Shown here piece by piece: positions 1 through 64,000 of a DNA stretch of 64,000 nt. Under the pieces are notes generated by a model. That model saw only the letters and a list, made by a program, of their open reading frames with translations. It made no database searches and was not told where the DNA came from. The position numbers and the translations under genes are program-made. Origin of the DNA: Saprospiraceae bacterium (GTDB lineage: Bacteria; Bacteroidota; Bacteroidia; Chitinophagales; Saprospiraceae); the NCBI GenBank assembly GCA_022448955.1, contig JAKVCU010000003.1, forward strand, positions 1-64,000. The letters run 5' to 3'. Each line of letters starts with the position of its first letter. Position 1 is the first letter of the stretch.

Positions 1-103
1 AATAACTGATCCAATCGGACGCCAAAGTTCTCAAAACTTTGGTTTTCAGGCAGTAGAAAATTTAAACATGCTCTTAGATTCTTTGGGGAATAACTTTCCA
101 TAA
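1..103 (+). CDS. C-terminal end of an unrecognised protein (partial)
   Basis: An open frame enters from the left edge with codons starting at position 2 and ends at TAA 101-103. The visible 33 residues include DPIGRQSSQNFGF followed by an amphipathic stretch. I do not recognise the family. It looks real because two other places in the window (22886-23053 and 55047-55140) carry decayed versions of the same C-terminus, so the protein belongs to a multi-copy or formerly multi-copy family in this genome. The stop codon lies within a terminator-like hairpin. Confidence 0.65.
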   Translation, partial: ITDPIGRQSSQNFGFQAVENLNMLLDSLGNNFP

Positions 104-116
104 TTATTCCCCAAAG
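81..116. terminator. Hairpin between convergent genes
   Basis: A perfect 13-bp inverted repeat (81-93 with 104-116, arm CTTTGGGGAATAA) sits between the end of the partial rightward gene and the end of the leftward serine hydrolase. The plus-strand side is followed by a T-rich stretch. It probably terminates transcription from the left; its use on the other strand is less clear because no T run follows there. Confidence 0.6.
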
Positions 117-118
117 CA

Positions 119-1243
119 CTATTTATCTTTTAGGATACCTGCCTTTTGAATCTCTCTTAGAATTCCTTCTGAATTAAGATTTGAAGAGTTGTCTAAAAGT
201 GCGATACAAGTTTTTTCTTTTACGTTGCGACCAAAGAAGGTCCTTGCACCTAGCCAGCTACCATTATGCCAAATCATATTCCCTTGTATGACCCAACCGA
301 AACCATAGTTCGTTTCTTTCCCATCAGGTAAACTAGGAGGAGTAAAAGCTTCATTGATACTTTCTTGGCTGATAATATCATTACCATACCAGAATTTATC
401 CCAAATCAAAAAATCTTCTACACTACAGAACACTGCACCATCTCCTGCTACACCATCAAGCAAAGTAGGTTTTAAGGTCTTTTTTAGCATACCGTCGAAG
501 TCATCGGTCTTGTTGGGGAAGGTTTCATCAGCAGAAAAGAGGTTCCATACTCTCGAATTTTTCATACCCATAGGTTCGAAAAGTTCTGATTGCATAAATG
601 CTTCGAAGGTTTGGCCAGATACTGTTTCAACAATTCCTGCTAATAGAACATAATTGGTATTAGAGTATTGGTAAGTAGTTCCCGCTTTCGCTAAAACTTC
701 CTCTGGGTGTTGACTGACTAATTGCACCATCCCTTGAATACTCAGAGTATCCCCTTTTTTCTCTTTATGTTTCTCGAATAAAGACATATAGTTATCTGGC
801 GTTCCAGAAGTCTGGTTAAGTAGATGTCTAACTTTCACTTCTGGATAAGGATAATCTTTTAAGTAAGTTATTACGGGGGCGTCTAGGTCTAACAATCCTT
901 TTTCTTTTAGAATTAGAATGCCAGTAGCCGTAAATTGCTTAGAAACCGATGCTAGTCGGAAAGAAGACTGTGGGGTGAGTGCTTTTTCTTTTTTCATCCC
1001 ATGCCAACCATAGCCTTTCATGAGTAAAGGTTGATGGTCTTTAGCAATCAAGATAGCACCATTAAATCGACCTTTTTCTTGTAAATCTTGAAGGTAAGCA
1101 TCAATCTGTTCGATTTTATTTTCTAGAGATGCATTTTCACTAATTTCTAGTGTAGGAATATTGGTGACGTAAAAATAGGCCCATGTAAAACTGCCTAATG
1201 CTAGAGCTACAAGCGCTAAAAAAATGTAAAGAGCAATCCTCAT
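119..1243 (-). CDS. Serine hydrolase, beta-lactamase/class C (AmpC-like) fold
   Basis: A 374-residue protein of the serine beta-lactamase-like/penicillin-binding family. An N-terminal hydrophobic segment (residues about 3-26) is a signal anchor or uncleaved signal peptide, placing the domain outside the inner membrane. The active-site motifs are present: SVSK at 99-102 (nucleophile and lysine), YSN at 193-195 and HNG at 326-328 in place of the KTG motif. Members of this family hydrolyse esters, D-peptides or amides, and most are not resistance enzymes; the substrate cannot be read from sequence. It follows the nitrilase gene by 106 bases on the same strand, and its start codon lies in a long inverted repeat (1228-1280). 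Confidence 0.85.
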   Translation of the reverse strand: MRIALYIFLALVALALGSFTWAYFYVTNIPTLEISENASLENKIEQIDAYLQDLQEKGRFNGAILIAKDHQPLLMKGYGWHGMKKEKALTPQSSFRLASVSKQFTATGILILKEKGLLDLDAPVITYLKDYPYPEVKVRHLLNQTSGTPDNYMSLFEKHKEKKGDTLSIQGMVQLVSQHPEEVLAKAGTTYQYSNTNYVLLAGIVETVSGQTFEAFMQSELFEPMGMKNSRVWNLFSADETFPNKTDDFDGMLKKTLKPTLLDGVAGDGAVFCSVEDFLIWDKFWYGNDIISQESINEAFTPPSLPDGKETNYGFGWVIQGNMIWHNGSWLGARTFFGRNVKEKTCIALLDNSSNLNSEGILREIQKAGILKDK

Positions 1244-1280
1244 TTTGTTTCGTTTTTCTGCAAAATGGAGATTGCTCTTT
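1228..1280 (-). promoter_or_regulatory. Long hairpin covering the start codon of the serine hydrolase
   Basis: Positions 1228-1247 and 1261-1280 form a 20-bp inverted repeat with one two-base imperfection and a 13-base loop. On the leftward mRNA the ATG (1243-1241) lies in the 3' arm, and the arm is followed within the coding sequence by a run of seven T. It therefore resembles a terminator or attenuator for the upstream nitrilase gene that also hides the start codon. Function is inferred from structure only. Confidence 0.5.
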
Positions 1281-1349
1281 ATTTATGGAAGAATGATCTA
1301 CGTTTGAACCCAATTATTCGTCTAATCTATAAGCTCCTATGATGGCTTT

Positions 1350-2246
1350 TTAGGTCTTAACACGAAACTCAAAAACATCAGGTCTATTATAATGACCAGT
1401 AGCATCAAAGTCTAATTTTCCTCGGACCGTATCTTCCACATCAATGTCTGCGAAAAGTATACCTTCCTGATCCCATAATGGGCCTGCAATGATATTTCCT
1501 AATGGATCGACAATTACACTACCTCCCTTACTCATGATGTCTGGTTGATCAGTAATCTCTGCTTGAAAAGCTTCTGGATAATCACTTTTTTCAACATACT
1601 GATTACATCCCAACACAAAGCAACGACCTTCACAAGCAATATGCTGCATACTTGCTGTCCAAGACTCCCGATGATCAGCAGTAGGGGCGAGGTAGATTTG
1701 GATATTTTGTTGGTAAAGGGCAAATCTTGCCAATGGCATATAGTTTTCCCAGCAAATCAAGCCTCCTAATTTCCCGAAAGGGGTATCGAATACGTGCAAA
1801 TCACTGCCATCGCCTTCTCCCCAGATAATCCGCTCCGAGCCTGTTGGTTTGAGTTTGCGATGCTTGCCCATCAATTTGCCGTCAGGCGAAAAGTAAAGCA
1901 TCGTGCAATAAAGACTGCTTGTTTGATCTTTTTCAATGATACCGATGATCAAATATACTTGATGTTCTTTTGCTATTTGCGCCAAGCGTTCTGTATCGGT
2001 ACTGGGTACAACTACACTTTCGCTATTATATTTTAACCAATGTTCTCTTCCTTCAGCTTTGCGGCTACCAACCACTGCCCCAAAACTTAAGCCTCTTGGA
2101 TAACAAGGGATAAATGCCTCCGGGAAAAGTACTAACTGGGCACCTTCTTGCGCTACCTTTTTTGTCCAGTCTGCAACAATATTTAGCGTTCGATTTTTAT
2201 CAAAAAGGGCAGGCGTAGCCTGAACGACAGCGACTTTGGTCTTCAT
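1350..2246 (-). CDS. Nitrilase (aliphatic/plant-type nitrilase branch)
   Basis: A 298-residue carbon-nitrogen hydrolase expected to convert nitriles to carboxylic acids and ammonia in the cytoplasm. The catalytic triad is visible as E43 (FPEAF), K131 (HRKLKPT) and C165 (GLICWENYMPL). The CWENYMPL box and the following APTAD stretch resemble plant NIT and microbial aliphatic nitrilases more than amidase or beta-ureidopropionase branches of the superfamily. It lies six bases behind the flavin reductase gene, so the two are probably co-transcribed. The physiological nitrile is unknown. Length is close to the usual 300-350 residues. Confidence 0.88.
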   Translation of the reverse strand: MKTKVAVVQATPALFDKNRTLNIVADWTKKVAQEGAQLVLFPEAFIPCYPRGLSFGAVVGSRKAEGREHWLKYNSESVVVPSTDTERLAQIAKEHQVYLIIGIIEKDQTSSLYCTMLYFSPDGKLMGKHRKLKPTGSERIIWGEGDGSDLHVFDTPFGKLGGLICWENYMPLARFALYQQNIQIYLAPTADHRESWTASMQHIACEGRCFVLGCNQYVEKSDYPEAFQAEITDQPDIMSKGGSVIVDPLGNIIAGPLWDQEGILFADIDVEDTVRGKLDFDATGHYNRPDVFEFRVKT

Positions 2247-2252
2247 GATTTA

Positions 2253-2870
2253 TCACTTTACTCTTGCGTAGGGCAAACGTTCGATTTGTTTGCCTTCAAA
2301 ATAAGTATCTAATCCAGTACAGGCTAAGGTACCTAATTCTGGAAGTTTAAGATGTCCGCTTTCATCGATTCCATCTTCTGGCAAGATGATTTCTACAATT
2401 TTCCCAACAAGGAAGATCATTCCATTTAGTTTCATGTGATGTTCTTCAGCGTATTCGCAACCTATTTTTACACGGCTTTCTTTGACATAAGGTGCTGGAT
2501 GGCGGTCGGTATATTCTTCTGTCAATCCAGTAGCAGCAAATTCAGATATATTCTCTGGATAATTGGCAGAGCTTTGGTGGGCTTTCGCCAAAATCTCCTC
2601 ATGAATGTGATTAACGGTAAAGTATTTATTAGCTTTAATATTGTGGTAAGTATGACGAGGCACCGTCAACTGGCGGATCATAAAGCCTAAGTGAGGTGGA
2701 TTTGCTCCCACGTGGACAAAAGAGTTAAAAAGCCCAAGATTCGTGACTTTTCGATGTCCAATAGTACCAATTAAGTTCAAATTTTTATAACCAACAATGG
2801 TATTGATCAAGTGCAAGCGCTGAAAGCGCTCCATATCCAAAATCTCTTCTATTGTAATTGTACGATTCAT
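2253..2870 (-). CDS. Flavin reductase-like FMN-binding protein
   Basis: A 205-residue protein of the flavin reductase-like (split-barrel, FMN-binding) family. The N-terminal third contains the typical phosphate- and flavin-contacting stretch TIGHRKVTNLGLFNSF followed by PPHLGFMIR. Such proteins reduce FMN or FAD with NAD(P)H, or bind FMN tightly and act on their own substrates. It is the first gene after the terminator at 2911-2950 and is followed after six bases by the nitrilase, with which it probably forms a transcript. A monooxygenase partner could be the YUCCA-like enzyme at 4486, but that enzyme carries its own NADPH site, so a link is only suggestive. Confidence 0.8.
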   Translation of the reverse strand: MNRTITIEEILDMERFQRLHLINTIVGYKNLNLIGTIGHRKVTNLGLFNSFVHVGANPPHLGFMIRQLTVPRHTYHNIKANKYFTVNHIHEEILAKAHQSSANYPENISEFAATGLTEEYTDRHPAPYVKESRVKIGCEYAEEHHMKLNGMIFLVGKIVEIILPEDGIDESGHLKLPELGTLACTGLDTYFEGKQIERLPYARVK

Positions 2871-2910
2871 GTTTGTTTATTTTGAATCACAACAGTAGAA
2901 GAGGGGAATG

Positions 2911-2950
2911 GTTTTTAGTTACCCCAATAACTATTGAGGTAACTAAAAAC
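2911..2950 (-). terminator. Rho-independent terminator after the DUF819 gene
   Basis: A perfect 13-bp inverted repeat (2911-2923 with 2938-2950, arm GTTTTTAGTTACC) starts six bases beyond the DUF819 stop codon. The arms end in A/T runs, giving a U tract on either strand. It separates the DUF819 transcript from the flavin reductase-nitrilase pair. Confidence 0.75.
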
Positions 2951-2955
2951 AACTC

Positions 2956-4353
2956 TTATCCTCCCGCAACCGCTTGCATCATGTATGCACAAATCAGGGC
3001 ACCATAAGTACCCAATGCATAACCTAGAACAGCCATAAGCACCCCAACAGGGGCAAGTGCTGGACTAAATGCAGAGGCGACAATCGGTGCAGAAGCGGCG
3101 CCACCAACATTGGCTTGGCTACCCACAGCTACGAAGAAGAATGGCGCTTTTATCAAATAAGCTACAAAAAGTAGAATGATAACGTGGATCAACATCCATA
3201 TAATACCAACTGCGAAAAGACCAAGATTATCTAGTACCTCACCGAGGTTCATTTTCATACCAATGGTAGCTACTAAAATATAGATGAAAACACTTCCCCA
3301 TCTAGAAGCTCCTACCCCTTCTAAATTTCTTGCTTTGGTGAAAGATAAACCTAAACCAAGCGTAGTCGCAATAACCACTAACCAGAAGAAGCCAGACATT
3401 AGAGAGTTTAGTCCTAAATCATTTAAGGTCTCTTTAAAAGAACTCATGGCAGGTGTAATGATATCTGAGCCAAAGTGGGCTACGGCTACGCCACCAAATG
3501 CTACGGCAAGTAATACAAAAACTTGAGTGGTATTTGGGATCACCTCGATACCTGCGCGGAAATTTTGGATTCTTTCTTTTAGGTCAGTAATAGCCGTGTT
3601 ATCCGCTTTTAACCAACCATCCACTTTATTGGAAATACTTGCCCCATAAAGCAAGAAGCCCATCCAAATATTAGCTACGACAACGTCCACGACAATCATG
3701 GAAGCAAAGAGATTATCTCGCACCTCAAAGATTTCCTTCATGGCGGTTTGATTAGCGCCACCACCAATCCAACTTCCTGCAACCGTCGAAAGCCCTCTCC
3801 AAACCTGATCAGGTTCTGCAGAAATAATATCTGGAGCAATCGTAGAAATGAAAAGTAATGCTACTGGCCCACCTAGGATAATACCAACAGTTGCTGCTAA
3901 GAACATAACGATTGGTTTCCAACCCAAGTTCATTAAGCCTTTAAAGTCGATGCCAATACAAAGCAAAACTAAACTAGCTGGTAATAAGTAACGAGATGCC
4001 ATAAAGTAGAGCTTAGACTTGGTCGCATATGCACCAATAGCATCTTCTGTCAACCCCTGTTCTTTTAATAATTCCTTGATCGTTCCAAGGCTAGCATCAT
4101 TTGGCAAGTTGGGTAAGATACTTTCTTGCAAGAAACTACGTACTGCATCCATATCTTTATACCAAACTGGTGCAATAATACCTAAAGGCCAATGTAATAA
4201 TGCAGGTAGGAAATAACACAATAATAATGGTGGAACGTAAGTATAAAACTTCTTCCATCCAGGATTTTTACTACTAGAAGTAACAAAAACAAAGGCTAGT
4301 GTAATGATCAATAGCCCCAAAATAGTAGCATCGTTTTGAATAAGTGGATTCAT
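2956..4353 (-). CDS. DUF819 family integral membrane protein
   Basis: A 465-residue, highly hydrophobic protein with roughly ten to twelve membrane segments, matching the DUF819 (YjcL-like) family. Characteristic small-residue loops are visible: GGGANQTAMKEIF near the middle and SQANVGGAASAPIVASAF near the C-terminus. The symmetric placement of these loops suggests an inverted-repeat transporter fold. The substrate is not known for the family. It lies 132 bases downstream of the flavin monooxygenase gene on the same strand and ends in a clear terminator, so it may be the last gene of a GMC oxidoreductase-monooxygenase-transporter transcript. Confidence 0.85.
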   Translation of the reverse strand: MNPLIQNDATILGLLIITLAFVFVTSSSKNPGWKKFYTYVPPLLLCYFLPALLHWPLGIIAPVWYKDMDAVRSFLQESILPNLPNDASLGTIKELLKEQGLTEDAIGAYATKSKLYFMASRYLLPASLVLLCIGIDFKGLMNLGWKPIVMFLAATVGIILGGPVALLFISTIAPDIISAEPDQVWRGLSTVAGSWIGGGANQTAMKEIFEVRDNLFASMIVVDVVVANIWMGFLLYGASISNKVDGWLKADNTAITDLKERIQNFRAGIEVIPNTTQVFVLLAVAFGGVAVAHFGSDIITPAMSSFKETLNDLGLNSLMSGFFWLVVIATTLGLGLSFTKARNLEGVGASRWGSVFIYILVATIGMKMNLGEVLDNLGLFAVGIIWMLIHVIILLFVAYLIKAPFFFVAVGSQANVGGAASAPIVASAFSPALAPVGVLMAVLGYALGTYGALICAYMMQAVAGG

Positions 4354-4485
4354 GTTTTGTTGGTTTCAGTCGCTAGTTTTGGTTAATGGTTTCAGGGGGA
4401 AAGTTAATGCTTAATAGAATAATGGATATTGGTTTACAGTGAAATAGTACTACCATTAACTATAATACGCTTATACTATTAAACA

Positions 4486-5625
4486 CTATACCGTTACACT
4501 ATTAACTTTCGCAATATGCTCTGCAATGATAGCAGAATCTCTATTGATGACACCCAAGATACCTCCTGGTGTGTAATTATCATAACCTAAGAAATAAACA
4601 TTTTCAAAATTATCTTTGCCGATGACCTGTTTAGGAATATCATAATCATCGAGCAAATCTTCGGTATGATCAAAAAAGTCTTGAATACCAGAACGATAGC
4701 CTGTAGCTAAAATGATCGCATCAAATGGGTATTCATCCCCATTTTTGAATAAGACTCCAGAAGTAGTAAATCGATCAATGGCCGGTACGACTTTGATATT
4801 TCCCTTTTTTATTTGTTCTAATGTTCCAATGTCTATAACTGGGGTCTTGCCTGTGACCCGGAGCTGTTTCATTGGCGGCATTTTAGGCGTTTGGATGCCG
4901 TATCTACTGATATCACCGACCGTAAATTTTCTTAATTGTACTGCAATCCAATCACTGAGCCAATTCGGTAATTTTTGCAATTTTTTGGCAGTAAGCTGCG
5001 TAGGGCGGCCCATGATATCTCTGGGCACGATGTTGATGGGACTTCTTACAGAGATGAACGATTCTGCACCATTCTCACACAGATCGAGTGCAATTTCTGC
5101 TCCAGTATTGCCCATACCAATGACCAGTACTTTTTTCCCTTTGTATGCTAGTGCGTTTTTATAAAAACGACTATGAATGATTTCGCCTTGGAAATCTTCT
5201 TCATCTTGAAAGTAAGGATGTACAGGATGCCTGTTTACACCTGAGGCTATAATTAACTGCTTGGTTTCAATGGTTTCACCATTTTCTGTTTCTACCGTCC
5301 AACCATTTGAATTTTTGGTCATTTTCTTTGCTGCTGTATTCAATTGTGGCTGAATACCAAAGGTAGTAGCGTATTCGTAGAAATAATCCGTTAGCAGTTG
5401 TTTGGAGACATACAGTGGGTAGTGCTCTGGAAATGGTTTGAATGGGAGATGGGATAACTGCTTTACTGTATGTAAGTGTAATCGATCATAATGTTTATGC
5501 CATGCATTACCTACTCGATCACTTTTTTCGATGATATGGAAGTCTATATTTCGCTTTCGCAAATGAGCTGCCATGGCTAGTCCTGCAGGTCCAGCCCCTA
5601 CAATTAATACATCTGTTTGTTTCAT
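4486..5625 (-). CDS. Flavin-containing monooxygenase, YUCCA-like
   Basis: A 379-residue FAD- and NADPH-dependent monooxygenase. Visible motifs are the FAD-binding GAGPAG (10-15), the FMO/Baeyer-Villiger fingerprint F-x-G-x(3)-H (145-151), the NADPH-binding GMGNTG (170-175) and ATGY near the C-terminal third. The stretch YDRLHLH followed by PFKPFPEHYP is strikingly like plant YUCCA enzymes, which convert indole-3-pyruvate to auxin; bacterial relatives oxidise varied substrates. It is compact compared with typical 450-500-residue FMOs. Only three bases separate it from the upstream GMC oxidoreductase, so the two are an operon. Substrate is inferred only by resemblance. Confidence 0.85.
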   Translation of the reverse strand: MKQTDVLIVGAGPAGLAMAAHLRKRNIDFHIIEKSDRVGNAWHKHYDRLHLHTVKQLSHLPFKPFPEHYPLYVSKQLLTDYFYEYATTFGIQPQLNTAAKKMTKNSNGWTVETENGETIETKQLIIASGVNRHPVHPYFQDEEDFQGEIIHSRFYKNALAYKGKKVLVIGMGNTGAEIALDLCENGAESFISVRSPINIVPRDIMGRPTQLTAKKLQKLPNWLSDWIAVQLRKFTVGDISRYGIQTPKMPPMKQLRVTGKTPVIDIGTLEQIKKGNIKVVPAIDRFTTSGVLFKNGDEYPFDAIILATGYRSGIQDFFDHTEDLLDDYDIPKQVIGKDNFENVYFLGYDNYTPGGILGVINRDSAIIAEHIAKVNSVTV

Positions 5626-5628
5626 TCT

Positions 5629-7251
5629 TTATGCTTCTTGACGAATGGTTTGGGTACTTTTTGAGCTTTGTTGTAATATCATACTTGATGCTTTTTCTGC
5701 AATCATCATAGTTGGTGCATTGGTATTCCCTCGTATGATAATGGGCATAATGGAAGCATCTACTACTCGTAGCTTTCGAACGCCATGAACACGCAGTTGT
5801 TCATCTACTACAGCCTGATCATCGCTGCCCATTTTACAGGTGCCGACGGGATGATAAAGCGTTTCGCAATACTGCCGTAAAAAGTAAGCCATTTCATCAT
5901 CATTTTGAATCTCTTTATTGGGCATAAACGTTTTGCCTCTTACACGATCGAAAGGGGCCTGATCCAAAATCTTTTGTACAATATGGGATCCCTTCAGCAT
6001 GACTTGTACATCCCTTTCATCGCTAAAATAATTAGGATCAATGGCTATATAATCATGAGGATTTTTGGAAGCTAATCGTACTTCACCTTTACTGAATGGA
6101 GCAATTAGGGTTGGTCCAAAGCTATAGCCATTTCCAGTTTTAGGGTTTTGGAATCCATGCTCTACGAAGTAGGCAGCGGCGAACAAAAACTGTAAATCTG
6201 GTGCTGGAATAGCCGGATCAGATTTTAAAAATCCCCCTAGCTCTGCAACATTAGAGCTTAGTGGGCCTCCTTTGTTTACAAAATATTGCCAAAGATTTTT
6301 GAATACTTGCGGGAATCTTTCTACACCATCCAAGGTCGTTTTATCATGCGTGCTAATGGCCATACCACCGATCAGGTGGTCTTGTAAGTTTTTACCTACT
6401 CCAGGCAAGTGATGTTCTACTTTTATGCCATGTTGACGAAGCTCTGCTTCGTGACCGATACCGGAAAGCATTAAAAGATGTGGACTGCCAAAGGCACCTG
6501 CACAAAGAATAACTTCCTTTTGTGCGTGAATGGTACGTACAGTGCCATTTTGTTCAAATAGTACTGCTTTGGCTTCGCCATTTTCTACGATGATTTTATG
6601 CACTAATGCATTGATCTCCACATTTAAGTTTGAGCGGTGTAATACGGGGCTTAAGAAAGCGGCTGCGCCACTATGGCGTCGGCCTTCTTTTTGAGTAACT
6701 TGATAATAGCCAAAACCCTCTTGTGCTGCACCATTAAAATCTTCATTCCAATCGTATCCTGCTGCTTTCGCAGCATCTAAGAGTCTTTTCCCGAAAGGGT
6801 GACGCCAAGGCTGATCGGTAACATTGAGTTCTCCTTTCTGGCCATGAAATTCATCCTTCAATCGAGTATTGTGCTCAAATGATTTGAAGTAAGGAAGTAC
6901 TTCCTCATAAGACCAACCCTTGTTACCTAGTTTTGCCCATTGATCATAGTCGTAGCGGTGCCCACGAATGTAGATCATCGCATTGGTACTGCTACTACCT
7001 CCTAATACTTTACCTCTTGGTTGGAACATCTGACGACCATTCATGTATTTCTGAGGAACAGTGCTGTAATTCCAATCCTCTTTTGCCTTAAATAACTTAC
7101 TAAATGCTGCAGGGATATGAATATTAGGATTTTTATCCCTACCACCTGCTTCTAGGAGGATTACCTGATGCTTTTTATTTGCCGAAAGGCGATTTGCCAA
7201 AAGGCAGCCAGCAGAGCCCGCCCCAATAATGATATAATCTACGGTTGCCAT
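5629..7251 (-). CDS. GMC family oxidoreductase (choline dehydrogenase-like)
   Basis: A 540-residue glucose-methanol-choline family flavoprotein oxidising an alcohol to an aldehyde. The FAD-binding motif GAGSAGC is at residues 9-15, the GMC signature GGSSSTNAMIYIRG near residue 85, and the C-terminal catalytic region has YHPVGTCKMG and GNTNAPTMMIAEK. I chose the ATG at 7251; an in-frame TTG two codons upstream is less likely. The strong similarity is to choline dehydrogenases and alcohol dehydrogenases such as AlkJ; the exact alcohol is unknown, and no betaine aldehyde dehydrogenase lies nearby. It heads the operon with the YUCCA-like monooxygenase. Confidence 0.87.
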   Translation of the reverse strand: MATVDYIIIGAGSAGCLLANRLSANKKHQVILLEAGGRDKNPNIHIPAAFSKLFKAKEDWNYSTVPQKYMNGRQMFQPRGKVLGGSSSTNAMIYIRGHRYDYDQWAKLGNKGWSYEEVLPYFKSFEHNTRLKDEFHGQKGELNVTDQPWRHPFGKRLLDAAKAAGYDWNEDFNGAAQEGFGYYQVTQKEGRRHSGAAAFLSPVLHRSNLNVEINALVHKIIVENGEAKAVLFEQNGTVRTIHAQKEVILCAGAFGSPHLLMLSGIGHEAELRQHGIKVEHHLPGVGKNLQDHLIGGMAISTHDKTTLDGVERFPQVFKNLWQYFVNKGGPLSSNVAELGGFLKSDPAIPAPDLQFLFAAAYFVEHGFQNPKTGNGYSFGPTLIAPFSKGEVRLASKNPHDYIAIDPNYFSDERDVQVMLKGSHIVQKILDQAPFDRVRGKTFMPNKEIQNDDEMAYFLRQYCETLYHPVGTCKMGSDDQAVVDEQLRVHGVRKLRVVDASIMPIIIRGNTNAPTMMIAEKASSMILQQSSKSTQTIRQEA

Positions 7252-7751
7252 TGCCAATTATTATTTCTAATGAATGGAAGACTTTGAAATTTTTTTAAAC
7301 AACTTCTATAATAACAATTTAGCAAACAATCATTCCATTCCATAAAAAAGGAGAATAAAATTATTTGGAAAGGCATGATGGTATCTCTATTTTTTAAGGA
7401 CAGACATCTTTTTCTATTTACACTGTTATGGGATAGGAGGTTCTTCCCGGAGCTAGAATTAGGTGTTTCATCATTTGGTAAGTGTAATGATGTAGTTATC
7501 CTTTAATTATATCCACCTATTTGTGACTTTAGAAAGCCTGAAAAATACTGTCAATATTGGCTCTAGTTAGGACTTGTGACCATTTTTGAAAAGGAAACAG
7601 ACAAAAGCATACTCTATTGTTGGTCAACTTATTTACAGGACCTACTGTTGAGTAGTAAAGCAGTTTAAGGTAGTTAGTGTTGAAAAATAAAATGTATATC
7701 TTGCGCAGAATTTTTAAGGAAGGATGTTTATTTTATTTCTACTTCATACCT
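7252..7751. other. 500-base intergenic region between divergent genes
   Basis: This AT-rich stretch separates the leftward GMC oxidoreductase from the rightward membrane protein and must hold promoters for both. I found no coding remnant, strong hairpin or repeat in it. The only convincing regulatory signal is the -7 box at 7752. Confidence 0.5.
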
Positions 7752-7759
7752 TACCTTTG
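7752..7759 (+). promoter_or_regulatory. Bacteroidota -7 promoter box
   Basis: TACCTTTG followed by C matches the TAnnTTTG consensus and lies 20 bases upstream of the ATG at 7780. The -33 region is only a weak match (TTTA-rich). Confidence 0.5.
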
Positions 7760-7779
7760 CGAGACTAAAAAAAGATTAG

Positions 7780-8400
7780 ATGTTTTCAATTAATATTTAT
7801 TTACGATTTGCCTTGATAGGGGTGTTTTTGGTGGGAGGAATTGTTTTATCGTTTGTTTCAGGTTTTGGATTCTGGTATGCACTTCCATTTATATTAATCG
7901 GATTGATCCTTTTAATAGGGTATGTTTTATTGGGTACGGTGCAGTCGGCAGCAGAGTTTATGCAAGTACAAGATTTTGATGCTTGTGAAAAGCGTTTAAA
8001 TCTCACGCTAAATCCAAAATGGCTATATGTAACTAATCGGGCTTATTATTATATGATTAAAGGTTCAATTGCTTTAGCTAATCGCAATACGGAAGAAGGT
8101 GAGAAGTGGTTGAATATGGCAAATGAGATAGAGGTGCCTAGTGATAATGAAAAAGCTATGCTCCAGCTCCAGTTGGGTAATATCGCTGCTTCTAAGAATA
8201 AGTGGAAACAGGCGCAAATGCACTATCGGACAGCTAAAGCATGTAATGTATCGGAGCCCATGATTAAAGAACAATTATTGCAGTTTGAAAAAGCATTGGC
8301 ACAGCGCGGACAAATGAAAGCAGCCAATCGAATGGGAGGAAAAGGAGGCGCTATGACCCGCAGTGGGAAATCTAAGCGCAGAAGACCAAAAATGAAATAA
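7780..8400 (+). CDS. Membrane-anchored TPR-like protein of unknown function
   Basis: A 206-residue protein with two N-terminal membrane segments (about residues 8-28 and 32-52) followed by a helical cytoplasmic region whose spacing of alanine, leucine and tyrosine resembles two or three tetratricopeptide repeats (about 75-175). The C-terminus is strongly basic (KSKRRRPKMK). I do not recognise a named family. The topology suggests a small membrane scaffold that could touch RNA or acidic partners through its tail, but that is inference. A clear -7 promoter box precedes it and it stands alone. Confidence 0.7.
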   Translation: MFSINIYLRFALIGVFLVGGIVLSFVSGFGFWYALPFILIGLILLIGYVLLGTVQSAAEFMQVQDFDACEKRLNLTLNPKWLYVTNRAYYYMIKGSIALANRNTEEGEKWLNMANEIEVPSDNEKAMLQLQLGNIAASKNKWKQAQMHYRTAKACNVSEPMIKEQLLQFEKALAQRGQMKAANRMGGKGGAMTRSGKSKRRRPKMK

Positions 8401-8538
8401 ATATTTGGGAGTATCCTCCTAAACTGTCTTAGCCGCTACAACTAGTAAGCACCTTTTCTAGAATTTTCAAGCATGGCTAGCCGTTTTTGAAAAATTGTAC
8501 TTTAGTATTCCCTAAAGCATTAATCAAAACGACAAGTC

Positions 8539-8940
8539 ATGCGAAGCAAACAACAAGACATGATCGCTAGAGTGGCAGCGATTATCGCAGCAATCATTTT
8601 ATTGCAAACCTTATATTTCAAGTTTACGGCACATCCTGATAGTGTGTATATCTTTTCTCAACTTGGATTGGAGCCAGTCGGTAGAGTTGGAATTGGTGTA
8701 GCAGAATTGATCATTGCAATCCTTTTATTGGTTCCGAAAACAAGGCATCTAGGCGCTATTGGGGGCTTAGGTGTTATTAGCGGTGCTATTTTTTCTCACC
8801 TTACACAATTAGGTATAGTTGTCAATAATGATGGAGGGAGCTTATTTGGATTGGCCGTTATTACTTTTGTATGCTGCGCTATGGTAGCATGGGTTTATCG
8901 AAAAGATATTCCTTTTATTGGAGGGCTATTCAAAGAATAA
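8539..8940 (+). CDS. DoxX-like small membrane protein
   Basis: A 133-residue protein with four predicted membrane helices (about 10-28, 48-67, 72-92 and 102-122). The pattern ARVAAIIAAIILLQTLYFKF, then a GVAELIIAILLL helix, fits the DoxX/DoxD-like superfamily, whose members are mostly uncharacterised and sometimes linked to quinone or thiol redox chemistry. It is followed four bases after the stop by a strong terminator, so it is monocistronic or the end of a short transcript. Confidence 0.75.
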   Translation: MRSKQQDMIARVAAIIAAIILLQTLYFKFTAHPDSVYIFSQLGLEPVGRVGIGVAELIIAILLLVPKTRHLGAIGGLGVISGAIFSHLTQLGIVVNNDGGSLFGLAVITFVCCAMVAWVYRKDIPFIGGLFKE

Positions 8941-8943
8941 AAG

Positions 8944-8987
8944 AAAACCTTAAGCGATTTGCCGAAGGCAAACCGCTTAAGGTTTTT
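8944..8987. terminator. Bidirectional rho-independent terminator
   Basis: A 13-bp outer stem (8944-8956 with 8974-8986, arm AAAACCTTAAGCG) continues inward as TTTGCC-GAA-GGCAAA, giving a very stable hairpin with A and T runs on the two sides. It serves the convergent DoxX-like gene and the PIG-L gene, which ends at 8991. Confidence 0.9.
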
Positions 8988-8990
8988 ATA

Positions 8991-11504
8991 TTATGGCCGC
9001 TGGCCAATAGAAACGAGATTGGCAAAAATACGATAAGCGCCAGGAACTCCAGCTGGTAATTCTCTAAACCAACTGTATCCTGAATAGATATAATATCCTT
9101 TTCCATATTGTGCAACTAGCAAGCCACCATTTCTTGGAGGTTCGCCAGGGTCATTGGCTGAGAGGATAGCTTCATATTGATCGTCCCACTCATTTGGGAA
9201 ATACAAACCACGTTCTTGTACCCATCCTTCAAAATCTTTTTGTGTGATTTTGTTTGGCCAGTTCAAAACGGCATGATTAGGCTTCAAAAATCTTACCTCT
9301 GCCTCTTCAACAGACACCCGATCACGTGACAATTTAATAGGATAAGGCGCTAATTCATTCATGGGTACTTTCAAACGGAAAGAAGTATTATACTGTACCA
9401 GCATGGTCCCACCATTTTTGACATAATCCATCAATTTGGATTGTTGAAATTTTAGGCGATCTATCGTGTTGTAAGCACGTACGCCCATTACTACTGCGTC
9501 AAAAGTGGCCAAATTTCCAGTTGTTATATCTTTATCCTCCAGGATAGTTACCTCATAACCCATTTGCTCCAAGCTAGAAGGAATATCATCTCCGGCTCCC
9601 ATGATATAACCAATTCTGTACCCTGCCTTTTTAAGGTCAATATTTACCACTTTTGCAGAAGCGTCTCTTACCACTGTTTGGGTAGGAATATGATCATATT
9701 CAATAATAATTAGTTCGTTCGTATAAGACTTACCATCTACTTTTGCGAGTGGTACAATGAAATCCTCGCTTTGCTCTTTAGGTGGATATAAGGTAAAAGT
9801 GAATTTTTGTTCTTCCCCTTTTCGTTTTAATTCAAAATCAATGTTGGCTGGTTCTGCTTTCCAGCCTTCGCTATGACACAATTCTAAAGTTCCACTTACA
9901 TTAGGTTTACCTGATTTAACGAGTACTTCAATTTCTTGTGGTTTTCCATCTGCATAGACATAGATTTTTTCATTCAGATTGGTGAACACAGGAGGTGTAA
10001 TTTCAAATGGACGATAAACTTCTGCATCAACGGGATCATTGCGTTTGAAAACCACGTCTTTTGTTAGCGTCATATCTTCTCCAAGTATATTTAAGCTAAA
10101 CACCACCCTGAGCTGGCGCGGAGTTTCAGGAAGCCCCCTTTGAAGTTGATCATCTACCGTATACATACCTAATTCCCACTTTTTATTTAGCCAGTAAGAA
10201 TTAGTGGTTCCTATATCCTCAGGTAATGTTACTTTTTTATAAAATTTGTAAGATTGATTATCTTCTAAATCTAGACTCAGTGTGGTATCGAAACTTACAC
10301 CTGGTACCTTAGCTTCCAAGAGTTGAGCAGCGATATTAGAGCGATTAATAAGCTCGAATGCAAGTTCTACTTCCTCTCCAGGTGTTGCGGAATAATCATC
10401 TGCTACTACTTCAAGATATAGTGCCATACAATGAGAAATCACCTCTTCCACTTCTTCTTGCTTCACCCTCTTCCAGTAACCCTCAGGTAGTTGTTTAATG
10501 AGTTGGTAGGCTTTAACCAATTGAGGTACACTCGCTGCAGGATCAGAGAAATTATACTGCTCTTCTACTGCTTTTAAAATTTTGCCGATCGCTGCTCCCC
10601 CTTCTACTCGAGTCCAAGTCGTATTAATACCATCGAATAAATTCTCTTTATCTTCTGGTAGGTCACCATTGATTAATTCAAGGTACTCCGATTGAGAACC
10701 TCTTGTCCCTGTAGAACCAAAACCTTGCGATTTGTGCATACTGCGGCTTGCAGCAGCAATTTCTGTATTTGATTGACCAAGTAATGGGTAGTAAACGCCA
10801 ATATCTACACTCATCAATTTAGACTTATCTGCTTTTGCAAAATTTTCTCTACTTCCGTAAAACCACCAAGAAGTATTAAAAAACTGACGACGTGGTTGCC
10901 ATTCATCAAGCCATTGAAGTTGTTCAGGATAAACAGAACGATCACCAGCCATATTGAATGCGCGCTCAGAAAGCATTGCAGATGCAGTATGATGGCCATG
11001 CGTTCTACCTGGTGTGCGATGGTCGAAGCGATTGACAATAATGTCTGGTTGCCATTTGCGGATTGCCCAGATCACATCAGCCATTACTTCTTTTTCATTC
11101 CAAATTTTTAGTGTTTCATCAGGATGTTTGGAATAACCAAAGTCATTGGCACGCGAAAACATTTGAGAACCACCATCTGTATGACGAGCTGCCAGAAGCT
11201 CTTGGGTACGAATGACACCCAATAATTCGCGGATTTCAGGCCCAACTAGGTTTTGGCCTCCATCCCCTCGAGTTAGAGAGAGGTAAGCGGTATTGGCTTT
11301 CACTTCATTTGCTAAATAAGCAATTAATCTAGTATTTTCGTCATCAGGGTGAGCGGCCACATATAGTGCAGAACCTAAGAAGTTTAATTTTTGAATAGAG
11401 TGATAAATTTCGGCGGCATTGGGTTTTTCAGGCTGTTGTGCTACAGCCGTTGTAAGGAATCCCAAACACAAAACCATCCAAAATATCTTGTAACTGATTT
11501 TCAT
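8991..11504 (-). CDS. Secreted PIG-L/LmbE family deacetylase with C-terminal amidotransferase-like domain
   Basis: An 837-residue exported protein. Residues 1-22 form a signal peptide. The PIG-L domain begins with the zinc-binding AHPDDE motif at 51-56 and includes a downstream HHTAS histidine pair; the family removes N-acetyl groups from sugars. A beta-rich middle section (about 370-600) looks like an NPCBM or Ig-like module. The last 200 residues (GYIMGAGDDIP onward) have an alpha/beta layout similar to ThuA or class I glutamine-amidotransferase-like domains. This architecture is common in Bacteroidota, probably in glycan salvage. The gene stands alone and ends at the shared terminator 8944-8987. 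Confidence 0.85.
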   Translation of the reverse strand: MKISYKIFWMVLCLGFLTTAVAQQPEKPNAAEIYHSIQKLNFLGSALYVAAHPDDENTRLIAYLANEVKANTAYLSLTRGDGGQNLVGPEIRELLGVIRTQELLAARHTDGGSQMFSRANDFGYSKHPDETLKIWNEKEVMADVIWAIRKWQPDIIVNRFDHRTPGRTHGHHTASAMLSERAFNMAGDRSVYPEQLQWLDEWQPRRQFFNTSWWFYGSRENFAKADKSKLMSVDIGVYYPLLGQSNTEIAAASRSMHKSQGFGSTGTRGSQSEYLELINGDLPEDKENLFDGINTTWTRVEGGAAIGKILKAVEEQYNFSDPAASVPQLVKAYQLIKQLPEGYWKRVKQEEVEEVISHCMALYLEVVADDYSATPGEEVELAFELINRSNIAAQLLEAKVPGVSFDTTLSLDLEDNQSYKFYKKVTLPEDIGTTNSYWLNKKWELGMYTVDDQLQRGLPETPRQLRVVFSLNILGEDMTLTKDVVFKRNDPVDAEVYRPFEITPPVFTNLNEKIYVYADGKPQEIEVLVKSGKPNVSGTLELCHSEGWKAEPANIDFELKRKGEEQKFTFTLYPPKEQSEDFIVPLAKVDGKSYTNELIIIEYDHIPTQTVVRDASAKVVNIDLKKAGYRIGYIMGAGDDIPSSLEQMGYEVTILEDKDITTGNLATFDAVVMGVRAYNTIDRLKFQQSKLMDYVKNGGTMLVQYNTSFRLKVPMNELAPYPIKLSRDRVSVEEAEVRFLKPNHAVLNWPNKITQKDFEGWVQERGLYFPNEWDDQYEAILSANDPGEPPRNGGLLVAQYGKGYYIYSGYSWFRELPAGVPGAYRIFANLVSIGQRP

Positions 11505-11769
11505 AGAGCAAGGTTTTCTTTTCCATTAAAAGCCTAAACAGTAAGCTTAGTTCAAAGTGACTACAAATATATTGAAGTACTTTTGTTTTCCAGTTTTTAA
11601 TTGGTTAATATCATTTGTTACGGACATCTATCAAAATGAAGTATGACATTCTTGTGTTATAATCGAACTATTTTGAATTAGCCTTCGTTAGCCATGCCAC
11701 ATAACGTCATTGTTCATTATCTTCGCGGAAAATGAGTGCAACTCCTTTCGTGAGTTAAAATAAAGAGAT

Positions 11770-13887
11770 ATGAGTGAAAAGAAATATTTAATAACATCAG
11801 CACTGCCGTATGCCAATGGGCCATTACACCTGGGGCACCTTTCAGGTGCTTATTTACCCGCTGATATTTATGTGCGCTATCTTCGACTATTAGGTAAAGA
11901 TGTTGTTTGGGTTTGTGGTTCGGATGAACATGGCGCTGCCATAACGATTAGAGCAAAAAAAGAAGGTATTTCTCCTAAAGAAATTATTGATAAATACCAC
12001 GAGTTAAACAAAAGTAGCTTTGAACGACTAGGTATTTCTTTTGATCATTATCATCGTACGAGTGCACAATTACACCATGAAACTGCTCAAGAATTTTTCA
12101 CTAAGCTGTATGAGAAAGGGGATGAGTTTGAAGAGCAAAGTATTGATCAATACTATGATGAAGGCTTTGATCAGTTTTTAGCAGATCGTTATATTGTTGG
12201 TACTTGCCCACGTTGTGGTCATGACGAAGCTTATGGTGATCAATGCGAAAATTGTGGTTCTGATTTATCGCCAACCGAATTAATTAATCCTCGTTCTACC
12301 CTTAGCGGGAAATCACCTGTTCTTAGAACTACCAAACACTGGTATTTCAAATTAAATAAGCATGAAGATTGGCTGCGCCAATGGATTGATGAAGGTCAAT
12401 TGGATGGCGTGCAACACCATGATGCTAAAGAATGGAAAAAGCATGTGGTAGGACAGTGTCTTTCCTGGTTGGACAATGGCTTGCAACCAAGAGCGATCAC
12501 TAGAGACCTAAGCTGGGGGATTCCAGTACCTGTGGAAGGTGGAGCAGGCAAGGTATTATATGTTTGGTTTGATGCACCCATTGGTTATATCTCTTCTACC
12601 AAGCAATGGGCATTAGATAATGGCAAAGATTGGGAGGCTTACTGGAAAGGAGATGATGTAGAATTGATTCACTTTATTGGTAAGGATAATATTGTTTTTC
12701 ACTGTATTGTATTTCCTGCAATGCTAAAGGCTTATGGCGACTTCGCATTACCTAAGAATGTTCCGGCAAATCAGTTTTTAAACTTTGAAGGCCAGAAATT
12801 CTCTAAATCTCGTGGTTGGGGAATTGAGCAACATAAGTATTTGGAAGAATTTGCTGATTTTCCTAACAAAGAAGATGCTTTACGTTATACACTTATTCGG
12901 AATCTTCCAGAAAATAAGGATAGTGATTTTAGATGGGATGATTTTGAAGACCATCACGATAAAGAGTTAGTAGGAAATTTAGGTAACTTCCTAAATAGGG
13001 TAGTCGTATTGACCAATAAATATTACGAAGGAGTCATTCCTTCTCCAACTAACATTCCTACGGATAAGCTAGCCGAAGCTTATCAGATTGCTCAGCGTAT
13101 AAGCTCAGAAGTGGAGACCTTTGGCTTCAAAGCGGCTATTTTGAGCTTAATGGAATTATCATCTTGGGGGAATACTTACTTACAAGACGTTTCTCCATGG
13201 AAAATATGGAAGACCGACCCTGAAAGTGAAAAAATTAAGGAATGCATGTTCGTATGTGCACAGGTCGTAGGGCTGTTAAGTATACTTTCAGAACCGTTCC
13301 TTCCATTCACCGCACCAAAAATTCGCAGGATTCTAAATCTTGGTAGTACTGAAAATGGGGATTTAGCAGTGGTTTTAGCGAAAGCGAAAGCAAATGAAGC
13401 CATCATAGAAGCGGGACATCAGATGAATAAACCCGAGTTATTATTTGCGCAAATTAATGACCGTAAAGACCATAGTAGAAAGGAAATTGTTGATCGCCAA
13501 AGAGCTAAATTGGAAGCTATTTTGGCCCAAGAAAAAGCAAATGAACGCGAACCCATTAAGGATACGATCCAGTTTGACGATTTTACAAAATTGGATCTAC
13601 GTACGGGTACTATCACAGCTGCCGAGAAAATTCCTAAGGCGAAAAAACTGCTGAAACTAACCGTTGATTTGGGTATAGAAGAACGCACGGTGGTTTCTGG
13701 TATTGCAGCCTTTTTTAAAGCAGAAGAAGTAGTTGGAACCCAAGTAGTACTGGTTGCCAATCTTGCTCCAAGAAAGCTGAGAGGGGTAGAATCACAAGGA
13801 ATGATCTTAATGGCAGAGAATGAAAAAGGAGAGCTGGGTTTTGTAAGCCCGCAAGAAGGAATGGGAAATGGCTTTGTTGTAAAATAA
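11770..13887 (+). CDS. metG: Methionyl-tRNA synthetase
   Basis: A 705-residue class I aminoacyl-tRNA synthetase charging tRNA-Met. The HIGH motif appears as HLGH (20-23) and the KMSKS loop as KFSKS (about 342-346). A zinc knuckle with the pattern CPRCG then CENCG lies near residues 145-165. The anticodon-binding helical domain follows, and the final 110 residues (from about LDLRTGTITAAEKIPKAKKL) are the EMAP/Trbp111 tRNA-binding domain that dimerises the enzyme. Full length, with no missing motif. It stands alone, with no good terminator visible behind it. Confidence 0.97.
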   Translation: MSEKKYLITSALPYANGPLHLGHLSGAYLPADIYVRYLRLLGKDVVWVCGSDEHGAAITIRAKKEGISPKEIIDKYHELNKSSFERLGISFDHYHRTSAQLHHETAQEFFTKLYEKGDEFEEQSIDQYYDEGFDQFLADRYIVGTCPRCGHDEAYGDQCENCGSDLSPTELINPRSTLSGKSPVLRTTKHWYFKLNKHEDWLRQWIDEGQLDGVQHHDAKEWKKHVVGQCLSWLDNGLQPRAITRDLSWGIPVPVEGGAGKVLYVWFDAPIGYISSTKQWALDNGKDWEAYWKGDDVELIHFIGKDNIVFHCIVFPAMLKAYGDFALPKNVPANQFLNFEGQKFSKSRGWGIEQHKYLEEFADFPNKEDALRYTLIRNLPENKDSDFRWDDFEDHHDKELVGNLGNFLNRVVVLTNKYYEGVIPSPTNIPTDKLAEAYQIAQRISSEVETFGFKAAILSLMELSSWGNTYLQDVSPWKIWKTDPESEKIKECMFVCAQVVGLLSILSEPFLPFTAPKIRRILNLGSTENGDLAVVLAKAKANEAIIEAGHQMNKPELLFAQINDRKDHSRKEIVDRQRAKLEAILAQEKANEREPIKDTIQFDDFTKLDLRTGTITAAEKIPKAKKLLKLTVDLGIEERTVVSGIAAFFKAEEVVGTQVVLVANLAPRKLRGVESQGMILMAENEKGELGFVSPQEGMGNGFVVK

Positions 13888-14020
13888 AACTGGATTACTT
13901 TTTTTGGGCAGTGTCAATGATTGAAGGCTGCCTTATTTACATTCATTACTCAATTGGCTCTAATAAGCGTAAATAGAAGGTTAATTCTGCAATAGATTCT
14001 TTTATTTATGCATCTTTAAA

Positions 14021-14028
14021 TATTTTTG
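14021..14028 (+). promoter_or_regulatory. Bacteroidota -7 promoter box upstream of lnt
   Basis: TATTTTTG followed by CC matches TAnnTTTG and ends 22 bases before the GTG start at 14051. The -33 element is weak. Confidence 0.5.
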
Positions 14029-14050
14029 CCGTTCATTAATTCGGTTTCTG

Positions 14051-15838
14051 GTGAAAAAACGCTTACCATATATTCTTGGGCTTGGTTTTTTGATTGTTTT
14101 AGGAATAACTACGACGAGCATGTATCTTCGCTCACAAGAGGAGCTATTGTGGGCTTATCGACCTTTGTTCTTTTTCTTGTCTCTTTGGGGATTAATTATG
14201 AGTATAGGTTATTCCTATTTGTCAAAATTGCCCAATAAGGCCCGTCTCCTTGGACTTTCAACACTCAGTGGTGTATTATTGGGCGTTGGTTTTCCAGATC
14301 TTATCCCTGTTCCTTTTTTGATGTTCATAGGCTTTATTCCGCTCTTGCTGGTTGAAGATGAAATTAGTAAACAACAACCGAAACGAGCGGGCTGGCAAGT
14401 TACCAAATTTGCCTTTCACACATTTGTGGTTTGGAATATCATCAGTACCTATTGGGTGGGAAATGCAGCACTAGGCGGTGGTTTTTTTGCTATATGGGTG
14501 AATGCAGCCTTGATGTGTATTCCTTTTTTGTTATTTCACTTGACAAAAAGAGCCACACCAAAGTTGGCAAACATTTCTTTTATTGCCTATTGGTTTAGTT
14601 TTGAATACATACATTTGAATTGGGACCTGACTTGGCCTTGGTTGACCCTTGGTAATAGCTTTGCAGAATATCCTTCTTTGGTGCAGTGGTATGAGTTTAC
14701 GGGTGTTTTTGGGGGTGGTTTATGGATTTTGGCAATTAATGTGTGGGGCTATCAATTGTATCAACACTATAAAGTAGAGCGGCAAATAGCTAGAGGATTG
14801 GCTTCACGTATTGGTATTACCCTCATCTTACCTATGGTTATTTCATTAGTAATGTATTATAACTATGAGGAACAAGGGGAAGATGCAAGTGTGGTGGTCG
14901 TACAGCCCAACTACGAACCACATTATGTGAAATTTAAGATACGTGAAAAGGATCAAGTCCAGCATTTTCTGAATCTGTCGGAGCAAAAACTAGATGAGAA
15001 TACGGATTATCTAGTTTTTCCAGAGAGTAGTTTCGGTACGTCTAGGTATGTTCGAATTAATACCATTGACCGTCATCGTTCGATTCGTACTTTAAAAGAG
15101 TTTGTAGCGAAATACCCCCAGCTGAATATTGTTTCGGGGATCAATGCCTACTATGATTTTGGTCCTAATGAAGCATTTTCAGATGCTGTAAGAGGACGTA
15201 AAAGTGGAAGCAAAACCATATTTTACGAAACACTCAACTGTGGCATTCAAATTAATGCTGCATCAGATACTATTCCTATTTATAAAAAGTCAAAATTGGT
15301 ACCTGGTCCAGAAAATTTCCCTTTCCAAGCACTTTTATTCTTTATGAAGCCACTTGTGAAAAAATTGGGTGGTACAACCGCTGGCGTAGGCTCGCAAGAA
15401 AATAGAGATGCCTTCGAAAGTACGAGTGGAAAGGCAGCACCTGTTATTTGCTATGAATCCGTTTTTGGGGATTACTTCAGAGGTTATATTTTAGCAGGAG
15501 CTGATTTGGCATTCATCATGACAAATGATGGATGGTGGGATAATACCGCAGGTCATCGTCAGCATTTGTTATTTGGTGCGTTACGAGCAATTGAAACAAG
15601 AAGAGCTATTGCACGCTCTGCCAATACCGGAATTTCTTGCTTTATCAATCAAAGAGGAGATGTGTTACAAGCAACTAATTATGACGAGGCAGCAGTCATC
15701 CGTCAAAATTTAAAGAAAAATAAAAAGATCACGATCTATGTTCAATGGGGTGATGCGATAGCAAGAATAGCCCTTTTCCTTTCCATGTTATTACTCGTAA
15801 ACTTATTTGTAAAGAGTAGAATGAAAGAAGAGCAGTAA
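14051..15838 (+). CDS. lnt: Apolipoprotein N-acyltransferase
   Basis: A 595-residue inner-membrane enzyme that adds the third acyl chain to the N-terminal cysteine of lipoproteins. The first half holds six to eight membrane helices; the periplasmic half is a nitrilase-like domain with catalytic Glu325 (VFPESS), Lys in KKSKLVPGPENFP and Cys467 (VICYES). A final hydrophobic helix ends the protein. The start is GTG at 14051, supported by the basic KKR just before the first helix and by the promoter box 22 bases upstream. The protein is longer than E. coli Lnt (about 510 residues), with extra N-terminal helices. The leftward porX gene lies beyond a short convergent gap. Confidence 0.93.
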   Translation: MKKRLPYILGLGFLIVLGITTTSMYLRSQEELLWAYRPLFFFLSLWGLIMSIGYSYLSKLPNKARLLGLSTLSGVLLGVGFPDLIPVPFLMFIGFIPLLLVEDEISKQQPKRAGWQVTKFAFHTFVVWNIISTYWVGNAALGGGFFAIWVNAALMCIPFLLFHLTKRATPKLANISFIAYWFSFEYIHLNWDLTWPWLTLGNSFAEYPSLVQWYEFTGVFGGGLWILAINVWGYQLYQHYKVERQIARGLASRIGITLILPMVISLVMYYNYEEQGEDASVVVVQPNYEPHYVKFKIREKDQVQHFLNLSEQKLDENTDYLVFPESSFGTSRYVRINTIDRHRSIRTLKEFVAKYPQLNIVSGINAYYDFGPNEAFSDAVRGRKSGSKTIFYETLNCGIQINAASDTIPIYKKSKLVPGPENFPFQALLFFMKPLVKKLGGTTAGVGSQENRDAFESTSGKAAPVICYESVFGDYFRGYILAGADLAFIMTNDGWWDNTAGHRQHLLFGALRAIETRRAIARSANTGISCFINQRGDVLQATNYDEAAVIRQNLKKNKKITIYVQWGDAIARIALFLSMLLLVNLFVKSRMKEEQ

Positions 15839-15954
15839 AGCTGTATACAAGAGAGAGAGTGCTTGATCATAAAATCATCCACTCTCACTCCCAAGTTATA
15901 AACTCGCACTGTCACAATTTCTCCCCCTCATAAAATTACACTGTCCCAAACTCC

Positions 15955-17508
15955 TTACTTAGAGCGCAACTTCACGACAGGGCAAATCATCTCTTCCAGA
16001 GAAATTCCTCCGTGTTGGAAAGTATTTCTGTAATAGTTATTGTAATAATTATAATTGTTAGGGTATAAGAAGAACTTATCTTCCTTAGCAAAAATGAAAG
16101 TCGAGCTGACATTCGGTCTAGGTAAGAAAGCTTTATGTGGATTTCTTACTTCCAAGACATCATTTCTTTTATAGTTAAGGTTACGTCCCACCTTGTAGCG
16201 TAGATTAGTTGTTGTTTCGCGATCACCGATCACTTTTGATGGATGGTTTACTCTAATCGTACCATGATCTGTAGAAATAAAGAGTTGTACATCGCGTTCT
16301 GCTATTTTTTGTAAAGCAGACCAGAGGGGTGAATTTTTGAACCAAGATAGTGTAAGCGAGCGATACGCTTTTTCATCACCTGCCAATTCCTTTAGTACTT
16401 CCATCTCTGTACGAGCATGAGAAAGCATATCGATAAAATTATAGACCACTACAGTCAAATCATTGTGCAGGTAATCTAAGATATTATCGTTCAATAGCTT
16501 TGCATGGTGAACATTCGTAACTTTTATATAGTCAAAACGAATCGGATGGCGGAAAGTACGTCTGATCTGTTCGTCTAATAAATCTTTTTCGTGAAGATTT
16601 TTTCCACCTTCTTCGTGGTCGTTTTTCCACCATTTTTTATAGTGCCTTTCAATTTCGCTAGGCATCATTCCTGCGAAGATAGCATTCCGGCTGTACTGGG
16701 TAGAAGTAGGTAATATACTGTAAAAGTAGTCTTCCTCTTCAGTTTTAAATAGTTCATTAACAATGGGCTCTAGGATTTTCCATTGATCATAACGCAAGTT
16801 GTCCAGCAATAAGAAAACGGTGGGAATTTCATGATCCATTTTTGTAAAAATCTTCTGGCGCATCAGATTATTTGACATGACTGGGCCATTATCTTTTTCT
16901 AACCAGCGTAAGTAGTTTTTTACAATGTATTTTGAAAACTCTGTATTGGCTTCACTCTTTTGCATGGATAAGATATCGGCCATTTCTGTCGAATTGGCCT
17001 CATCAATACGGATTTCCCAATTGATAATCTTCCGATAAACATCTGCCCACTGTTCAAAATCTAAGCCACTGTTGATTTCCATAAAGATTTGACGAAAGTC
17101 TTGCTGATAGTCATTAGCCGTTTTTTCTCTGACTAGAGTATCCGTCTTTATGATTTTTTTGAGGCTTAGTAGGATCTGATTAGGATTAACAGGCTTGATA
17201 AGGTAATCCGAGATTTGTGCTCCGATGGCCTCTTCCATTACATTTTCTGCTTCATTTTTTGTGATCATCACCACGGGGATTTGTGGGAATTCACTTTTAA
17301 TTTTGGCTAAAGTTTCCAAACCGGTAATACCGGGCATACTTTCGTCCAAGAATATTACATCAATATCATTATTCTCTTCACATTCTTCAATGGCGTCATA
17401 GCCATTGGTTACTTCAATAACTTCATATCCCCTCTTGCGAAGGAACATCAATTGAGGCTTTAATAAATCGATTTCATCATCGGCCCAAAGAATTGTAATT
17501 TTTTCCAT
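15955..17508 (-). CDS. porX: PorX, response regulator with PglZ phosphatase domain (T9SS regulator)
   Basis: A 517-residue two-part protein. Residues 1-125 are a receiver domain with acidic cluster ADDE (9-12), phospho-acceptor D55 (IFLDESMPG) and conserved lysine in LIKPVNP. A helical linker follows, and residues from about 205 form a PglZ, alkaline-phosphatase-like domain with FLLLDNLRYDQW, the nucleophile region ILPTSTQYSRNAIF and STDHGT metal ligands. This architecture is that of PorX, which with the kinase PorY controls T9SS and gliding genes; the PglZ domain has been shown to act on cyclic and linear oligonucleotides. The sensor kinase gene is not in the window. The gene converges with lnt and stands alone. 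Confidence 0.94.
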   Translation of the reverse strand: MEKITILWADDEIDLLKPQLMFLRKRGYEVIEVTNGYDAIEECEENNDIDVIFLDESMPGITGLETLAKIKSEFPQIPVVMITKNEAENVMEEAIGAQISDYLIKPVNPNQILLSLKKIIKTDTLVREKTANDYQQDFRQIFMEINSGLDFEQWADVYRKIINWEIRIDEANSTEMADILSMQKSEANTEFSKYIVKNYLRWLEKDNGPVMSNNLMRQKIFTKMDHEIPTVFLLLDNLRYDQWKILEPIVNELFKTEEEDYFYSILPTSTQYSRNAIFAGMMPSEIERHYKKWWKNDHEEGGKNLHEKDLLDEQIRRTFRHPIRFDYIKVTNVHHAKLLNDNILDYLHNDLTVVVYNFIDMLSHARTEMEVLKELAGDEKAYRSLTLSWFKNSPLWSALQKIAERDVQLFISTDHGTIRVNHPSKVIGDRETTTNLRYKVGRNLNYKRNDVLEVRNPHKAFLPRPNVSSTFIFAKEDKFFLYPNNYNYYNNYYRNTFQHGGISLEEMICPVVKLRSK

Positions 17509-17689
17509 TTATATTAATAATAATGTTGAAGTAATTGTATTCTTATCTTTCACTTAACGATTCACATCTGAAAATCAGTTATTTTTGTATTTGAATGAAC
17601 TGAATACAAACAATTTAACTGTATTCCGATGTTAAAGCTACGAGAATGGTAAGTTCTCTGAATATAGAAAGAAAGTTTGACCAAGCCTT

Positions 17690-18937
17690 ATGAACAAGAA
17701 GAAAATTTTGAATGATCCTGTATACGGCTTTGTGAATGTTCCTTATGGTATCATTTTTGACTTAATGGAGCATCCATATTTCCAAAGACTAAGACGTATC
17801 AAACAACTTAGTCTTACCCACTATGTTTATCCAGGTGCCTTACATACTCGTTTTCATCATGCGCTTGGCGCCTTACACTTGATGACACAAGCAATAGAAA
17901 CCCTACGCTCAAAAGGCACAGCAATAACCGAAGAGGAAGCTAAAGCAGTTTCTATCGCTATTTTGCTTCATGACATTGGGCATGGTCCTTTTTCTCATAC
18001 GCTAGAAAATACCTTGATTAATGTTACGCACGAAGAGCTCTCTGTATTGTTTATGGAAAAGTTAAATGTTGAATTTAGTGGTGCTTTGTCTATGGCATTA
18101 GACATTTTTAGGAATGATCATCCCAAAAAATTTCTTCATCAACTGGTTTCTAGCCAACTAGATATGGATCGGATGGATTATCTTAATCGGGATAGCTACT
18201 TTACGGGCGTTCACGAAGGTGTCATTGGTTATCATCGACTAATTAAGATGTTAGCCGTACATAAGGATGAATTGGTAATCGAAGAAAAAGGTATATATTC
18301 TATTGAAAAATTTTTAGTGGCTCGGCGCCTAATGTATTGGCAGGTTTATTTACATAAAACAGTCTTATCTGCGGAGTTGATGCTTATTCAAGTGCTGAAT
18401 TGGGCAAAGTATCTAGTTCGTGCAGGCTGGGATCCAATGATTGCATCTCCTGCTATGCGTTTTTTTCTAGAAAATACATTAGATTCTTCCTATTTAGAAA
18501 GTAATCCTGATATACTTTTAAGCTATTTTGCTGAATTAGATGATATTGATATTATTTCAAGTATAAAAACATGGGTAGGTGCGGAGGACCCGTTTCTTGC
18601 CTTTTTATCCAAAAAGATAGTGGATCGACAACTTTATCGATTAGATTTCAGCAATCTTCCTTTTGAACCTTCTTACAAAACCACGCTAAAGGAAAAAATA
18701 GCAAACTGGAACCCTTTTAATGAGGAAGTTTTTCCTTTTTTGTTTATAGAGGGCCAGGAGTCCAATAGCGCATACAGCACATCCAAAGACGAAATCAAAA
18801 TTTTATTTAAAAATGGTATGGTAAAACCTATGTCTGATTCTATGGACTATGGTATTCAATCCAAGAATTTTGTAAAACATTATCTATGTTATCCCAAAGA
18901 AATTTTGAAAGCCTCAAAGATTAAGAGCTTACACTAA
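17690..18937 (+). CDS. HD-domain phosphohydrolase (SAMHD1/dGTPase-like)
   Basis: A 415-residue cytoplasmic HD-superfamily protein. The metal-binding pattern is seen as FHHALG (H56/H57), HDIGHG (H94, D95, H98) and a later Asp in SQLDMDRMDYLNRDSYF. This N-terminal arrangement, including RLRRIKQLSL before the first histidine, is typical of the YdhJ/SAMHD1 group, which hydrolyse deoxynucleoside triphosphates or related nucleotides. The substrate here is unknown. Length is normal for the group. The upstream 180 bases separate it divergently from porX. Nothing links it to a defence island. Confidence 0.88.
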   Translation: MNKKKILNDPVYGFVNVPYGIIFDLMEHPYFQRLRRIKQLSLTHYVYPGALHTRFHHALGALHLMTQAIETLRSKGTAITEEEAKAVSIAILLHDIGHGPFSHTLENTLINVTHEELSVLFMEKLNVEFSGALSMALDIFRNDHPKKFLHQLVSSQLDMDRMDYLNRDSYFTGVHEGVIGYHRLIKMLAVHKDELVIEEKGIYSIEKFLVARRLMYWQVYLHKTVLSAELMLIQVLNWAKYLVRAGWDPMIASPAMRFFLENTLDSSYLESNPDILLSYFAELDDIDIISSIKTWVGAEDPFLAFLSKKIVDRQLYRLDFSNLPFEPSYKTTLKEKIANWNPFNEEVFPFLFIEGQESNSAYSTSKDEIKILFKNGMVKPMSDSMDYGIQSKNFVKHYLCYPKEILKASKIKSLH

Positions 18938-19041
18938 ATAATTACCTAATTTTCATTCAATACAACTATTGTTGGGATAAAAGGGTTAACAAGTAGTCCT
19001 AATTATTTGATCGGATTTTTGAAGAAATAATTGTCACTTAG

Positions 19042-20229
19042 ATGAAGAACGAGCGCCTTCTGTTGTTGATCCTTGCTATTGTACAGTTTACTCATATTAT
19101 CGATTTCATGATCATCATGCCATTGGGCTCCCAGTTCATGTCTATTTTTAATATTACGCCAAAGCAATTCAGTTTGATCGTATCAACTTATGCTTTCAGT
19201 GCAGCGTTTTTTGGATTGATCAGTGCGATGTTTATCGATCGATTTGATCGTAAAACAGCTTTACTTTTTAATTATATTGGATTTACAATAGGTACATTAG
19301 CTTGTTCTTTTGCTCCAGATTATTACACTTTGTTAGCGGCGCGATGTATCACTGGTGCATTTGGAGGTGTTTTGGCAGCATTGGTGTTGGCCATTGTGGG
19401 AGATGTCATTCCTTTTGAGCGTAGAGGTATGGCTATGGGGATTGTAATGACTGCCTTTTCTGTTGCTTCGGTAGTTGGCGTTCCTGTTGGCATTTACTTA
19501 GCAGCTTTGTATGGTTGGACCGTTCCTTTCTTGGCAGTAGGGATTATTAGCGCAATCGTTACAGTTGTCATGTTTTTTACGCTTCCGCAAATGCGAGGTC
19601 ATCTGACGAATTCAATGGAGCGAACGAATCCCTTTCGGAATATTCTAAATATCTTTCTGAATCCTAATCAAGCAAAGGCTTTACTCTTTTCAATTAGTTT
19701 GATGTTTGGCCACTTTATGATTATCCCTTTTATTGCACCTTATATGCAATTGAATGTCGGATTTACTGATTTTGAAGTGACTTATGTATATGCTGTTGGT
19801 GGTACTTTGACGGTTTTCTTACTTCCCTTGGCAGGAAAATTGGCAGATCGCTTTGGGCATTTGAAGATATTTACTTGGTCTAGTATCCTTGCATTGGGCT
19901 CTATTTATGCCATTACAACACTACCTGTAGTAGCTGTATGGGTAGGTATCTGTGTTACTTCTACTTACTTTGTCGTGTCGAGTGGAAGGAATGTACCTGC
20001 TACTACCTTGATCACTTCAGTTGTAAAAACAGAGAATAGAGGAAGTTTTATGAGTGTGCGTTCTTCTATAAATGAATTGGCGTTGGCTTTATCTTCTTTT
20101 ATTGCAGGTTCGATTATTACAGAGAATACAGATGGGAGTTTAAATAATTTTCTGTACGTTGGTCTACTGGCAATGCTCATGAGTGTGGTCGCTATTTTTG
20201 TTGGCCGAATGTTGAAAACGGTTTCTTAA
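19042..20229 (+). CDS. Major facilitator superfamily transporter
   Basis: A 395-residue membrane protein with twelve hydrophobic segments. The MFS loop 2-3 signature is visible as FIDRFDRKTALL near residue 66, and its counterpart in the second half as GKLADRFGHLKIF near residue 275. The sequence fits drug- or sugar-efflux branches of the superfamily, energised by the proton gradient; the substrate is not predictable. A short helical loop between segments six and seven is normal. It stands 104 bases after the HD gene and 145 bases before the next small gene. Confidence 0.87.
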   Translation: MKNERLLLLILAIVQFTHIIDFMIIMPLGSQFMSIFNITPKQFSLIVSTYAFSAAFFGLISAMFIDRFDRKTALLFNYIGFTIGTLACSFAPDYYTLLAARCITGAFGGVLAALVLAIVGDVIPFERRGMAMGIVMTAFSVASVVGVPVGIYLAALYGWTVPFLAVGIISAIVTVVMFFTLPQMRGHLTNSMERTNPFRNILNIFLNPNQAKALLFSISLMFGHFMIIPFIAPYMQLNVGFTDFEVTYVYAVGGTLTVFLLPLAGKLADRFGHLKIFTWSSILALGSIYAITTLPVVAVWVGICVTSTYFVVSSGRNVPATTLITSVVKTENRGSFMSVRSSINELALALSSFIAGSIITENTDGSLNNFLYVGLLAMLMSVVAIFVGRMLKTVS

Positions 20230-20374
20230 GTGGAGTATAGGGGTTTTAGGCTAATTACTGACAAAAAACGATTTTGACGAGACTAATTTGCACTAAAAAA
20301 GGCATTTGATCGGTTTTCATCCTACCTTTATGTTATCCTAGTTTCATCGATATGATGAAAATAAAAGTGAGTAT

Positions 20375-20671
20375 ATGGTACACCAATTTATGGTAGATTG
20401 TACGCTGCCTAATGATATTCCCGAAGAACTAATTCGACTTTTACCTATTCAGCAAGAAGTCCTAGGCAAGTATATGACGGAAGGTAAGCTTATCCATTAT
20501 GCACTTTCACTTGAAAATTCCAAACTTTGGGCCATTGTTAATGCCAATTCCGAAATCGAGGTATTCGAAATGATGCTGCATTTCCCTCTAGCTAAGTTTA
20601 TTCAATTTGAAGTATCTCTACTTAATGCCTACGCTTATCAACAAGCTCCCGCTATTTTTTCACTAAATTAG
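20375..20671 (+). CDS. Muconolactone isomerase-like small protein
   Basis: A 98-residue protein with the ferredoxin-like fold pattern of the muconolactone delta-isomerase/YciI-like family: a first strand HQFMVDCTLP, a helix containing RLLPIQQEVLGKYMTEGKL, then strands with LWAIVNANSE and a helix ending in a proline-phenylalanine region. Members are dimeric alpha/beta barrels used as isomerases or of unknown role. No aromatic degradation genes surround it, so true muconolactone activity is doubtful. It lies 24 bases upstream of the alpha/beta hydrolase and probably shares its transcript. Confidence 0.6.
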   Translation: MVHQFMVDCTLPNDIPEELIRLLPIQQEVLGKYMTEGKLIHYALSLENSKLWAIVNANSEIEVFEMMLHFPLAKFIQFEVSLLNAYAYQQAPAIFSLN

Positions 20672-20695
20672 ATGCATTAAAATTATTTAATTTTT

Positions 20696-21559
20696 ATGCG
20701 TGTTTTAAGAAATATTCCATTAAAAGGAGCAGATGAGCGTTCCTTTTTACTTGATTGCTATTGCAAAACGGCCAAACCTCTGTCAACGGTTCTTTTTGTA
20801 CATGGTTTTAAAGGTTTTAAGGATTGGGGAATGTGGGATGCCATTGCGCGGTATTTTGCAAATGCAGGTTTTTTGTTTGTCAAGTTTAATTTTTCCCATA
20901 ACGGTACGACACTTAAGAGTCCTTCACAATTTAATGACCTAGTAGCTTTTGGAAATAATAATTATACAAAAGAAATTACCGATATCGATGCTGTATTAGA
21001 ATGGCTTTTTGATAAGCCCAAAGAATTGGCATTTATTGATCAAATGCCTTTATCATTATTTTATATTGGGCATAGCAGAGGAGGTGGACTAGGTATAGTG
21101 AAAACAGCTACCGACCCTAGAGTCACTGGCCTAATCACATGGGCTGCAGTAAGTCACTTAGATTATGCTTGGCGCAAAGAAGGTTTTGTCGAGCAGTGGA
21201 AAAATGATGGAGTTTATTATGCTTCAAATGCTAGGACCAAACAACAAATGCCGCTGTACTTTCAATTTTATGAAGATTTTAAGTTAGCTGGTCGATCTTA
21301 TGATACAGCCTACATGGCTGCTCACTTAAAACAACCAGTACTCATTATTCACGGTACCAATGATCCAGCAGTAACTGAGCAGGCTGCATACGAGTTGAAA
21401 GAGTGGCTTGGTTCTAAAGCGCAAATGCAATTGATAAAAGGAGCTAATCATGTATTTGGTGGAAGCCATCCGTATTTTGAAAAAGGGCTTCCCTCACATG
21501 CTCAGATTCTAGTTCAAAATAGTATCACTTTTATTCAGCAAGTACTGTCGAATAGCTGA
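20696..21559 (+). CDS. Alpha/beta hydrolase
   Basis: A 287-residue cytoplasmic hydrolase of the alpha/beta fold. The oxyanion-hole region is HGFKG (36-40), the nucleophile elbow GHSRGG with S127, the acid is probably the Asp in HGTNDPAV (about 225) and the base the His in GANHVFGG (about 257). The pattern fits dienelactone hydrolase-like or BAAT/xaa-pro dipeptidase-like esterases; the substrate is unknown. It follows the small isomerase-like gene closely and is followed by the repeat element at 21658. Confidence 0.85.
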   Translation: MRVLRNIPLKGADERSFLLDCYCKTAKPLSTVLFVHGFKGFKDWGMWDAIARYFANAGFLFVKFNFSHNGTTLKSPSQFNDLVAFGNNNYTKEITDIDAVLEWLFDKPKELAFIDQMPLSLFYIGHSRGGGLGIVKTATDPRVTGLITWAAVSHLDYAWRKEGFVEQWKNDGVYYASNARTKQQMPLYFQFYEDFKLAGRSYDTAYMAAHLKQPVLIIHGTNDPAVTEQAAYELKEWLGSKAQMQLIKGANHVFGGSHPYFEKGLPSHAQILVQNSITFIQQVLSNS

Positions 21560-21657
21560 ATCAATAAAGTAAACTTTTTGTACATTTGATTTCTAGTATT
21601 ATACTCTTAGCATAAGGTGAAATTTAAAATGAACCGTTTACCCGTTCTTTATATAAT

Positions 21658-21838
21658 AAGTAGTTTGCCCGAAACTGTGCCTGCCGGCAGGCTGAGATTG
21701 GTACAATAAAACTCAGCTATAGGCAAACAGGTCTTTATGTTCGTTCAAAAATCATGCGTAACTTTCCTATCGTCAGTTACTTATCATTTTCGAATGAACA
21801 ATTTTATTGAACAAGCAATTTTGTCTAGGCACTTATGG
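21658..21838 (+). repeat. Dispersed structured repeat, copy A
   Basis: About 180 bases starting AAGTAGTTTGCCCGAAACTG and ending near GTCTAGGCACTTATGG. It contains the palindrome CCTGCCGGCAGG (21680-21691) and a long imperfect stem: 21739-21753 pairs with 21786-21800 (13 of 15) around an inner perfect 6-bp stem GTAACT (21758-21763) with AGTTAC (21775-21780). Related copies are at 55141-55495 and 59781-59957. It carries no open frame. With the AT-rich bases on each side it fills the gap between the hydrolase and the DUF6427 gene. Confidence 0.8.
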
Positions 21839-21892
21839 TAAGCAGTTGTTTTATTTTTTAACTTATGTCTTAGCAAACGAAATTTATTTAGC

Positions 21893-22873
21893 GTGTTATC
21901 GATATTTCGGACGAATCAGCTTTTTGTAAGTGCTTTATTGCTTTTGTTTATTGCTATTTTACGAGCATATCCCTTCTTTTTCCCTATAGAATGGGAAGCA
22001 CCAAAGCATGGTTTGTTGGCCGCTCATATCTATCAGTTTACTGGTCAAAATTCATTTGTCGCATATTTGTCGGCTTCGATTCTCCTTTTCTTTCAGGCTG
22101 TTATCGTCAATATGATGGCGAGGATTCATCGTTTAGATAGGGAGGTTACAATGATCCCAGGTCTAATTTATATTACGCTTTGTAGTATCCTACCAGAATT
22201 TCTTATTTTTTCTCCAGTACTTATTGCAAATACGTTTTTACTTCTTGCTATTCTTGAGTTGCTGCAAACCTATAAAAAAACAGCCTGTAGTGATCGCATC
22301 TTTAATGTCGGGTTTTGGTTAGCGATCGCAAGTTTTTGCTATGTTCCATACTTAGGCTTTACTTTAGGAATGATGATTGGCTTTAGGATATTGCGACCTT
22401 TTAGGTTGGGGGAAAGAATTGCCTTTTTTAGTGGGGTTATCATTCCTTACTTTTTGCTGGGAGTAAGCTTCTATTTGATGGATGACTTGCATCATTTTTG
22501 GGAGGTACAATTTGCAGGGGTTGGAGTGATTAGCTTTTTTCCTTTAGCTTTGAGTTTTTCTTCAGTTTTGAAAATTTTACTTTTTGTTCTATTTATTGCA
22601 TTGACTGTATTAAGCTACAGGGTATATACTGCAAAGAAAAATATCGATGTGCAAAAAAAGATTGATATCTTTTATTGGGTACTGCTAAGCAGTTTATTGA
22701 TTTTTGCTTTTCATCAAGCCTTTTATTTAGAGCAACTTTTAGCTTTGGGTATTCCGCTTGGTATTTTTCTATCGCTTAATTTGACGGCTATTGCCAATAG
22801 ATGGGCAGAAACTTGGTATTTTCTGGCGATCCTCTCTATCCTTTTAATACAATATTATCCATATTTGGTATGA
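21893..22873 (+). CDS. DUF6427-like polytopic membrane protein
   Basis: A 326-residue very hydrophobic protein with about nine to ten membrane helices. The N-terminal pattern, a short FRTNQ lead followed by a helix ending in RAYPFFF, and charged short loops match the DUF6427 family found in Bacteroidota; the function is unknown. The start is GTG at 21893, since no ATG precedes the first helix. It lies between repeat copy A and a decayed gene fragment. In related genomes such proteins often sit near purine or uracil salvage genes; here purQ is 417 bases downstream. Confidence 0.7.
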   Translation: MLSIFRTNQLFVSALLLLFIAILRAYPFFFPIEWEAPKHGLLAAHIYQFTGQNSFVAYLSASILLFFQAVIVNMMARIHRLDREVTMIPGLIYITLCSILPEFLIFSPVLIANTFLLLAILELLQTYKKTACSDRIFNVGFWLAIASFCYVPYLGFTLGMMIGFRILRPFRLGERIAFFSGVIIPYFLLGVSFYLMDDLHHFWEVQFAGVGVISFFPLALSFSSVLKILLFVLFIALTVLSYRVYTAKKNIDVQKKIDIFYWVLLSSLLIFAFHQAFYLEQLLALGIPLGIFLSLNLTAIANRWAETWYFLAILSILLIQYYPYLV

Positions 22874-22885
22874 TCATATGTATAA

Positions 22886-23053
22886 CTTTTATTCAAAAGG
22901 AAAGCCAACGATTTGAGTCCAACAGCTGTTAAAGAAAGGGTCTTGGCTAATGATTTGTGGTGGAGCTTAGCGAGCTATGTGATTGATCCAATCGAACGGT
23001 ATAGTTCTCAAAGCTTTGATTTCTATGTGTCAGAAAAATTAAAGATGCTCTAA
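22886..23053 (+). pseudogene. Decayed C-terminal fragment related to the gene at 1-103
   Basis: A short reading frame with no start codon encodes KANDLSPTAVKERV, then LWWSLASYVIDPIERYSSQ, ending KLKML and TAA (23051-23053). DPIERYSSQSFDF aligns with DPIGRQSSQNFGF at the left edge of the window, and the DNA aligns over about 80 bases. Only the last 50 or so codons survive and a stop lies just upstream (22883), so this is a truncated copy. It is now part of the 417-base gap before purQ; the rest of the gap shows only the purQ promoter. Confidence 0.7.
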
Positions 23054-23210
23054 AATCTTTTTATGTTCGTAGACTCAGAAAGCTAAAGATTTTTACGAAT
23101 CCTTAGTAATCAGCTTACTTTTCTACTAGCTCGGTCCAGATCATTGATGATCTGAACAAAATTTCAGCAACTTCTCTTTACAAAATTGAATAAGCCTAGT
23201 TTTTTTTAAC

Positions 23211-23218
23211 TAATTTTG
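23211..23218 (+). promoter_or_regulatory. Bacteroidota -7 promoter box upstream of purQ
   Basis: TAATTTTG followed by CG matches TAnnTTTG, 72 bases upstream of the purQ ATG. An ATTG 22 bases upstream is a loose -33 match. Confidence 0.5.
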
Positions 23219-23290
23219 CGGCTATCAAAGAGGTATAAAATATTATGTTTTATTTTAATTTATGCCTAACTACTTAAAATTATAGACGTT

Positions 23291-24001
23291 ATGAAGTTTG
23301 GTGTAGTCGTTTTTCCAGGTTCTAATTGTGATGATGACATGGTTCATGTGCTTTCGGAAGTGATGGGGCAAGAAGTAGTGAAGTTATGGCATAAAGATGA
23401 AGATATCTCTGACTTTGGTAAAGGCGATTGTATTGTACTCCCTGGGGGGTTCTCATATGGAGACTACCTACGTGCAGGCGCTATTGCACAATTCAGCCCA
23501 ATCATGAAGTCTGTCGTGAAATTTGCAAATGAAGGTGGTTTTGTGTGGGGGATTTGTAATGGCTTCCAAATTTTATGCGAAACTGGCCTATTGCCAGGGG
23601 TATTACTTCGTAACAACAACCAAAAGTTCATTTGTAAAAATACTCACCTAAAATCACCAACTAATAATGCTGCTATCGTAGCACATATCAATTTAGATAA
23701 AGCGCTAAAAATTCCTATCGCACATGCAGAGGGACGTTTCCATGCAGATGAAGCAACCATAAAGCAGCTTCAAGATAATGACCAAATTCTTTTCTACTAC
23801 TGCGACGAAAACGGAGAAATTACAGAAGAAGCTAATCCAAATGGTTCTACGCTAAATATTGCAGGAATCTGTAATGCAGAACGCAATGTATTTGGTATGA
23901 TGCCACACCCTGAACGTGCCTCTGAAGATATCTTGGGGAATACTGACGGTAGAATTCTTTTTGAATCTTTATTAAGTACTTCGAAAGTAATGATGGGTTA
24001 A
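23291..24001 (+). CDS. purQ: Phosphoribosylformylglycinamidine synthase, glutaminase subunit
   Basis: A 236-residue class I glutamine amidotransferase that supplies ammonia to PurL in step four of purine synthesis. The nucleophile is C89 (GICNGFQ) and the partner residues H206 and E208 (HPERASED). The N-terminal [12 protein letters not shown] and [17 protein letters not shown] are the PurQ signature. The small form of the pathway (separate PurQ, PurL and PurS) is implied, although purL and purS are not in the window. It is monocistronic with its own promoter. Confidence 0.95.
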
Positions 24002-24124
24002 TAATTGAATAAATATAAATAGTATTTTCAAAGCTTATCTAAGTTATCTTTTTTAACATTCCTTGTCTTACAAGAAAGAAGTTAAATTCAAATTGTTAAT
24101 CTTTTATTATCGTACAAAGATTAG

Positions 24125-24155
24125 CTTGCTTTTCCTGTTTGTACATTTAATTTTG
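24125..24155 (+). promoter_or_regulatory. Bacteroidota promoter, -33 and -7 boxes
   Basis: CTTG (24125-24128), a 19-base spacer and TAATTTTG (24148-24155) match TTTG-N19-TAnnTTTG closely. The ATG of the DsbD-N gene lies 24 bases downstream. Confidence 0.65.
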
Positions 24156-24179
24156 TAGTCCAACAACAATAGTGATAGC

Positions 24180-24632
24180 ATGAAGATTTGGATTTTTTTG
24201 ATTGCCTTTTTTGCTTGCGCAAATACTCCTTTAACTGCTCAGCTGAATCCAGTAAAGTGGGATTTCAGCGCTGAAAAAGTTGATCTGAATACGTATGAAT
24301 TAGTTTTTAAAGCAGAGATCAATGATGGATGGTATGTATACTCCCAATATATTGGTGAAGACGGACCTATTCCTACTTCTCTATATTTTGCTGACAAGCT
24401 AGGGGTGACAATTCTAGAACAAGCGACGGAGGAAGGAGGAAAAAAAATTGAGGGTTATGATAATATGTTTGATATGGAATTAGTGAAGTTTGCCCATAAA
24501 ATGATCATTCGTCAAAAAGTCAAACTGATTAATGGAGCTACGAATCTAAAAGGCTATTTAGAGTTTATGACTTGCGACAATGCGCAATGTTTGCCTCCTA
24601 AGGCGATTGATTTCGCTTTTGAACTAAACTAA
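24180..24632 (+). CDS. Secreted single-domain DsbD N-terminal (DsbC-like) protein
   Basis: A 150-residue exported protein: signal peptide to about residue 20 (ANTPLTAQ), then one immunoglobulin-like DsbD-alpha domain. The redox pair is visible in MTCDNAQCLPP near residue 136, spaced as in the N-terminal domain of DsbD. It repeats the same domain found twice in the next gene (25005), so the cluster carries three paralogous domains. It probably receives electrons from the DsbD membrane domain and passes them to periplasmic thiol proteins. It has its own promoter and a 372-base gap to the next gene. Confidence 0.85.
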   Translation: MKIWIFLIAFFACANTPLTAQLNPVKWDFSAEKVDLNTYELVFKAEINDGWYVYSQYIGEDGPIPTSLYFADKLGVTILEQATEEGGKKIEGYDNMFDMELVKFAHKMIIRQKVKLINGATNLKGYLEFMTCDNAQCLPPKAIDFAFELN

Positions 24633-25004
24633 AGCATGAAGTGTAAGTACTAAATATTTAAATATGAACCTTTTTTCATGCTAAATCGGTTAATTACCCG
24701 ACCAAATTTGAGCTTATACTTGGACAGAAAAAAGTGTTCTACTATTTTTGATCTCACAATGCTTAAGTGATGGATAAAGACTTTTTTATTGATTAAAGAA
24801 GCTATTGCAAATTGCTGTAGACTAGTAGTGAAAAATTGTAGACAGCTTTCTCTTCCTAAGAATCATCTGATAATAGAATATATACAATCATTTTCCCAAA
24901 GGCTGAACGATAGTCGTTGATATGTATGAAATTAAAAACGAATACTTTAACCATTTAAAGTAATTTCATCAGGGCTTTAAATGGACATAAAACAGTAGTT
25001 GATT
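24633..25004. other. 372-base intergenic region
   Basis: AT-rich sequence between two co-oriented DsbD-type genes. I see no clear terminator, repeat or open frame in it. Confidence 0.4.
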
Positions 25005-27581
25005 ATGCGATTCAAGTTTTTACTCTGTGCTATCCTCTTTGCAGTAGGTCTAAATGCACAAATTTATGACCCCGTCACTTGGAAAATGACTTCTGAAAAA
25101 GTTAGTGACACTGAATATGATCTCGTCTTTACCGCTACCATGGAAAAAGGATGGACGATTTATTCACAGTTTACAGACGATAATGGTCCTGTACCAACTT
25201 ATTTTGAATTTGATGCAGGTGACCACTTTACAAAGGAAGGTAAAGTAGCAGAATCTGGTAAAAAGAAGGAAGGTCCAGATCCATTATTTGACAATGTGGT
25301 GGTGATTAAGTACATCAAAAGCCCTGTTAAGTTTTCTCAAAGAGTAAAAGTAACAGATGCTTCTAAGCCGATTGTAGGTTATCTAGAGTTTATGACTTGC
25401 GATAGCGAGCGCTGCTTACCTCCGACAAGTGTTGACTTTTCATTTGATTTAGCGGAAGCTACTGCAAAGGATGAAGTTGCAAGTACTAATGATATGGAGA
25501 CGAGTACGGATGATAAAGAGCCTTCACAAATTTCAGAGAGCACAGAAGATGCCAATGATAAGGGGCAAGCCATAGCAGGCCAAGAAGAAGAGGGTGATGT
25601 TAACCTTATTTCTTCTGATAAAATGGAAAACCCTGTTACTTGGAGTTTTTCGCATGAAAAGTTGAGTGACACAGAATATGAACTAACTTTCAAAGCAGAT
25701 ATTGAAGAAGGTTGGACACTTCCTTCTTTATTTACTTCTGAAGAAGATGGACCTATCCCAACTTATTACTACTGGGAAGAAGGTGCTCACTATGAGCTAG
25801 CAGCTGATATGACAGAGGAAGGTAAGAAGAAAGAAGGTCCCGATCCATTATTCGATAATGCCATTGTAATCAAGTTCATCAAAGGACCAGTTGTATTTAA
25901 TCAAAAAGTAAAGGTCAATGATATCAATATACCAATTAAAGGTGAGATTGAATTTACTTCTTGTGATGATGAAAAATGCTTGACGCCACAGTTGGTCAAT
26001 TATGTGTTTAACTTAAATGGCGAAGCAGTAGCTAATAATACGCCTGGGTTTTTACCTCCAGGAGATGGCTCATCGATTAATCAAACGAGAGAAACGATTC
26101 GTTCAACATATGAAGCACCGGTAGGTGATTGTGGAGTGGAAGATGTAGCAAGAGGAACCAATCTATTATGGACATTCGTTCTTGGATTCTTAGGTGGTTT
26201 GGTGGCTTTATTGACACCTTGTGTATTCCCAATGATTCCTTTGACGGTAAGTTTCTTTACGAAGAGTAGTGAAGAAAAAGGAAGTGGAATTCGTAATGCA
26301 CTTATCTATGGATTATCGATTATTGTAATTTATGTATCCATTGGTTTGATCATTACAGGGGTATTTGGGGCGACAGCCTTAAACTTGTTATCTACGAACT
26401 GGATTGCGAATACATTATTCTTCTTGATTTTTGTATTCTTTGCTTTCTCTTTCTTTGGATACTATGAAATTACATTACCTAGCTCATGGGCCAATAAGAG
26501 TAACACCATGGCAGATAAAGGAGGTCTTTTAGGGATTTTCTTCATGGCATTTACCTTGGCATTAGTTTCATTCTCTTGTACAGGGCCAATTATTGGTTCA
26601 GCATTAGTCCAATCAGCAACTAGTTCTTTAGGGCCATTCGTTGTGATGCTTGGGTTTTCTAGTGCTTTAGCGATTCCATTTACTTTATTTGCAGCCTTCC
26701 CAAGTTGGTTAAATTCTTTACCTCGCTCTGGTAGCTGGATGAACTCTGTAAAGGTGGTACTTGGGTTCTTGGAATTGGCGCTTGCGCTAAAATTCCTTTC
26801 TGTTGCAGACATGACTATGCATTGGAATATCTTACCTTATGAAGTATTCATGGGCTTATGGGTAATCATTTTTGCAGCTATGACTGCATACCTATTTGGC
26901 TTATTCAAGTTTCCACATGATAGCCCAATGAAGAAGCTATCTCCTACACGTGGATTCTTTGCCGTAGGTTCATTAGCTTTGACGGTATATTTAGTTTCTG
27001 GCTTCTTCTTAAATGATGTGACCAAGTCGTACAACTCATTGAAGTTGATGAGTGGATTGGCACCTCCATCACAGTACAATATTTTATTGCCAGAGGCAGA
27101 AGTTGATGCTACGATTAAAGCGAAATATCCTTCATTTACGAAGTGTGCGAATAATTTAGATTGCTTCAAGGATTATTATGAAGGTATGGCTTTCGCCAAA
27201 GAAAATAATAAGCCCGTATTATTAGACTTTACAGGTTATGGGTGTGTAAACTGTCGTAAAACAGAAGAGCATATCTGGATTGCGGATAAGGTAAGAGATA
27301 ATATTCAAGAAAATTACGTGCTCATTTCCTTGTATGTAGATGATAGAAAAGAATTAGAAAATATCTTATTCTCTGAGCCAAGGCAGACGAAGTTGAGAAG
27401 GGTAGGAGATATGTGGGCAGATTTCCAAATTGTGAACTTTGAACAGAACTCTCAACCACTCTACGTAATGATGTCTCCGGATGAGAAGGTGCTAGCAGCA
27501 CCAAGGGGATACAAAGAAGGTGTAGAAGATTACGCAGATTTTCTAGATTGTGGTTTGAATACCTTTAAGAATAATAAGTAA
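25005..27581 (+). CDS. DsbD-like thiol:disulfide interchange protein with two N-terminal domains
   Basis: An 858-residue inner-membrane electron carrier moving reducing power from cytoplasmic thioredoxin to the periplasm. After a signal peptide (to about 19) come two DsbD-alpha domains (about 20-150 and 210-345), each with a Cys pair (MTCDSERC, TSCDDEKC), joined by an acidic Ser/Thr/Glu-rich linker. Eight membrane helices follow with the membrane cysteines in TPCVFPMIPL and SFSCTGPIIG. The C-terminal thioredoxin-like domain has GYGCVNCRK. ATG at 25005 is preferred to a TTG two codons upstream because it gives a standard signal peptide. The doubled N-terminal domain is unusual; E. coli DsbD has one. 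Confidence 0.92.
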   Translation: MRFKFLLCAILFAVGLNAQIYDPVTWKMTSEKVSDTEYDLVFTATMEKGWTIYSQFTDDNGPVPTYFEFDAGDHFTKEGKVAESGKKKEGPDPLFDNVVVIKYIKSPVKFSQRVKVTDASKPIVGYLEFMTCDSERCLPPTSVDFSFDLAEATAKDEVASTNDMETSTDDKEPSQISESTEDANDKGQAIAGQEEEGDVNLISSDKMENPVTWSFSHEKLSDTEYELTFKADIEEGWTLPSLFTSEEDGPIPTYYYWEEGAHYELAADMTEEGKKKEGPDPLFDNAIVIKFIKGPVVFNQKVKVNDINIPIKGEIEFTSCDDEKCLTPQLVNYVFNLNGEAVANNTPGFLPPGDGSSINQTRETIRSTYEAPVGDCGVEDVARGTNLLWTFVLGFLGGLVALLTPCVFPMIPLTVSFFTKSSEEKGSGIRNALIYGLSIIVIYVSIGLIITGVFGATALNLLSTNWIANTLFFLIFVFFAFSFFGYYEITLPSSWANKSNTMADKGGLLGIFFMAFTLALVSFSCTGPIIGSALVQSATSSLGPFVVMLGFSSALAIPFTLFAAFPSWLNSLPRSGSWMNSVKVVLGFLELALALKFLSVADMTMHWNILPYEVFMGLWVIIFAAMTAYLFGLFKFPHDSPMKKLSPTRGFFAVGSLALTVYLVSGFFLNDVTKSYNSLKLMSGLAPPSQYNILLPEAEVDATIKAKYPSFTKCANNLDCFKDYYEGMAFAKENNKPVLLDFTGYGCVNCRKTEEHIWIADKVRDNIQENYVLISLYVDDRKELENILFSEPRQTKLRRVGDMWADFQIVNFEQNSQPLYVMMSPDEKVLAAPRGYKEGVEDYADFLDCGLNTFKNNK

Positions 27582-27610
27582 ATAAGTCATTATAACTTAT
27601 ATTGTTTACT

Positions 27611-27641
27611 CGTTGTGTGAAGTTTCAAACTTTACACAACG
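27611..27641 (+). terminator. Terminator after the DsbD gene
   Basis: A 15-bp inverted repeat (27611-27625 with 27627-27641) with one wobble pair starts 29 bases after the stop codon and is followed by AATTTATTTG. The hairpin loop must open a few pairs. Confidence 0.7.
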
Positions 27642-27751
27642 AATTTATTTGTTAATTGTCGTTCTTGCATTAACATTACAACACTAAGCGATATATAAAA
27701 ATAAACATCTAAATGTTAGGAAGAGAAGGGCGTTTTTAAAGCTTTTCAGAA

Positions 27752-29128
27752 ATGAAGTCAATACATTTATTCTTTCTCTTATCTATTTCACTCTCCCTTA
27801 GTGCCCAAACAAAGAAAGTTCTTTTCATTGGGAATAGTTATACCAATTATAATAATCTACCGCAGTTAACAGCTAATGCTGCTTTGTCTGTAGGAGACAC
27901 GCTGATTCATCAGAAGCATACGCCAGGTGGCGCTAGGCTAAGTGATCATGCAAGTAATCAAAATGCCTTAAATAAAATCAAATCGGAAGATTGGGATCAT
28001 GTTGTCCTACAAGAACAGAGTCAGTTACCTTCTTTTGGTGATTGGCAAGTCCAAAATGAGGTCTATCCTTTTGCAGCTATTTTATGCGATTCTATTCGAT
28101 CAAACAATGCTTGTACACGCCCTATATTTTATATGACTTGGGGACGAGAAAATGGAGATCAAAGTAATTGTGATATTCTTCCATGGCTTTGTACCTATGA
28201 AGGAATGGATAGCATGTTGAATTTGAGGTATCGTATCATGGCAGATGACAATGAAGCATACGTATCTCCAGTTGGAGAGGTATGGCATTACATTAGGGAT
28301 AATCATCCAGAAATTGATTTATACACGGGAGATGGTTCGCATCCGACGATTAGAGGTTCATATCTTGCTGCAATTACCTTTTACACAATCATCTTTCAAA
28401 AAGATCCTACCTTAATCACATTTAATAGCTCTCTAAGTGAGGAAATGGCTAACGATATTAAGAATGCTGTAAAATTAGTCGTCTACGACGACTTAGAGGA
28501 ATGGAATATTGGGGACTACGATCCTGTCGCCAATTTTGAAGTAGAGCAAGATATTAATGAATTGACCTTTACGAATACTTCTGCTTATGTAGGTGAAGTG
28601 GTGTGGGATTTTGGTGATGGCAACGTTTCAGCGGAAGAAAATCCAGTCCATGAATATGCAGTAGAAGGGACTTATACGGTTACTTTAACTGTTTCAAATT
28701 GTGGAATAACCGATACTTTTTCGCAGGTATTTATGGTCTTTGTTGATGCAGATGGTGATGGTTTTACCACAGAAACAGATTGTGATGATACGAATGCCAA
28801 TATCAATCCTGACGCGGAGGAAATACCTAATAATGGTATAGATGAAGACTGTGATGGCAATGATGCTGTGACTGAAATAAATGAACTTCAAGGAGTAGCC
28901 ATAAATATTTATCCAAATCCAGCAAGCGAGTTCCTATTTTTAGATTATACAGGTAATTTAAATCTAGAACTGAAATTGTTTGATGCGAAAGGACGACTAA
29001 TTAAGTCTTTCTTAGAAAATGAACAAACCTTAGACGTAGGAGCGTTAGAAACAGGCATCTATTTCCTAAAAGTCATGGATGAAAAGACGAAGAAATTCTT
29101 TGTAGAAAAGATTTGGGTAAGTAAATAA
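27752..29128 (+). CDS. Secreted SGNH-like/PKD/MopE-motif protein with T9SS sorting domain
   Basis: A 458-residue exported protein. A signal peptide (to about 19) is followed by an SGNH/DUF4886-like hydrolase domain: [16 protein letters not shown] at the start and [14 protein letters not shown] carrying the Asp-His pair near 195-200. A PKD domain ([20 protein letters not shown]) lies near 285-335. The stretch [15 protein letters not shown] and the following [11 protein letters not shown] form a MopE-type metal-binding motif. The last 75 residues, starting IYPNPASEF, are a type A T9SS sorting domain. The protein is therefore secreted or attached to the cell surface by T9SS; a lipase or esterase role is inferred. 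Confidence 0.85.
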
Positions 29129-29157
29129 AGAACATTATTTATTGCTATATATAAACG

Positions 29158-30550
29158 ATGAATTATTTTAGCTTTTTATTTTTCTTACTAATCAATCTGA
29201 CAATTCAGGCTCAATCTTGGGGAAGTTTATTAGATGGCACTGATTGGCAAATAAATGATTTGTACGCTGATACCTTGACTGGGCAATTATATTTATCTGG
29301 TCGCTTTGAGCAAGCGGGAATGACAGAGGTTAATGGAATTGCTCGATGGGATGGGACTCAGTTTCACTCATTAGGCGATGGAGTAGATTATTGCATTACA
29401 AGCTGTCCAACTGTTCGATCTGTCATTCAATTTCAAGACGAAGTGTATTGTTCTCCTACTGGCTTTAGTATAGGAGGAATTGAACCAAATGGGATGGCCA
29501 AAATTGGAGCCCAGTAGGTACTGGGTTACACTCTTTTTCAGGCTCAAGTGGTGTTGTATGGAAATTCCTAGAGCATGATGAAGCCTTGTATATTTTTGGC
29601 ATATTCCAAACTATTGAACAGGATACTGCTTTTAGTGCTGCCATCTGGGATGGCCAAACGCTTGCTTCTCTTCATTTCCCTTTTGCATTTCCCAATAGCT
29701 ATTTTGCAGCAATTACAGATGCTGTAAGTCACAACGGAAAATTTATGTTGGGGGCAATTTTATGGCTTCCTCAGGAGGAACAAATACAGTTGATTTTGCG
29801 TGGTATGATGGAACAAACTGGAATCTTCCAGATCAAGGAATCTTAGGGCCAACTGACGATATTGGTGCTATTACCGTTTACAAAGATCAAATTTATGTGG
29901 GCGGTGGTTTTAAGGTTTCAAGTGGAAATGCTATTATGAGTTTTAATAGTGGTTCATTTGATGCAGTAGGAGGTAGTTTTGATTCAGAACTAGCTAATAT
30001 TACCGAAATGATTGTATATGATAATAAGCTTTTTGTATTTGGATTATTTGATTCTGTAGGAGGAGGTATTCCTGCTCAAAATATGGCAAGCTGGGATGGA
30101 GAACAATGGTGCGGATATGACTTTGAATTTGATGGAAGAATTGACAAGGCCGCAGTAATTGGTGATCGGCTTTATATCTCGGGAGGCTTCAAAACTATCA
30201 ATAATGATACGTTTAATCATATTGCCTACTGGGATGGAGCGTTTTCTCCTCTAAGTTGTAACATGCCTCTTCATACCACTTCTGCTAAATCTAAAAATAT
30301 AGTAGCTGTATATCCAAATCCGAGCAAAGACTTCTTAAGTGTTCGTATAGATGATACGGTCTTCCAAAAAGGGACAATATTCATTACGAATACCAGTGGA
30401 CAAGAAGTTTATAGGGACGAATTTAGCAATAGATCTGGATGGCAACAGAAAATTGAAATAGAGACACATTCTTGGTCCGCAGGAGTATATTTTTTGAGTT
30501 TTATATCCGAAGCTGGATTACGCTATACTCAGAAAGTTATTGTAAAATAA
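29158..30550 (+). pseudogene. Frameshifted T9SS-sorted repeat protein (two single-base deletions)
   Basis: One gene is split into three frames. The first frame has a signal peptide and ends at 29517; the second carries on from KWDGQNWSPVG to about 29757; the third runs from MASSGGTNTVDF to the T9SS sorting domain (VYPNPSKDFLSV) and stops at 30550. The breaks map to an A run at 29487-29489 and a T run at 29758-29761. Adding one base at each restores a 1395-base frame (464 residues) of repeated W-D-G-x(2)-W segments, probably a beta-propeller. It follows the previous cargo gene by 29 bases. The lesions may be assembly errors in homopolymers, true decay, or slippage. Confidence 0.85.
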
Positions 30551-30926
30551 TTCTTATCTCCTAATTTTGTTTTTTGATCTAGAGTGGGTGTATAGGATAA
30601 TCGAATGGTATTCATAAATTATATCGTGTACTATCTGACAATGCCATTTTATATAAGATTGAAAATTTAACAAGTAAAGACTCTTATCTGTATAATAATT
30701 ATTAAAGTTGTAATTCTCTATTTTTTAGAGTATTATTGTTTTCAGAGCACACCACTATTTGTTGGAATTAAGTTTATAAATCTACTAATTAAAAAAGTTT
30801 CAACACATTTTAATTTTAGATAAAACAGCTTAGACATTTTATTTAATGATATTTCTAATAATGTAGTAATGCGTTATAAATTATCATTGGATAACAAAGC
30901 TATTTAAAATACAAACTATTGAACAA
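30551..30926. other. 376-base AT-rich intergenic region
   Basis: Very AT-rich sequence before the HTH gene. It holds only a small weak hairpin (CTCTA with TAGAG around 30717-30730). No open frame of note and no copy of the repeats seen elsewhere. Confidence 0.4.
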
Positions 30927-31145
30927 ATGACCTTTTCAGAACAACTTATGCTTGTAAAACGCTTGCACTATTTAATTACGGTTAGGGGGACTGGAACTCC
31001 ACAAAAACTGGCCATAAAATTAGGCATATCAAGGGCTTCAGTTTTTAAATATTTAGATGAGTTAAGGAATCTTGGAGCAGAGATTAGCTATTGTAGAAAT
31101 AGGAAAAGTTATTACTACAAAAATGAATTTATTCTTTCATTTTAA
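30927..31145 (+). CDS. Small helix-turn-helix regulator (HTH_11-like)
   Basis: A 72-residue protein that is almost entirely one winged-helix domain of the HTH_11/DeoR type: helix one with LVKRLHYLITVRGTGTP, helices two and three in QKLAIKLGISRASVFKYLDEL, and a wing with CRNRKSYYYK. It lacks any ligand-binding domain, so it may work as a dimer or with a partner. It lies 101 bases upstream of the GLPGLI gene and is likely its regulator by position. The region is more AT-rich than the neighbours, hinting at transfer. Confidence 0.78.
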   Translation: MTFSEQLMLVKRLHYLITVRGTGTPQKLAIKLGISRASVFKYLDELRNLGAEISYCRNRKSYYYKNEFILSF

Positions 31146-31246
31146 CATAGTATAAAAACAGAATCTAATTTTTTAGACTATAGGGTCTTAATTTTAAGAT
31201 CCTATGATAACTAATATTTTAATTGTCAGAGAATATAAATTGCTAC

Positions 31247-31927
31247 ATGAAAAATCTATTTCTGATATTAACGTTCAGCCTCTTCTGTATTAATGTAGTA
31301 GAAAGCCAAACAGTCGAAGTACTTTTTGAAATGAATAGAGATGGCACAGAGGTTCAAAAGAAGTTAAATCAACTTAATTCGAACACACTTAAGGCTTCTC
31401 AAAAAGCATTTCTCAAAAAAATTGTTGAAGATCAAAAGAAAAGTAAGCACTATTTCAAATTTATAGTGAGCAATCAAAAATCTTCTTATCTCTATCAGAC
31501 CTCTGATGTACCAGAGGGAAGTAGTGCTAGATTTTCTTCATTTGACTATTATAAAGATTTTAATAAAAATGTTTATATGATGATTTCATCACGGATGAAG
31601 TCAGATGAGAAGATTGAAGAAAAACTGTTGACACATTCAGATTGGCAGATTGATAACTCTAGCCAACAAACAATTTGTGGTTTTCCTACGATAAAGGCAA
31701 TTCATAAAAAAGAAAATATTATTGCTTGGTTTTCCTTAAAAATTCCTATCAGTGATGGGCCTGAAAATTATAGTGGTTTACCTGGGATGATTTTACAAAT
31801 GGAGTTTTTAGACCAAGGAAAAACAATTAAAGCAAAAGAGATTAAACAGAAACAAAGTAATACAAGCATTGATTTACCAAATCGTAAAAAGGTAATTTCT
31901 TTAGAAAAGATGAAAAAGAAAAATTAA
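31247..31927 (+). CDS. GLPGLI family protein
   Basis: A 226-residue exported protein of the GLPGLI family, of unknown function and confined largely to Bacteroidota. The eponymous motif appears as YSGLPGMILQME near residue 180, preceded by the AWFSLKIPISDGPENY stretch typical of the family. Residues 1-20 are a signal peptide. I start at the ATG at 31247; an upstream TTG adds eight residues that spoil the signal peptide. Six bases separate it from the TonB-like gene, the usual partner of this family, so they form an operon. A periplasmic accessory or chaperone role for the outer-membrane protein is inferred. Confidence 0.85.
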   Translation: MKNLFLILTFSLFCINVVESQTVEVLFEMNRDGTEVQKKLNQLNSNTLKASQKAFLKKIVEDQKKSKHYFKFIVSNQKSSYLYQTSDVPEGSSARFSSFDYYKDFNKNVYMMISSRMKSDEKIEEKLLTHSDWQIDNSSQQTICGFPTIKAIHKKENIIAWFSLKIPISDGPENYSGLPGMILQMEFLDQGKTIKAKEIKQKQSNTSIDLPNRKKVISLEKMKKKN

Positions 31928-31933
31928 AGATTG

Positions 31934-34510
31934 ATGCGTTGGATATTGATTATTTATTTTCTATTAAGTTCAAATATCAGTCTCGCTCAAACACTTTATG
32001 GAAGTGTTACAGATTCTCTGGAGAACCCTTTATTTGGTGCTAGCTTAGTGTTATTGGATAGTGCTGAACAAATTTTGACTTATGGTTTTTCAAATGAAAA
32101 AGGGAATTGGGAGTTATCCTATTCTCAAGCTGCAGTTCAACTAAAAATAAACTATTTAGCCTATCAAGAACTAAGTATACAAGTATCTGATTCTCTGTTA
32201 AAGGAATCGATTAGATGTGTTTTAACACCGCTAAATAATCAAATAGAGGAGATTATTATTAATGCTGAGCGTATTACTAAAGTAGAAAAAGGTGATACGA
32301 CCATATTTAATATTCAGCATTATAAATCAGAAACCGATCAGACATTTGGAGATTTATTAGATAAGGTTCCTGGTTTCGAAGTCACTGAAAGTGGCCAGAT
32401 AAAATATAATGGAAAGAGGGTAGATCAACTTTTATTAGAAGGTAAAGATATCCTTAACAATCAGCATGAATTAACAACACAAAATTTAAGTGCTGAGGAT
32501 ATCCAGAAGGTAGAAGTTATTGAAAACTATAAGCCATTTAACGAACAACTTTCTAAGATATGGTCTGATAAAATTGCTTTAAATTTAGTAATGACAGAGG
32601 ATGCAAAAGGGACTTGGAGTGGAGATATTGCTTTATCAGTAGGACTTCAGTCAAAATATGAATCTGAACTAACTGTAATTAAAGTAAATAAAAAAATAGG
32701 AACTACTAATTTTCTTCGATCGAACAATTTGGGTGAACCTACTATTGCGCTAGAAGATTTTATTTATCTCCAATCTTCATTAATTTCTAATGCTAAAAGG
32801 GTTAATCAGCTTAGTGATTTAATCCCAGATGGATTCCAAAAAGCGGATAATGAACAAAAAAGTATAGAAACTTTATTAGCATCAAACTGGGAAATAGATT
32901 TTAAGGGAGGTGCTAAAGGGAAAGCTTCTATTTTAAGCAGCTATTTCTTAAGAGGTTCTATGGTGGATCAAGATAGAAGATATTTAAGATCAAATGATCT
33001 TTTTGTTGGCCAGAATAATGCTGATTTTACCTTACCTTATTTTTCTTGTGATTTAACCTATCAAAAGAAGATTAATGATAAAAGCACTTTAGAAATAGAT
33101 GTACCAATTCATCATTCAAGAAATATTCATAGTGCTGAGTCCTTGGGATTTTTGAATAATCTTTCATGGATAAGTAATTGGAATAGCTTTCGCCAAAAAC
33201 AGATGTTAAATCCTAGGATAAACTGGAATCGTAAAGTTTTTGATTCACATTTGCTTAAATTTTCGACTCAATTTTCACACGAAAGGAAAAGTGATGAACT
33301 TAGTTTAGAGTTACCCAATGTTTTCGGCAGTTTCCCAGAAGCGTTTTCTCCTCAAAAAAATCAAAGCTATGAAAATTTGGCAGATGTCTCATTGATATGG
33401 GCGTTCTATCCTAATGCATTTCATTTCGAGGGAACTATAAATTATAAAATAAGAAGGAACTCTATTATTTATACAGATTCAATTTCTACAATTGAAAGTC
33501 CACGAATAAAATCTAGTTTGAATAATCGAATCTTACATTCAAGCTTAAAGGTGTCTTACCAAGAAAAGGATTGGCTGATCCGATATATAGGAACTATTAA
33601 TAATGAGAATGTTGAACTAATAAAAGAGACTTGGAAATATGATTTATTTGAACATGAATTACAAGCTAGATATAATTTTTCTCGATTACATTTTTTGCTA
33701 ATAAAAGCTGGTTTAAGTCAATCCTTAACAGATCCATTATATTCCTTACGCAATTTTCAACTCATTAATGACTATACCTTATTAGTAAATGACTTACAGT
33801 TTGGAATAGTCAATAGGAAAAAAAATGTAGTATTAACTTATTTCTGGTTTAACCCATTGTCAAGTAAAAGAGTATTTAGCTCTTTATCTATTGAAAACCA
33901 AGGTAATCCTTTAGTTTTTACTACAAGAAATCAGAAGGAGTATATTATTCAAGCTCCACAAATAATTCAATCACAATCACGACTAAACTGGACAATCTGG
34001 GCAGCGCAAAACTTGTTTGATTCTAAGATTATTTTTCGAATAGAAGGTCAGTTAAATTTAGTCTCATTCAAAGATAGAGACGCAATAACGGAATTGAATC
34101 AATATATGTCAAGAGTGAATTTTAAATCAAACTTTAGAGAGAGCTTCAATTTTATGTTCGAATATGGTTTGTCAGCCATTACTCAAAAGCTTGTGCAAAC
34201 TAAAGGGCAATTTTTGAATCATTCGTTTAAAGGGAGCATTCGTTTAAATGTAAAAAAATTGTTTTTTAAAACGGACCTTACATTCATTCTGGGACAAAAT
34301 AATAGTGACCAACAACGTTTTATTATTTGGAATGGAGAAGCTCTTTATCCAATTGATAAAAAATGGACTGTAAGAATAGCTTTTAGAGATATTCTTAACC
34401 TCATGCCAAATACAATTTTTAATACCACTTTTAACTGGCAATACCAAGAAACCAATGTGTTCCAAAGGTTTCCTGGAAGTATTGTATTGGGGATAAAATA
34501 TGGTATATAG
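31934..34510 (+). CDS. TonB-dependent receptor-like outer-membrane protein
   Basis: An 858-residue outer-membrane protein. After the signal peptide (to about 19) comes a carboxypeptidase-regulatory-like Ig domain (about 20-95, YGSVTDSLENPLFGASL), then a plug domain (about 110-215, DLLDKVPGFEVTESGQIKYNGK) and a beta barrel ending in an aromatic-rich final strand. The start ATG at 31934 is preferred over the TTG one codon upstream. The barrel is divergent from classic TonB receptors, as is common for partners of GLPGLI proteins. It is co-transcribed with the GLPGLI gene. The ligand is unknown; peptides or metals are possible. It ends nine bases from the convergent biotin carrier gene. Confidence 0.85.
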   Translation: MRWILIIYFLLSSNISLAQTLYGSVTDSLENPLFGASLVLLDSAEQILTYGFSNEKGNWELSYSQAAVQLKINYLAYQELSIQVSDSLLKESIRCVLTPLNNQIEEIIINAERITKVEKGDTTIFNIQHYKSETDQTFGDLLDKVPGFEVTESGQIKYNGKRVDQLLLEGKDILNNQHELTTQNLSAEDIQKVEVIENYKPFNEQLSKIWSDKIALNLVMTEDAKGTWSGDIALSVGLQSKYESELTVIKVNKKIGTTNFLRSNNLGEPTIALEDFIYLQSSLISNAKRVNQLSDLIPDGFQKADNEQKSIETLLASNWEIDFKGGAKGKASILSSYFLRGSMVDQDRRYLRSNDLFVGQNNADFTLPYFSCDLTYQKKINDKSTLEIDVPIHHSRNIHSAESLGFLNNLSWISNWNSFRQKQMLNPRINWNRKVFDSHLLKFSTQFSHERKSDELSLELPNVFGSFPEAFSPQKNQSYENLADVSLIWAFYPNAFHFEGTINYKIRRNSIIYTDSISTIESPRIKSSLNNRILHSSLKVSYQEKDWLIRYIGTINNENVELIKETWKYDLFEHELQARYNFSRLHFLLIKAGLSQSLTDPLYSLRNFQLINDYTLLVNDLQFGIVNRKKNVVLTYFWFNPLSSKRVFSSLSIENQGNPLVFTTRNQKEYIIQAPQIIQSQSRLNWTIWAAQNLFDSKIIFRIEGQLNLVSFKDRDAITELNQYMSRVNFKSNFRESFNFMFEYGLSAITQKLVQTKGQFLNHSFKGSIRLNVKKLFFKTDLTFILGQNNSDQQRFIIWNGEALYPIDKKWTVRIAFRDILNLMPNTIFNTTFNWQYQETNVFQRFPGSIVLGIKYGI

Positions 34511-34519
34511 AGGGAGGAG

Positions 34520-34990
34520 TTACTCCATCTCAATTAATAACTGTCCTTTATCAACAGCTTGTCCTTTCTCTACTTTTATTTCCTTTACCACACCTTCACC
34601 TGGAGCTTTAATTACATTTTCCATTTTCATGGCTTCTAAGATGAGTAGTGGTGTACCTTTCTCTACTGTTTGACCAACTTCTGCCATAATTTCAAGTACT
34701 AAGCCAGGCATAGGTGCTTTAATATCTTTTACTTGTTGTGTACCTGTAGCCGATAGTCCAAGTTTTTTGACTAATAAGTCAAACTCGTCTTTTATTGCTA
34801 CTTGATAGATAGTACCATTCACCCGGATAGCGTATTTACGATCTACAGGATTTTGATCGAAAATTTCTGCGCGATACGCCTTATTATCATGAAGGATATG
34901 GAATTGGTTAATTCCATCAGCAATAGCATCTAAATCTTCTAATTGTGTGCTATCAAACTCGTGTTGATCATCAACAATAATTTTGTACAT
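34520..34990 (-). CDS. Biotin carboxyl carrier protein-like subunit
   Basis: A 156-residue protein whose last 75 residues form a biotinyl domain with the canonical EAMKMEN motif; the biotinylated lysine is K122. The N-terminal half (KYAIRVNGTIYQVAI) is the structural domain common in acyl-CoA carboxylase and pyruvate/oxaloacetate-type carriers. It should shuttle carboxyl groups in an acetyl- or propionyl-CoA carboxylase whose other subunits are not in the window. It lies 34 bases after the small membrane protein gene on the same strand and may be the last gene of the bactofilin transcript. Confidence 0.88.
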   Translation of the reverse strand: MYKIIVDDQHEFDSTQLEDLDAIADGINQFHILHDNKAYRAEIFDQNPVDRKYAIRVNGTIYQVAIKDEFDLLVKKLGLSATGTQQVKDIKAPMPGLVLEIMAEVGQTVEKGTPLLILEAMKMENVIKAPGEGVVKEIKVEKGQAVDKGQLLIEME

Positions 34991-35024
34991 CTTTGATATA
35001 TTTTGGCAAGGGTAATTGACTAAG

Positions 35025-35411
35025 TTAAGTTTTTGCAGCCTTGCTTAGTTTCATCATTACATAAGTCTCAAAACCTGTGAACACGGCATAAACTACAAAA
35101 AATGGAATGATAAAGAACTTACTACTAGGTTCAGCTAGTTGATCATATCCTAAAATAACCATAATAGCAAGAAAGAGTTTTCCAACTGTAAATCCAAGTA
35201 TGGTATTGGTAAAAGTATATTTGTTATCACTTTGAGCTGCTTGTTGGCCAACAAAGTACATAATCGCGCTAAGCACTACAAAAATGCCTAAGCTGATCCA
35301 TGAAAATAAAAAATACGGTTTTACTTTATCGACCTGATGGAGAGCAAAGAGAAGACCTGCTGTGAGAATTGTGGTGATAAGAAGTTGAAGAATAAATGTT
35401 TTGGTTTGCAT
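35025..35411 (-). CDS. Four-helix membrane protein next to AtpZ
   Basis: A 128-residue protein of four membrane helices (about 7-25, 32-53, 68-88 and 98-118) with short polar loops and a basic C-terminus. I do not recognise a named family. In many Bacteroidota a protein of this size and layout sits between the AtpZ-like gene and atpB at the head of the ATP synthase operon, so an AtpI-like role in assembling the membrane ring is plausible. The ATP synthase genes themselves do not follow here. Six bases separate it from the AtpZ gene. Confidence 0.7.
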   Translation of the reverse strand: MQTKTFILQLLITTILTAGLLFALHQVDKVKPYFLFSWISLGIFVVLSAIMYFVGQQAAQSDNKYTFTNTILGFTVGKLFLAIMVILGYDQLAEPSSKFFIIPFFVVYAVFTGFETYVMMKLSKAAKT

Positions 35412-35417
35412 GCAAAG

Positions 35418-35663
35418 CTATTTTTGGTCATTCTTAGTAAATAAATCTTTTAAACTAAGATAAAGAGCTGCAAAAATAGCAATTAAAGCAAATAAGCTAG
35501 TGAGATAAGGGCGTTCAGTTTGAAAATAAGCGTCCAACTTTTTCCCAATGAACGCCCCTATCAATATAATGATACCCATTTGAATGGCCATGCCCGAGTA
35601 CTTCATATAAGCTTGGGCACGCTCTCGATTCGGTTTGGTATGATTTGGATCTTTATCTTGCAC
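35418..35663 (-). CDS. AtpZ/AtpI family protein
   Basis: An 81-residue protein with two membrane helices (about 21-43 and 51-70) and a conserved small-residue GKKLD turn between them, as in the AtpZ/AtpI family associated with the F1Fo ATP synthase. The start is GTG at 35663, which overlaps the end of the bactofilin gene by eleven bases, implying translational coupling. Members help assembly of the c-ring or transport magnesium or calcium; the role in this clade is unproven. Confidence 0.8.
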   Translation of the reverse strand: MQDKDPNHTKPNRERAQAYMKYSGMAIQMGIIILIGAFIGKKLDAYFQTERPYLTSLFALIAIFAALYLSLKDLFTKNDQK

Positions 35664-36123
35664 TATTTGCTTTGGCAGATTCGCCTAATTTTTCGTTTTT
35701 GGAACTAGCTGCACTTTTTGAAGCACCTGCTGGCTTACCGTTTCCCATGGTACAAGTGACATTAAATACAGCACCTGGTTGAACGACTAATTTTCCAGTA
35801 TAAACATCTCCATTGATCACGGCCTTTTCACGAACGTTTAGCAGCTCTTTTACAACTAATTTTCCTTCAAATTTCCCTTCGATCACTGCGCTTTGACATT
35901 GTACGTCACCTTCTACATATCCGCTTGGACCAATGATAAGCCGTGCTTCACAGATCAAAGTACCTTTGATGCTACCATCGATTCGTAAATCACTTTCTGC
36001 TTTGATGGTCCCTTCAACACTTGAACCAGTTACAAGACTGTTTAAGGAATGACCATTAGATGAGCCACCGTTTGTTCCATTCTTTGATTTTCCTGCCTCC
36101 TTCTTGTTGTTATTACCAAACAT
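35653..36123 (-). CDS. Bactofilin (polymer-forming cytoskeletal protein)
   Basis: A 156-residue bactofilin. A flexible Gly/Asn/Ser/Lys-rich N-terminus (1-30) precedes a right-handed beta-helix core (about 30-130) with the six-residue rungs seen in GTIKAESDLRIDGSIKGTL and VQCQSAVIEGKFEGKLVV. The C-terminus is Ala/Ser/Lys-rich. I start at ATG 36123 rather than the TTG eight codons upstream because MFGNNNKK is the typical start. Bactofilins self-assemble into filaments that organise the envelope or cell shape. It opens the cluster with AtpZ, the four-helix protein and the biotin carrier. Confidence 0.92.
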   Translation of the reverse strand: MFGNNNKKEAGKSKNGTNGGSSNGHSLNSLVTGSSVEGTIKAESDLRIDGSIKGTLICEARLIIGPSGYVEGDVQCQSAVIEGKFEGKLVVKELLNVREKAVINGDVYTGKLVVQPGAVFNVTCTMGNGKPAGASKSAASSKNEKLGESAKANSAR

Positions 36124-36151
36124 GTTTATATTTTTTTGTAAAACCAATAAG

Positions 36152-36226
36152 GTATGAAGATGTCCTTCATACTAAGTTTGTGCATCACCTTATTTAAGTT
36201 ATGAATGAAGTAAACCTTAGTTTACT
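36152..36226 (-). promoter_or_regulatory. Two hairpins in the bactofilin leader
   Basis: Upstream of the bactofilin start are a perfect 8-bp hairpin with five-base loop (36152-36159 with 36165-36172, GTATGAAG) and a second 7-bp hairpin with four-base loop (36209-36215 with 36220-36226, AGTAAAC). They could be an operator pair or a structured mRNA leader. From here to the porP terminator at 36465 I see only AT-rich spacer. Confidence 0.4.
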
Positions 36227-36464
36227 CTAGAGTTCGTGTAACGAAACGGAAATATTAAGAAATTTCCTAATTCAGAAACGACTTTTTCTCATAGATTAGT
36301 GTAGAAATTTAATCCTTGATAAAGGATTTGTTATTCGTTTTGGGGTAGAGGACTTCTTTTTATTATAATGCGGGATAGGTCATGCACTAAAAATTGATTG
36401 AAATTGTATATCCCTGTTCTTTGTCGTTTATATAACGAAGATAATAGTTTTTGTATAATTCAAA

Positions 36465-36504
36465 AAAATATCCCACAGACTCTATTGAAGCTGTGGGATA
36501 TTTT
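36465..36504 (-). terminator. Strong terminator after porP/sprF
   Basis: A 14-bp perfect stem (36465-36478 with 36491-36504, arm AAAATATCCCACAG) with a 12-base loop lies 61 bases beyond the porP/sprF stop, and in the leftward direction ends in a long U run. The T run on the other side is shorter. Confidence 0.85.
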
Positions 36505-36565
36505 AACTTGGGATTTACAAAGCCTGAGCTTTCCTACCCAATATCTTAAACTGTCATAATTTCGA

Positions 36566-37618
36566 TTAGAAATTAGGGCAGTAAACATTTCTTTTTTCTG
36601 GGCCACAGATTTTGTAAATCAAACCAAATTCAAACCCACCATTAGCATTAGATGCTGGACGAAGTGGAGAGATATTGATATCATAGCTAAATCCAAGGCT
36701 GAAATTGTTGTAGTCAAAACGAGTCGAAAGGATGGCTGCATCGTTTAATACACCAGTTTCAATTTTGTTAGATATACGAGTCCACAAACCAAATTGGAAG
36801 GCTTGGTAGTTCAAGCGGCTATTGCCAAGGATAAACTTGAAGTTTGTACCTGCATTTACTTGGAAAGATGGTCCTTGACTCATTACAATTACACCTGGAG
36901 AAATACCAAATCTTGGGCTAGTCAAGAAATCACCACCTGCGTGGAATGTAAAACGACTGTATAATAAATCTTCTGCATCACTATCAAAAGATTGGTTAGA
37001 TCTATTTAAGTGATGGAAAGCACCGCCAAGATATAAGCTGTTGTTTTTGTCAAATACCATGAACCATAGTAAGCCAGCTGCCATATCAGCGAATAAGAAA
37101 TTATCACGATCAAAACCTCCTTCCATCGGGTCAGCATTAGGGTCAAATCCACCAGCACCATCGTGCTGTAGTCCCCAGCGAAGCTTCAGGAAGTCAATAC
37201 TACGTTGAGCCGCACCTGCTTCGGCACCTACAACTAGATATTGGCCATCGTTACGGCCACCACCCATTTTTTTACTATATGCAAATGAAAGTTTTCCTGT
37301 AATAGTAGCGAAGTTAGCTTCACCTGCTCTATCTCCCCAGAATGTACCTCCCACACCAAAATAGTCATAACGGCCTACAGGAATTCGTTGGTCATAAGAA
37401 ACAGAGTAAGTGCTATATGCATTAGAACGCAACACACTCGCCCATTGGTTACGGTAATTGGCAACCAGACGAATATTACAGTTCATTACCCCAGTCATAG
37501 CAGGGTTTAAATTTAGTGGTGACATATAGAATTGGGAGAAATGAATGTCCTGCGCGCTCAGTGTGGCCCCCCCGAGCAAAACCATGCAGGCAACCAGAAG
37601 CGATTTGAATCTTTTCAT
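36566..37618 (-). CDS. PorP/SprF family type IX secretion membrane protein
   Basis: A 350-residue outer-membrane protein with signal peptide (cleavage near 22, LSAQ). The N-terminal FSQFYMSPLNLNPAMTG is the defining PorP/SprF signature, followed by a beta barrel rich in alternating aromatic strands. These proteins pair with PorE- or SprB-type components of the T9SS and often with type B sorting-domain cargo; paralogues are common in one genome. The protein is full length, transcribed alone, and ends in the strong terminator at 36465. No SprB-like adhesin lies next to it, so its cargo is not clear. Confidence 0.93.
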   Translation of the reverse strand: MKRFKSLLVACMVLLGGATLSAQDIHFSQFYMSPLNLNPAMTGVMNCNIRLVANYRNQWASVLRSNAYSTYSVSYDQRIPVGRYDYFGVGGTFWGDRAGEANFATITGKLSFAYSKKMGGGRNDGQYLVVGAEAGAAQRSIDFLKLRWGLQHDGAGGFDPNADPMEGGFDRDNFLFADMAAGLLWFMVFDKNNSLYLGGAFHHLNRSNQSFDSDAEDLLYSRFTFHAGGDFLTSPRFGISPGVIVMSQGPSFQVNAGTNFKFILGNSRLNYQAFQFGLWTRISNKIETGVLNDAAILSTRFDYNNFSLGFSYDINISPLRPASNANGGFEFGLIYKICGPEKRNVYCPNF

Positions 37619-37901
37619 AAAATGATTATTTGTAAAACTACTTCCAAACTAATTGTTTATAAGGCTTCTCAACTTGAACCACAATAATAATGAATGTGTT
37701 TCAAATGAAAAGAATATTTTCTGTTAAAAGACAAATATGTTTAGTAAACGGTCGTTCATATTTAGATACTCTAGACCCCATCTTTGTCATTTATCTGGAC
37801 TCTTAGACGAATAGAAACGCTGCTTGAATTGTTTCTTACAATCAAATTTCACTAAAATAAAAGTCCAGTATACACGATTAAACCATTTGAGATTGAAGAA
37901 C

Positions 37902-39017
37902 TTAGGAGTTGCTTATATTGCCTTCCTCATCATTTTTCCAACGAGCACCGTATTGTTCGACTAATATGTTGTCGAAATAATCAGCCCTTTCGAAAAGATG
38001 TTTAAATAATTGTATCCCTGTATCTACATTGAGGTAGCGGTCGTAAATAAGCAAAGACAATATAATATCTTTTCCTTTAATACTGAAATTGAGGCCTTCA
38101 ATTTCATAGTTTTGTTTGAGTAGATATTCGTAAAGGGGCTTTATTTTTTCTTTATCTCTAGGCAATAAACAAAGATAAGCATCTCCAGTGATAAGACCTG
38201 TCTTTTCGTAATAAGAAATACTTATTTTTGCACTGCCTTCTTCGATTTCCCAATTATTAGGGCCAATTCTAGATAGTTGCACTTGATGTCCAACCTCCTG
38301 TAGTAGTTGTTCTATGGTTTGATTAACACCAATTGGCTCGTATTGTTCCACTTGTGAGGGTAACAACAATTTTGTACCGCAAAATGGACAATATCCGGCG
38401 TCAAGTGTTTGCTCGCTTACTAAGTTAGAACAGCTATGACAGCGAATGCTGATCAAGGGCTTAACTTTTTTATATTCTTCTAGAACCTCATATAGATAAT
38501 TAACTGGTAAAGAGAAGCCGATATTGTCTCCATCTTCAATAATAAAGGTATTTACACCCACAATTTCGCCTGAAAGATTAACTAAAGGTCCACCACTGTT
38601 CCCTGGGTTTAGGGCAGCATCATGCTGAATATAGTTGATGTCCCCTCTCTCATGTAGCACGTTCGAAATAATTCCTTGAGTGGCAGAATATTTCAATCCA
38701 AATGGATGACCTACGGCCAAAATGCGGTCTCCTTGGTTTATCTCTTTATCTACAGCCAACTTGATTAAGGGAAAATCCTGCGTTTTTGTAGAAGCTATTT
38801 CTATAAAAGCTAAATCATAACTTTCATCAATAAAAAGCACCTTTGCCAATTGACGTTCTAGATGAGTACTCTTAATGATTACTTCACTATTGTCTCTTAC
38901 TACATGCTCATTAGTTACAATCAAGTTGTAGTCTTTTAGTAAAAAGCCAGTTCCCGTGCTGTAAGGAGTTGCGATTTGAATTACAACACTACTGTAGAGG
39001 TCAATAACTTCGTTCAT
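37902..39017 (-). CDS. Cytoplasmic trypsin-like protease with zinc ribbon and YbjN-like domain
   Basis: A 371-residue protein of unusual architecture. Residues 1-185 are a trypsin-like (S1/HtrA-type) domain with full triad H38 (TNEHVV), D68 (YDLAFI) and S141 (GNSGGP). A zinc ribbon follows (C193-C196, C210-C213). Residues about 225-355 resemble the YbjN/CesT-like fold, which binds proteins. There is no signal peptide when started at the ATG 39017 (a TTG upstream adds 13 residues), so unlike DegP it should stay in the cytoplasm, and it lacks PDZ domains. A role as an intracellular quality-control or effector protease is inferred. Stands alone. Confidence 0.8.
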   Translation of the reverse strand: MNEVIDLYSSVVIQIATPYSTGTGFLLKDYNLIVTNEHVVRDNSEVIIKSTHLERQLAKVLFIDESYDLAFIEIASTKTQDFPLIKLAVDKEINQGDRILAVGHPFGLKYSATQGIISNVLHERGDINYIQHDAALNPGNSGGPLVNLSGEIVGVNTFIIEDGDNIGFSLPVNYLYEVLEEYKKVKPLISIRCHSCSNLVSEQTLDAGYCPFCGTKLLLPSQVEQYEPIGVNQTIEQLLQEVGHQVQLSRIGPNNWEIEEGSAKISISYYEKTGLITGDAYLCLLPRDKEKIKPLYEYLLKQNYEIEGLNFSIKGKDIILSLLIYDRYLNVDTGIQLFKHLFERADYFDNILVEQYGARWKNDEEGNISNS

Positions 39018-39425
39018 CAAAAATGATTGTTCAATGCTTACACTTGCAATTTGCAAAAAAAAATCCCATTTTCACAAAGCTATTCGATCAAATGAGATTT
39101 TGACGATTTGTTCGGAAGTTTTTTATATTTAATCGGTATTTTCTAAGTCTTTTATTGCGCTTTTCAATTCTACCTGTACCTTTCATAACTTTTAATAAAG
39201 GTAATCTCTATAAATAATCAAAGTGACCGATTAAATATTCGTTTGTATTTTGATTTGAGTTTGATCGCTATCAAGGAGTGGAATGCTTAATATTTTGAAG
39301 ACATCTTTTTACTCAGCTCTGCCTTGCGTACTCGCCTTCATAGCTATGGCTATGAGACTCTACTGCGCCTTAAGCTGATTAAAAATCAGCTGGTTCAAAA
39401 TTCCATAAACTTAAATTACAGTGTG
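39018..39425. other. 408-base intergenic region with a GC-richer palindromic island
   Basis: Most of the gap is AT-rich. From about 39315 to 39395 composition rises sharply and holds CATAGCTATGGCTATG (nested palindromes, 39341-39356) and a perfect 8-bp hairpin AGCTGATT-AAA-AATCAGCT (39373-39391). It looks like a dispersed repeat unit, although I see no second copy in the window. No coding potential seen. Confidence 0.5.
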
Positions 39426-40067
39426 CTAAGGGAGCTCCTTATTTAACTGCCGTCTTAGTTCTTGGATATTTCCAGTCAATAGTCGAATATGTTTGGTGAT
39501 TTTTTCCACTGGCCAGTCCCACCATTGAATATCGAGTAAAAAGTCAATCTCTTCTTGAGAAAATCGTTTTTTGATCTCTTTGGCAGGATTACCACCAACA
39601 ATGGAGTAAGGGGCTACATCTTTTGTCACTACGGCTTTAGTTGCAATAATAGCACCATCGCCAATTTTCACTCCTGGCATAATCGTAGCATCGTATCCAA
39701 TCCATACATCATTGCCTATTGTGGTATTGCCTTTTGTGGGATAAGACTTGCCTACCATCGCCTCTTCCCATCCATCTCCAAAAATAGCAAAGGGATAACT
39801 TGACACACTTTCGTGTAAATGATTGGCTCCATTCATTATAAAGGTGACACCAGAAGCAATCATACAAAATTTGCCTATGATCAATTGATCACCGATGAAA
39901 TCAAAGTGGTACTTGACATTCTTTTCGAAATTTGCTACGTCTTCAAAGTCATCGTAATAGGTGTAATCACCTATTTGGATATTTGGATGATTTATAATGT
40001 TTTTTAAAAAACACAAACGATCATAATGAACTAATGGAAATATTGTACTTGGATTGGGGCCTTGCAT
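39426..40067 (-). CDS. Vat/CatB-like xenobiotic O-acetyltransferase
   Basis: A 213-residue left-handed beta-helix (hexapeptide repeat) acetyltransferase using acetyl-CoA. The sequence is close to Vat streptogramin A acetyltransferases: IGDQLIIGKFCMIASGVTF, then FIMNGANH with the catalytic histidine H83, the acceptor-side loop YPFAIFGDGW, IGNDVWIGYDATIMPGVKIG and VGGNPAKEIKKRF. The C-terminal WWDWP segment is also family-like. It is transcribed with map, starting two bases downstream of it. Resistance is possible but chromosomal homologues may acetylate other alcohols. Confidence 0.88.
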   Translation of the reverse strand: MQGPNPSTIFPLVHYDRLCFLKNIINHPNIQIGDYTYYDDFEDVANFEKNVKYHFDFIGDQLIIGKFCMIASGVTFIMNGANHLHESVSSYPFAIFGDGWEEAMVGKSYPTKGNTTIGNDVWIGYDATIMPGVKIGDGAIIATKAVVTKDVAPYSIVGGNPAKEIKKRFSQEEIDFLLDIQWWDWPVEKITKHIRLLTGNIQELRRQLNKELP

Positions 40068-40069
40068 CT

Positions 40070-40828
40070 TTAAATACCATTTTCTATCGTCAAAATTATG
40101 GGTTCACCTTCTGTGACAACAATGGTATGCTCATGTTGTGCAACAAAGCTATCATCATCAGTTGATAGTGTCCATCCATCTTCTTCTTCATAAACGTACT
40201 TGGCACCTGTCGAAATAAAGGTTTCGATAGCGACAACAGCATTTTTTGTAAACCGCTCTCTATTAAAAAGATCACGATAACATGGAATTTCGTCAGGACT
40301 TTCATGAAGCTTACGGCCAATTCCATGACCACAGATGTTACGAATAACTTGAAAACCACGTTTTCTTGCCTCCTTCTCGATTAATCCACCAACTGCTGAG
40401 ATTCGAACGCCATGTTTGATTTTGGCTAAAGCCAAATGCAGAATATCTTGAGAGGCCCGGACGAGAGGCTGCAAGTTTTGATAGTCTTGCCCAAGAATGA
40501 AAGAGCCTCCATTATCTGCATAAAAGCCATTGAGTTCGGCAGAAACATCGATATTGACTAGGTCGCCTTCTTTTAGAATACGATGCTCACTTGGAATACC
40601 ATGGCATGCCTCATGATTGATACTGATACAGGTCCATCCAGGGAAGTTATAATCTTTCTTTGGTGCAGGATTAGCACCAAAAGATTGGAGAATTTGATAG
40701 CCATATTCATCAATTTCTTTTGTAGACATACCAACCCCTGCATAGGCCTGCATTTTGCGTAAAGCAATCGCTACCGCGTCTGCAGCAGCTTTTAGGCCAT
40801 TCATTTCTTCTATGGTTTGTATGGACAT
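40070..40828 (-). CDS. map: Type I methionine aminopeptidase
   Basis: A 252-residue enzyme that removes the N-terminal methionine from new proteins. All five metal ligands are present: D94 (NIDVS), D105 (YADNGG), H168 (GHGIG), E202 (AIETF) and E233 (QHEHT); H76 is the substrate-side histidine in HEACHG. There is no N-terminal zinc-finger extension, as expected for a bacterial type Ia enzyme. Unlike the common ribosomal-operon location near secY and infA, this copy sits with a Vat-like acetyltransferase, so it may be a second, accessory map gene. Confidence 0.92.
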   Translation of the reverse strand: MSIQTIEEMNGLKAAADAVAIALRKMQAYAGVGMSTKEIDEYGYQILQSFGANPAPKKDYNFPGWTCISINHEACHGIPSEHRILKEGDLVNIDVSAELNGFYADNGGSFILGQDYQNLQPLVRASQDILHLALAKIKHGVRISAVGGLIEKEARKRGFQVIRNICGHGIGRKLHESPDEIPCYRDLFNRERFTKNAVVAIETFISTGAKYVYEEEDGWTLSTDDDSFVAQHEHTIVVTEGEPIILTIENGI

Positions 40829-41106
40829 GACGGATTATCAATTTTGAACAGCAAATATAATTATATATTTCCCTTCTAGACAAACAATAAAGGCTACTAA
40901 ATCCAAATTGTAAATGCAGGTGCATAATACTTTAATAAGGCTTTATTATCCTTGGATGTAGCACATTAATGGAGCTTTTATAAAATCTAATCAATATTCC
41001 TTCAGTATTTTTAGATAAAGTAGGCATTCTTTATTCAAAGAATAGCAGGATTTGATAGTATTCTGTTTGATTATATTTTGTGCATTGTTCAATGAGATGA
41101 TTTTCT

Positions 41107-43419
41107 TTAAAGGACTACAATTTCATCAATGGCAATGATACTATTTTGCCCTGCTCGGTGATGACCTTTTCCTAAAGGACGATGGCCGTAGGCTTTTATT
41201 TTTATTGTTGAAAGTCTAATTGGATCAAAAGTAACCTTATTGTTTATTTTGTTTCGACCTTGTTTCAAACTTTTCTCAAGTTGGTCTACCTGCCCAAGTA
41301 ATAAAAAATCAATGCCATTTTTACTTCCCCATATTTCTATTTTCTTTGGCGGATAAATGCCTGATATGGTATATCTTAATGAATTAAAATTCACTTCTTT
41401 AATCAAAGTGGGGCTTTCAAAATCTATGGAAGTGGAAAAGTCATTCTTAAACTTCAACCAGTTTTTGTCGCTTACATGTAATCTAGCATAACTTAAATCA
41501 GTTAATGCCGGGTATAGTTTTCCTTTTTCCCCCTTTACTATTTGATTTGCTGCTAAATGAATAGGAAAATCCATAGTCGATAAATATCCAACGGGCACTG
41601 AATCTTTAAAGGCTCTAGCTTTCAGCTGGGTTGATGTATGGACAGTAAAAGGTTGATGGTATACGGCATCTTCAATTGAGGGTTCGTCTCCATTCAGTGT
41701 GTAATGAATAGCTAAATTGTTAACTTCCGTTTTTAAACTGAATACTATTTCCTGACCATTTCCATTGTGATCTATCCATGGACTAAAAGCGCTCACGGCA
41801 TAGCGAATACCTTGGGCATCTAACTTTTTAAATTGCGTGAGTAATCTATTGGAAAAATCGTCCCAGTCTTTAACTTCTTGCTGAGTCCAGGCATTTTCAG
41901 CAATCGCATAAATTCTAGGAAAAGTCATGTAGGTTAATTTGCTCCAATCACTAATTGACTCTGTCCATAAATTACCTTGGATACCTTTAACTAATGTAGC
42001 TTCCTCTTCCGTCAACTCCTCTGGTATTACTTGATAATGATAAGCACTTGATAGCAGTGATTGTGAATAGCCTAGGTTAGGTTCAAGGTCATCATGGCCT
42101 TGTTTCAAATCCAAGTAACAATAGGCATTAGGCGTCATGATAACCTCATGCCCCGCTTTTGCTGACGTGATACCACCTTTTTCTCCTCTCCATGACATAA
42201 CTACTGCATTAGGTGCAAGGCCACCCTCTAGGATTTCATCCCAGCCAATCATTACTCGTCCGCGAGCATTGATTATTTTCTCGATCCGATTTATAAAATA
42301 GCTTTGCAATTCTTCTTCATTTGCCAAAGCCTCCTCCTTTATCCTTTTTTGAGCATGAGGATCCACTTTCCACTGGCTTTTATTACATTCATCACCTCCA
42401 ATATGGATATATTTAGAAGGGAAAATATCCATAATTTCATTCAACATTTTCTCAGCAAACTCGAAAGTCTCTTCTTTTCCTGGGTTGTAGGTATTGTTTT
42501 TAAAAACTCCTCCTGTTGCTACAAAGGGCGCGGCGTTTACACAACCAATTTCTGGGTAAGCCGCGATAGTAGCCTGCGCATGTCCAGGCATATCGATTTC
42601 AGGAATAACTTCAATGAATCGTTCTTTTGCGTAAGCAATAATTTCTTTAATTTCTTCTTGGGTGTAAAATCCGCCATAAGTGGCTTTTTCTCCTTCTTTC
42701 TGAACCGGTCTGCCCCACCAATCAGAGATGGTTTCATCTCGATTATTATAATCGACACGCCATGCTCCAACTTCGGTAAGCTTTGGATAGTTTTTAATTT
42801 CGATTCTCCATCCTTGGTCATCTGTTAAGTGCCAGTGAAATCGATTAAGTTTCAACTCCGCCATGAAGTCTAAAACCTTTTTTACTTGTTCAGGCTCAAA
42901 AAAATGTCTAGACACATCTAACATATATCCCCGCCATCCAAAAGCTGGCTCATCTTCAACATGAATGGCTGGTACTAAGCATTCATCCATGGCTTGTTGA
43001 TTTTTGGAATAGAAAGAAGCTGGCATCAATTGATGCAAACTTTGTAAAGCATAAAAGAATCCAGCTCCCGAACTGGCTTTTAGCAAAATATTTCCTTTTG
43101 AAATACTTAGAATATAGCCTTCCTCTTTTATAGCCTGATCTGTTGAAAAGATAATATCCCCTTTGCCTTGATTGATCAAAACTTTAGGCATCCAACCACA
43201 CTTTTCTTTAAGGGAGGAAAAAACAAGCCGAAAAGTTTCTGCTTGTTGCTTATTCTCTACAAGGATTTTTGTATTTCTATTGATTGAGAAATAGCCATTC
43301 CCATTTGTTTGTTGATAGGGTGCGGGAATGATTGCTGCAGTTCCTACATCTGAAGAAGTAGTGGTACAACCGATAGAGAATACCATCACAATCATCATAA
43401 TTATATTCGATCTATCCAT
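41107..43419 (-). CDS. GH20 beta-N-acetylhexosaminidase lipoprotein
   Basis: A 770-residue exoglycosidase releasing N-acetylglucosamine or N-acetylgalactosamine from glycans or chitin oligomers. The N-terminus has a lipoprotein-like signal with Cys18 (MVFSIGCT). Next come a GH20b domain (about 30-155), the catalytic barrel with HWHLTDDQGWR, the Asp-Glu pair in HIGGDECNK (about 341-342), and a C-terminal region with a CHB_HEX-like stretch and a carbohydrate-binding F5/8-like module ending ENSIIAIDEIVVL-like sequence. It is probably surface-anchored or periplasmic. Stands alone; no chitinase is in the window. Confidence 0.92.
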   Translation of the reverse strand: MDRSNIIMMIVMVFSIGCTTTSSDVGTAAIIPAPYQQTNGNGYFSINRNTKILVENKQQAETFRLVFSSLKEKCGWMPKVLINQGKGDIIFSTDQAIKEEGYILSISKGNILLKASSGAGFFYALQSLHQLMPASFYSKNQQAMDECLVPAIHVEDEPAFGWRGYMLDVSRHFFEPEQVKKVLDFMAELKLNRFHWHLTDDQGWRIEIKNYPKLTEVGAWRVDYNNRDETISDWWGRPVQKEGEKATYGGFYTQEEIKEIIAYAKERFIEVIPEIDMPGHAQATIAAYPEIGCVNAAPFVATGGVFKNNTYNPGKEETFEFAEKMLNEIMDIFPSKYIHIGGDECNKSQWKVDPHAQKRIKEEALANEEELQSYFINRIEKIINARGRVMIGWDEILEGGLAPNAVVMSWRGEKGGITSAKAGHEVIMTPNAYCYLDLKQGHDDLEPNLGYSQSLLSSAYHYQVIPEELTEEEATLVKGIQGNLWTESISDWSKLTYMTFPRIYAIAENAWTQQEVKDWDDFSNRLLTQFKKLDAQGIRYAVSAFSPWIDHNGNGQEIVFSLKTEVNNLAIHYTLNGDEPSIEDAVYHQPFTVHTSTQLKARAFKDSVPVGYLSTMDFPIHLAANQIVKGEKGKLYPALTDLSYARLHVSDKNWLKFKNDFSTSIDFESPTLIKEVNFNSLRYTISGIYPPKKIEIWGSKNGIDFLLLGQVDQLEKSLKQGRNKINNKVTFDPIRLSTIKIKAYGHRPLGKGHHRAGQNSIIAIDEIVVL

Positions 43420-43750
43420 AAGCTTTTCCTTGTTTATTTTATTGAATGGTTAGTTGGTAGAGCCGTGAATAATGTTTTCCAGACTATAACTATAAGATAC
43501 TTTCTTGTTGATTGAAATGATCTTAGTTCACCAATAAGACTCAAACTAGTCTCGTCAATTGTCCTAACCACAAAGTAACAATTGTCAAAATAAAAATATT
43601 GGTTAGGTAATTATTGATTTATACATCACTACTTTTCTTTTTCGATTTGTATTTTTTGACTAGGATCATATGTGTAGAAGAGCTCATTTGGAATGATAGG
43701 GTGAAATAAATGGAGAGAACTTTAAATATGAAGAAAAGACTATGCCTACC
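43420..43750. other. 331-base intergenic region upstream of the hexosaminidase
   Basis: Holds two direct copies of CAATTGTC (43556-43563 and 43579-43586) and an inverted pair CCTAACC (43563-43569) with GGTTAGG (43601-43607). These could be a regulator site for the leftward hexosaminidase gene. No coding potential and no clear terminator for the VOC gene seen. Confidence 0.4.
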
Positions 43751-44368
43751 TTAGCTTACTTTTTCATAAATCAGCTTTTGTATTCCATTGCCAACGAATA
43801 GTTCAAGTATTTCATCCTTGCATAATTCTTTTATCACTGGAACAAGGTTTTCATCTGTACCAAATGATATGTGCTTTATTTTTTTAATGCCATTTGGATG
43901 AATAAAGTTTTTAGGTTTTGGGTCTGTATTGAAGTATGTCATTAGAAATGGAAGTCTGAGATTATATGGAAAGAGAAGCTTCCATTTAAGTACTCTATTT
44001 AAAGGGTCAATCCTTTTGCTCTTTGTCTTAAAAAAAGTAATTCCATATTCTTTTAAGATATTTTCTTCTCTTCTGAAATCCGTCTCATAATTTTCAAAGC
44101 ATATTTCAAAAAAGCCTTCTTTTTCTTTTTCCCAATGCTCAAACCTATCTACCACCTTTCCTTTTCCCCATAATCTCAAGATTAATTTGATGAAAATGGA
44201 GACTGGTGCTTTATTGAGTAGCTCTATGTAAGGACCTTCTGAGAAATAAATCAAAGCATTATGAGGTTTATTTTTTGAACCATATTCAACCTTAAACCCC
44301 TTTTTTCTAAATTCATTTACGGAGTTTTTTAGATTATTCACCTTGTATAAAACATGACTCACTTTCAT
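43751..44368 (-). CDS. VOC superfamily (glyoxalase-like) protein
   Basis: A 205-residue protein of the vicinal oxygen chelate superfamily, glyoxalase-3-like: it opens with SHVLYKVNNLKNSVNEFRKKGFKVEYG, the usual first beta-alpha-beta unit, and has a second such unit later with HISFGTDENLVPVIKELCKD. The length matches the single-chain two-module form. Metal ligands are plausible at the first His and a Glu near LLNKA but cannot be fixed. The substrate is unknown. It lies 76 bases downstream of the AraC regulator on the same strand and may be in its transcript. Confidence 0.7.
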   Translation of the reverse strand: MKVSHVLYKVNNLKNSVNEFRKKGFKVEYGSKNKPHNALIYFSEGPYIELLNKAPVSIFIKLILRLWGKGKVVDRFEHWEKEKEGFFEICFENYETDFRREENILKEYGITFFKTKSKRIDPLNRVLKWKLLFPYNLRLPFLMTYFNTDPKPKNFIHPNGIKKIKHISFGTDENLVPVIKELCKDEILELFVGNGIQKLIYEKVS

Positions 44369-44444
44369 TTTTCTGAATTGATGGGTGATGATCTTGTATA
44401 TAGCGCATGATCAGCTCTTGCTAGGCATGATGCTATATTTGGAG

Positions 44445-45362
44445 TTAGAATTTTGATTGCTTGTTAACGAATTGTTTAGGGGTCAAACCCTCATGCTTTT
44501 TAAATAATCTAGTAAAATAATTAGGGCTGGAAAAACCTACCGCATAGGCCGTTTCTTTAACGGACAATTTTTCTTCTACTAAAAGTCTTTTGCTAATTTT
44601 TAATCGTTCATTAATAATAAGTTGATAAGGAGACATTCCTAGCTCACTAACAAATGCTCGATAGAATGAAGACTTACTCATGGAAGAGATTTTGAGTAAT
44701 GCCTCGATTTGAATTTCTGTATGAATATTTTGTCGGATGAAATTGAGGATAGCAGCAAATGGGGTATTGTTCGTATTTTGATTAGCATTTTTATCCAAAA
44801 TGCTAATAGTTTGCATTTTTAAAATACATAAGACTAATTCTTTTAATAATAGCTTGATGTGTATTTCTTTGAAAGGGTCATTAGAGGTAGATAATCTGGT
44901 GATTTTTTTATGAATATTTACTAAATCTTCACTATTCTGTATGAGAATGGGATGTTCTAAAATCCGCCAATTTTTGATAAAACCCTCTTTATCTAATAGC
45001 TCATTAAATTCATGAATTTGTTTTTTGATGTATGAATTATCTATCGTCAAAGCAATACATTGAGTGGGTTTCTCAAAGCTAGCTTCTGGAAAATCAATAT
45101 TTAACTTGGAATAAGAAGGTGTAATAATGGTATTACCGGGTAGATATGCTCTATCTAATAAATCTGAAAAGCGAACTTGCTTTGTTCCTTTCAACATAGA
45201 GGTGACCGTAAAACCATTAAAACTTAGCGGAAAGTCATTGATCTCTGTCCGGGTTTCATAAATGTTTAATTCACAAGTATTAAAGTTGAACGCACGGCGC
45301 TGTTCTACTAATGTTGTAATTTGATCAAGCGGAATTAAGGGTAGGGGGTCTAATCTTTTCAT
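44445..45362 (-). CDS. AraC family transcriptional regulator
   Basis: A 305-residue regulator. The C-terminal 100 residues have the two helix-turn-helix motifs of AraC: IEALLKISSMSKSSFYRAF and the signature AYAVGFSSPNYFTRLFKKHEG ending in TPKQF. The N-terminal 190 residues resemble the AraC_N (AraC-type arabinose-independent) sensor domain of YqhC-like regulators. It is divergent from the cysteine hydrolase gene with 145 bases between, so it probably controls that gene and itself. Confidence 0.9.
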   Translation of the reverse strand: MKRLDPLPLIPLDQITTLVEQRRAFNFNTCELNIYETRTEINDFPLSFNGFTVTSMLKGTKQVRFSDLLDRAYLPGNTIITPSYSKLNIDFPEASFEKPTQCIALTIDNSYIKKQIHEFNELLDKEGFIKNWRILEHPILIQNSEDLVNIHKKITRLSTSNDPFKEIHIKLLLKELVLCILKMQTISILDKNANQNTNNTPFAAILNFIRQNIHTEIQIEALLKISSMSKSSFYRAFVSELGMSPYQLIINERLKISKRLLVEEKLSVKETAYAVGFSSPNYFTRLFKKHEGLTPKQFVNKQSKF

Positions 45363-45507
45363 CTGTTAAAAATACCTTCATCAATAGATTAATACAAGTC
45401 ATTTGGGAAGAATGTGCTAATATTTGCCAAGAATGTGGTCTTGCTATTTTGCTTAATTGCAGAATTTTGTATGGCAATAACACAATTGTTTAAATAAAAA
45501 TAATAAA

Positions 45508-46146
45508 ATGAAAAGTAAGGAAACCGCTATTGTACTAATTGAGTTCCAGAATGATTTTACTTCAGAAGGGGGGATCTTTTACGATGGTGTAAAAGATGTA
45601 ATGAATCAAACAAATATGCTGGCAAATACAGTGAGCCTTGTAGAAAAGGCCCGAGAGGCAGGCATTCAGGTGATTCATGTTCCTATTTCTTTTGCGGAAA
45701 ATTATAGCGAATTGACAAATACTCCTTACGGAATATTGAAAGGAGTGGTAGATAATGGTGCATTTAAAAAAGCAACTTGGGGAGTGAATATCGTGGATGA
45801 TTTGACACCTCAATCGGGAGATGTCGTGATTGAGGGTAAACGTGGGCTTTGTGGTTTTCATAGTACTAACTTAGACTTTATTCTAAGAAGCAGAGGAATT
45901 AAAAATGTTGCATTAGGTGGTTTTTTGACGAACTGCTGCGTAGAATCAACGATGCGCACTGCCTATGAAAATGGCTACAATGTAATAACGCTCACAGATT
46001 GTTGTGCAAGTTTGAGCATGGATGAACACAATAATGCGATTGAGAAGGATTTTCCCATGTTTAGTCAGCCTATGGAAAGTAAAGAATTTATACATATTGT
46101 ACAAGGGAAAATGGACTTAGTATTAGAAGGGAAAGGTTATGAGTAG
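45508..46146 (+). CDS. Isochorismatase-like cysteine hydrolase
   Basis: A 212-residue cysteine hydrolase. The catalytic lysine K111 (IEGKRGLCGF) and cysteine C144 (TNCCVESTMRTAYENG, second Cys) are clear, as is the cis-peptide GG before them. The usual first-strand aspartate of the D-K-C triad is replaced by E12 (VLIEFQNDF), a conservative but notable change. Substrates of this family are amides such as isochorismate, nicotinamide or ureides. The divergent AraC regulator suggests induction by a small molecule. A perfect 11-bp hairpin lies 32 bases beyond the stop. Confidence 0.88.
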   Translation: MKSKETAIVLIEFQNDFTSEGGIFYDGVKDVMNQTNMLANTVSLVEKAREAGIQVIHVPISFAENYSELTNTPYGILKGVVDNGAFKKATWGVNIVDDLTPQSGDVVIEGKRGLCGFHSTNLDFILRSRGIKNVALGGFLTNCCVESTMRTAYENGYNVITLTDCCASLSMDEHNNAIEKDFPMFSQPMESKEFIHIVQGKMDLVLEGKGYE

Positions 46147-46177
46147 CCTAAGCTATGAGGTGCATCAATAGGAGTTA

Positions 46178-46210
46178 GTCTGAATTTTTGGTTTTGCCGA
46201 AAATTCAGAC
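46178..46210. terminator. Hairpin after the cysteine hydrolase
   Basis: A perfect 11-bp inverted repeat (46178-46188 with 46200-46210, GTCTGAATTTT) with an 11-base loop. No T run follows, so termination is possible but not certain. Confidence 0.5.
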
Positions 46211-46481
46211 CGCGCTATCAAAAGATTTCAAAAATTGTTATGATAATTCCAAATCAAACTCCTCTACAGACGCACATACATATTGTCCGATTTGGTCTTC
46301 TCCAAATGATCGTATATAAATGGTAATTTAAATAGACTTGAAACCAAAGGTCAAAATCTTTTTTGCCTAAAATAGGTTTTGCTAGAAGTTTTTATTCTAA
46401 GTCATTTCTTTGACGATATCCCAATACGCTTTCCGCTTTTCTCCATCCTGTTTTAATAGTAAAAATAGATACAGATTACAA
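46211..46481. other. Leader region of the FAD/Fe-S oxidoreductase
   Basis: AT-rich spacer. The frame of the next gene extends up to a TTG at 46410, but the segment before ATG 46482 does not look like protein. I see no clear promoter. Confidence 0.4.
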
Positions 46482-49427
46482 ATGAATAATTCATTGATAA
46501 ATAATCAGGTTTTAGAAGACTTTGCGCTAGAACTTAAAGGGGCATTTTTTCATAGTGACATGATGAAAGTGATTTATGCTACAGATGCATCTGTATATAG
46601 AGAATTACCTGTTGCAGTTGCCATTCCAGAAAATAAATCGGATTTAAAAAAGCTCATTCACTTTGCCCATAAGCATCGAACCTCTTTAATTCCTCGTGGC
46701 GCAGGAACTTCTCTTGCTGGACAAGTTGTAGGCAATGGAATTGTGGTAGATGTTTCAAAAAAGTTAAACCAAATTCTAGAGTTCAATAAAAAAGAAAGAT
46801 GGGTTCGCGTTCAGCCAGGAGTTATTCGGGATGAATTAAATCATTTCTTACAAGCACATGGCTTATTTTTCAGCCCTATAACCTCAACAGCTAATCGTGC
46901 AACTATAGGTGGAATGGTAGGTAATAATTCCTCTGGTAGCACATCCATTGTTTATGGTTCGACAAGAGAGCATATACTTGAAATAAAAGCACTTTTATCT
47001 GATGGTTCGGAGGTGAGTTTTAAGAAAACAGATCCATCTTCTTTCATGCAGAAGACCACACTAAAAACACTTGAAGGTAAGCTTTACAAGCACATTTATA
47101 AAGAATTAATAAAACCCCAAAACCAAGAAAATATTAGAAATCATTTCCCCAAGAAGAGTATTCATAGGAGAAATACGGGCTATGCCTTAGATTACCTTCT
47201 AGAAACAGAACTTTTCTCTGAGCAAAGCAACGAATTCGATTTTTGTAAATTAATTTGTGGATCAGAAGGTACTTTGGCTTTTATTACAGAAGTAAAATTG
47301 CATCTTGATGTTTTGCAGAAACCTGTAGATGTAATAGTTGCAGCACATTTTTCGAATATTTACGAAAGCCTTAAAGCTACTCAAATAGCTATGCAACATC
47401 ATCCTACACAGTGTGAATTGATAGATAAAATCATTCTCGATTGTACAAAAGAAAATATCAAATATCGCAGAAATCGATGGTTCATAGAAGGAGACCCTGA
47501 AGGCTTATTAATGATTGAATTTAGGGAAGATACAGTAGAAGAGGCCATGACAAAAGCTACAAAAATGGTGGCCGATTTAAAAGCAAAAAAAATGGGATAT
47601 GCTTATCCTATTATTCCTTCAGCAGATACCCAAAAACTCAGAGATTTAAGAAAAGCAGGCTTAGGCTTGTTGGCTAATATTCCTGGAGATAAGAAAGCAG
47701 TAGCCTGTATAGAAGATACGGCCGTAGCTTTGGAAGATTTAGCCGACTATATCGAAGAGGTAGGTAATATGATGGATAGCTTTCATCAAAAGCAAGTCAT
47801 TTATGCACACGCAGGTGCAGGAGAGTTGCATCTAAGGCCTATATTGAATTTGAAGGAATCAAGGGATGTTGAAGACTTCTACCAAATCAGCAAAGCATCG
47901 GCATTAATCGTAAAAAAATATGGTGGTTCTTTAAGTGGAGAACATGGTGACGGAAGGCTAAGAGGTACTTTTATTCCAATAATGGTAGGGCAGGAAAACT
48001 ATGAATTGTTTAGGAGAATAAAAGAAACATGGGACCCGCATCATATCTTTAATCCTCGTAAAATAGTAGATACCCCAGCTATGAATACCTCACTTCGCTA
48101 TGAACCTGATGTGTCAACCAATTTGATTGAAACTGTTTTTAACTTTTCTGAGGCAGGTGGTATTTTACGCGCAGCAGAAAAATGTAATGGTTCTGGTGAT
48201 TGTCGAAAACTACCTCTATCCGGAGGTACGATGTGTCCCAGCTATCAAGCTACTCGAAATGAAAAAGAAACGACTAGAGCACGTGCTAATACACTCAGAG
48301 AATTTTTAACAAAAAGTGAACAAAACAATCCATTTAATCACAAAGAAATTAAGGCAGTGATGGACTTATGCCTTTCCTGTAAAGGATGTACATCGGAGTG
48401 TCCATCCAACGTAGATATGTCTACTTTAAAAGCTGAATTTCTTTATCAATACTATCAGGCAAATGGCACCCCATTGAGAGCAAAGGTTTTTGCTTACATT
48501 AATGAGTTTAACAAAATGGGGGCTTTATTTCCACGACTTTATAATTTTTTATTGACGAACCCTCTGCTGGCAAAGCTTTCAAAAAGGATCTTGGGTATAG
48601 CAACTGAAAGGTCACTGCCGACTATTTATAAGTATAGCCTACGTAATTGGTACGATAAAAATTATAAGTACAAGAGTTCAGAAAATGGAACCATTTATTT
48701 GTTTTGTGATGAATTTACAAATTACAATGATACAGCCATTGGTATTAAAGGTATTCAATTGTTACAAGCTTTAAATTATGATGTCAAGTTAGTAGAACAT
48801 CCAGAAAGTGGAAGAGCTTCAATTTCAAAGGGTTTGTTGCTTAGAGCTAAGAAAATGGCAAATGCAAATATTCGGGTATTCCAAGATTTAATTAGTGAAA
48901 CTACACCATTATTAGGAATAGAACCGTCCGCTATTCTAAGTTTTCGAGATGAATATCCCAAGTTGGTAGATGAATCGAACAAAGCAGCAGCCAAAAATAT
49001 TAGTCAACACTGTTACATGATAGAGGAATTTTTGGCTCGGGAAGCAAAGAAAGGAAAAATCCGTTCTGAAAATTTTTTGAAAGGTCCCAAAAAAATATTG
49101 CTACATGGACATTGTCACCAAAAATCATTAGGAGATATTGAGGATACGATTTGGATCTTGTCTTTACCAGAGCAGCATCATGTATCTTTGATTCCATCAG
49201 GCTGCTGTGGCATGGCAGGTTCATTTGGCTATGAAAAAGAACATTTTGAGATCAGCCAGCAAGTTGGTAATTTAACGCTATTTCCCGCTATTATCAATAG
49301 CCCTGATGAGACGGTCATCGTTGCTTCTGGAACCAGTTGTCGGCATCAGATTGCGGACGCTACGCCCAAAAAAGCGATACATCCAATTGAGTTGTTGTGG
49401 TCCGTATGCAAGAAAAATGCCTGCTAA
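46482..49427 (+). CDS. Fused FAD-linked oxidase/Fe-S oxidoreductase (D-lactate dehydrogenase type)
   Basis: A 981-residue flavo-iron-sulfur protein of the GlcD-GlcF fused type, which oxidises D-lactate, glycolate or other 2-hydroxyacids to feed the respiratory chain. The N-terminal FAD_binding_4 domain has IPRGAGTSLAGQ and the FAD-oxidase C-terminal part ends near SGEHGDGRLRG. Two 4Fe-4S clusters follow: CNGSGDC with a later Cys near MCPSYQ, and CLSCKGCTSECPS. The C-terminal CCG-type domain has HGHCHQKS and SGCCGMAGSFG. I start at ATG 46482 rather than TTG 46410. No lactate permease is nearby. Confidence 0.92.
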   Translation: MNNSLINNQVLEDFALELKGAFFHSDMMKVIYATDASVYRELPVAVAIPENKSDLKKLIHFAHKHRTSLIPRGAGTSLAGQVVGNGIVVDVSKKLNQILEFNKKERWVRVQPGVIRDELNHFLQAHGLFFSPITSTANRATIGGMVGNNSSGSTSIVYGSTREHILEIKALLSDGSEVSFKKTDPSSFMQKTTLKTLEGKLYKHIYKELIKPQNQENIRNHFPKKSIHRRNTGYALDYLLETELFSEQSNEFDFCKLICGSEGTLAFITEVKLHLDVLQKPVDVIVAAHFSNIYESLKATQIAMQHHPTQCELIDKIILDCTKENIKYRRNRWFIEGDPEGLLMIEFREDTVEEAMTKATKMVADLKAKKMGYAYPIIPSADTQKLRDLRKAGLGLLANIPGDKKAVACIEDTAVALEDLADYIEEVGNMMDSFHQKQVIYAHAGAGELHLRPILNLKESRDVEDFYQISKASALIVKKYGGSLSGEHGDGRLRGTFIPIMVGQENYELFRRIKETWDPHHIFNPRKIVDTPAMNTSLRYEPDVSTNLIETVFNFSEAGGILRAAEKCNGSGDCRKLPLSGGTMCPSYQATRNEKETTRARANTLREFLTKSEQNNPFNHKEIKAVMDLCLSCKGCTSECPSNVDMSTLKAEFLYQYYQANGTPLRAKVFAYINEFNKMGALFPRLYNFLLTNPLLAKLSKRILGIATERSLPTIYKYSLRNWYDKNYKYKSSENGTIYLFCDEFTNYNDTAIGIKGIQLLQALNYDVKLVEHPESGRASISKGLLLRAKKMANANIRVFQDLISETTPLLGIEPSAILSFRDEYPKLVDESNKAAAKNISQHCYMIEEFLAREAKKGKIRSENFLKGPKKILLHGHCHQKSLGDIEDTIWILSLPEQHHVSLIPSGCCGMAGSFGYEKEHFEISQQVGNLTLFPAIINSPDETVIVASGTSCRHQIADATPKKAIHPIELLWSVCKKNAC

Positions 49428-49489
49428 GTTTGATGTCCTCATTTTTTAATTGTCAGGCACTTTTGACTAGCCGCTTATATCTGGCCTCT

Positions 49490-50062
49490 TCAACTTATGC
49501 CATTCATCAAAGAATCAATCATTTCATCTTTAATTTGTTGAATTTGGATGGATTTCCCTGGCTTATACCAATCATATAACCAGCGGAAGGAGGAGAGGAG
49601 TGTATAAAGAAGTATGCTAGCATTTTTTTGTTTGAAGGTACCTTCTTCCATACCTTTCTGGAGTAATGCCTTGAACGCGCCTTCGTATTCTTTTCTCATT
49701 TTCATGAAATTCGATAGGTGAGGTTCGCTAAGGTGGCGCCATTCATCATTAAAAGCCGTAACAGAAGTGATTTCTTGAGTAGCCATCTCAATATGCAGTT
49801 GAATAAGCGCTTTTACTTTTTCCGTCACATCCAAAGTGGAATTTTCTTGAATCCCTTTCATTTCTTTAGCAAAGCGGTGAGCGTTGTCAAAACATATGGT
49901 CTGCAATATCTCTTCTTTGGAGCCGATATGATTGTATAAACTTGAAGCTTTTAGTTGAACTTCATCAGCCAAATGGCGCATGGAAGTGGCAGGGTAGCCT
50001 TTGTCTCTGAATAGACGAGCTGCGACCTCCAAAATCTTCTGCTTTTTTTGACTATTTGCCAT
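49490..50062 (-). CDS. TetR family transcriptional regulator
   Basis: A 190-residue repressor. Residues 10-55 form the TetR DNA-binding domain (YPATSMRHLADEV, ASSLYNHIGSKEEIL). The C-terminal helical ligand domain has an AefR- or FadR-like look with aromatic-rich ends. The target is unknown; fatty-acid or acyl-CoA control is common in this branch. Its stop is 62 bases from the convergent oxidoreductase end. It follows rpsT on the same strand, but three hairpins lie between, so read-through is unlikely. Confidence 0.85.
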   Translation of the reverse strand: MANSQKKQKILEVAARLFRDKGYPATSMRHLADEVQLKASSLYNHIGSKEEILQTICFDNAHRFAKEMKGIQENSTLDVTEKVKALIQLHIEMATQEITSVTAFNDEWRHLSEPHLSNFMKMRKEYEGAFKALLQKGMEEGTFKQKNASILLYTLLSSFRWLYDWYKPGKSIQIQQIKDEMIDSLMNGIS

Positions 50063-50085
50063 TTGTTAAATTGTAGATAAACGCA

Positions 50086-50170
50086 AAAAGTGTATCACTA
50101 ACACAATTTGGATAATGATACACTTTTATTCTCACTTTTTAAAAGTGAGAAAAGATGAATTCTCATCTTT
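50086..50170 (-). terminator. Three tandem hairpins after rpsT
   Basis: Read leftward from the rpsT stop: an 8-bp hairpin (50170-50163 with 50158-50151, AAAGATGA) followed by a U-rich tract, then a palindrome with 11-bp arms and one central base (50129-50151), then an 11-bp stem (50127-50117 with 50096-50086, AAAAGTGTATC) with a 20-base loop. The first is a fair terminator; the other two fill the rest of the gap before the TetR start. Confidence 0.65.
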
Positions 50171-50192
50171 GACTATAAGTAAACATTAAGGT

Positions 50193-50453
50193 TTATCCTT
50201 GAGATAATCCATTAACGAAACGAGTCAACTTGCTCTTTAAGTTTGAAGCTTTGTTTTGATGCCAGATATTACGCTTTGCAAGCTTATCGATCATCTGGAT
50301 AACCTTAGGTAAAAACGAACTTGCTTCACCCTGATCTTCCATATCGCGAATCTTCTTGATCGCTGTACGAGTCGATTTTTTGTAGTATCTGTTGTGCAAA
50401 CGCTTCTTAGCGTCCTGACGAATCCTCTTCTTTGCTGATTTATGGTGTGCCAT
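50193..50453 (-). CDS. rpsT: 30S ribosomal protein S20
   Basis: An 86-residue basic helical protein of the small ribosomal subunit. The first residues MAHHKSAKKRIRQDAKKRL and the central KSTRTAIKKI are diagnostic, and KNIWHQNKASNLKSKLTRFV-like C-terminal sequence completes the three-helix bundle that binds 16S rRNA. Full length. It has its own promoter-like box and is transcribed alone. Confidence 0.95.
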   Translation of the reverse strand: MAHHKSAKKRIRQDAKKRLHNRYYKKSTRTAIKKIRDMEDQGEASSFLPKVIQMIDKLAKRNIWHQNKASNLKSKLTRFVNGLSQG

Positions 50454-50492
50454 AAAACTTCTTAATTCTAATTAGTTCTCAAAATTGGAACG

Positions 50493-50500
50493 CAAATGTA
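50493..50500 (-). promoter_or_regulatory. Bacteroidota -7 promoter box upstream of rpsT
   Basis: On the minus strand TACATTTG followed by CG matches TAnnTTTG, about 40 bases before the rpsT ATG. The -33 element is a T-rich stretch only. Confidence 0.55.
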
Positions 50501-50702
50501 AAGCTTTTAACTGGAAAAAGGAAATGTTATTTGAAAAATAATTGAATTTGAAAGGATAGCTAATCTCTATCCAGACTTAGGCAGCAAAAAAATACCAATC
50601 TGCCTCTATGGTATTAGAACAAGCTCTTGTCTTCGACTACTCTGATATTACTTCACGATTTTATTTTGTCCATTTTTATCAACGTTTAAAAACAAAAGTT
50701 TT

Positions 50703-51428
50703 ATGAGAATACTTTTTCCATTAGTTCTTCTATTATTTTCATACCACCTTTCCAATGCACAAGCTTGGCTAGAACTAGGCCCAAAAGTCTCTTATGGTTT
50801 CACAGGTTACTACAACAGTAGCATAGCGGCCGATGATCGTGTGGAGTATCAATTGCAAGCAACAATGGCTTATGGTGGTACGGTCGGCGTCAACTTTGAC
50901 GATTTTGGCGGCTTCAATCTCGAGGCGCTGCTTACGCAAAATGAACAGACGGTCAATTCCTTAGATATCCTCAATACTAGAATTGATAATAGCCTCAATT
51001 GGGAAACATTAGACCTGTTGCTGATGTATCGTTTTTATTCGGATAAGGGCGGCTATTTTGAGTTAGGACCTAAAATGTCAATTATTCAGACTGTAGAACA
51101 GACCATAGGAAATAATCAAGTAATAGATGCGGAGGAATCCTATTCTGAAAACTATTTTTCGGGAGCACTTGGGTTTGGTGGATTTATCGCTGGCTCTAAA
51201 GCTTTTACATTAAAGCTTGGGATTAGAGTGGAATATGCTTTTACTGACTTGGTGTCGGATAATGGCAAAGATCTTGGTTTTCCAACTCCAATAACATCTT
51301 TCATTAATGATTCGAATACCTCTCCATACAGAGCATCTGTTGGCTTAGAACTTTCTTTTGGCATAGGGGGGATGGCAAAATCTGTTTGTGGTAGGAGAGT
51401 TTTCTTATTTGGTAGTCGATATCGATAG
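50703..51428 (+). CDS. Outer-membrane beta-barrel protein (porin-like)
   Basis: A 241-residue exported protein with signal peptide (cleavage near 19, SNAQ) and a small beta-barrel of the OmpA-like/PorT-like type: alternating hydrophobic strands with ELGPKVSYGF at the start, repeated near the middle as ELGPKMSII, and YRASVGLELSFGIG toward the end. The last residues (GRRVFLFGSRYR) are strongly basic, which is unlike a usual barrel end and could be a periplasmic tail. The function is unknown. A clear terminator follows. Confidence 0.8.
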   Translation: MRILFPLVLLLFSYHLSNAQAWLELGPKVSYGFTGYYNSSIAADDRVEYQLQATMAYGGTVGVNFDDFGGFNLEALLTQNEQTVNSLDILNTRIDNSLNWETLDLLLMYRFYSDKGGYFELGPKMSIIQTVEQTIGNNQVIDAEESYSENYFSGALGFGGFIAGSKAFTLKLGIRVEYAFTDLVSDNGKDLGFPTPITSFINDSNTSPYRASVGLELSFGIGGMAKSVCGRRVFLFGSRYR

Positions 51429-51477
51429 GGATGAATTTTGCAAAAATCGTCTAAAAATATCACTGCTTTGACACTTG

Positions 51478-51523
51478 AAATAGAGGCATCTGTACATAAT
51501 ATACGGTCACCTCTATTTTTTTT
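51478..51523 (+). terminator. Rho-independent terminator
   Basis: AATAGAGG (51479-51486) pairs with CCTCTATT (51510-51517) and is followed by a run of eight T (51516-51523). It ends the outer-membrane protein transcript. Confidence 0.8.
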
Positions 51524-51577
51524 GCATAAAAAGTGCGAATAATGGACGGTTTTATGTCTAAATAAAGTCAATATTGG

Positions 51578-51585
51578 TACTTTTG
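51578..51585 (+). promoter_or_regulatory. Bacteroidota -7 promoter box upstream of sucA
   Basis: TACTTTTG followed by CG matches TAnnTTTG, giving a leader of roughly 100 bases to the sucA ATG. The -33 element is weak. Confidence 0.55.
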
Positions 51586-51691
51586 CGCAATTATCCTATG
51601 CTTTAGGTGTTATGCTTGTATAACAACAAGTATTAAAAATTCATATTGGTATCTATATTTGAACAAAAAAGATTAAAGCCAAAGAAAAGCC

Positions 51692-54457
51692 ATGAACGAT
51701 TTTTCATTTATAGCAAATGCTCATCCCAATTACATTGCCTCTATGTACGAACAGTATCAACAGGATCCTTCTTCTGTTGAAGAAACCTGGAGAACTTTTT
51801 TTAAGGGTTTCGATTTTGCAAATAGTTATGCAAATGGACATAAAGGATCAAATGTAAATGGCGATGAACTTAGCCCAAAAGAATTTCAAGTATTATCCTT
51901 GATTAAAGCCTTTCGAAATAGAGGACATCTTTTATCGAATACCAACCCTATTCGTACTAGGCGTGATCGTAAACCAAATCTTAACTTAGATGATTTTGGA
52001 CTGTCTGATTCAGATATGAAAACGGTCTTTAAAGCAGGAGAGGAAGTAGGATTAAAAGATGCAACACTAGAGCAAATTATTGAGCACCTTCGCAAAGTTT
52101 ATTGTGGACATATCGGCTTTGAATATCATCATATACAAGATCGTGCAAAGCGTAGATGGATTAGAGAACGTATCGAAAAACACCATCCTGATAATTCATT
52201 CGATATTCCAATTGAAAAAAAACGTAGGATTCTTGAAAAATTAAACGGTGCAGTAATCTTTGAAAAATTCTTGCATACTAAATATATCGGCCAGAAGCGA
52301 TTCTCGCTAGAAGGTGGAGAAAATACAATTGTTGCGCTTGACGCAATTATTAATGAGGCAGCTAAAGATAAAGTAGAAGAGGTAGTCATTGGTATGGCGC
52401 ATCGTGGACGTTTGAACGTTTTGGCTAATATTATGGGCAAAACCTATGAACAGATTTTTAATGAATTTGAAGGTAATATCCTTCCTGATCAGAGTTTTGG
52501 TGATGGTGACGTAAAGTATCACCTAGGTTTTTCTTCACAGGTAGATACACCTTCCGGCAAAAAAGTACACCTCAAGCTGGTACCAAACCCCTCTCATTTA
52601 GAGTCCGTAAATACTATTGTAGAAGGTTTTGCAAGAGCAAAAGCAGATATCCTTTACGGAAGTGACTACGACCGCATTTTACCTATTCTGATCCATGGTG
52701 ATGCAGCCGTAGCAGGACAGGGTATCATGTTTGAGACGGTTCAAATGAGCCAATTGGAAGGCTATTACACAGGTGGTACTATTCATTTTGTGATTAACAA
52801 TCAGATTGGATTTACGACTGATTTTGACGATGCTCGTTCTTCTACTTATTCTACAGGTGCAGCAAATGTGATTCAGGCTCCTGTTTTTCACATAAATGGA
52901 GACGATCCCGAGGCTGTATTATTTGCAGTAGAATTCGCGATTGCCTATCGTCAAAAATTCAATAATGATGTTTTCATCGACATGGTTTGTTATCGTAAGC
53001 ATGGGCACAATGAAGGAGATGACCCTAAGTTTACACAACCAGAGATGTACAACATTATTAATAAGCATCCTGACCCAAGAGAAATCTACTCTAAGGTATT
53101 AGTAGACAGAGGAGATGTAGATGCAAAATTAGCGGACGAACTAGAAAAGCAGTTTTGGAGTTTACTTCAAGATCGTTTGGATGAAATACGTGAAAATCCT
53201 TTGCCTTACGAATTACAAGCGCCAGAAAAAGCTTGGGAAAAACTCAAGAAAACATCAGATCCCAAAGATTTTGTGAAGTCACCAGCTACTGGTATTGAAA
53301 AAGAAAGGCTTGATCATATCATTAAGTGTTTAATGGAAATTCCAGCTGACTTCTCTCCATTAGGTAAAGTTAATCGTCTTCTAAAAGGGAAGAAAAAATT
53401 ACTTGACGCTAATCAATTAGATTGGTCAATGGGCGAGCTACTAGCTTATGGAAGTATCTTAATGCAAGGCATGGACATTCGTATGTCAGGGCAAGATGTG
53501 AAAAGAGGAACTTTTTCTCATCGCCATGCTATCTTCAACGATGCGAAATCTTTTGAGGAATATAATCGTTTGTCCCGATTGTCTGATGATCAGGGAGAAT
53601 TTAGAATATTTAATTCTTTGCTTTCTGAGTTTGGGGTGATGGGATTTGAGTACGGTTATTCTTTAGCATCTCCCAATTCTTTGGTGATTTGGGAGGCACA
53701 ATTTGGCGACTTCTATAATGGAGCACAAACAATCGTTGATCAATATATTAGTGCGGCAGAAAGCAAGTGGCAGCGTATGAGCGGCCTCGTCTTATTGTTG
53801 CCTCATGGCTACGAGGGGCAAGGGCCAGAGCACTCTAGTGCTCGCTTGGAAAGATTCCTTCAGAATTGTGCGGAGTTTAATATGACTGTAGCTAATGTTA
53901 CGACACCAGCTAACTTTTTCCACTTACTTCGTCGTCAATTAGAACGCCCTTTCCGTAAACCATTAGTGGTTATGTCTCCAAAATCATTATTGCGGCACCC
54001 TGAGTGTATCTCGGATATTTCTGAATTTGGAAAAGGAAAGGCTTTTGCAGAAGTACTCGACGATCCAAATGTAGGGCCAAGAAGTGGTAAGAAAATTAGT
54101 CGCCTGCTATTATGCACGGGGAAAATCTATTATGAATTAAATGCTTATAAGCAAGCACATAAAAAAGAGGATGTGGCAATCGTTAGAATGGAGCAGTTAT
54201 ATCCACTACCTGATCAACAGCTTCAAACGATAATGAAAAAGTATGAAAATGCACAACCTATTTGGGTTCAAGAAGAACCATCCAACATGGGGGCATGGCA
54301 ATACATCAGTTCATTAGCGCATAATGATCAGATTGGATTTGATCTTTCTAACCTGAAGTATGTTGCTCGTAAATCAAGTGCTTCTCCAGCAACTGGATTT
54401 AAAAAAGTACATGACCAAACACAGGTTTCAATTGTGGAACGTGCTTTTAATGAATAA
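51692..54457 (+). CDS. sucA: 2-oxoglutarate dehydrogenase E1 component
   Basis: A 921-residue thiamine-diphosphate-dependent E1 subunit that decarboxylates 2-oxoglutarate in the citric acid cycle. The N-terminal tail SFIANAHPNYIASMYEQYQQ is the conserved E2-binding leader. The ThDP-binding region includes HGDAAVAGQGIMFETVQMSQ, HFVINNQIGFTT and GDDPEAV; the transketolase-like C-terminal half has FGDFYNGAQTIVDQYISAAE and QEEPSNMGAW. Full length. The E2 gene (sucB) does not follow; instead a terminator and the convergent phosphatase gene do, so E1 and E2 are separated or sucB lies elsewhere. Confidence 0.97.
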   Translation: MNDFSFIANAHPNYIASMYEQYQQDPSSVEETWRTFFKGFDFANSYANGHKGSNVNGDELSPKEFQVLSLIKAFRNRGHLLSNTNPIRTRRDRKPNLNLDDFGLSDSDMKTVFKAGEEVGLKDATLEQIIEHLRKVYCGHIGFEYHHIQDRAKRRWIRERIEKHHPDNSFDIPIEKKRRILEKLNGAVIFEKFLHTKYIGQKRFSLEGGENTIVALDAIINEAAKDKVEEVVIGMAHRGRLNVLANIMGKTYEQIFNEFEGNILPDQSFGDGDVKYHLGFSSQVDTPSGKKVHLKLVPNPSHLESVNTIVEGFARAKADILYGSDYDRILPILIHGDAAVAGQGIMFETVQMSQLEGYYTGGTIHFVINNQIGFTTDFDDARSSTYSTGAANVIQAPVFHINGDDPEAVLFAVEFAIAYRQKFNNDVFIDMVCYRKHGHNEGDDPKFTQPEMYNIINKHPDPREIYSKVLVDRGDVDAKLADELEKQFWSLLQDRLDEIRENPLPYELQAPEKAWEKLKKTSDPKDFVKSPATGIEKERLDHIIKCLMEIPADFSPLGKVNRLLKGKKKLLDANQLDWSMGELLAYGSILMQGMDIRMSGQDVKRGTFSHRHAIFNDAKSFEEYNRLSRLSDDQGEFRIFNSLLSEFGVMGFEYGYSLASPNSLVIWEAQFGDFYNGAQTIVDQYISAAESKWQRMSGLVLLLPHGYEGQGPEHSSARLERFLQNCAEFNMTVANVTTPANFFHLLRRQLERPFRKPLVVMSPKSLLRHPECISDISEFGKGKAFAEVLDDPNVGPRSGKKISRLLLCTGKIYYELNAYKQAHKKEDVAIVRMEQLYPLPDQQLQTIMKKYENAQPIWVQEEPSNMGAWQYISSLAHNDQIGFDLSNLKYVARKSSASPATGFKKVHDQTQVSIVERAFNE

Positions 54458-54466
54458 AAAGTGATG

Positions 54467-54498
54467 GATTAATTGGTGCCATTTGGCATCAATTAATC
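54467..54498. terminator. Bidirectional terminator between sucA and the phosphatase gene
   Basis: A 14-bp stem with one wobble pair (54467-54480 with 54485-54498) and a four-base loop. It starts ten bases after the sucA stop and covers the stop codon of the convergent phosphatase gene. Confidence 0.75.
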
Positions 54499-54951
54499 TC
54501 TTCCTAGCTTTTCTATCATTGCATCCGTAGCTTTGTCAATCATTTCGTACACTTCTTCGAATCCATCTCGGTCATAATAAGGATCAGGAACTTCTATTTC
54601 CTGATTGGGGTATATAAAATCCATGATTAAATGAATCTTTTTTTCTTGTTGAGCGTTAGTACTCAGCTTTATAATATTGTTGCGATTGGAACGATCCATC
54701 CCTATAATAAGATCAAAGCTATCCAAGTCTGTGGCTTTTAACTGTCTTGCTCTTTGGTCTGTTAGATTAATATGGTGTTGTCGAGCAATGGCAATTGATC
54801 TTCGATCAGGTTTTTCTCCAACGTGCCAACTTCCAGTCCCCGCAGAATCGACTTCCCAGTCCAATCCTTGTATTTTTATTTTTTCCTTTAGGATACCTTC
54901 TGCTAGTGGCGATCTGCAGATATTTCCTAAGCAAACCATTAATATTTTCAT
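54493..54951 (-). CDS. Low-molecular-weight protein-tyrosine phosphatase
   Basis: A 152-residue cytoplasmic phosphatase. The P-loop CLGNICRS (C7 to R13) is at the N-terminus and the general acid lies in DPYYDRDGFEEVYEMI near residue 115. I start at ATG 54951 because MKILMVC is the normal first strand; another ATG eleven codons upstream would add a polar tail. Family members dephosphorylate tyrosine kinases of capsule synthesis or other phosphoproteins, but no kinase is nearby. Its end overlaps the shared terminator with sucA. Confidence 0.9.
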   Translation of the reverse strand: MKILMVCLGNICRSPLAEGILKEKIKIQGLDWEVDSAGTGSWHVGEKPDRRSIAIARQHHINLTDQRARQLKATDLDSFDLIIGMDRSNRNNIIKLSTNAQQEKKIHLIMDFIYPNQEIEVPDPYYDRDGFEEVYEMIDKATDAMIEKLGRD

Positions 54952-55046
54952 GAATGTCTGATTCTGTTTTAGTTGAAATGACATCTAGTCAGCCTAAAAA
55001 TAGTAAGTAACTTCCAATTGTAATATTCAGCTATGTTTAAATTTCA

Positions 55047-55140
55047 TTCAAAGGTAGGGTTTGGACTAAGGATTGGTGATGGAAGTAGAGAGCTTAGTAA
55101 CAGATCCAATATGATGCCATAATTCTAGAAGCTTTAGTTT
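55047..55140 (+). pseudogene. Highly decayed fragment related to the gene at 1-103
   Basis: About 90 bases align with 22930-23022: both hold AAAG-x2-AGGGT, GATT-x-GTG-x-TGG, GATCCAAT and AGCTTT in the same order. Translated in the corresponding frame it keeps DPI and then hits a stop, so it no longer codes. It directly abuts repeat copy B. The stretch 54952-55046 before it is AT-rich with nothing recognisable. Confidence 0.55.
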
Positions 55141-55495
55141 AAGTAGCTTGCCTGAAACTGTGCCTGTAGGGAGGCTGGAATTGGTACAATGAAATTTCAG
55201 CCGCAGGATGGCAGCCTTTACGTTCGCTCACAAATCATTTGTAAGCGGCTAGTCAAAATTGCTTGTGTAATCAATTCCTGCCAGCCGGCAGGCATGGCGT
55301 CAGCTCAAAAATAGTAAGTAACTGACGATAGCGAAGTTACGCACGATTTTAGAAGGGACTAAAAGAATTTATTATACCAATTTCAGCCATAGGAAGACAG
55401 GTTCTAGCCTAACTACTTAACTTTCCTGTCATCAATTATTTATAATTTTCGAGTGAACAATATTATCGTACAAGCAATTTTGTCTAGGCATTTAT
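55141..55495. repeat. Dispersed structured repeat, copy B, with an internal inverted copy
   Basis: The left part (55141-55251) and right part (about 55388-55495) align in direct orientation with the two halves of copy A. Between them 55252-55387 aligns with the reverse complement of copy A, including AGTCAAAATTGCTTG (end of the repeat) and GGCTGAAATTGGTA (its start), and keeps the GTAACT/AGTTAC hairpin (55318-55340). The right half ends with TACAAGCAATTTTGTCTAGGC as in copy A. This looks like insertion of one copy into another. Confidence 0.75.
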
Positions 55496-55748
55496 GCGTG
55501 GTAGAAGATTTAGGCATACTCTTAGCATAATTGTTAGACTAACTTAAAGCAAATTGCTTATCACCATCATTTTGTGGCCTCATTAGTCACGCTTACTCAA
55601 ATAATATTGGAGCAGCAATAAACTTAGCCTAGCTACTTATAAACGAGATAGAGCAATCAAAGCTTATTGTTTTATTTATTCTTGTTTTGTATGATTATTA
55701 GTATTAATGTGCTCTAAATGATAAAGTATTTAAGATCATCCTGTATTT
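55496..55748. other. Spacer between repeat copy B and xdhC
   Basis: Contains ACTCTTAGCATAA (55518-55530), which also occurs just upstream of copy A (21603-21615), so the shared sequence may extend beyond the repeat. Nothing else recognised. Confidence 0.4.
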
Positions 55749-56783
55749 CTATAAGTGTTCGTTTTGGGTACGGATGATTTCTCCCATAATGCTTAGGGCA
55801 ATCTCCTTTGGTCGTTTAGCATTAATATCCACACCTATCGGGCCATGAATTTTGTGAATTTGCTCTTCAGAGAATCCTGCCTCAGTTAGTCGTTTTACGC
55901 GTTTGGCATGGGTTCTCCTACTGCCTAATGCTCCGATATATCCCACATCAGATTTGAGCAAGATATGTAAGGCTTGATCATCAATCTTGGGGTCATGCGT
56001 AAGCAGTACGGCATAAGCATATGCGTCTAAATCATAATTGTGAAGAACTTCCTCTGGCCACTGAAGGTGTAATTGACTTGGAGGATGTGGAAATTGTGTT
56101 TTATTAGCAAAAATTCCTCTTGGATCGATGACGATGGTTTCAAAGTCGTACATATTTCCTAACGTTACTAAATCAGCAGTAATATGTGCTGCTCCTACAA
56201 TGAGTAACTGTTGTTTTCTTGGAAAAACTTGTAAAAAGAAGTTGCCTTCTTCTAGTTCAATAACTTGACTTTTTCTTTCTTTGTATGCTGTTTGAGCTGC
56301 CTTTTGTACGTCTTCGCTAAGGCTTTGACCTACGACACTTCCATCGGCTTGTAAGACGGTATGTTTGTTAGTATCTGCAGACATATTTCTGATGAGTACA
56401 ATTCCTTTATTATTGCTTAGTGCTAATTGAAGAGCTTCCCATGCCATTACCTCCTTAACATCTTTTGAAAAGGCGGGAAAGGGTTCTACCCAAACGTGAA
56501 TAGCACCTCCACAGCTCAGTCCTACAGCCCAAGCTTCTTCATCGCTTACTCCAAATTTTAGTTTGGCAGGGATACCACTCTCTATAACCTTAAGAGCTTT
56601 TTTCATCACTGCTCCTTCCACACAACCACCGCTAACAGAGCCTAACATATCCATATCTGTACTGACCGCTAATGCAGAACCAATAGGTCGGGGAGAAGAG
56701 CCCCAAGTTCTGATTACAGTAGCAAGGGCAAAGGGCTGATCCTTTTTCACCCAATTATTGATTCCTTGAAAAATATCAAACAT
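55749..56783 (-). CDS. XdhC/CoxI family protein
   Basis: A 344-residue protein of the XdhC family, which binds molybdenum cofactor, helps its sulfuration and inserts it into xanthine dehydrogenase-type enzymes. The N-terminal XdhC_CoxI domain has VIRTWGSSPRPIGSA, SGGCVEGAV and LSCGGAIHVWVEPF with the conserved cysteines; the C-terminal Rossmann-like domain has LLIVGAAHITADLV and YIGALGSRRTHAKR. The molybdenum hydroxylase subunits are not in the window. It is divergent from a membrane protein and the MoaD-like gene, and a link to molybdenum cofactor chemistry is possible. Confidence 0.9.
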   Translation of the reverse strand: MFDIFQGINNWVKKDQPFALATVIRTWGSSPRPIGSALAVSTDMDMLGSVSGGCVEGAVMKKALKVIESGIPAKLKFGVSDEEAWAVGLSCGGAIHVWVEPFPAFSKDVKEVMAWEALQLALSNNKGIVLIRNMSADTNKHTVLQADGSVVGQSLSEDVQKAAQTAYKERKSQVIELEEGNFFLQVFPRKQQLLIVGAAHITADLVTLGNMYDFETIVIDPRGIFANKTQFPHPPSQLHLQWPEEVLHNYDLDAYAYAVLLTHDPKIDDQALHILLKSDVGYIGALGSRRTHAKRVKRLTEAGFSEEQIHKIHGPIGVDINAKRPKEIALSIMGEIIRTQNEHL

Positions 56784-56865
56784 TATTTGGTGTTTTACGT
56801 TTATTTTAGAATTTATATTTGATTATATTTATGAAAGTACTTAAAACTTAAAATTTAAGTTAACT

Positions 56866-57354
56866 ATGAAGACCCGTGCCGCTAATGACAGAGGGCCTGA
56901 TTGCTCATGTGCTAACAAAAAGACAATCAAGTATAATAAAAATAAAGGATACCCATTTTTGTTGACAATTGTTATTGCAATTTTACCGAAGTGTCCTTTT
57001 TGTATGCTTGCTTACTCGAGTGCTATTACCATGTGTAGCGGGGCCACTATTTATCAACATGAGGCTGGTGTTTTTTCGTACATTTCTATTATTTTAGCTC
57101 TTGTAGTGGTTGCAAGTATCGTGATGAACAGAAGAGATATTCGAACTTGGGTGGCAACAGGGCTGGCTTTGTACGGTACAGGTTTAGTAGTCTGGAGTGA
57201 GTTGTATACAGGTCAGTTGTCAACTTATATGGTAGGCTCAAGTCTCTTACTCCTTGGAGCTTTGCTAAATGGTAATTTATTGCATTTTATCCAAAAGGGG
57301 TATGATCGAAAGCTACAGCAAAAAGTAAATATTGAAGAAAAAATTAACTCATAA
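56866..57354 (+). CDS. Cysteine-containing four-helix membrane protein
   Basis: A 162-residue protein with a polar, cysteine-bearing N-terminus (CSCANKK) and four membrane helices (about 30-48, 68-86, 95-113 and 118-138). The first helix holds a CPFC motif in LPKCPFCMLAYSSAITMCSG, reminiscent of thiol or metal-handling membrane proteins such as MerC-like ones, but I do not recognise a family. It lies twelve bases upstream of the MoaD-like gene and likely shares its transcript. Confidence 0.7.
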   Translation: MKTRAANDRGPDCSCANKKTIKYNKNKGYPFLLTIVIAILPKCPFCMLAYSSAITMCSGATIYQHEAGVFSYISIILALVVVASIVMNRRDIRTWVATGLALYGTGLVVWSELYTGQLSTYMVGSSLLLLGALLNGNLLHFIQKGYDRKLQQKVNIEEKINS

Positions 57355-57366
57355 TTTTTAGAAAGT

Positions 57367-57639
57367 ATGGCTCAAATTAGGTTTACCTCAGCATTGAAGC
57401 GGTTTTATCCTGATCTAAAGCCTCTAGAATTAGAAGTAAGTTCTATTTCAGAAGTTATCGCTTCGATCGAGGAAATGTATCCTGGCCTAACAGATTATTT
57501 AGTGGACGAACAAGGGGCTTTGCGAAAACATGTGAATATTTATATTGGAGAAAATTTGATCGAAGACCGGACAAACTTAAAAGATATAGTGAATCCTTCT
57601 GATGAAGTGCTTATTTTCCAAGCTTTATCTGGAGGATAG
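57367..57639 (+). CDS. MoaD/ThiS-like ubiquitin-fold sulfur carrier
   Basis: A 90-residue beta-grasp protein. It has the first-strand RFTSALKRF, the central helix SEVIASIEEMYPGL and the C-terminal LSGG, whose Gly-Gly end is adenylated and thiocarboxylated in this family. True MoaD works with MoaE in molybdopterin synthesis; no MoaE lies here. It is followed ten bases later by an Asp-box beta-propeller gene, a pairing I recall from other bacteria. The role is probably in sulfur transfer, not certain to be molybdopterin. Confidence 0.85.
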   Translation: MAQIRFTSALKRFYPDLKPLELEVSSISEVIASIEEMYPGLTDYLVDEQGALRKHVNIYIGENLIEDRTNLKDIVNPSDEVLIFQALSGG

Positions 57640-57649
57640 TTTAAATTCT

Positions 57650-58732
57650 ATGGAGCGTAATAAATTATTGGTAGGTACAGGCAAAGGATTAGTGATTTTT
57701 CAAAAACAATACGGAAATTGGAAGATTGAAAAATCCCTTTTCATTGGGATGCCTGTTTCTTACGTATATATAGATGAACGAACAGATGAATGGTGGGTAT
57801 CTATAACACACCGTCATTGGGGACAAAAATTACATCATTCCAAAGATAGGGGACAAACATGGACGGCTATCCCTATGCCAAGGTATCCTGCTGACGCAAA
57901 ACTCAAATCAGGCAAAGCCGCAACACTCCGTAAAATATGGGCATTTTCTCATGCTGGAAATGACCGACCTGGCGAACTTTATCTAGGAACTGAACCCGGA
58001 GGAATGTTCCATAGCAAAAATAATGGGCAGACTTTTCAGCTAATGGAAGCACTTTGGAATCATCCCACTCGACAAGATCAATGGTTTGGTGCAGGACGAG
58101 ATCATCCCTTCATTCATTCAATTGTTGTCGATCCACGAGATAGTAATCACTTTTATATTGCGATTAGCTGTGCTGGAGTATTTGAAACTACGGATGGTGG
58201 TGTTAATTGGAAACCCAAAAATAAAGGATTAGTAGCCGCATATCTTCCTAATCCGAATGTTGAAGTGGGACATGATCCACATCTTTTGTTAGCCTGTGGT
58301 TCGAACCCTGATATCATGTGGCAGCAAAACCATTGTGGTATTTTTCGTACGACCAATGGTGGCGAGTACTGGGAGAATATAACGGGTAAAGATGACTTTC
58401 CTAATTATGGTTTTGCACTAGCAATAGAAGATGATCAGCCAGATATGGCTTGGGTGATTCCAGCGACCAGCGATGAAATGCGCGTAGCAGTCGATCTATC
58501 GCTATGTGTTTGTCGTACAGAGGATGCTGGTAAAACTTGGACTTCACTCAGAAAAGGACTACCACAAGAAAATTGCTTCGATATTGTATTTCGTCATTCT
58601 TTTGCGAAAGCAAAAGGCACCTTAGCCTTTGGAACGACTACAGGTAATTTATTCCTATCACAAGATTATGGTGACTCTTGGGTAGTTCTAAGTAATTATT
58701 TACCTAGAGTGGAATGTGTTGCATTTGCATAA
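57650..58732 (+). CDS. Asp-box (BNR) beta-propeller protein
   Basis: A 360-residue cytoplasmic protein without signal peptide. At least six Asp boxes of the type S/T-x-D-x-G-x-T/S-W-x are visible: SKDRGQTW, SKNNGQTF, TTDGGVNW, TTNGGEYW, TEDAGKTW and SQDYGDSW, spaced 50-70 residues, giving a six- or seven-bladed propeller. Such proteins are often labelled sialidase, but the sialidase arginine triad is not evident. The ATG at 57650 follows the MoaD stop by ten bases; an upstream in-frame ATG would overlap MoaD. It probably works with the MoaD-like protein. Confidence 0.83.
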   Translation: MERNKLLVGTGKGLVIFQKQYGNWKIEKSLFIGMPVSYVYIDERTDEWWVSITHRHWGQKLHHSKDRGQTWTAIPMPRYPADAKLKSGKAATLRKIWAFSHAGNDRPGELYLGTEPGGMFHSKNNGQTFQLMEALWNHPTRQDQWFGAGRDHPFIHSIVVDPRDSNHFYIAISCAGVFETTDGGVNWKPKNKGLVAAYLPNPNVEVGHDPHLLLACGSNPDIMWQQNHCGIFRTTNGGEYWENITGKDDFPNYGFALAIEDDQPDMAWVIPATSDEMRVAVDLSLCVCRTEDAGKTWTSLRKGLPQENCFDIVFRHSFAKAKGTLAFGTTTGNLFLSQDYGDSWVVLSNYLPRVECVAFA

Positions 58733-59048
58733 AAAAGGCTTGAGCGAACAGTCGCGAATGATTGCAAGCACTCAAATAGCTTTATGACACCTTATTTTAA
58801 ACTCTTAGTGTGATTTAAAGATTTTCAATAGACTGTAATCTATATCCCCTATGATATCAGTAGTTGTTCAGATATAAGCTCTACAGATAGCGTGAAGGCT
58901 GTAGTTTATATAAACTGAAAAATTCATGAATTAATTTGCATAATTCTAATTGATAAATGTAACCTATGGAAAACTTATGCGTAAAAAAACTTATATGCAG
59001 CGATTTTTAATATTTGTGGGTGCATAACTTGAGAGGAAAATATAAAAA
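58733..59048. other. First part of a 1.2-kb intergenic region
   Basis: AT-rich sequence after the propeller gene with no visible terminator, frame or repeat. Confidence 0.4.
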
Positions 59049-59140
59049 AACCAGCTATTTCTAGCTGGTTCACAAAAGAGCTTTGAGAGGCTATCTACAT
59101 ACCAAAACGAGGAGCATCCTTTGATGCCCCTTTTATTTTT
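59049..59140 (+). ncRNA. Possible small RNA or structured 3' region
   Basis: A perfect 9-bp hairpin (59049-59057 with 59062-59070, AACCAGCTA) is followed by a second stem (59111-59118 with 59123-59130, one mismatch, four-base loop) that runs directly into a T-rich tract (59131-59140). The second is terminator-like on the plus strand. The next gene to the left ends more than 300 bases away, so either it has a long 3' end or a short independent RNA lies here. The first hairpin has an A run on its left and could terminate leftward transcripts instead. I see no promoter. Confidence 0.3.
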
Positions 59141-59780
59141 AATAGTTGCTATTGCAACCTTCTTTTTTCTTTAATAAGGAGCTTTCTTCCTTTCGTTATA
59201 ACAAAGATGAGGCAATTTAAACAGTAAAAAAAGTACATCTCATCTTTTACTGGATTATTTTTTTTGAATTTTTTTTGTTTAAAAATATGATATTCAGTAT
59301 TTTATGATTGTTGTTGCCTCGTATATTGGTTCTTCTATTGGTGTTCCAGTCAAAAAATCAAAAAAAAATAAAATTTTTTGACGCATTTTATGCTTGCTAA
59401 AAACATCAATGTAAATTTCGTATCCGATTTTTTATCTCATTAGTACAATTTTTATTTCAGATCTTGCTTGATTTCCATCAATAAAACCTCAGGGAAAGTG
59501 ATCAGAAATGGTGCAGCCTGATCATTTAGATAGGAGTATAGCGGTCTTACAAACAGGTCACTACCTTCTTATCACTGCATTTATTTTCTAATTGAATTTG
59601 TAGAAGATAACCATTCTGCTTGATGTCAGATTAGAGCTAGTTTAGTATTTGTGAATGCTTGCTAAGCCAACGAATGGAAGTATTAACTTAAGAAATGAAG
59701 CTTAGTTTAAAGGCCGAGACAAATATTATTATATTTTGTTTTGCACCGAATAAAAGAGCAAAACAGTAAGTTGCAATAAC
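59141..59780. other. Second part of the intergenic region
   Basis: Starts with a small hairpin GTTGC-TATT-GCAAC (about 59145-59158) followed by a T-rich tract, then long A and T runs (59260-59380). No frame. GCCAACGA near 59668 recalls the start of the decayed fragment at 22904 but the match is too short to claim. Confidence 0.4.
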
Positions 59781-59957
59781 TAAGTAGTAAGCCCGATACC
59801 GTGCCTACCGGCAGGCTGGAATGGGCACCAAAAAATTCAACCAAAGTCTGATAGGTTCAAGTCTATCCAAAAATCGTGCATCACTTTCCTATCGTCACCA
59901 ACCTACTATTTTTATCCTGACTCTTTCACTGTACAAGTAATTTTGTCTAGGCACTTC
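59781..59957 (+). repeat. Dispersed structured repeat, copy C
   Basis: Aligns with copy A from TAAGTAGTAAGCCCG through GTGCCTACCGGCAGGCTGGAAT, a middle stretch with CACTTTCCTATCGTCA, to GTACAAGTAATTTTGTCTAGGCACTT. It is the most diverged copy and the central GTAACT/AGTTAC stem is broken. Its end lies four bases from the stop codon of the leftward CHAT-domain gene. Confidence 0.72.
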
Positions 59958-59961
59958 ATCT

Positions 59962-62463
59962 TTACTTTCCGTATAATTGGATACCAGCCCATTTCATTGG
60001 GTGGGCTGTTTTGTTTTTCGTAAGTAATTGAAGCTTGCTTTTGCGGATAGCAGTATTAATATCTGGAGTTGATCTAATTTGTTGATGTAGTTCTTTCAAA
60101 AATAAGAACTGGTTTTCTTTCACAGAACTTATAATATGATTGGTACTAAAAACCAGCAGTGGGAGTAAAAATTGTTCTTCGGGAGCGGATAGTTCGTTAA
60201 ATATGATCACAGAAAGTTGATTTTCTTTCTGCACAAACTCATTAATAAATATAAGCCACCCTTCTTCCAGCTCATCCGTTACAACTATAGATGCTAACTC
60301 TGGCGCATTTGGATGTGTGAGGCTTGTGCTTTGAATTTGCCAAATAGCAGCCTTCTCTAGGCCTTTAGTTAAAGCTTCAATTTCATTAATGATTTGTACC
60401 TCTGGTAATTGACTAATTGTTTCTACTAATGTACTTGCACTCGTCTGGGCTGGAATAGTCCCATTGTTTTCTCCTAAAATTGACCATTTGGGCGCAGTTT
60501 GATAGCTTGTATCCAATAAATATTCATAGTCTGTTAATAGACTTCTATCAACTAAATTAGGAGCTGAAAGAATCCAATTACCATTATTAGGTGTTGGTTT
60601 TGGAAAGAACAATTGATCAATGGATAACAAGTGAGAGATCTGATAATGTTTAATTAAAAAATCAAGCTTTTTTAAGGCGCTTCGTTTTCTTTTTTTAGAA
60701 GGTTTGATCAGTGCGTCAAAGGGAATGGAGGAGATTTGACTATCTGCTATTATTAATAGATTGGTTTTCTCTTCTAATGTATTCGCCATTGGTGCGATTA
60801 ACTGCTGGTACAGATGTGTTCCATACTCTTCAAAAGCTGAGCGGTTATTATTCTGGATGGCAGCCTTGAATTTTTTAATGCTTGGCGTCAGAAAAATCTT
60901 CCTACTTTTCTTCTCGGCTGTTATTTCTTGAATGGGGGCAATCTTGTTAAGCTCTAGGTCATTTTTTGTAATTGAAAATAGATAGATGAAGTTTTGCCCA
61001 GTGTGGTATACGGCTACTTGATCTGTGGGGGAAAGTGTGGCTTGTATATCTACCAATTTTTTATGGCTTTCGCCAAATATTAATTGTTCGATTTGTATTT
61101 TATCTACTCTATTGACTTGAGCGGACCATGCGACGAATGCCTTTTTTAAATCCTCTGTAGTTCCTGGTTTTGCACGATAACTTAGTACAGCCTCTCTCCA
61201 ATTCATAAAAACATTCCAAGAGGATGCGGATTGATCTTCCCAAATAGCAATCAGTTGAGGAATACTAGATTGTCTTAAAGAGACTGTTTTAGCCATTTGA
61301 GCGAAGTGAAATGCTGTTTCTTCGAAGCTTTTATCCTTTAGTATCATCCCTAACTGCTCTGCTACACGTATGCCTTCGTCAAAAACTGCACGATTAGGTG
61401 TTTTTTCTGGAAACAACCATTGCTCCATTACGACAAAACCTGCGGCTGCACTTAGATGATTTAAAGACGCTTCTAAGCTCTCCACCACATTTTGTGTCGT
61501 ATTAAGGTAAGTATTTATTTGACTTTCAATGAGTAGGCATTTCGCCATCAAGTTATAGTCTAAAATGGTAAAAGCTTCATCCATATCAGTAGCCATTGCA
61601 GGATTCAATCGATCTTTTGCAACTGGAATCCATAATTTTGCTTTGCTATACTCTTGTTTTGTAATATAATGATTAATTAAATCAAGGATTGCTTCTGCAG
61701 AATAGGTATTATTGGGACCATAGAATTTTTGATACAAAACATCAGCTGCTTGAAAGTTTTTGATACGATCCTCACCAGTGGATAACTTTGCTTGTAAATG
61801 AGCAATATGTCCATGAATGGATAGTTCCTGATTTCTTGAAATTCTAAGCGCATTACGCAAAGCAATTTGAGCAAAAGCGGGATGATCCGCATAGTATTCC
61901 GCTTTCGCTAAATAGTAGAAGTTCATGGCTGCTTCAATTGGCTCATCACTACCTTCAACTTCCAAAACTTCAATAGCTTTTTGAAAATAATCAGCCGCTT
62001 GATCATAGGCATCCACAGAAAAAAAGCCCTTAGCGATATTTCGATAAATAGAAGAAAAGAAAATTGGATCTTCACTTGGAAGTTGTTCTGCCCTAAAAAG
62101 TGCATGCATACCCTTTTCAAAAAGACCTTCACTTAGATAGATTTCTCCTGACAAGGCTATATTTTGTACAAAATCGTCGGTTCCTAATTGCTCTCTTATA
62201 GCTCTTGACTTTTCATTAAAATCCATCGCAGCGTTTCCTCTCCCCAGATTCATGAAGTTTTGTGCTTTTAGAAAAAAAGCTTCTGATTTATCATATAGTC
62301 GATTCGGATATTTACGTACATACTCATCCAATATTTGATTGGAAGTACGATATTGTCGATCAGCACTTAGTTGACTCGCTTGCTGTAGAAGATGACTACT
62401 TGTTTGGGTAAAAACGAGGAGAGGGGAGCTGCAAAATAAGAATATGAATAATGTACTGCGCAT
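59962..62463 (-). CDS. Exported TPR protein with degenerate CHAT domain
   Basis: An 833-residue protein. The ATG at 62463 gives a clean signal peptide (MRSTLFIFLF to about 20, FTQ); a TTG twelve codons upstream does not. Residues about 25-450 are helical tetratricopeptide-like repeats. The C-terminal 330 residues resemble a CHAT (caspase-like) protease domain: LLIIADSQISSIPFDALI and the closing MKWAGIQLYG. At the usual HxxTHG and SAC positions I read IWQIQSTSL and NELSAPEEQ, so the catalytic His and Cys seem lost. A periplasmic scaffold role is likelier than proteolysis. Its stop abuts repeat copy C. Confidence 0.78.
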   Translation of the reverse strand: MRSTLFIFLFCSSPLLVFTQTSSHLLQQASQLSADRQYRTSNQILDEYVRKYPNRLYDKSEAFFLKAQNFMNLGRGNAAMDFNEKSRAIREQLGTDDFVQNIALSGEIYLSEGLFEKGMHALFRAEQLPSEDPIFFSSIYRNIAKGFFSVDAYDQAADYFQKAIEVLEVEGSDEPIEAAMNFYYLAKAEYYADHPAFAQIALRNALRISRNQELSIHGHIAHLQAKLSTGEDRIKNFQAADVLYQKFYGPNNTYSAEAILDLINHYITKQEYSKAKLWIPVAKDRLNPAMATDMDEAFTILDYNLMAKCLLIESQINTYLNTTQNVVESLEASLNHLSAAAGFVVMEQWLFPEKTPNRAVFDEGIRVAEQLGMILKDKSFEETAFHFAQMAKTVSLRQSSIPQLIAIWEDQSASSWNVFMNWREAVLSYRAKPGTTEDLKKAFVAWSAQVNRVDKIQIEQLIFGESHKKLVDIQATLSPTDQVAVYHTGQNFIYLFSITKNDLELNKIAPIQEITAEKKSRKIFLTPSIKKFKAAIQNNNRSAFEEYGTHLYQQLIAPMANTLEEKTNLLIIADSQISSIPFDALIKPSKKRKRSALKKLDFLIKHYQISHLLSIDQLFFPKPTPNNGNWILSAPNLVDRSLLTDYEYLLDTSYQTAPKWSILGENNGTIPAQTSASTLVETISQLPEVQIINEIEALTKGLEKAAIWQIQSTSLTHPNAPELASIVVTDELEEGWLIFINEFVQKENQLSVIIFNELSAPEEQFLLPLLVFSTNHIISSVKENQFLFLKELHQQIRSTPDINTAIRKSKLQLLTKNKTAHPMKWAGIQLYGK

Positions 62464-63143
62464 AGAGCAATTTTTTGAATGCTTATTTTTAGAGAACAAT
62501 ATTATGGCATTTTAAGCAAGAAGGCTAAAGAATTTATAAAAACATTAAAAGAAGTCGTTTGGAATCTATTAATTAATACTATTCAAATGTTTGAAAAAAT
62601 CGACTTTAGAGACCAATTTTTCTAACCTAATTTAAGTCTTTTGGAATGATTTAGATTTTTATAAACCATCTATTTTAGTCTTCCTGCAAGTAATGCAAAA
62701 CCTGCAAAGCAATAAAAAGGATGCTTAATAATCTTTAGTCATTACCTAGACAATAATATATTCACTATATTAACTAATTGTAAAACAAATGTTAACATTT
62801 TTGTAAGAGACTCTTTGTCTGATAAACCAAAATGTCAATATCTTACTATCTCTAATCGAAAATGGAGTAGGTCTGGGATTTTAAACTGATAATTAATTAC
62901 TTAGTTTTTTTGATTAGAATTGGGAAAAGAATTTTCTCTCCCTTTTTGAAAAAGTGTAATATTCACATCAATAGAGTGCTAGTCAAAATCCCATTTACCA
63001 TTATTTGTGAGTCCATAATATAAAGTGGGTAATAATAATAAAGTTACAAAGGTTTCTAGATAGATGGCTCAGATACTATTCTTTTAAGAATTAGATTTTC
63101 AGGTAGTATAGATTTTACATACACTTAGATCAATTATATCGTT
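62464..63143. other. 680-base divergent intergenic region
   Basis: AT-rich spacer between the CHAT gene and the DUF4956 gene, which must hold both promoters. It contains a perfect 14-bp palindrome AAATGTTAACATTT (62787-62800), a possible operator. No frame or known repeat found. Confidence 0.45.
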
Positions 63144-63836
63144 ATGGATCTTTCCTCACTTCAATATAACTCTGAAAATCCGACGCTCACATCATGTGTA
63201 TTCACTGTTTTGTGTTCCTTGATATTAGGTATATTGATAGCCTTCACTTACGACAAAACGAGTAGGCAAGTAAACCGCCCTAATCATTTTATACAGGCTA
63301 TGGTTTTGATAACTATTGTTGCTGCAACTATCATCCAAGCCATTGGAGATAGCGTGGCCCGAGGACTAGGAATGCTTGGCGCTTTATCGATTATTCGATT
63401 CCGAACTACCGTTCGCGATGCTAGGAATGTTGTCTTTATGTTTGGTTCAATTGCTGCTGGAATAGCTTGTGGCGTCTTTGGTTTTGTTATCGCAATAGTA
63501 GGGACACTATGCTTTTGTTTAACGGCCTTTCTCCTTTATTTTTCTTCCTTCAGCCCTTCCAAATCTCTCGTAGGGCATTTAAAAATAGAGCTACCTCGTG
63601 ATTATGAGGATTTTCCAGAAATCGAAAAACAGCTAGATTTTTTCTGTGAAAAATACGCTTTAGTAAGCTATAAGGTTTTTACGAGTACTAAGAAGCGGTA
63701 CTTATATTTGTATGAATATCGGGTAAAACTGCATAATAGCCATCAAGGAGGAGAATTAATAGATGCATTGATGAACTTTCAAGATGTGAAAGTTTTAGGC
63801 TTAAATTTTGTGAGTAATGATAAGGATGAAATCTAA
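63144..63836 (+). CDS. DUF4956 membrane protein
   Basis: A 230-residue protein with four to five membrane helices in its first 145 residues and a soluble C-terminal alpha/beta region. The signature DSVARGLGMLGALSIIRFR followed by TTVRDARNVVFMFGSIAAG is that of DUF4956. In other bacteria this family is found with VTC-type polyphosphate polymerase domains and CotH-like kinases, possibly in polyphosphate or envelope processes. The next gene starts 46 bases downstream and is probably in the same operon. Confidence 0.88.
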   Translation: MDLSSLQYNSENPTLTSCVFTVLCSLILGILIAFTYDKTSRQVNRPNHFIQAMVLITIVAATIIQAIGDSVARGLGMLGALSIIRFRTTVRDARNVVFMFGSIAAGIACGVFGFVIAIVGTLCFCLTAFLLYFSSFSPSKSLVGHLKIELPRDYEDFPEIEKQLDFFCEKYALVSYKVFTSTKKRYLYLYEYRVKLHNSHQGGELIDALMNFQDVKVLGLNFVSNDKDEI

Positions 63837-63882
63837 GGCGCATAGGTGATTGGAGAGACTATCTAATTTTAAAAAGAGCTTT

Positions 63883-64000
63883 ATGAAAAAAATTAATTTC
63901 CTCTATATTATTTTAATACCACTCATCTGTGGTTGGCTGTACATGTATCAGAGAATGGGCAGCACTTCCCCCTTTTTTTATGGCTTCGCGGAGAATAAAG
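63883..64000 (+). CDS. Start of a membrane-anchored protein (partial)
   Basis: An ATG at 63883, preceded by AAAAGAG as a weak ribosome-binding site, opens a frame that runs off the right edge after 39 codons. It has a basic start (MKK) and one hydrophobic segment to about residue 21, then SPFFYGFAENK. This layout would fit an HlyD-type membrane-fusion protein, but too little is present to name it. Confidence 0.6.
   Translation, partial: MKKINFLYIILIPLICGWLYMYQRMGSTSPFFYGFAENK

Follow-up and report, generated by a model that had tools for sequence, protein, structure and literature searches.

Gene content and layout

Five minus-strand open reading frames lie side by side near the start of the window (the whole stretch of DNA analysed, 64,000 nucleotides), followed downstream by a sixth gene of the same strand (Table 1). 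All five are real and correctly placed according to the list of open reading frames and Pfam. The first-pass annotation had placed a GMC alcohol oxidase, a flavin reductase and a DUF819 transporter in the same block; Pfam confirmed the families and the open reading frames the coordinates.

Table 1. Minus-strand genes at the studied end of the window
Product	Coordinates	Strand	Length (aa)	Pfam match and remarks
Beta-lactamase-fold serine hydrolase	119-1243	-		PF00144; sixth same-strand gene, next downstream of nitrilase
NIT4-like nitrilase	1350-2246	-	298	PF00795, 193 bits
Flavin reductase-like split-barrel protein	2253-2870	-	205	PF01613, 65 bits
DUF819 membrane protein, putative transporter	2956-4353	-	465	PF05684, 242 bits
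YUC-like class B flavin monooxygenase (FMO)	4486-5625	-	379	FMO-like PF00743, 103 bits
GMC alcohol dehydrogenase/oxidase	5629-7257	-	542	PF00732/PF05199, 180/140 bits

Read in transcription order, GMC and FMO are 3 bp apart, FMO and DUF819 132 bp, DUF819 and flavin reductase 85 bp, and flavin reductase and nitrilase 6 bp. The two outer junctions look operonic; the two middle gaps are wider. Neither the 132 bp nor the 85 bp gap contains a terminator-like site, in a scan with 5 sites found against 4.9 expected. With this and the common strand, a single transcript over the five genes is possible.

The GMC protein scores 593 bits against NCBIfam PRK02106 (cut-off 605), and among its top PDB sequences are 8b7s, 9lq0 and the alcohol oxidases 8rpg/8rpf. 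The best PDB match of the flavin reductase is 3fge, a putative flavin reductase with a split barrel domain (183 bits). The DUF819 protein has no PDB sequence match at E 0.01. The sister species (genome G001) likewise has a homologue of the beta-lactamase-fold hydrolase (55%, L034) close to its GMC-FMO genes.

The flavin monooxygenase and plant YUCCA

Both segments on which a YUCCA-like character had been proposed, YDRLHLH and PFPEHYP, are present in the FMO. The FAD and NADPH GxGxxG motifs are GAGPAG at residue 10 and GMGNTG at residue 170. The FMO-identifying motif FxGxxxHxxxYK (FxGxxxHxxxY/F) is present as FQGEIIHSRFYK at residue 145, and ATG motif 2 (F/LATGY) as LATGY at residue 306. Two of the six published YUCCA motif sites (list in PMC7690449) are missing: the GC motif ExxxxxAS, without a match in the window FMO and present in 2 of 26 tree rows of its order, and ATG motif 1, WL(I/V)VATGENAE, with ATGEN or ATGES in 0 of these 26 rows, window included. 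ATG motif 1 is also missing from 3 of 8 birch YUCCAs, as published. The FMO shares the YDRLxLH and LATGY segments with plant YUCCA but lacks ExxxxxAS and ATGEN; it is 36-38% identical over about 380 residues to two Arabidopsis YUCCAs, whose sequences may deviate from the true entries.

In the tree the FMO falls, not among unrelated FMOs, but in a clade of 37 rows (support 95/91) that holds rhizobial and other homologues and the same two YUCCA sequences, few rows lying outside it. The FMOs of the window's order and Spirosoma form a well-supported clade within the tree (27 rows, 99/99). Of the FMOs of the 30 relatives, 25 are in the tree, from which seven FMO-like rows (L003, L004, L171, L175-L178) were excluded; 20 of the 76 named loci (L159-L178) were examined. 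An FMO paralogue is encoded in the same genome as the window (L064).

Bacterial YUC-like FMOs are described in Turnaev et al. 2020 (PMC7570161) as class B FMOs grouping with plant YUCCA. The window FMO is alike in its YUCCA grouping, in FxGxxxHxxxY/F K/R and GxGxxG, and in full-length similarity to YUCCA; it differs in belonging to a clade of its own order and Spirosoma, in a tree built outside the paper's sequences. The two are likely the same group. No function or physiological role for such FMOs was found in the literature covered.

Auxin synthesis, in which the FMO would convert indole-3-pyruvate to indole-3-acetate like YUCCA and the nitrilase indole-3-acetonitrile to indole-3-acetate, draws on this clade and on the FAD, NADPH, FxGxxxHxxxYK and LATGY motifs; the two missing motif sites count against it. 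It also gains a marginal Alliinase_C (TAA-type) match in the same genome (24.9 bits, cut-off 22 bits), with another below the cut-off. The indolepyruvate decarboxylase model gave nothing above cut-off in this genome, and likewise none in control genomes.

The nitrilase

The nitrilase had been called plant-type from its CWENYMPL box. The box is present at catalytic Cys165, and among plant enzymes the nitrilase resembles NIT4 (beta-cyanoalanine type), not NIT1. In the PDB its nearest sequence is NIT4 6i00 at 318.9 bits; the next scores 182.2, a lead of 137 bits. The catalytic Glu-Lys-Glu-Cys is formed by E43, K131, E138 and C165. Arg62, at the twist position 19 residues after the catalytic Glu, aligns with Arg in 6i00; it equals residue 80 of Capsella NIT1 only if the alignment is gapless between residues 61 and 80. 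The tetrad, and an interface Arg conserved in NIT4 enzymes, are described in PMC6214922. Gly136-Ser137 directly precede Glu138, where 6i00 has Ala-Leu, so the substrate is not readable from the sequence. Since the enzyme is NIT4-like, including the Arg, auxin formation via indole-3-acetonitrile is not favoured.

NIT4-type nitrilases, known from plants and from Pseudomonas pseudoalcaligenes (PMC8567248), are the nearest comparison, through the best PDB relative, the tetrad and the interface Arg. The P. pseudoalcaligenes nit4 lies in the cio cluster, in contrast to the present context. The Nit1C cyanide assimilation cluster also combines a nitrilase with a flavoprotein, and both of its models match weakly; it was rejected because the scores fall far short, with 210 bits for TIGR04048 (cut-off 503) and 92 for TIGR04046 (cut-off 498).

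Linkage in related genomes

The FMO occurs in 31 and the nitrilase in 23 of 119 genomes, the window's own counted in both. A joint pathway of all five genes had been suggested. FMO and nitrilase are linked in 0 of the 11 other genomes that have both. They lie on different contigs in 10 of these 11, mostly drafts, as are most of the relatives; contig separation gives no distance, and several FMO loci are cut by contig ends. In the single 7.5 Mb contig of G062 they are 3.98 Mb apart along the contig. The five-gene block is not kept as a unit. The family assignment of the FMO stands on its grouping with YUCCA; the joint pathway, against the missing linkage, does not. As they are not found together in the related bacteria examined, the genes seem to encode everyday enzymes that have come to lie next to one another, not a hormone pathway. 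An auxin gene cluster is rejected on the missing linkage and the NIT4-like nitrilase, which removes a tempting yet unsupported bacterial example, and auxin synthesis by these enzymes is very unlikely.

One count speaks for auxin synthesis. In family f1 (72 genomes), 11 of the 13 genomes whose nitrilase is close (50% identity or more) also have the FMO, as against 16 of the remaining 59 (p 0.0002); among the 31 f1 genomes of at least 5 Mb, p is 0.012. GMC co-occurs with both as well. A test on the MetG tree, which leaves out six f1 genomes (unmatched, or with a partial match left unused), yielded only 3 supported independent pairs. The co-occurrence could be explained by shared ancestry; it counts against reading the locus as separate pieces.

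External nitrile or aldoxime degradation was also weighed: DUF819 would import the compound, the FMO or flavin reductase make or clear the oxime, the nitrilase free ammonium and GMC take the alcohol by-product. The one strand, the short gaps at both ends and the wider gaps without a terminator-like site are consistent with it. DUF819, however, has matches in 65 of 119 genomes, the window's own among them, far more than the nitrilase, and the DUF819 loci of 10 relatives matched none of the other four genes, except the flavin reductase in G007. Aldoxime dehydratase PF13816 had no match in the window's genome, and control genomes gave none either. Such a pathway is improbable.

Gene order in the sister species

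In G001 the five-gene set is split over three contigs. FMO-GMC adjoins a homologue of window gene 15955 (C132), and DUF819 a homologue of window gene 14051 (C362). The flavin reductase and nitrilase follow a NUDIX gene and a Clp-type AAA gene, the nitrilase standing at the contig end (C193). An inversion of window 4486-15838 fits two junctions only. Beyond GMC, the place of homologues of window 7780-11504 is taken in G001 by a PKD/T9SS protein and the beta-lactamase-like gene; this calls for more than one rearrangement, and a single inversion fails as the full account. In one of the two lineages, rearrangement would have made the FMO a neighbour of DUF819.

The flavin reductase-nitrilase pair

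A few genomes share two smaller units: flavin reductase with nitrilase, and FMO with GMC and/or aldehyde dehydrogenase (ALDH). Flavin reductase precedes nitrilase in the window and also in G001 and G065, where the matches are separated by 33 bp and 271 bp respectively; the adjacency in G001 and G065 is also in keeping with nitrile or aldoxime degradation. That the pair is merely ancestral gene order, with no shared function, is quite plausible, if not favoured. The flavin reductase stands amid BaxI-type (f6) and RadA-type (f7) genes in L121, L122, L156 and L157 (families named from L121 members), and the nitrilase is missing from the L156 and L157 stretches. Against this, the order is kept in the window and G001 though not beside BaxI/RadA in the sequence covered, and also in G065. 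BaxI, RadA, a DCC1-like protein, a dksA-type zinc finger and ClpB-type genes near the relatives' nitrilase were rejected as a cluster, being housekeeping neighbours.

An Azospirillum brasilense plasmid (the one Azospirillum record examined, of five) has the order ABC transporter - flavin reductase - nitrilase, as nitrile or aldoxime degradation would have it; however, its flavin reductase gives no BLASTP alignment to that of the window, and a cross-phylum pair is rejected. No flavin reductase is listed in the four other nitrilase plasmid regions examined, from an incomplete gene table.

Partners of the FMO

The recurring loci are GMC-FMO (G001), GMC-ALDH-FMO (G009), FMO-GMC-ALDH (G084, of another family) and ALDH-FMO (G002, G021). 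GMC or ALDH stands in line with the FMO in only 5 of the 30 relatives' FMO loci; G023 has a GMC-ALDH pair with the FMO elsewhere. Redox or acyl enzymes make up 14 of 30 same-strand FMO partners within 120 bp and 2 of 25 control partners (Fisher p 0.0024), in a category picked after the neighbours were seen and in genomes related to each other; strict oxidoreductases make up 11 of 30 (p 0.023). The controls are the partners of nitrilase and DUF819, including the flavin reductase of L119; the 30 FMO partners exclude the own-genome paralogue and the window itself. Partners were taken from the longest non-overlapping frames, so some may be miscalled, and were named by homology (tblastn) or by Pfam.

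FMO partners in the window's order include GMC, ALDH, P450, thioesterase and acyl-CoA dehydrogenase, a set suggesting that lipophilic alcohols and carbonyls are oxidised. The scan of tight FMO partners named no tryptophan- or indole-specific family, a further point against auxin synthesis.

Proposed functions

The stretch is probably three separately kept pieces brought side by side rather than one pathway. What is observed is the families, the gene order, the relatives' lack of linkage and two recurring groups, GMC/ALDH/FMO and flavin reductase/nitrilase. Reactions and substrates are inferred from these, because no published assay of the enzymes was found in print.

In the first piece, GMC and FMO probably act successively, starting from a lipophilic alcohol that GMC would convert to a carbonyl. 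The FMO, via C4a-hydroperoxyflavin, would then insert oxygen in a reaction of Baeyer-Villiger or deformylation type, and aldehyde dehydrogenase would join the two in some relatives. In favour of such chemistry, plant YUCCA10 from two species is reported to perform Baeyer-Villiger oxidation and deformylation (PMC12930011). The second piece, flavin reductase and NIT4-like nitrilase, probably serves small-nitrile salvage or detoxification, for example of beta-cyanoalanine to ammonium. The third is the DUF819 membrane protein, common in relatives and outside any conserved unit here.

It is a rather doubtful proposal that YUCCA-related FMOs work here in a GMC, ALDH and FMO oxidation module, with Baeyer-Villiger oxidation or deformylation of the GMC-made carbonyl. 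If the proposal is true, the auxin-making chemistry of plants may derive from bacterial alcohol and carbonyl breakdown, a testable ancestral role for YUCCA. A modest gain is that the FMO partners suggest substrates to try for the bacterial kin of YUCCA. Among plasmid-borne FMO homologues (5 of 16 records examined, one without annotation) the neighbours vary, one being an NADH:flavin oxidoreductase.

The five genes and their setting

The monooxygenase, nitrilase, GMC enzyme, flavin reductase and DUF819 genes named by the first-pass annotation were all confirmed in place on the minus strand, with a Pfam family for each of the five. The gap between the GMC and FMO genes is 3 bp, and that between the flavin reductase and nitrilase genes 6 bp. 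DUF819 is separated from its two neighbours by 132 bp and 85 bp. No terminator-like sites lie in these two gaps in a promoter/terminator scan (promoter model unsuited to some phyla; five sites overall, shuffle expectation 4.9). The gene set is ordinary overall. GC is 0.30–0.31 in one low-GC segment and 0.33–0.41 in the remaining 2-kb steps; the segment is possibly foreign DNA or genes of odd composition.

Coordinates of features in the window and in loci of other genomes
Feature	Sequence	Position	Strand
Nitrilase	window	1350–2246	-
Flavin reductase	window	2253–2870	-
DUF819 putative transporter	window	2956–4353	-
YUC-like flavin monooxygenase (FMO)	window	4486–5625	-
GMC alcohol dehydrogenase/oxidase	window	5629–7257	-
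Segment of possible inversion (about 11 kb)	window	4486–15838	
Low-GC segment	window	30001–34000	
FMO, 4HBT thioesterase, two cytochrome P450s	L045	5944–10257	
FMO, thioesterase, thiolase, P450	L046	3731–8132	
Acyl-CoA dehydrogenase, FMO, FAD_binding_2	L062	4890–9433	
ABC transporters, flavin reductase family, nitrilase	L241	1471–5966	
NAD synthase, DUF819, pair, flavin reductase	L134	4345–10145	

Conservation of the gene set

Of 119 genomes including the window's own, 31 have a match to FMO, 23 to nitrilase, 62 to flavin reductase, 65 to DUF819 and 29 to GMC, at thresholds not equal across the five genes. FMO and nitrilase are both present in 11 other genomes (G001, G015, G020, G045, G050, G055, G058, G062, G063, G065, G110). 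They are linked in none of these, lying on separate contigs in 10 and 3.98 Mb apart along the single contig of G062. The five genes are scattered over three contigs in G001, the sister species. The five genes thus very probably do not form one conserved pathway. The proposed joint pathway fails on linkage in relatives; the YUCCA kinship of its monooxygenase stands in the tree. Auxin synthesis as the role of the set, with which that kinship would agree and the absent linkage would not, is very improbable.

In G001, FMO-GMC adjoins a homologue of window gene 15955 (contig C132), DUF819 adjoins a homologue of window gene 14051, of the apolipoprotein N-acyltransferase family (C362), and flavin reductase-nitrilase stands behind two other genes, one NUDIX and one Clp-type AAA (C193). 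An inversion of window 4486–15838 would yield both the FMO/15955 and DUF819/14051 junctions in correct orientation. Gene order past GMC in G001 is unlike the window's, which takes at least one more rearrangement to explain. Junctions and gene order together suggest that the FMO-DUF819 adjacency depends on rearrangement in one or other of the two lineages.

In family f1 (72 genomes), a close nitrilase occurs in 13 genomes, FMO in 27 and both in 11 (p 0.0002). GMC is associated there with both FMO (p 0.003) and nitrilase (p 7e-6); DUF819 has no such association with FMO (p 0.5). A MetG tree of 71 genomes holds only three independent supported pairs differing in nitrilase, which leaves the tree test without power. 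Nitrilase and FMO may therefore be metabolically linked though their genes are not, and the co-occurrence counts against reading the two as unconnected.

Monooxygenase

Top PDB sequence matches are 8acs and 8z12, a FAD-dependent oxidoreductase and a flavin-dependent monooxygenase. Named homologues are from Spirosoma (closest, 46%), Flavihumibacter, Bradyrhizobium, Rhodanobacter, Streptomyces and others; homologues occur on 16 plasmid records. In a 49-row tree, Spirosoma joins the 26 rows from the window's order in a 27-row clade (support 99/99). A 37-row clade (95/91) also takes in homologues of rhizobial, burkholderial and other origin, plus two provisional YUCCA sequences; the exact sister of YUCCA has support of just 90/37. 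Bacterial 'YUC-like FMOs' are described as nearest to YUCCA by Turnaev et al., who prefer bacteria-to-plant transfer (PMC7570161). The likeness to YUCCA is thus genuine, and such FMOs are already in print. The window's FMO carries four of the six YUCCA motif sites listed in PMC7690449 (those for FAD and NADPH, the FMO motif and LATGY) and lacks the other two, ATG motif 1 and the GC motif. A study of FMO phylogeny groups YUCCAs with some prokaryotic FMOs in a clade whose reactions include Baeyer-Villiger and N/S oxidations, and terms several of that clade's roles enigmatic (PMC10682829). Searches of open-licence PubMed Central papers yielded the YUC-like FMO paper; none of the titles listed was a study of what a bacterial YUC-like FMO does.

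Neighbours of the monooxygenase and predicted chemistry

Gene order is GMC-FMO in the window and G001, GMC-ALDH-FMO in G009, FMO-GMC-ALDH in G084 (another family) and ALDH-FMO in G002 and G021; in G023, GMC-ALDH lies apart from FMO. Neither GMC nor ALDH (aldehyde dehydrogenase) is in line with FMO in the remaining 25 of 30 relatives' loci, several cut by contig ends. At locus L052, ALDH is on the opposite strand about 2 kb from FMO. The window's genome has an ALDH relative on a different contig, C13; G001 has none at E 1e-60.

Partners (same-strand genes within 120 bp) number 30, from 20 of the 30 loci. Redox or acyl enzymes make up 14: GMC (2), ALDH (2), FAD_binding_2 (2), P450, FMN dehydrogenase, nitroreductase, fatty acid hydroxylase family, acyl-CoA dehydrogenase, thiolase and 4HBT thioesterase (2). 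The other 16 are of other kinds or without family. Among the 25 control partners, those of nitrilase and DUF819, 2 are of the redox or acyl kind (Fisher p 0.0024); for strict oxidoreductases the counts are 11 of 30 versus 2 of 25 (p 0.023). As the category was fixed after the data were seen and the genomes are relatives of one another, the enrichment is a pointer to a redox/acyl context, not proof.

As the likeliest mechanism, the GMC enzyme would oxidize a lipophilic alcohol to a carbonyl, which the FMO would oxygenate. This carbonyl oxidation is a tentative proposal, at somewhat less than an even chance. YUCCA10 of grape and coffee is described as acting on chlorophyll catabolites by Baeyer-Villiger oxidation and deformylation, and also as forming auxin (PMC12930011), which places such chemistry inside the wider family. 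Substrates of the GMC enzyme, FMO and nitrilase are all predicted ones.

The runs at L045 and L046, from different genera, are same-strand. Genes at L062 abut or overlap. A FAD_binding_2 homologue upstream of FMO overlaps it at L037 and lies about 190 bp off at L053. Type IX secretion sorting domains are present in neighbouring genes of relatives and, with Spirosoma as the source of the closest named FMO, make membership of Bacteroidota probable for the organism.

Nitrilase and its contexts

The best PDB match is NIT4 6i00 (318.9 bits; runner-up far lower, 182.2). The enzyme has the catalytic tetrad of Glu, Lys, Glu and Cys. An Arg sits 19 residues past the first catalytic Glu, and Woodward et al. 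report Arg conserved at the corresponding position 80 of plant NIT4 enzymes, usually beta-cyanoalanine-specific (PMC6214922). Residues immediately ahead of Glu138 differ from those of 6i00. NIT4-type nitrilases are already known from bacteria (PMC8567248). Homologues (36–58% identity) occur on 47 plasmid records. Salvage of a small nitrile is the likeliest role of this NIT4-like enzyme, at about an even chance.

Flavin reductase is followed directly by nitrilase in the window, G001 and G065; 5.6 kb separates them in G058. On an Azospirillum brasilense plasmid (L241), a gene of the flavin reductase family comes after ABC transporter genes and before a NIT4-like nitrilase gene, which it overlaps by 4 bp. 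That flavin reductase gave no alignment with the window's; similar kinds of gene are thus paired with nitrilase in two phyla. In genome G007, locus L134 shows DUF819 and flavin reductase in yet another setting: a one-strand run of NAD synthase, DUF819, two members of a single family (the one scanned a short-chain dehydrogenase) and a flavin reductase homologue.
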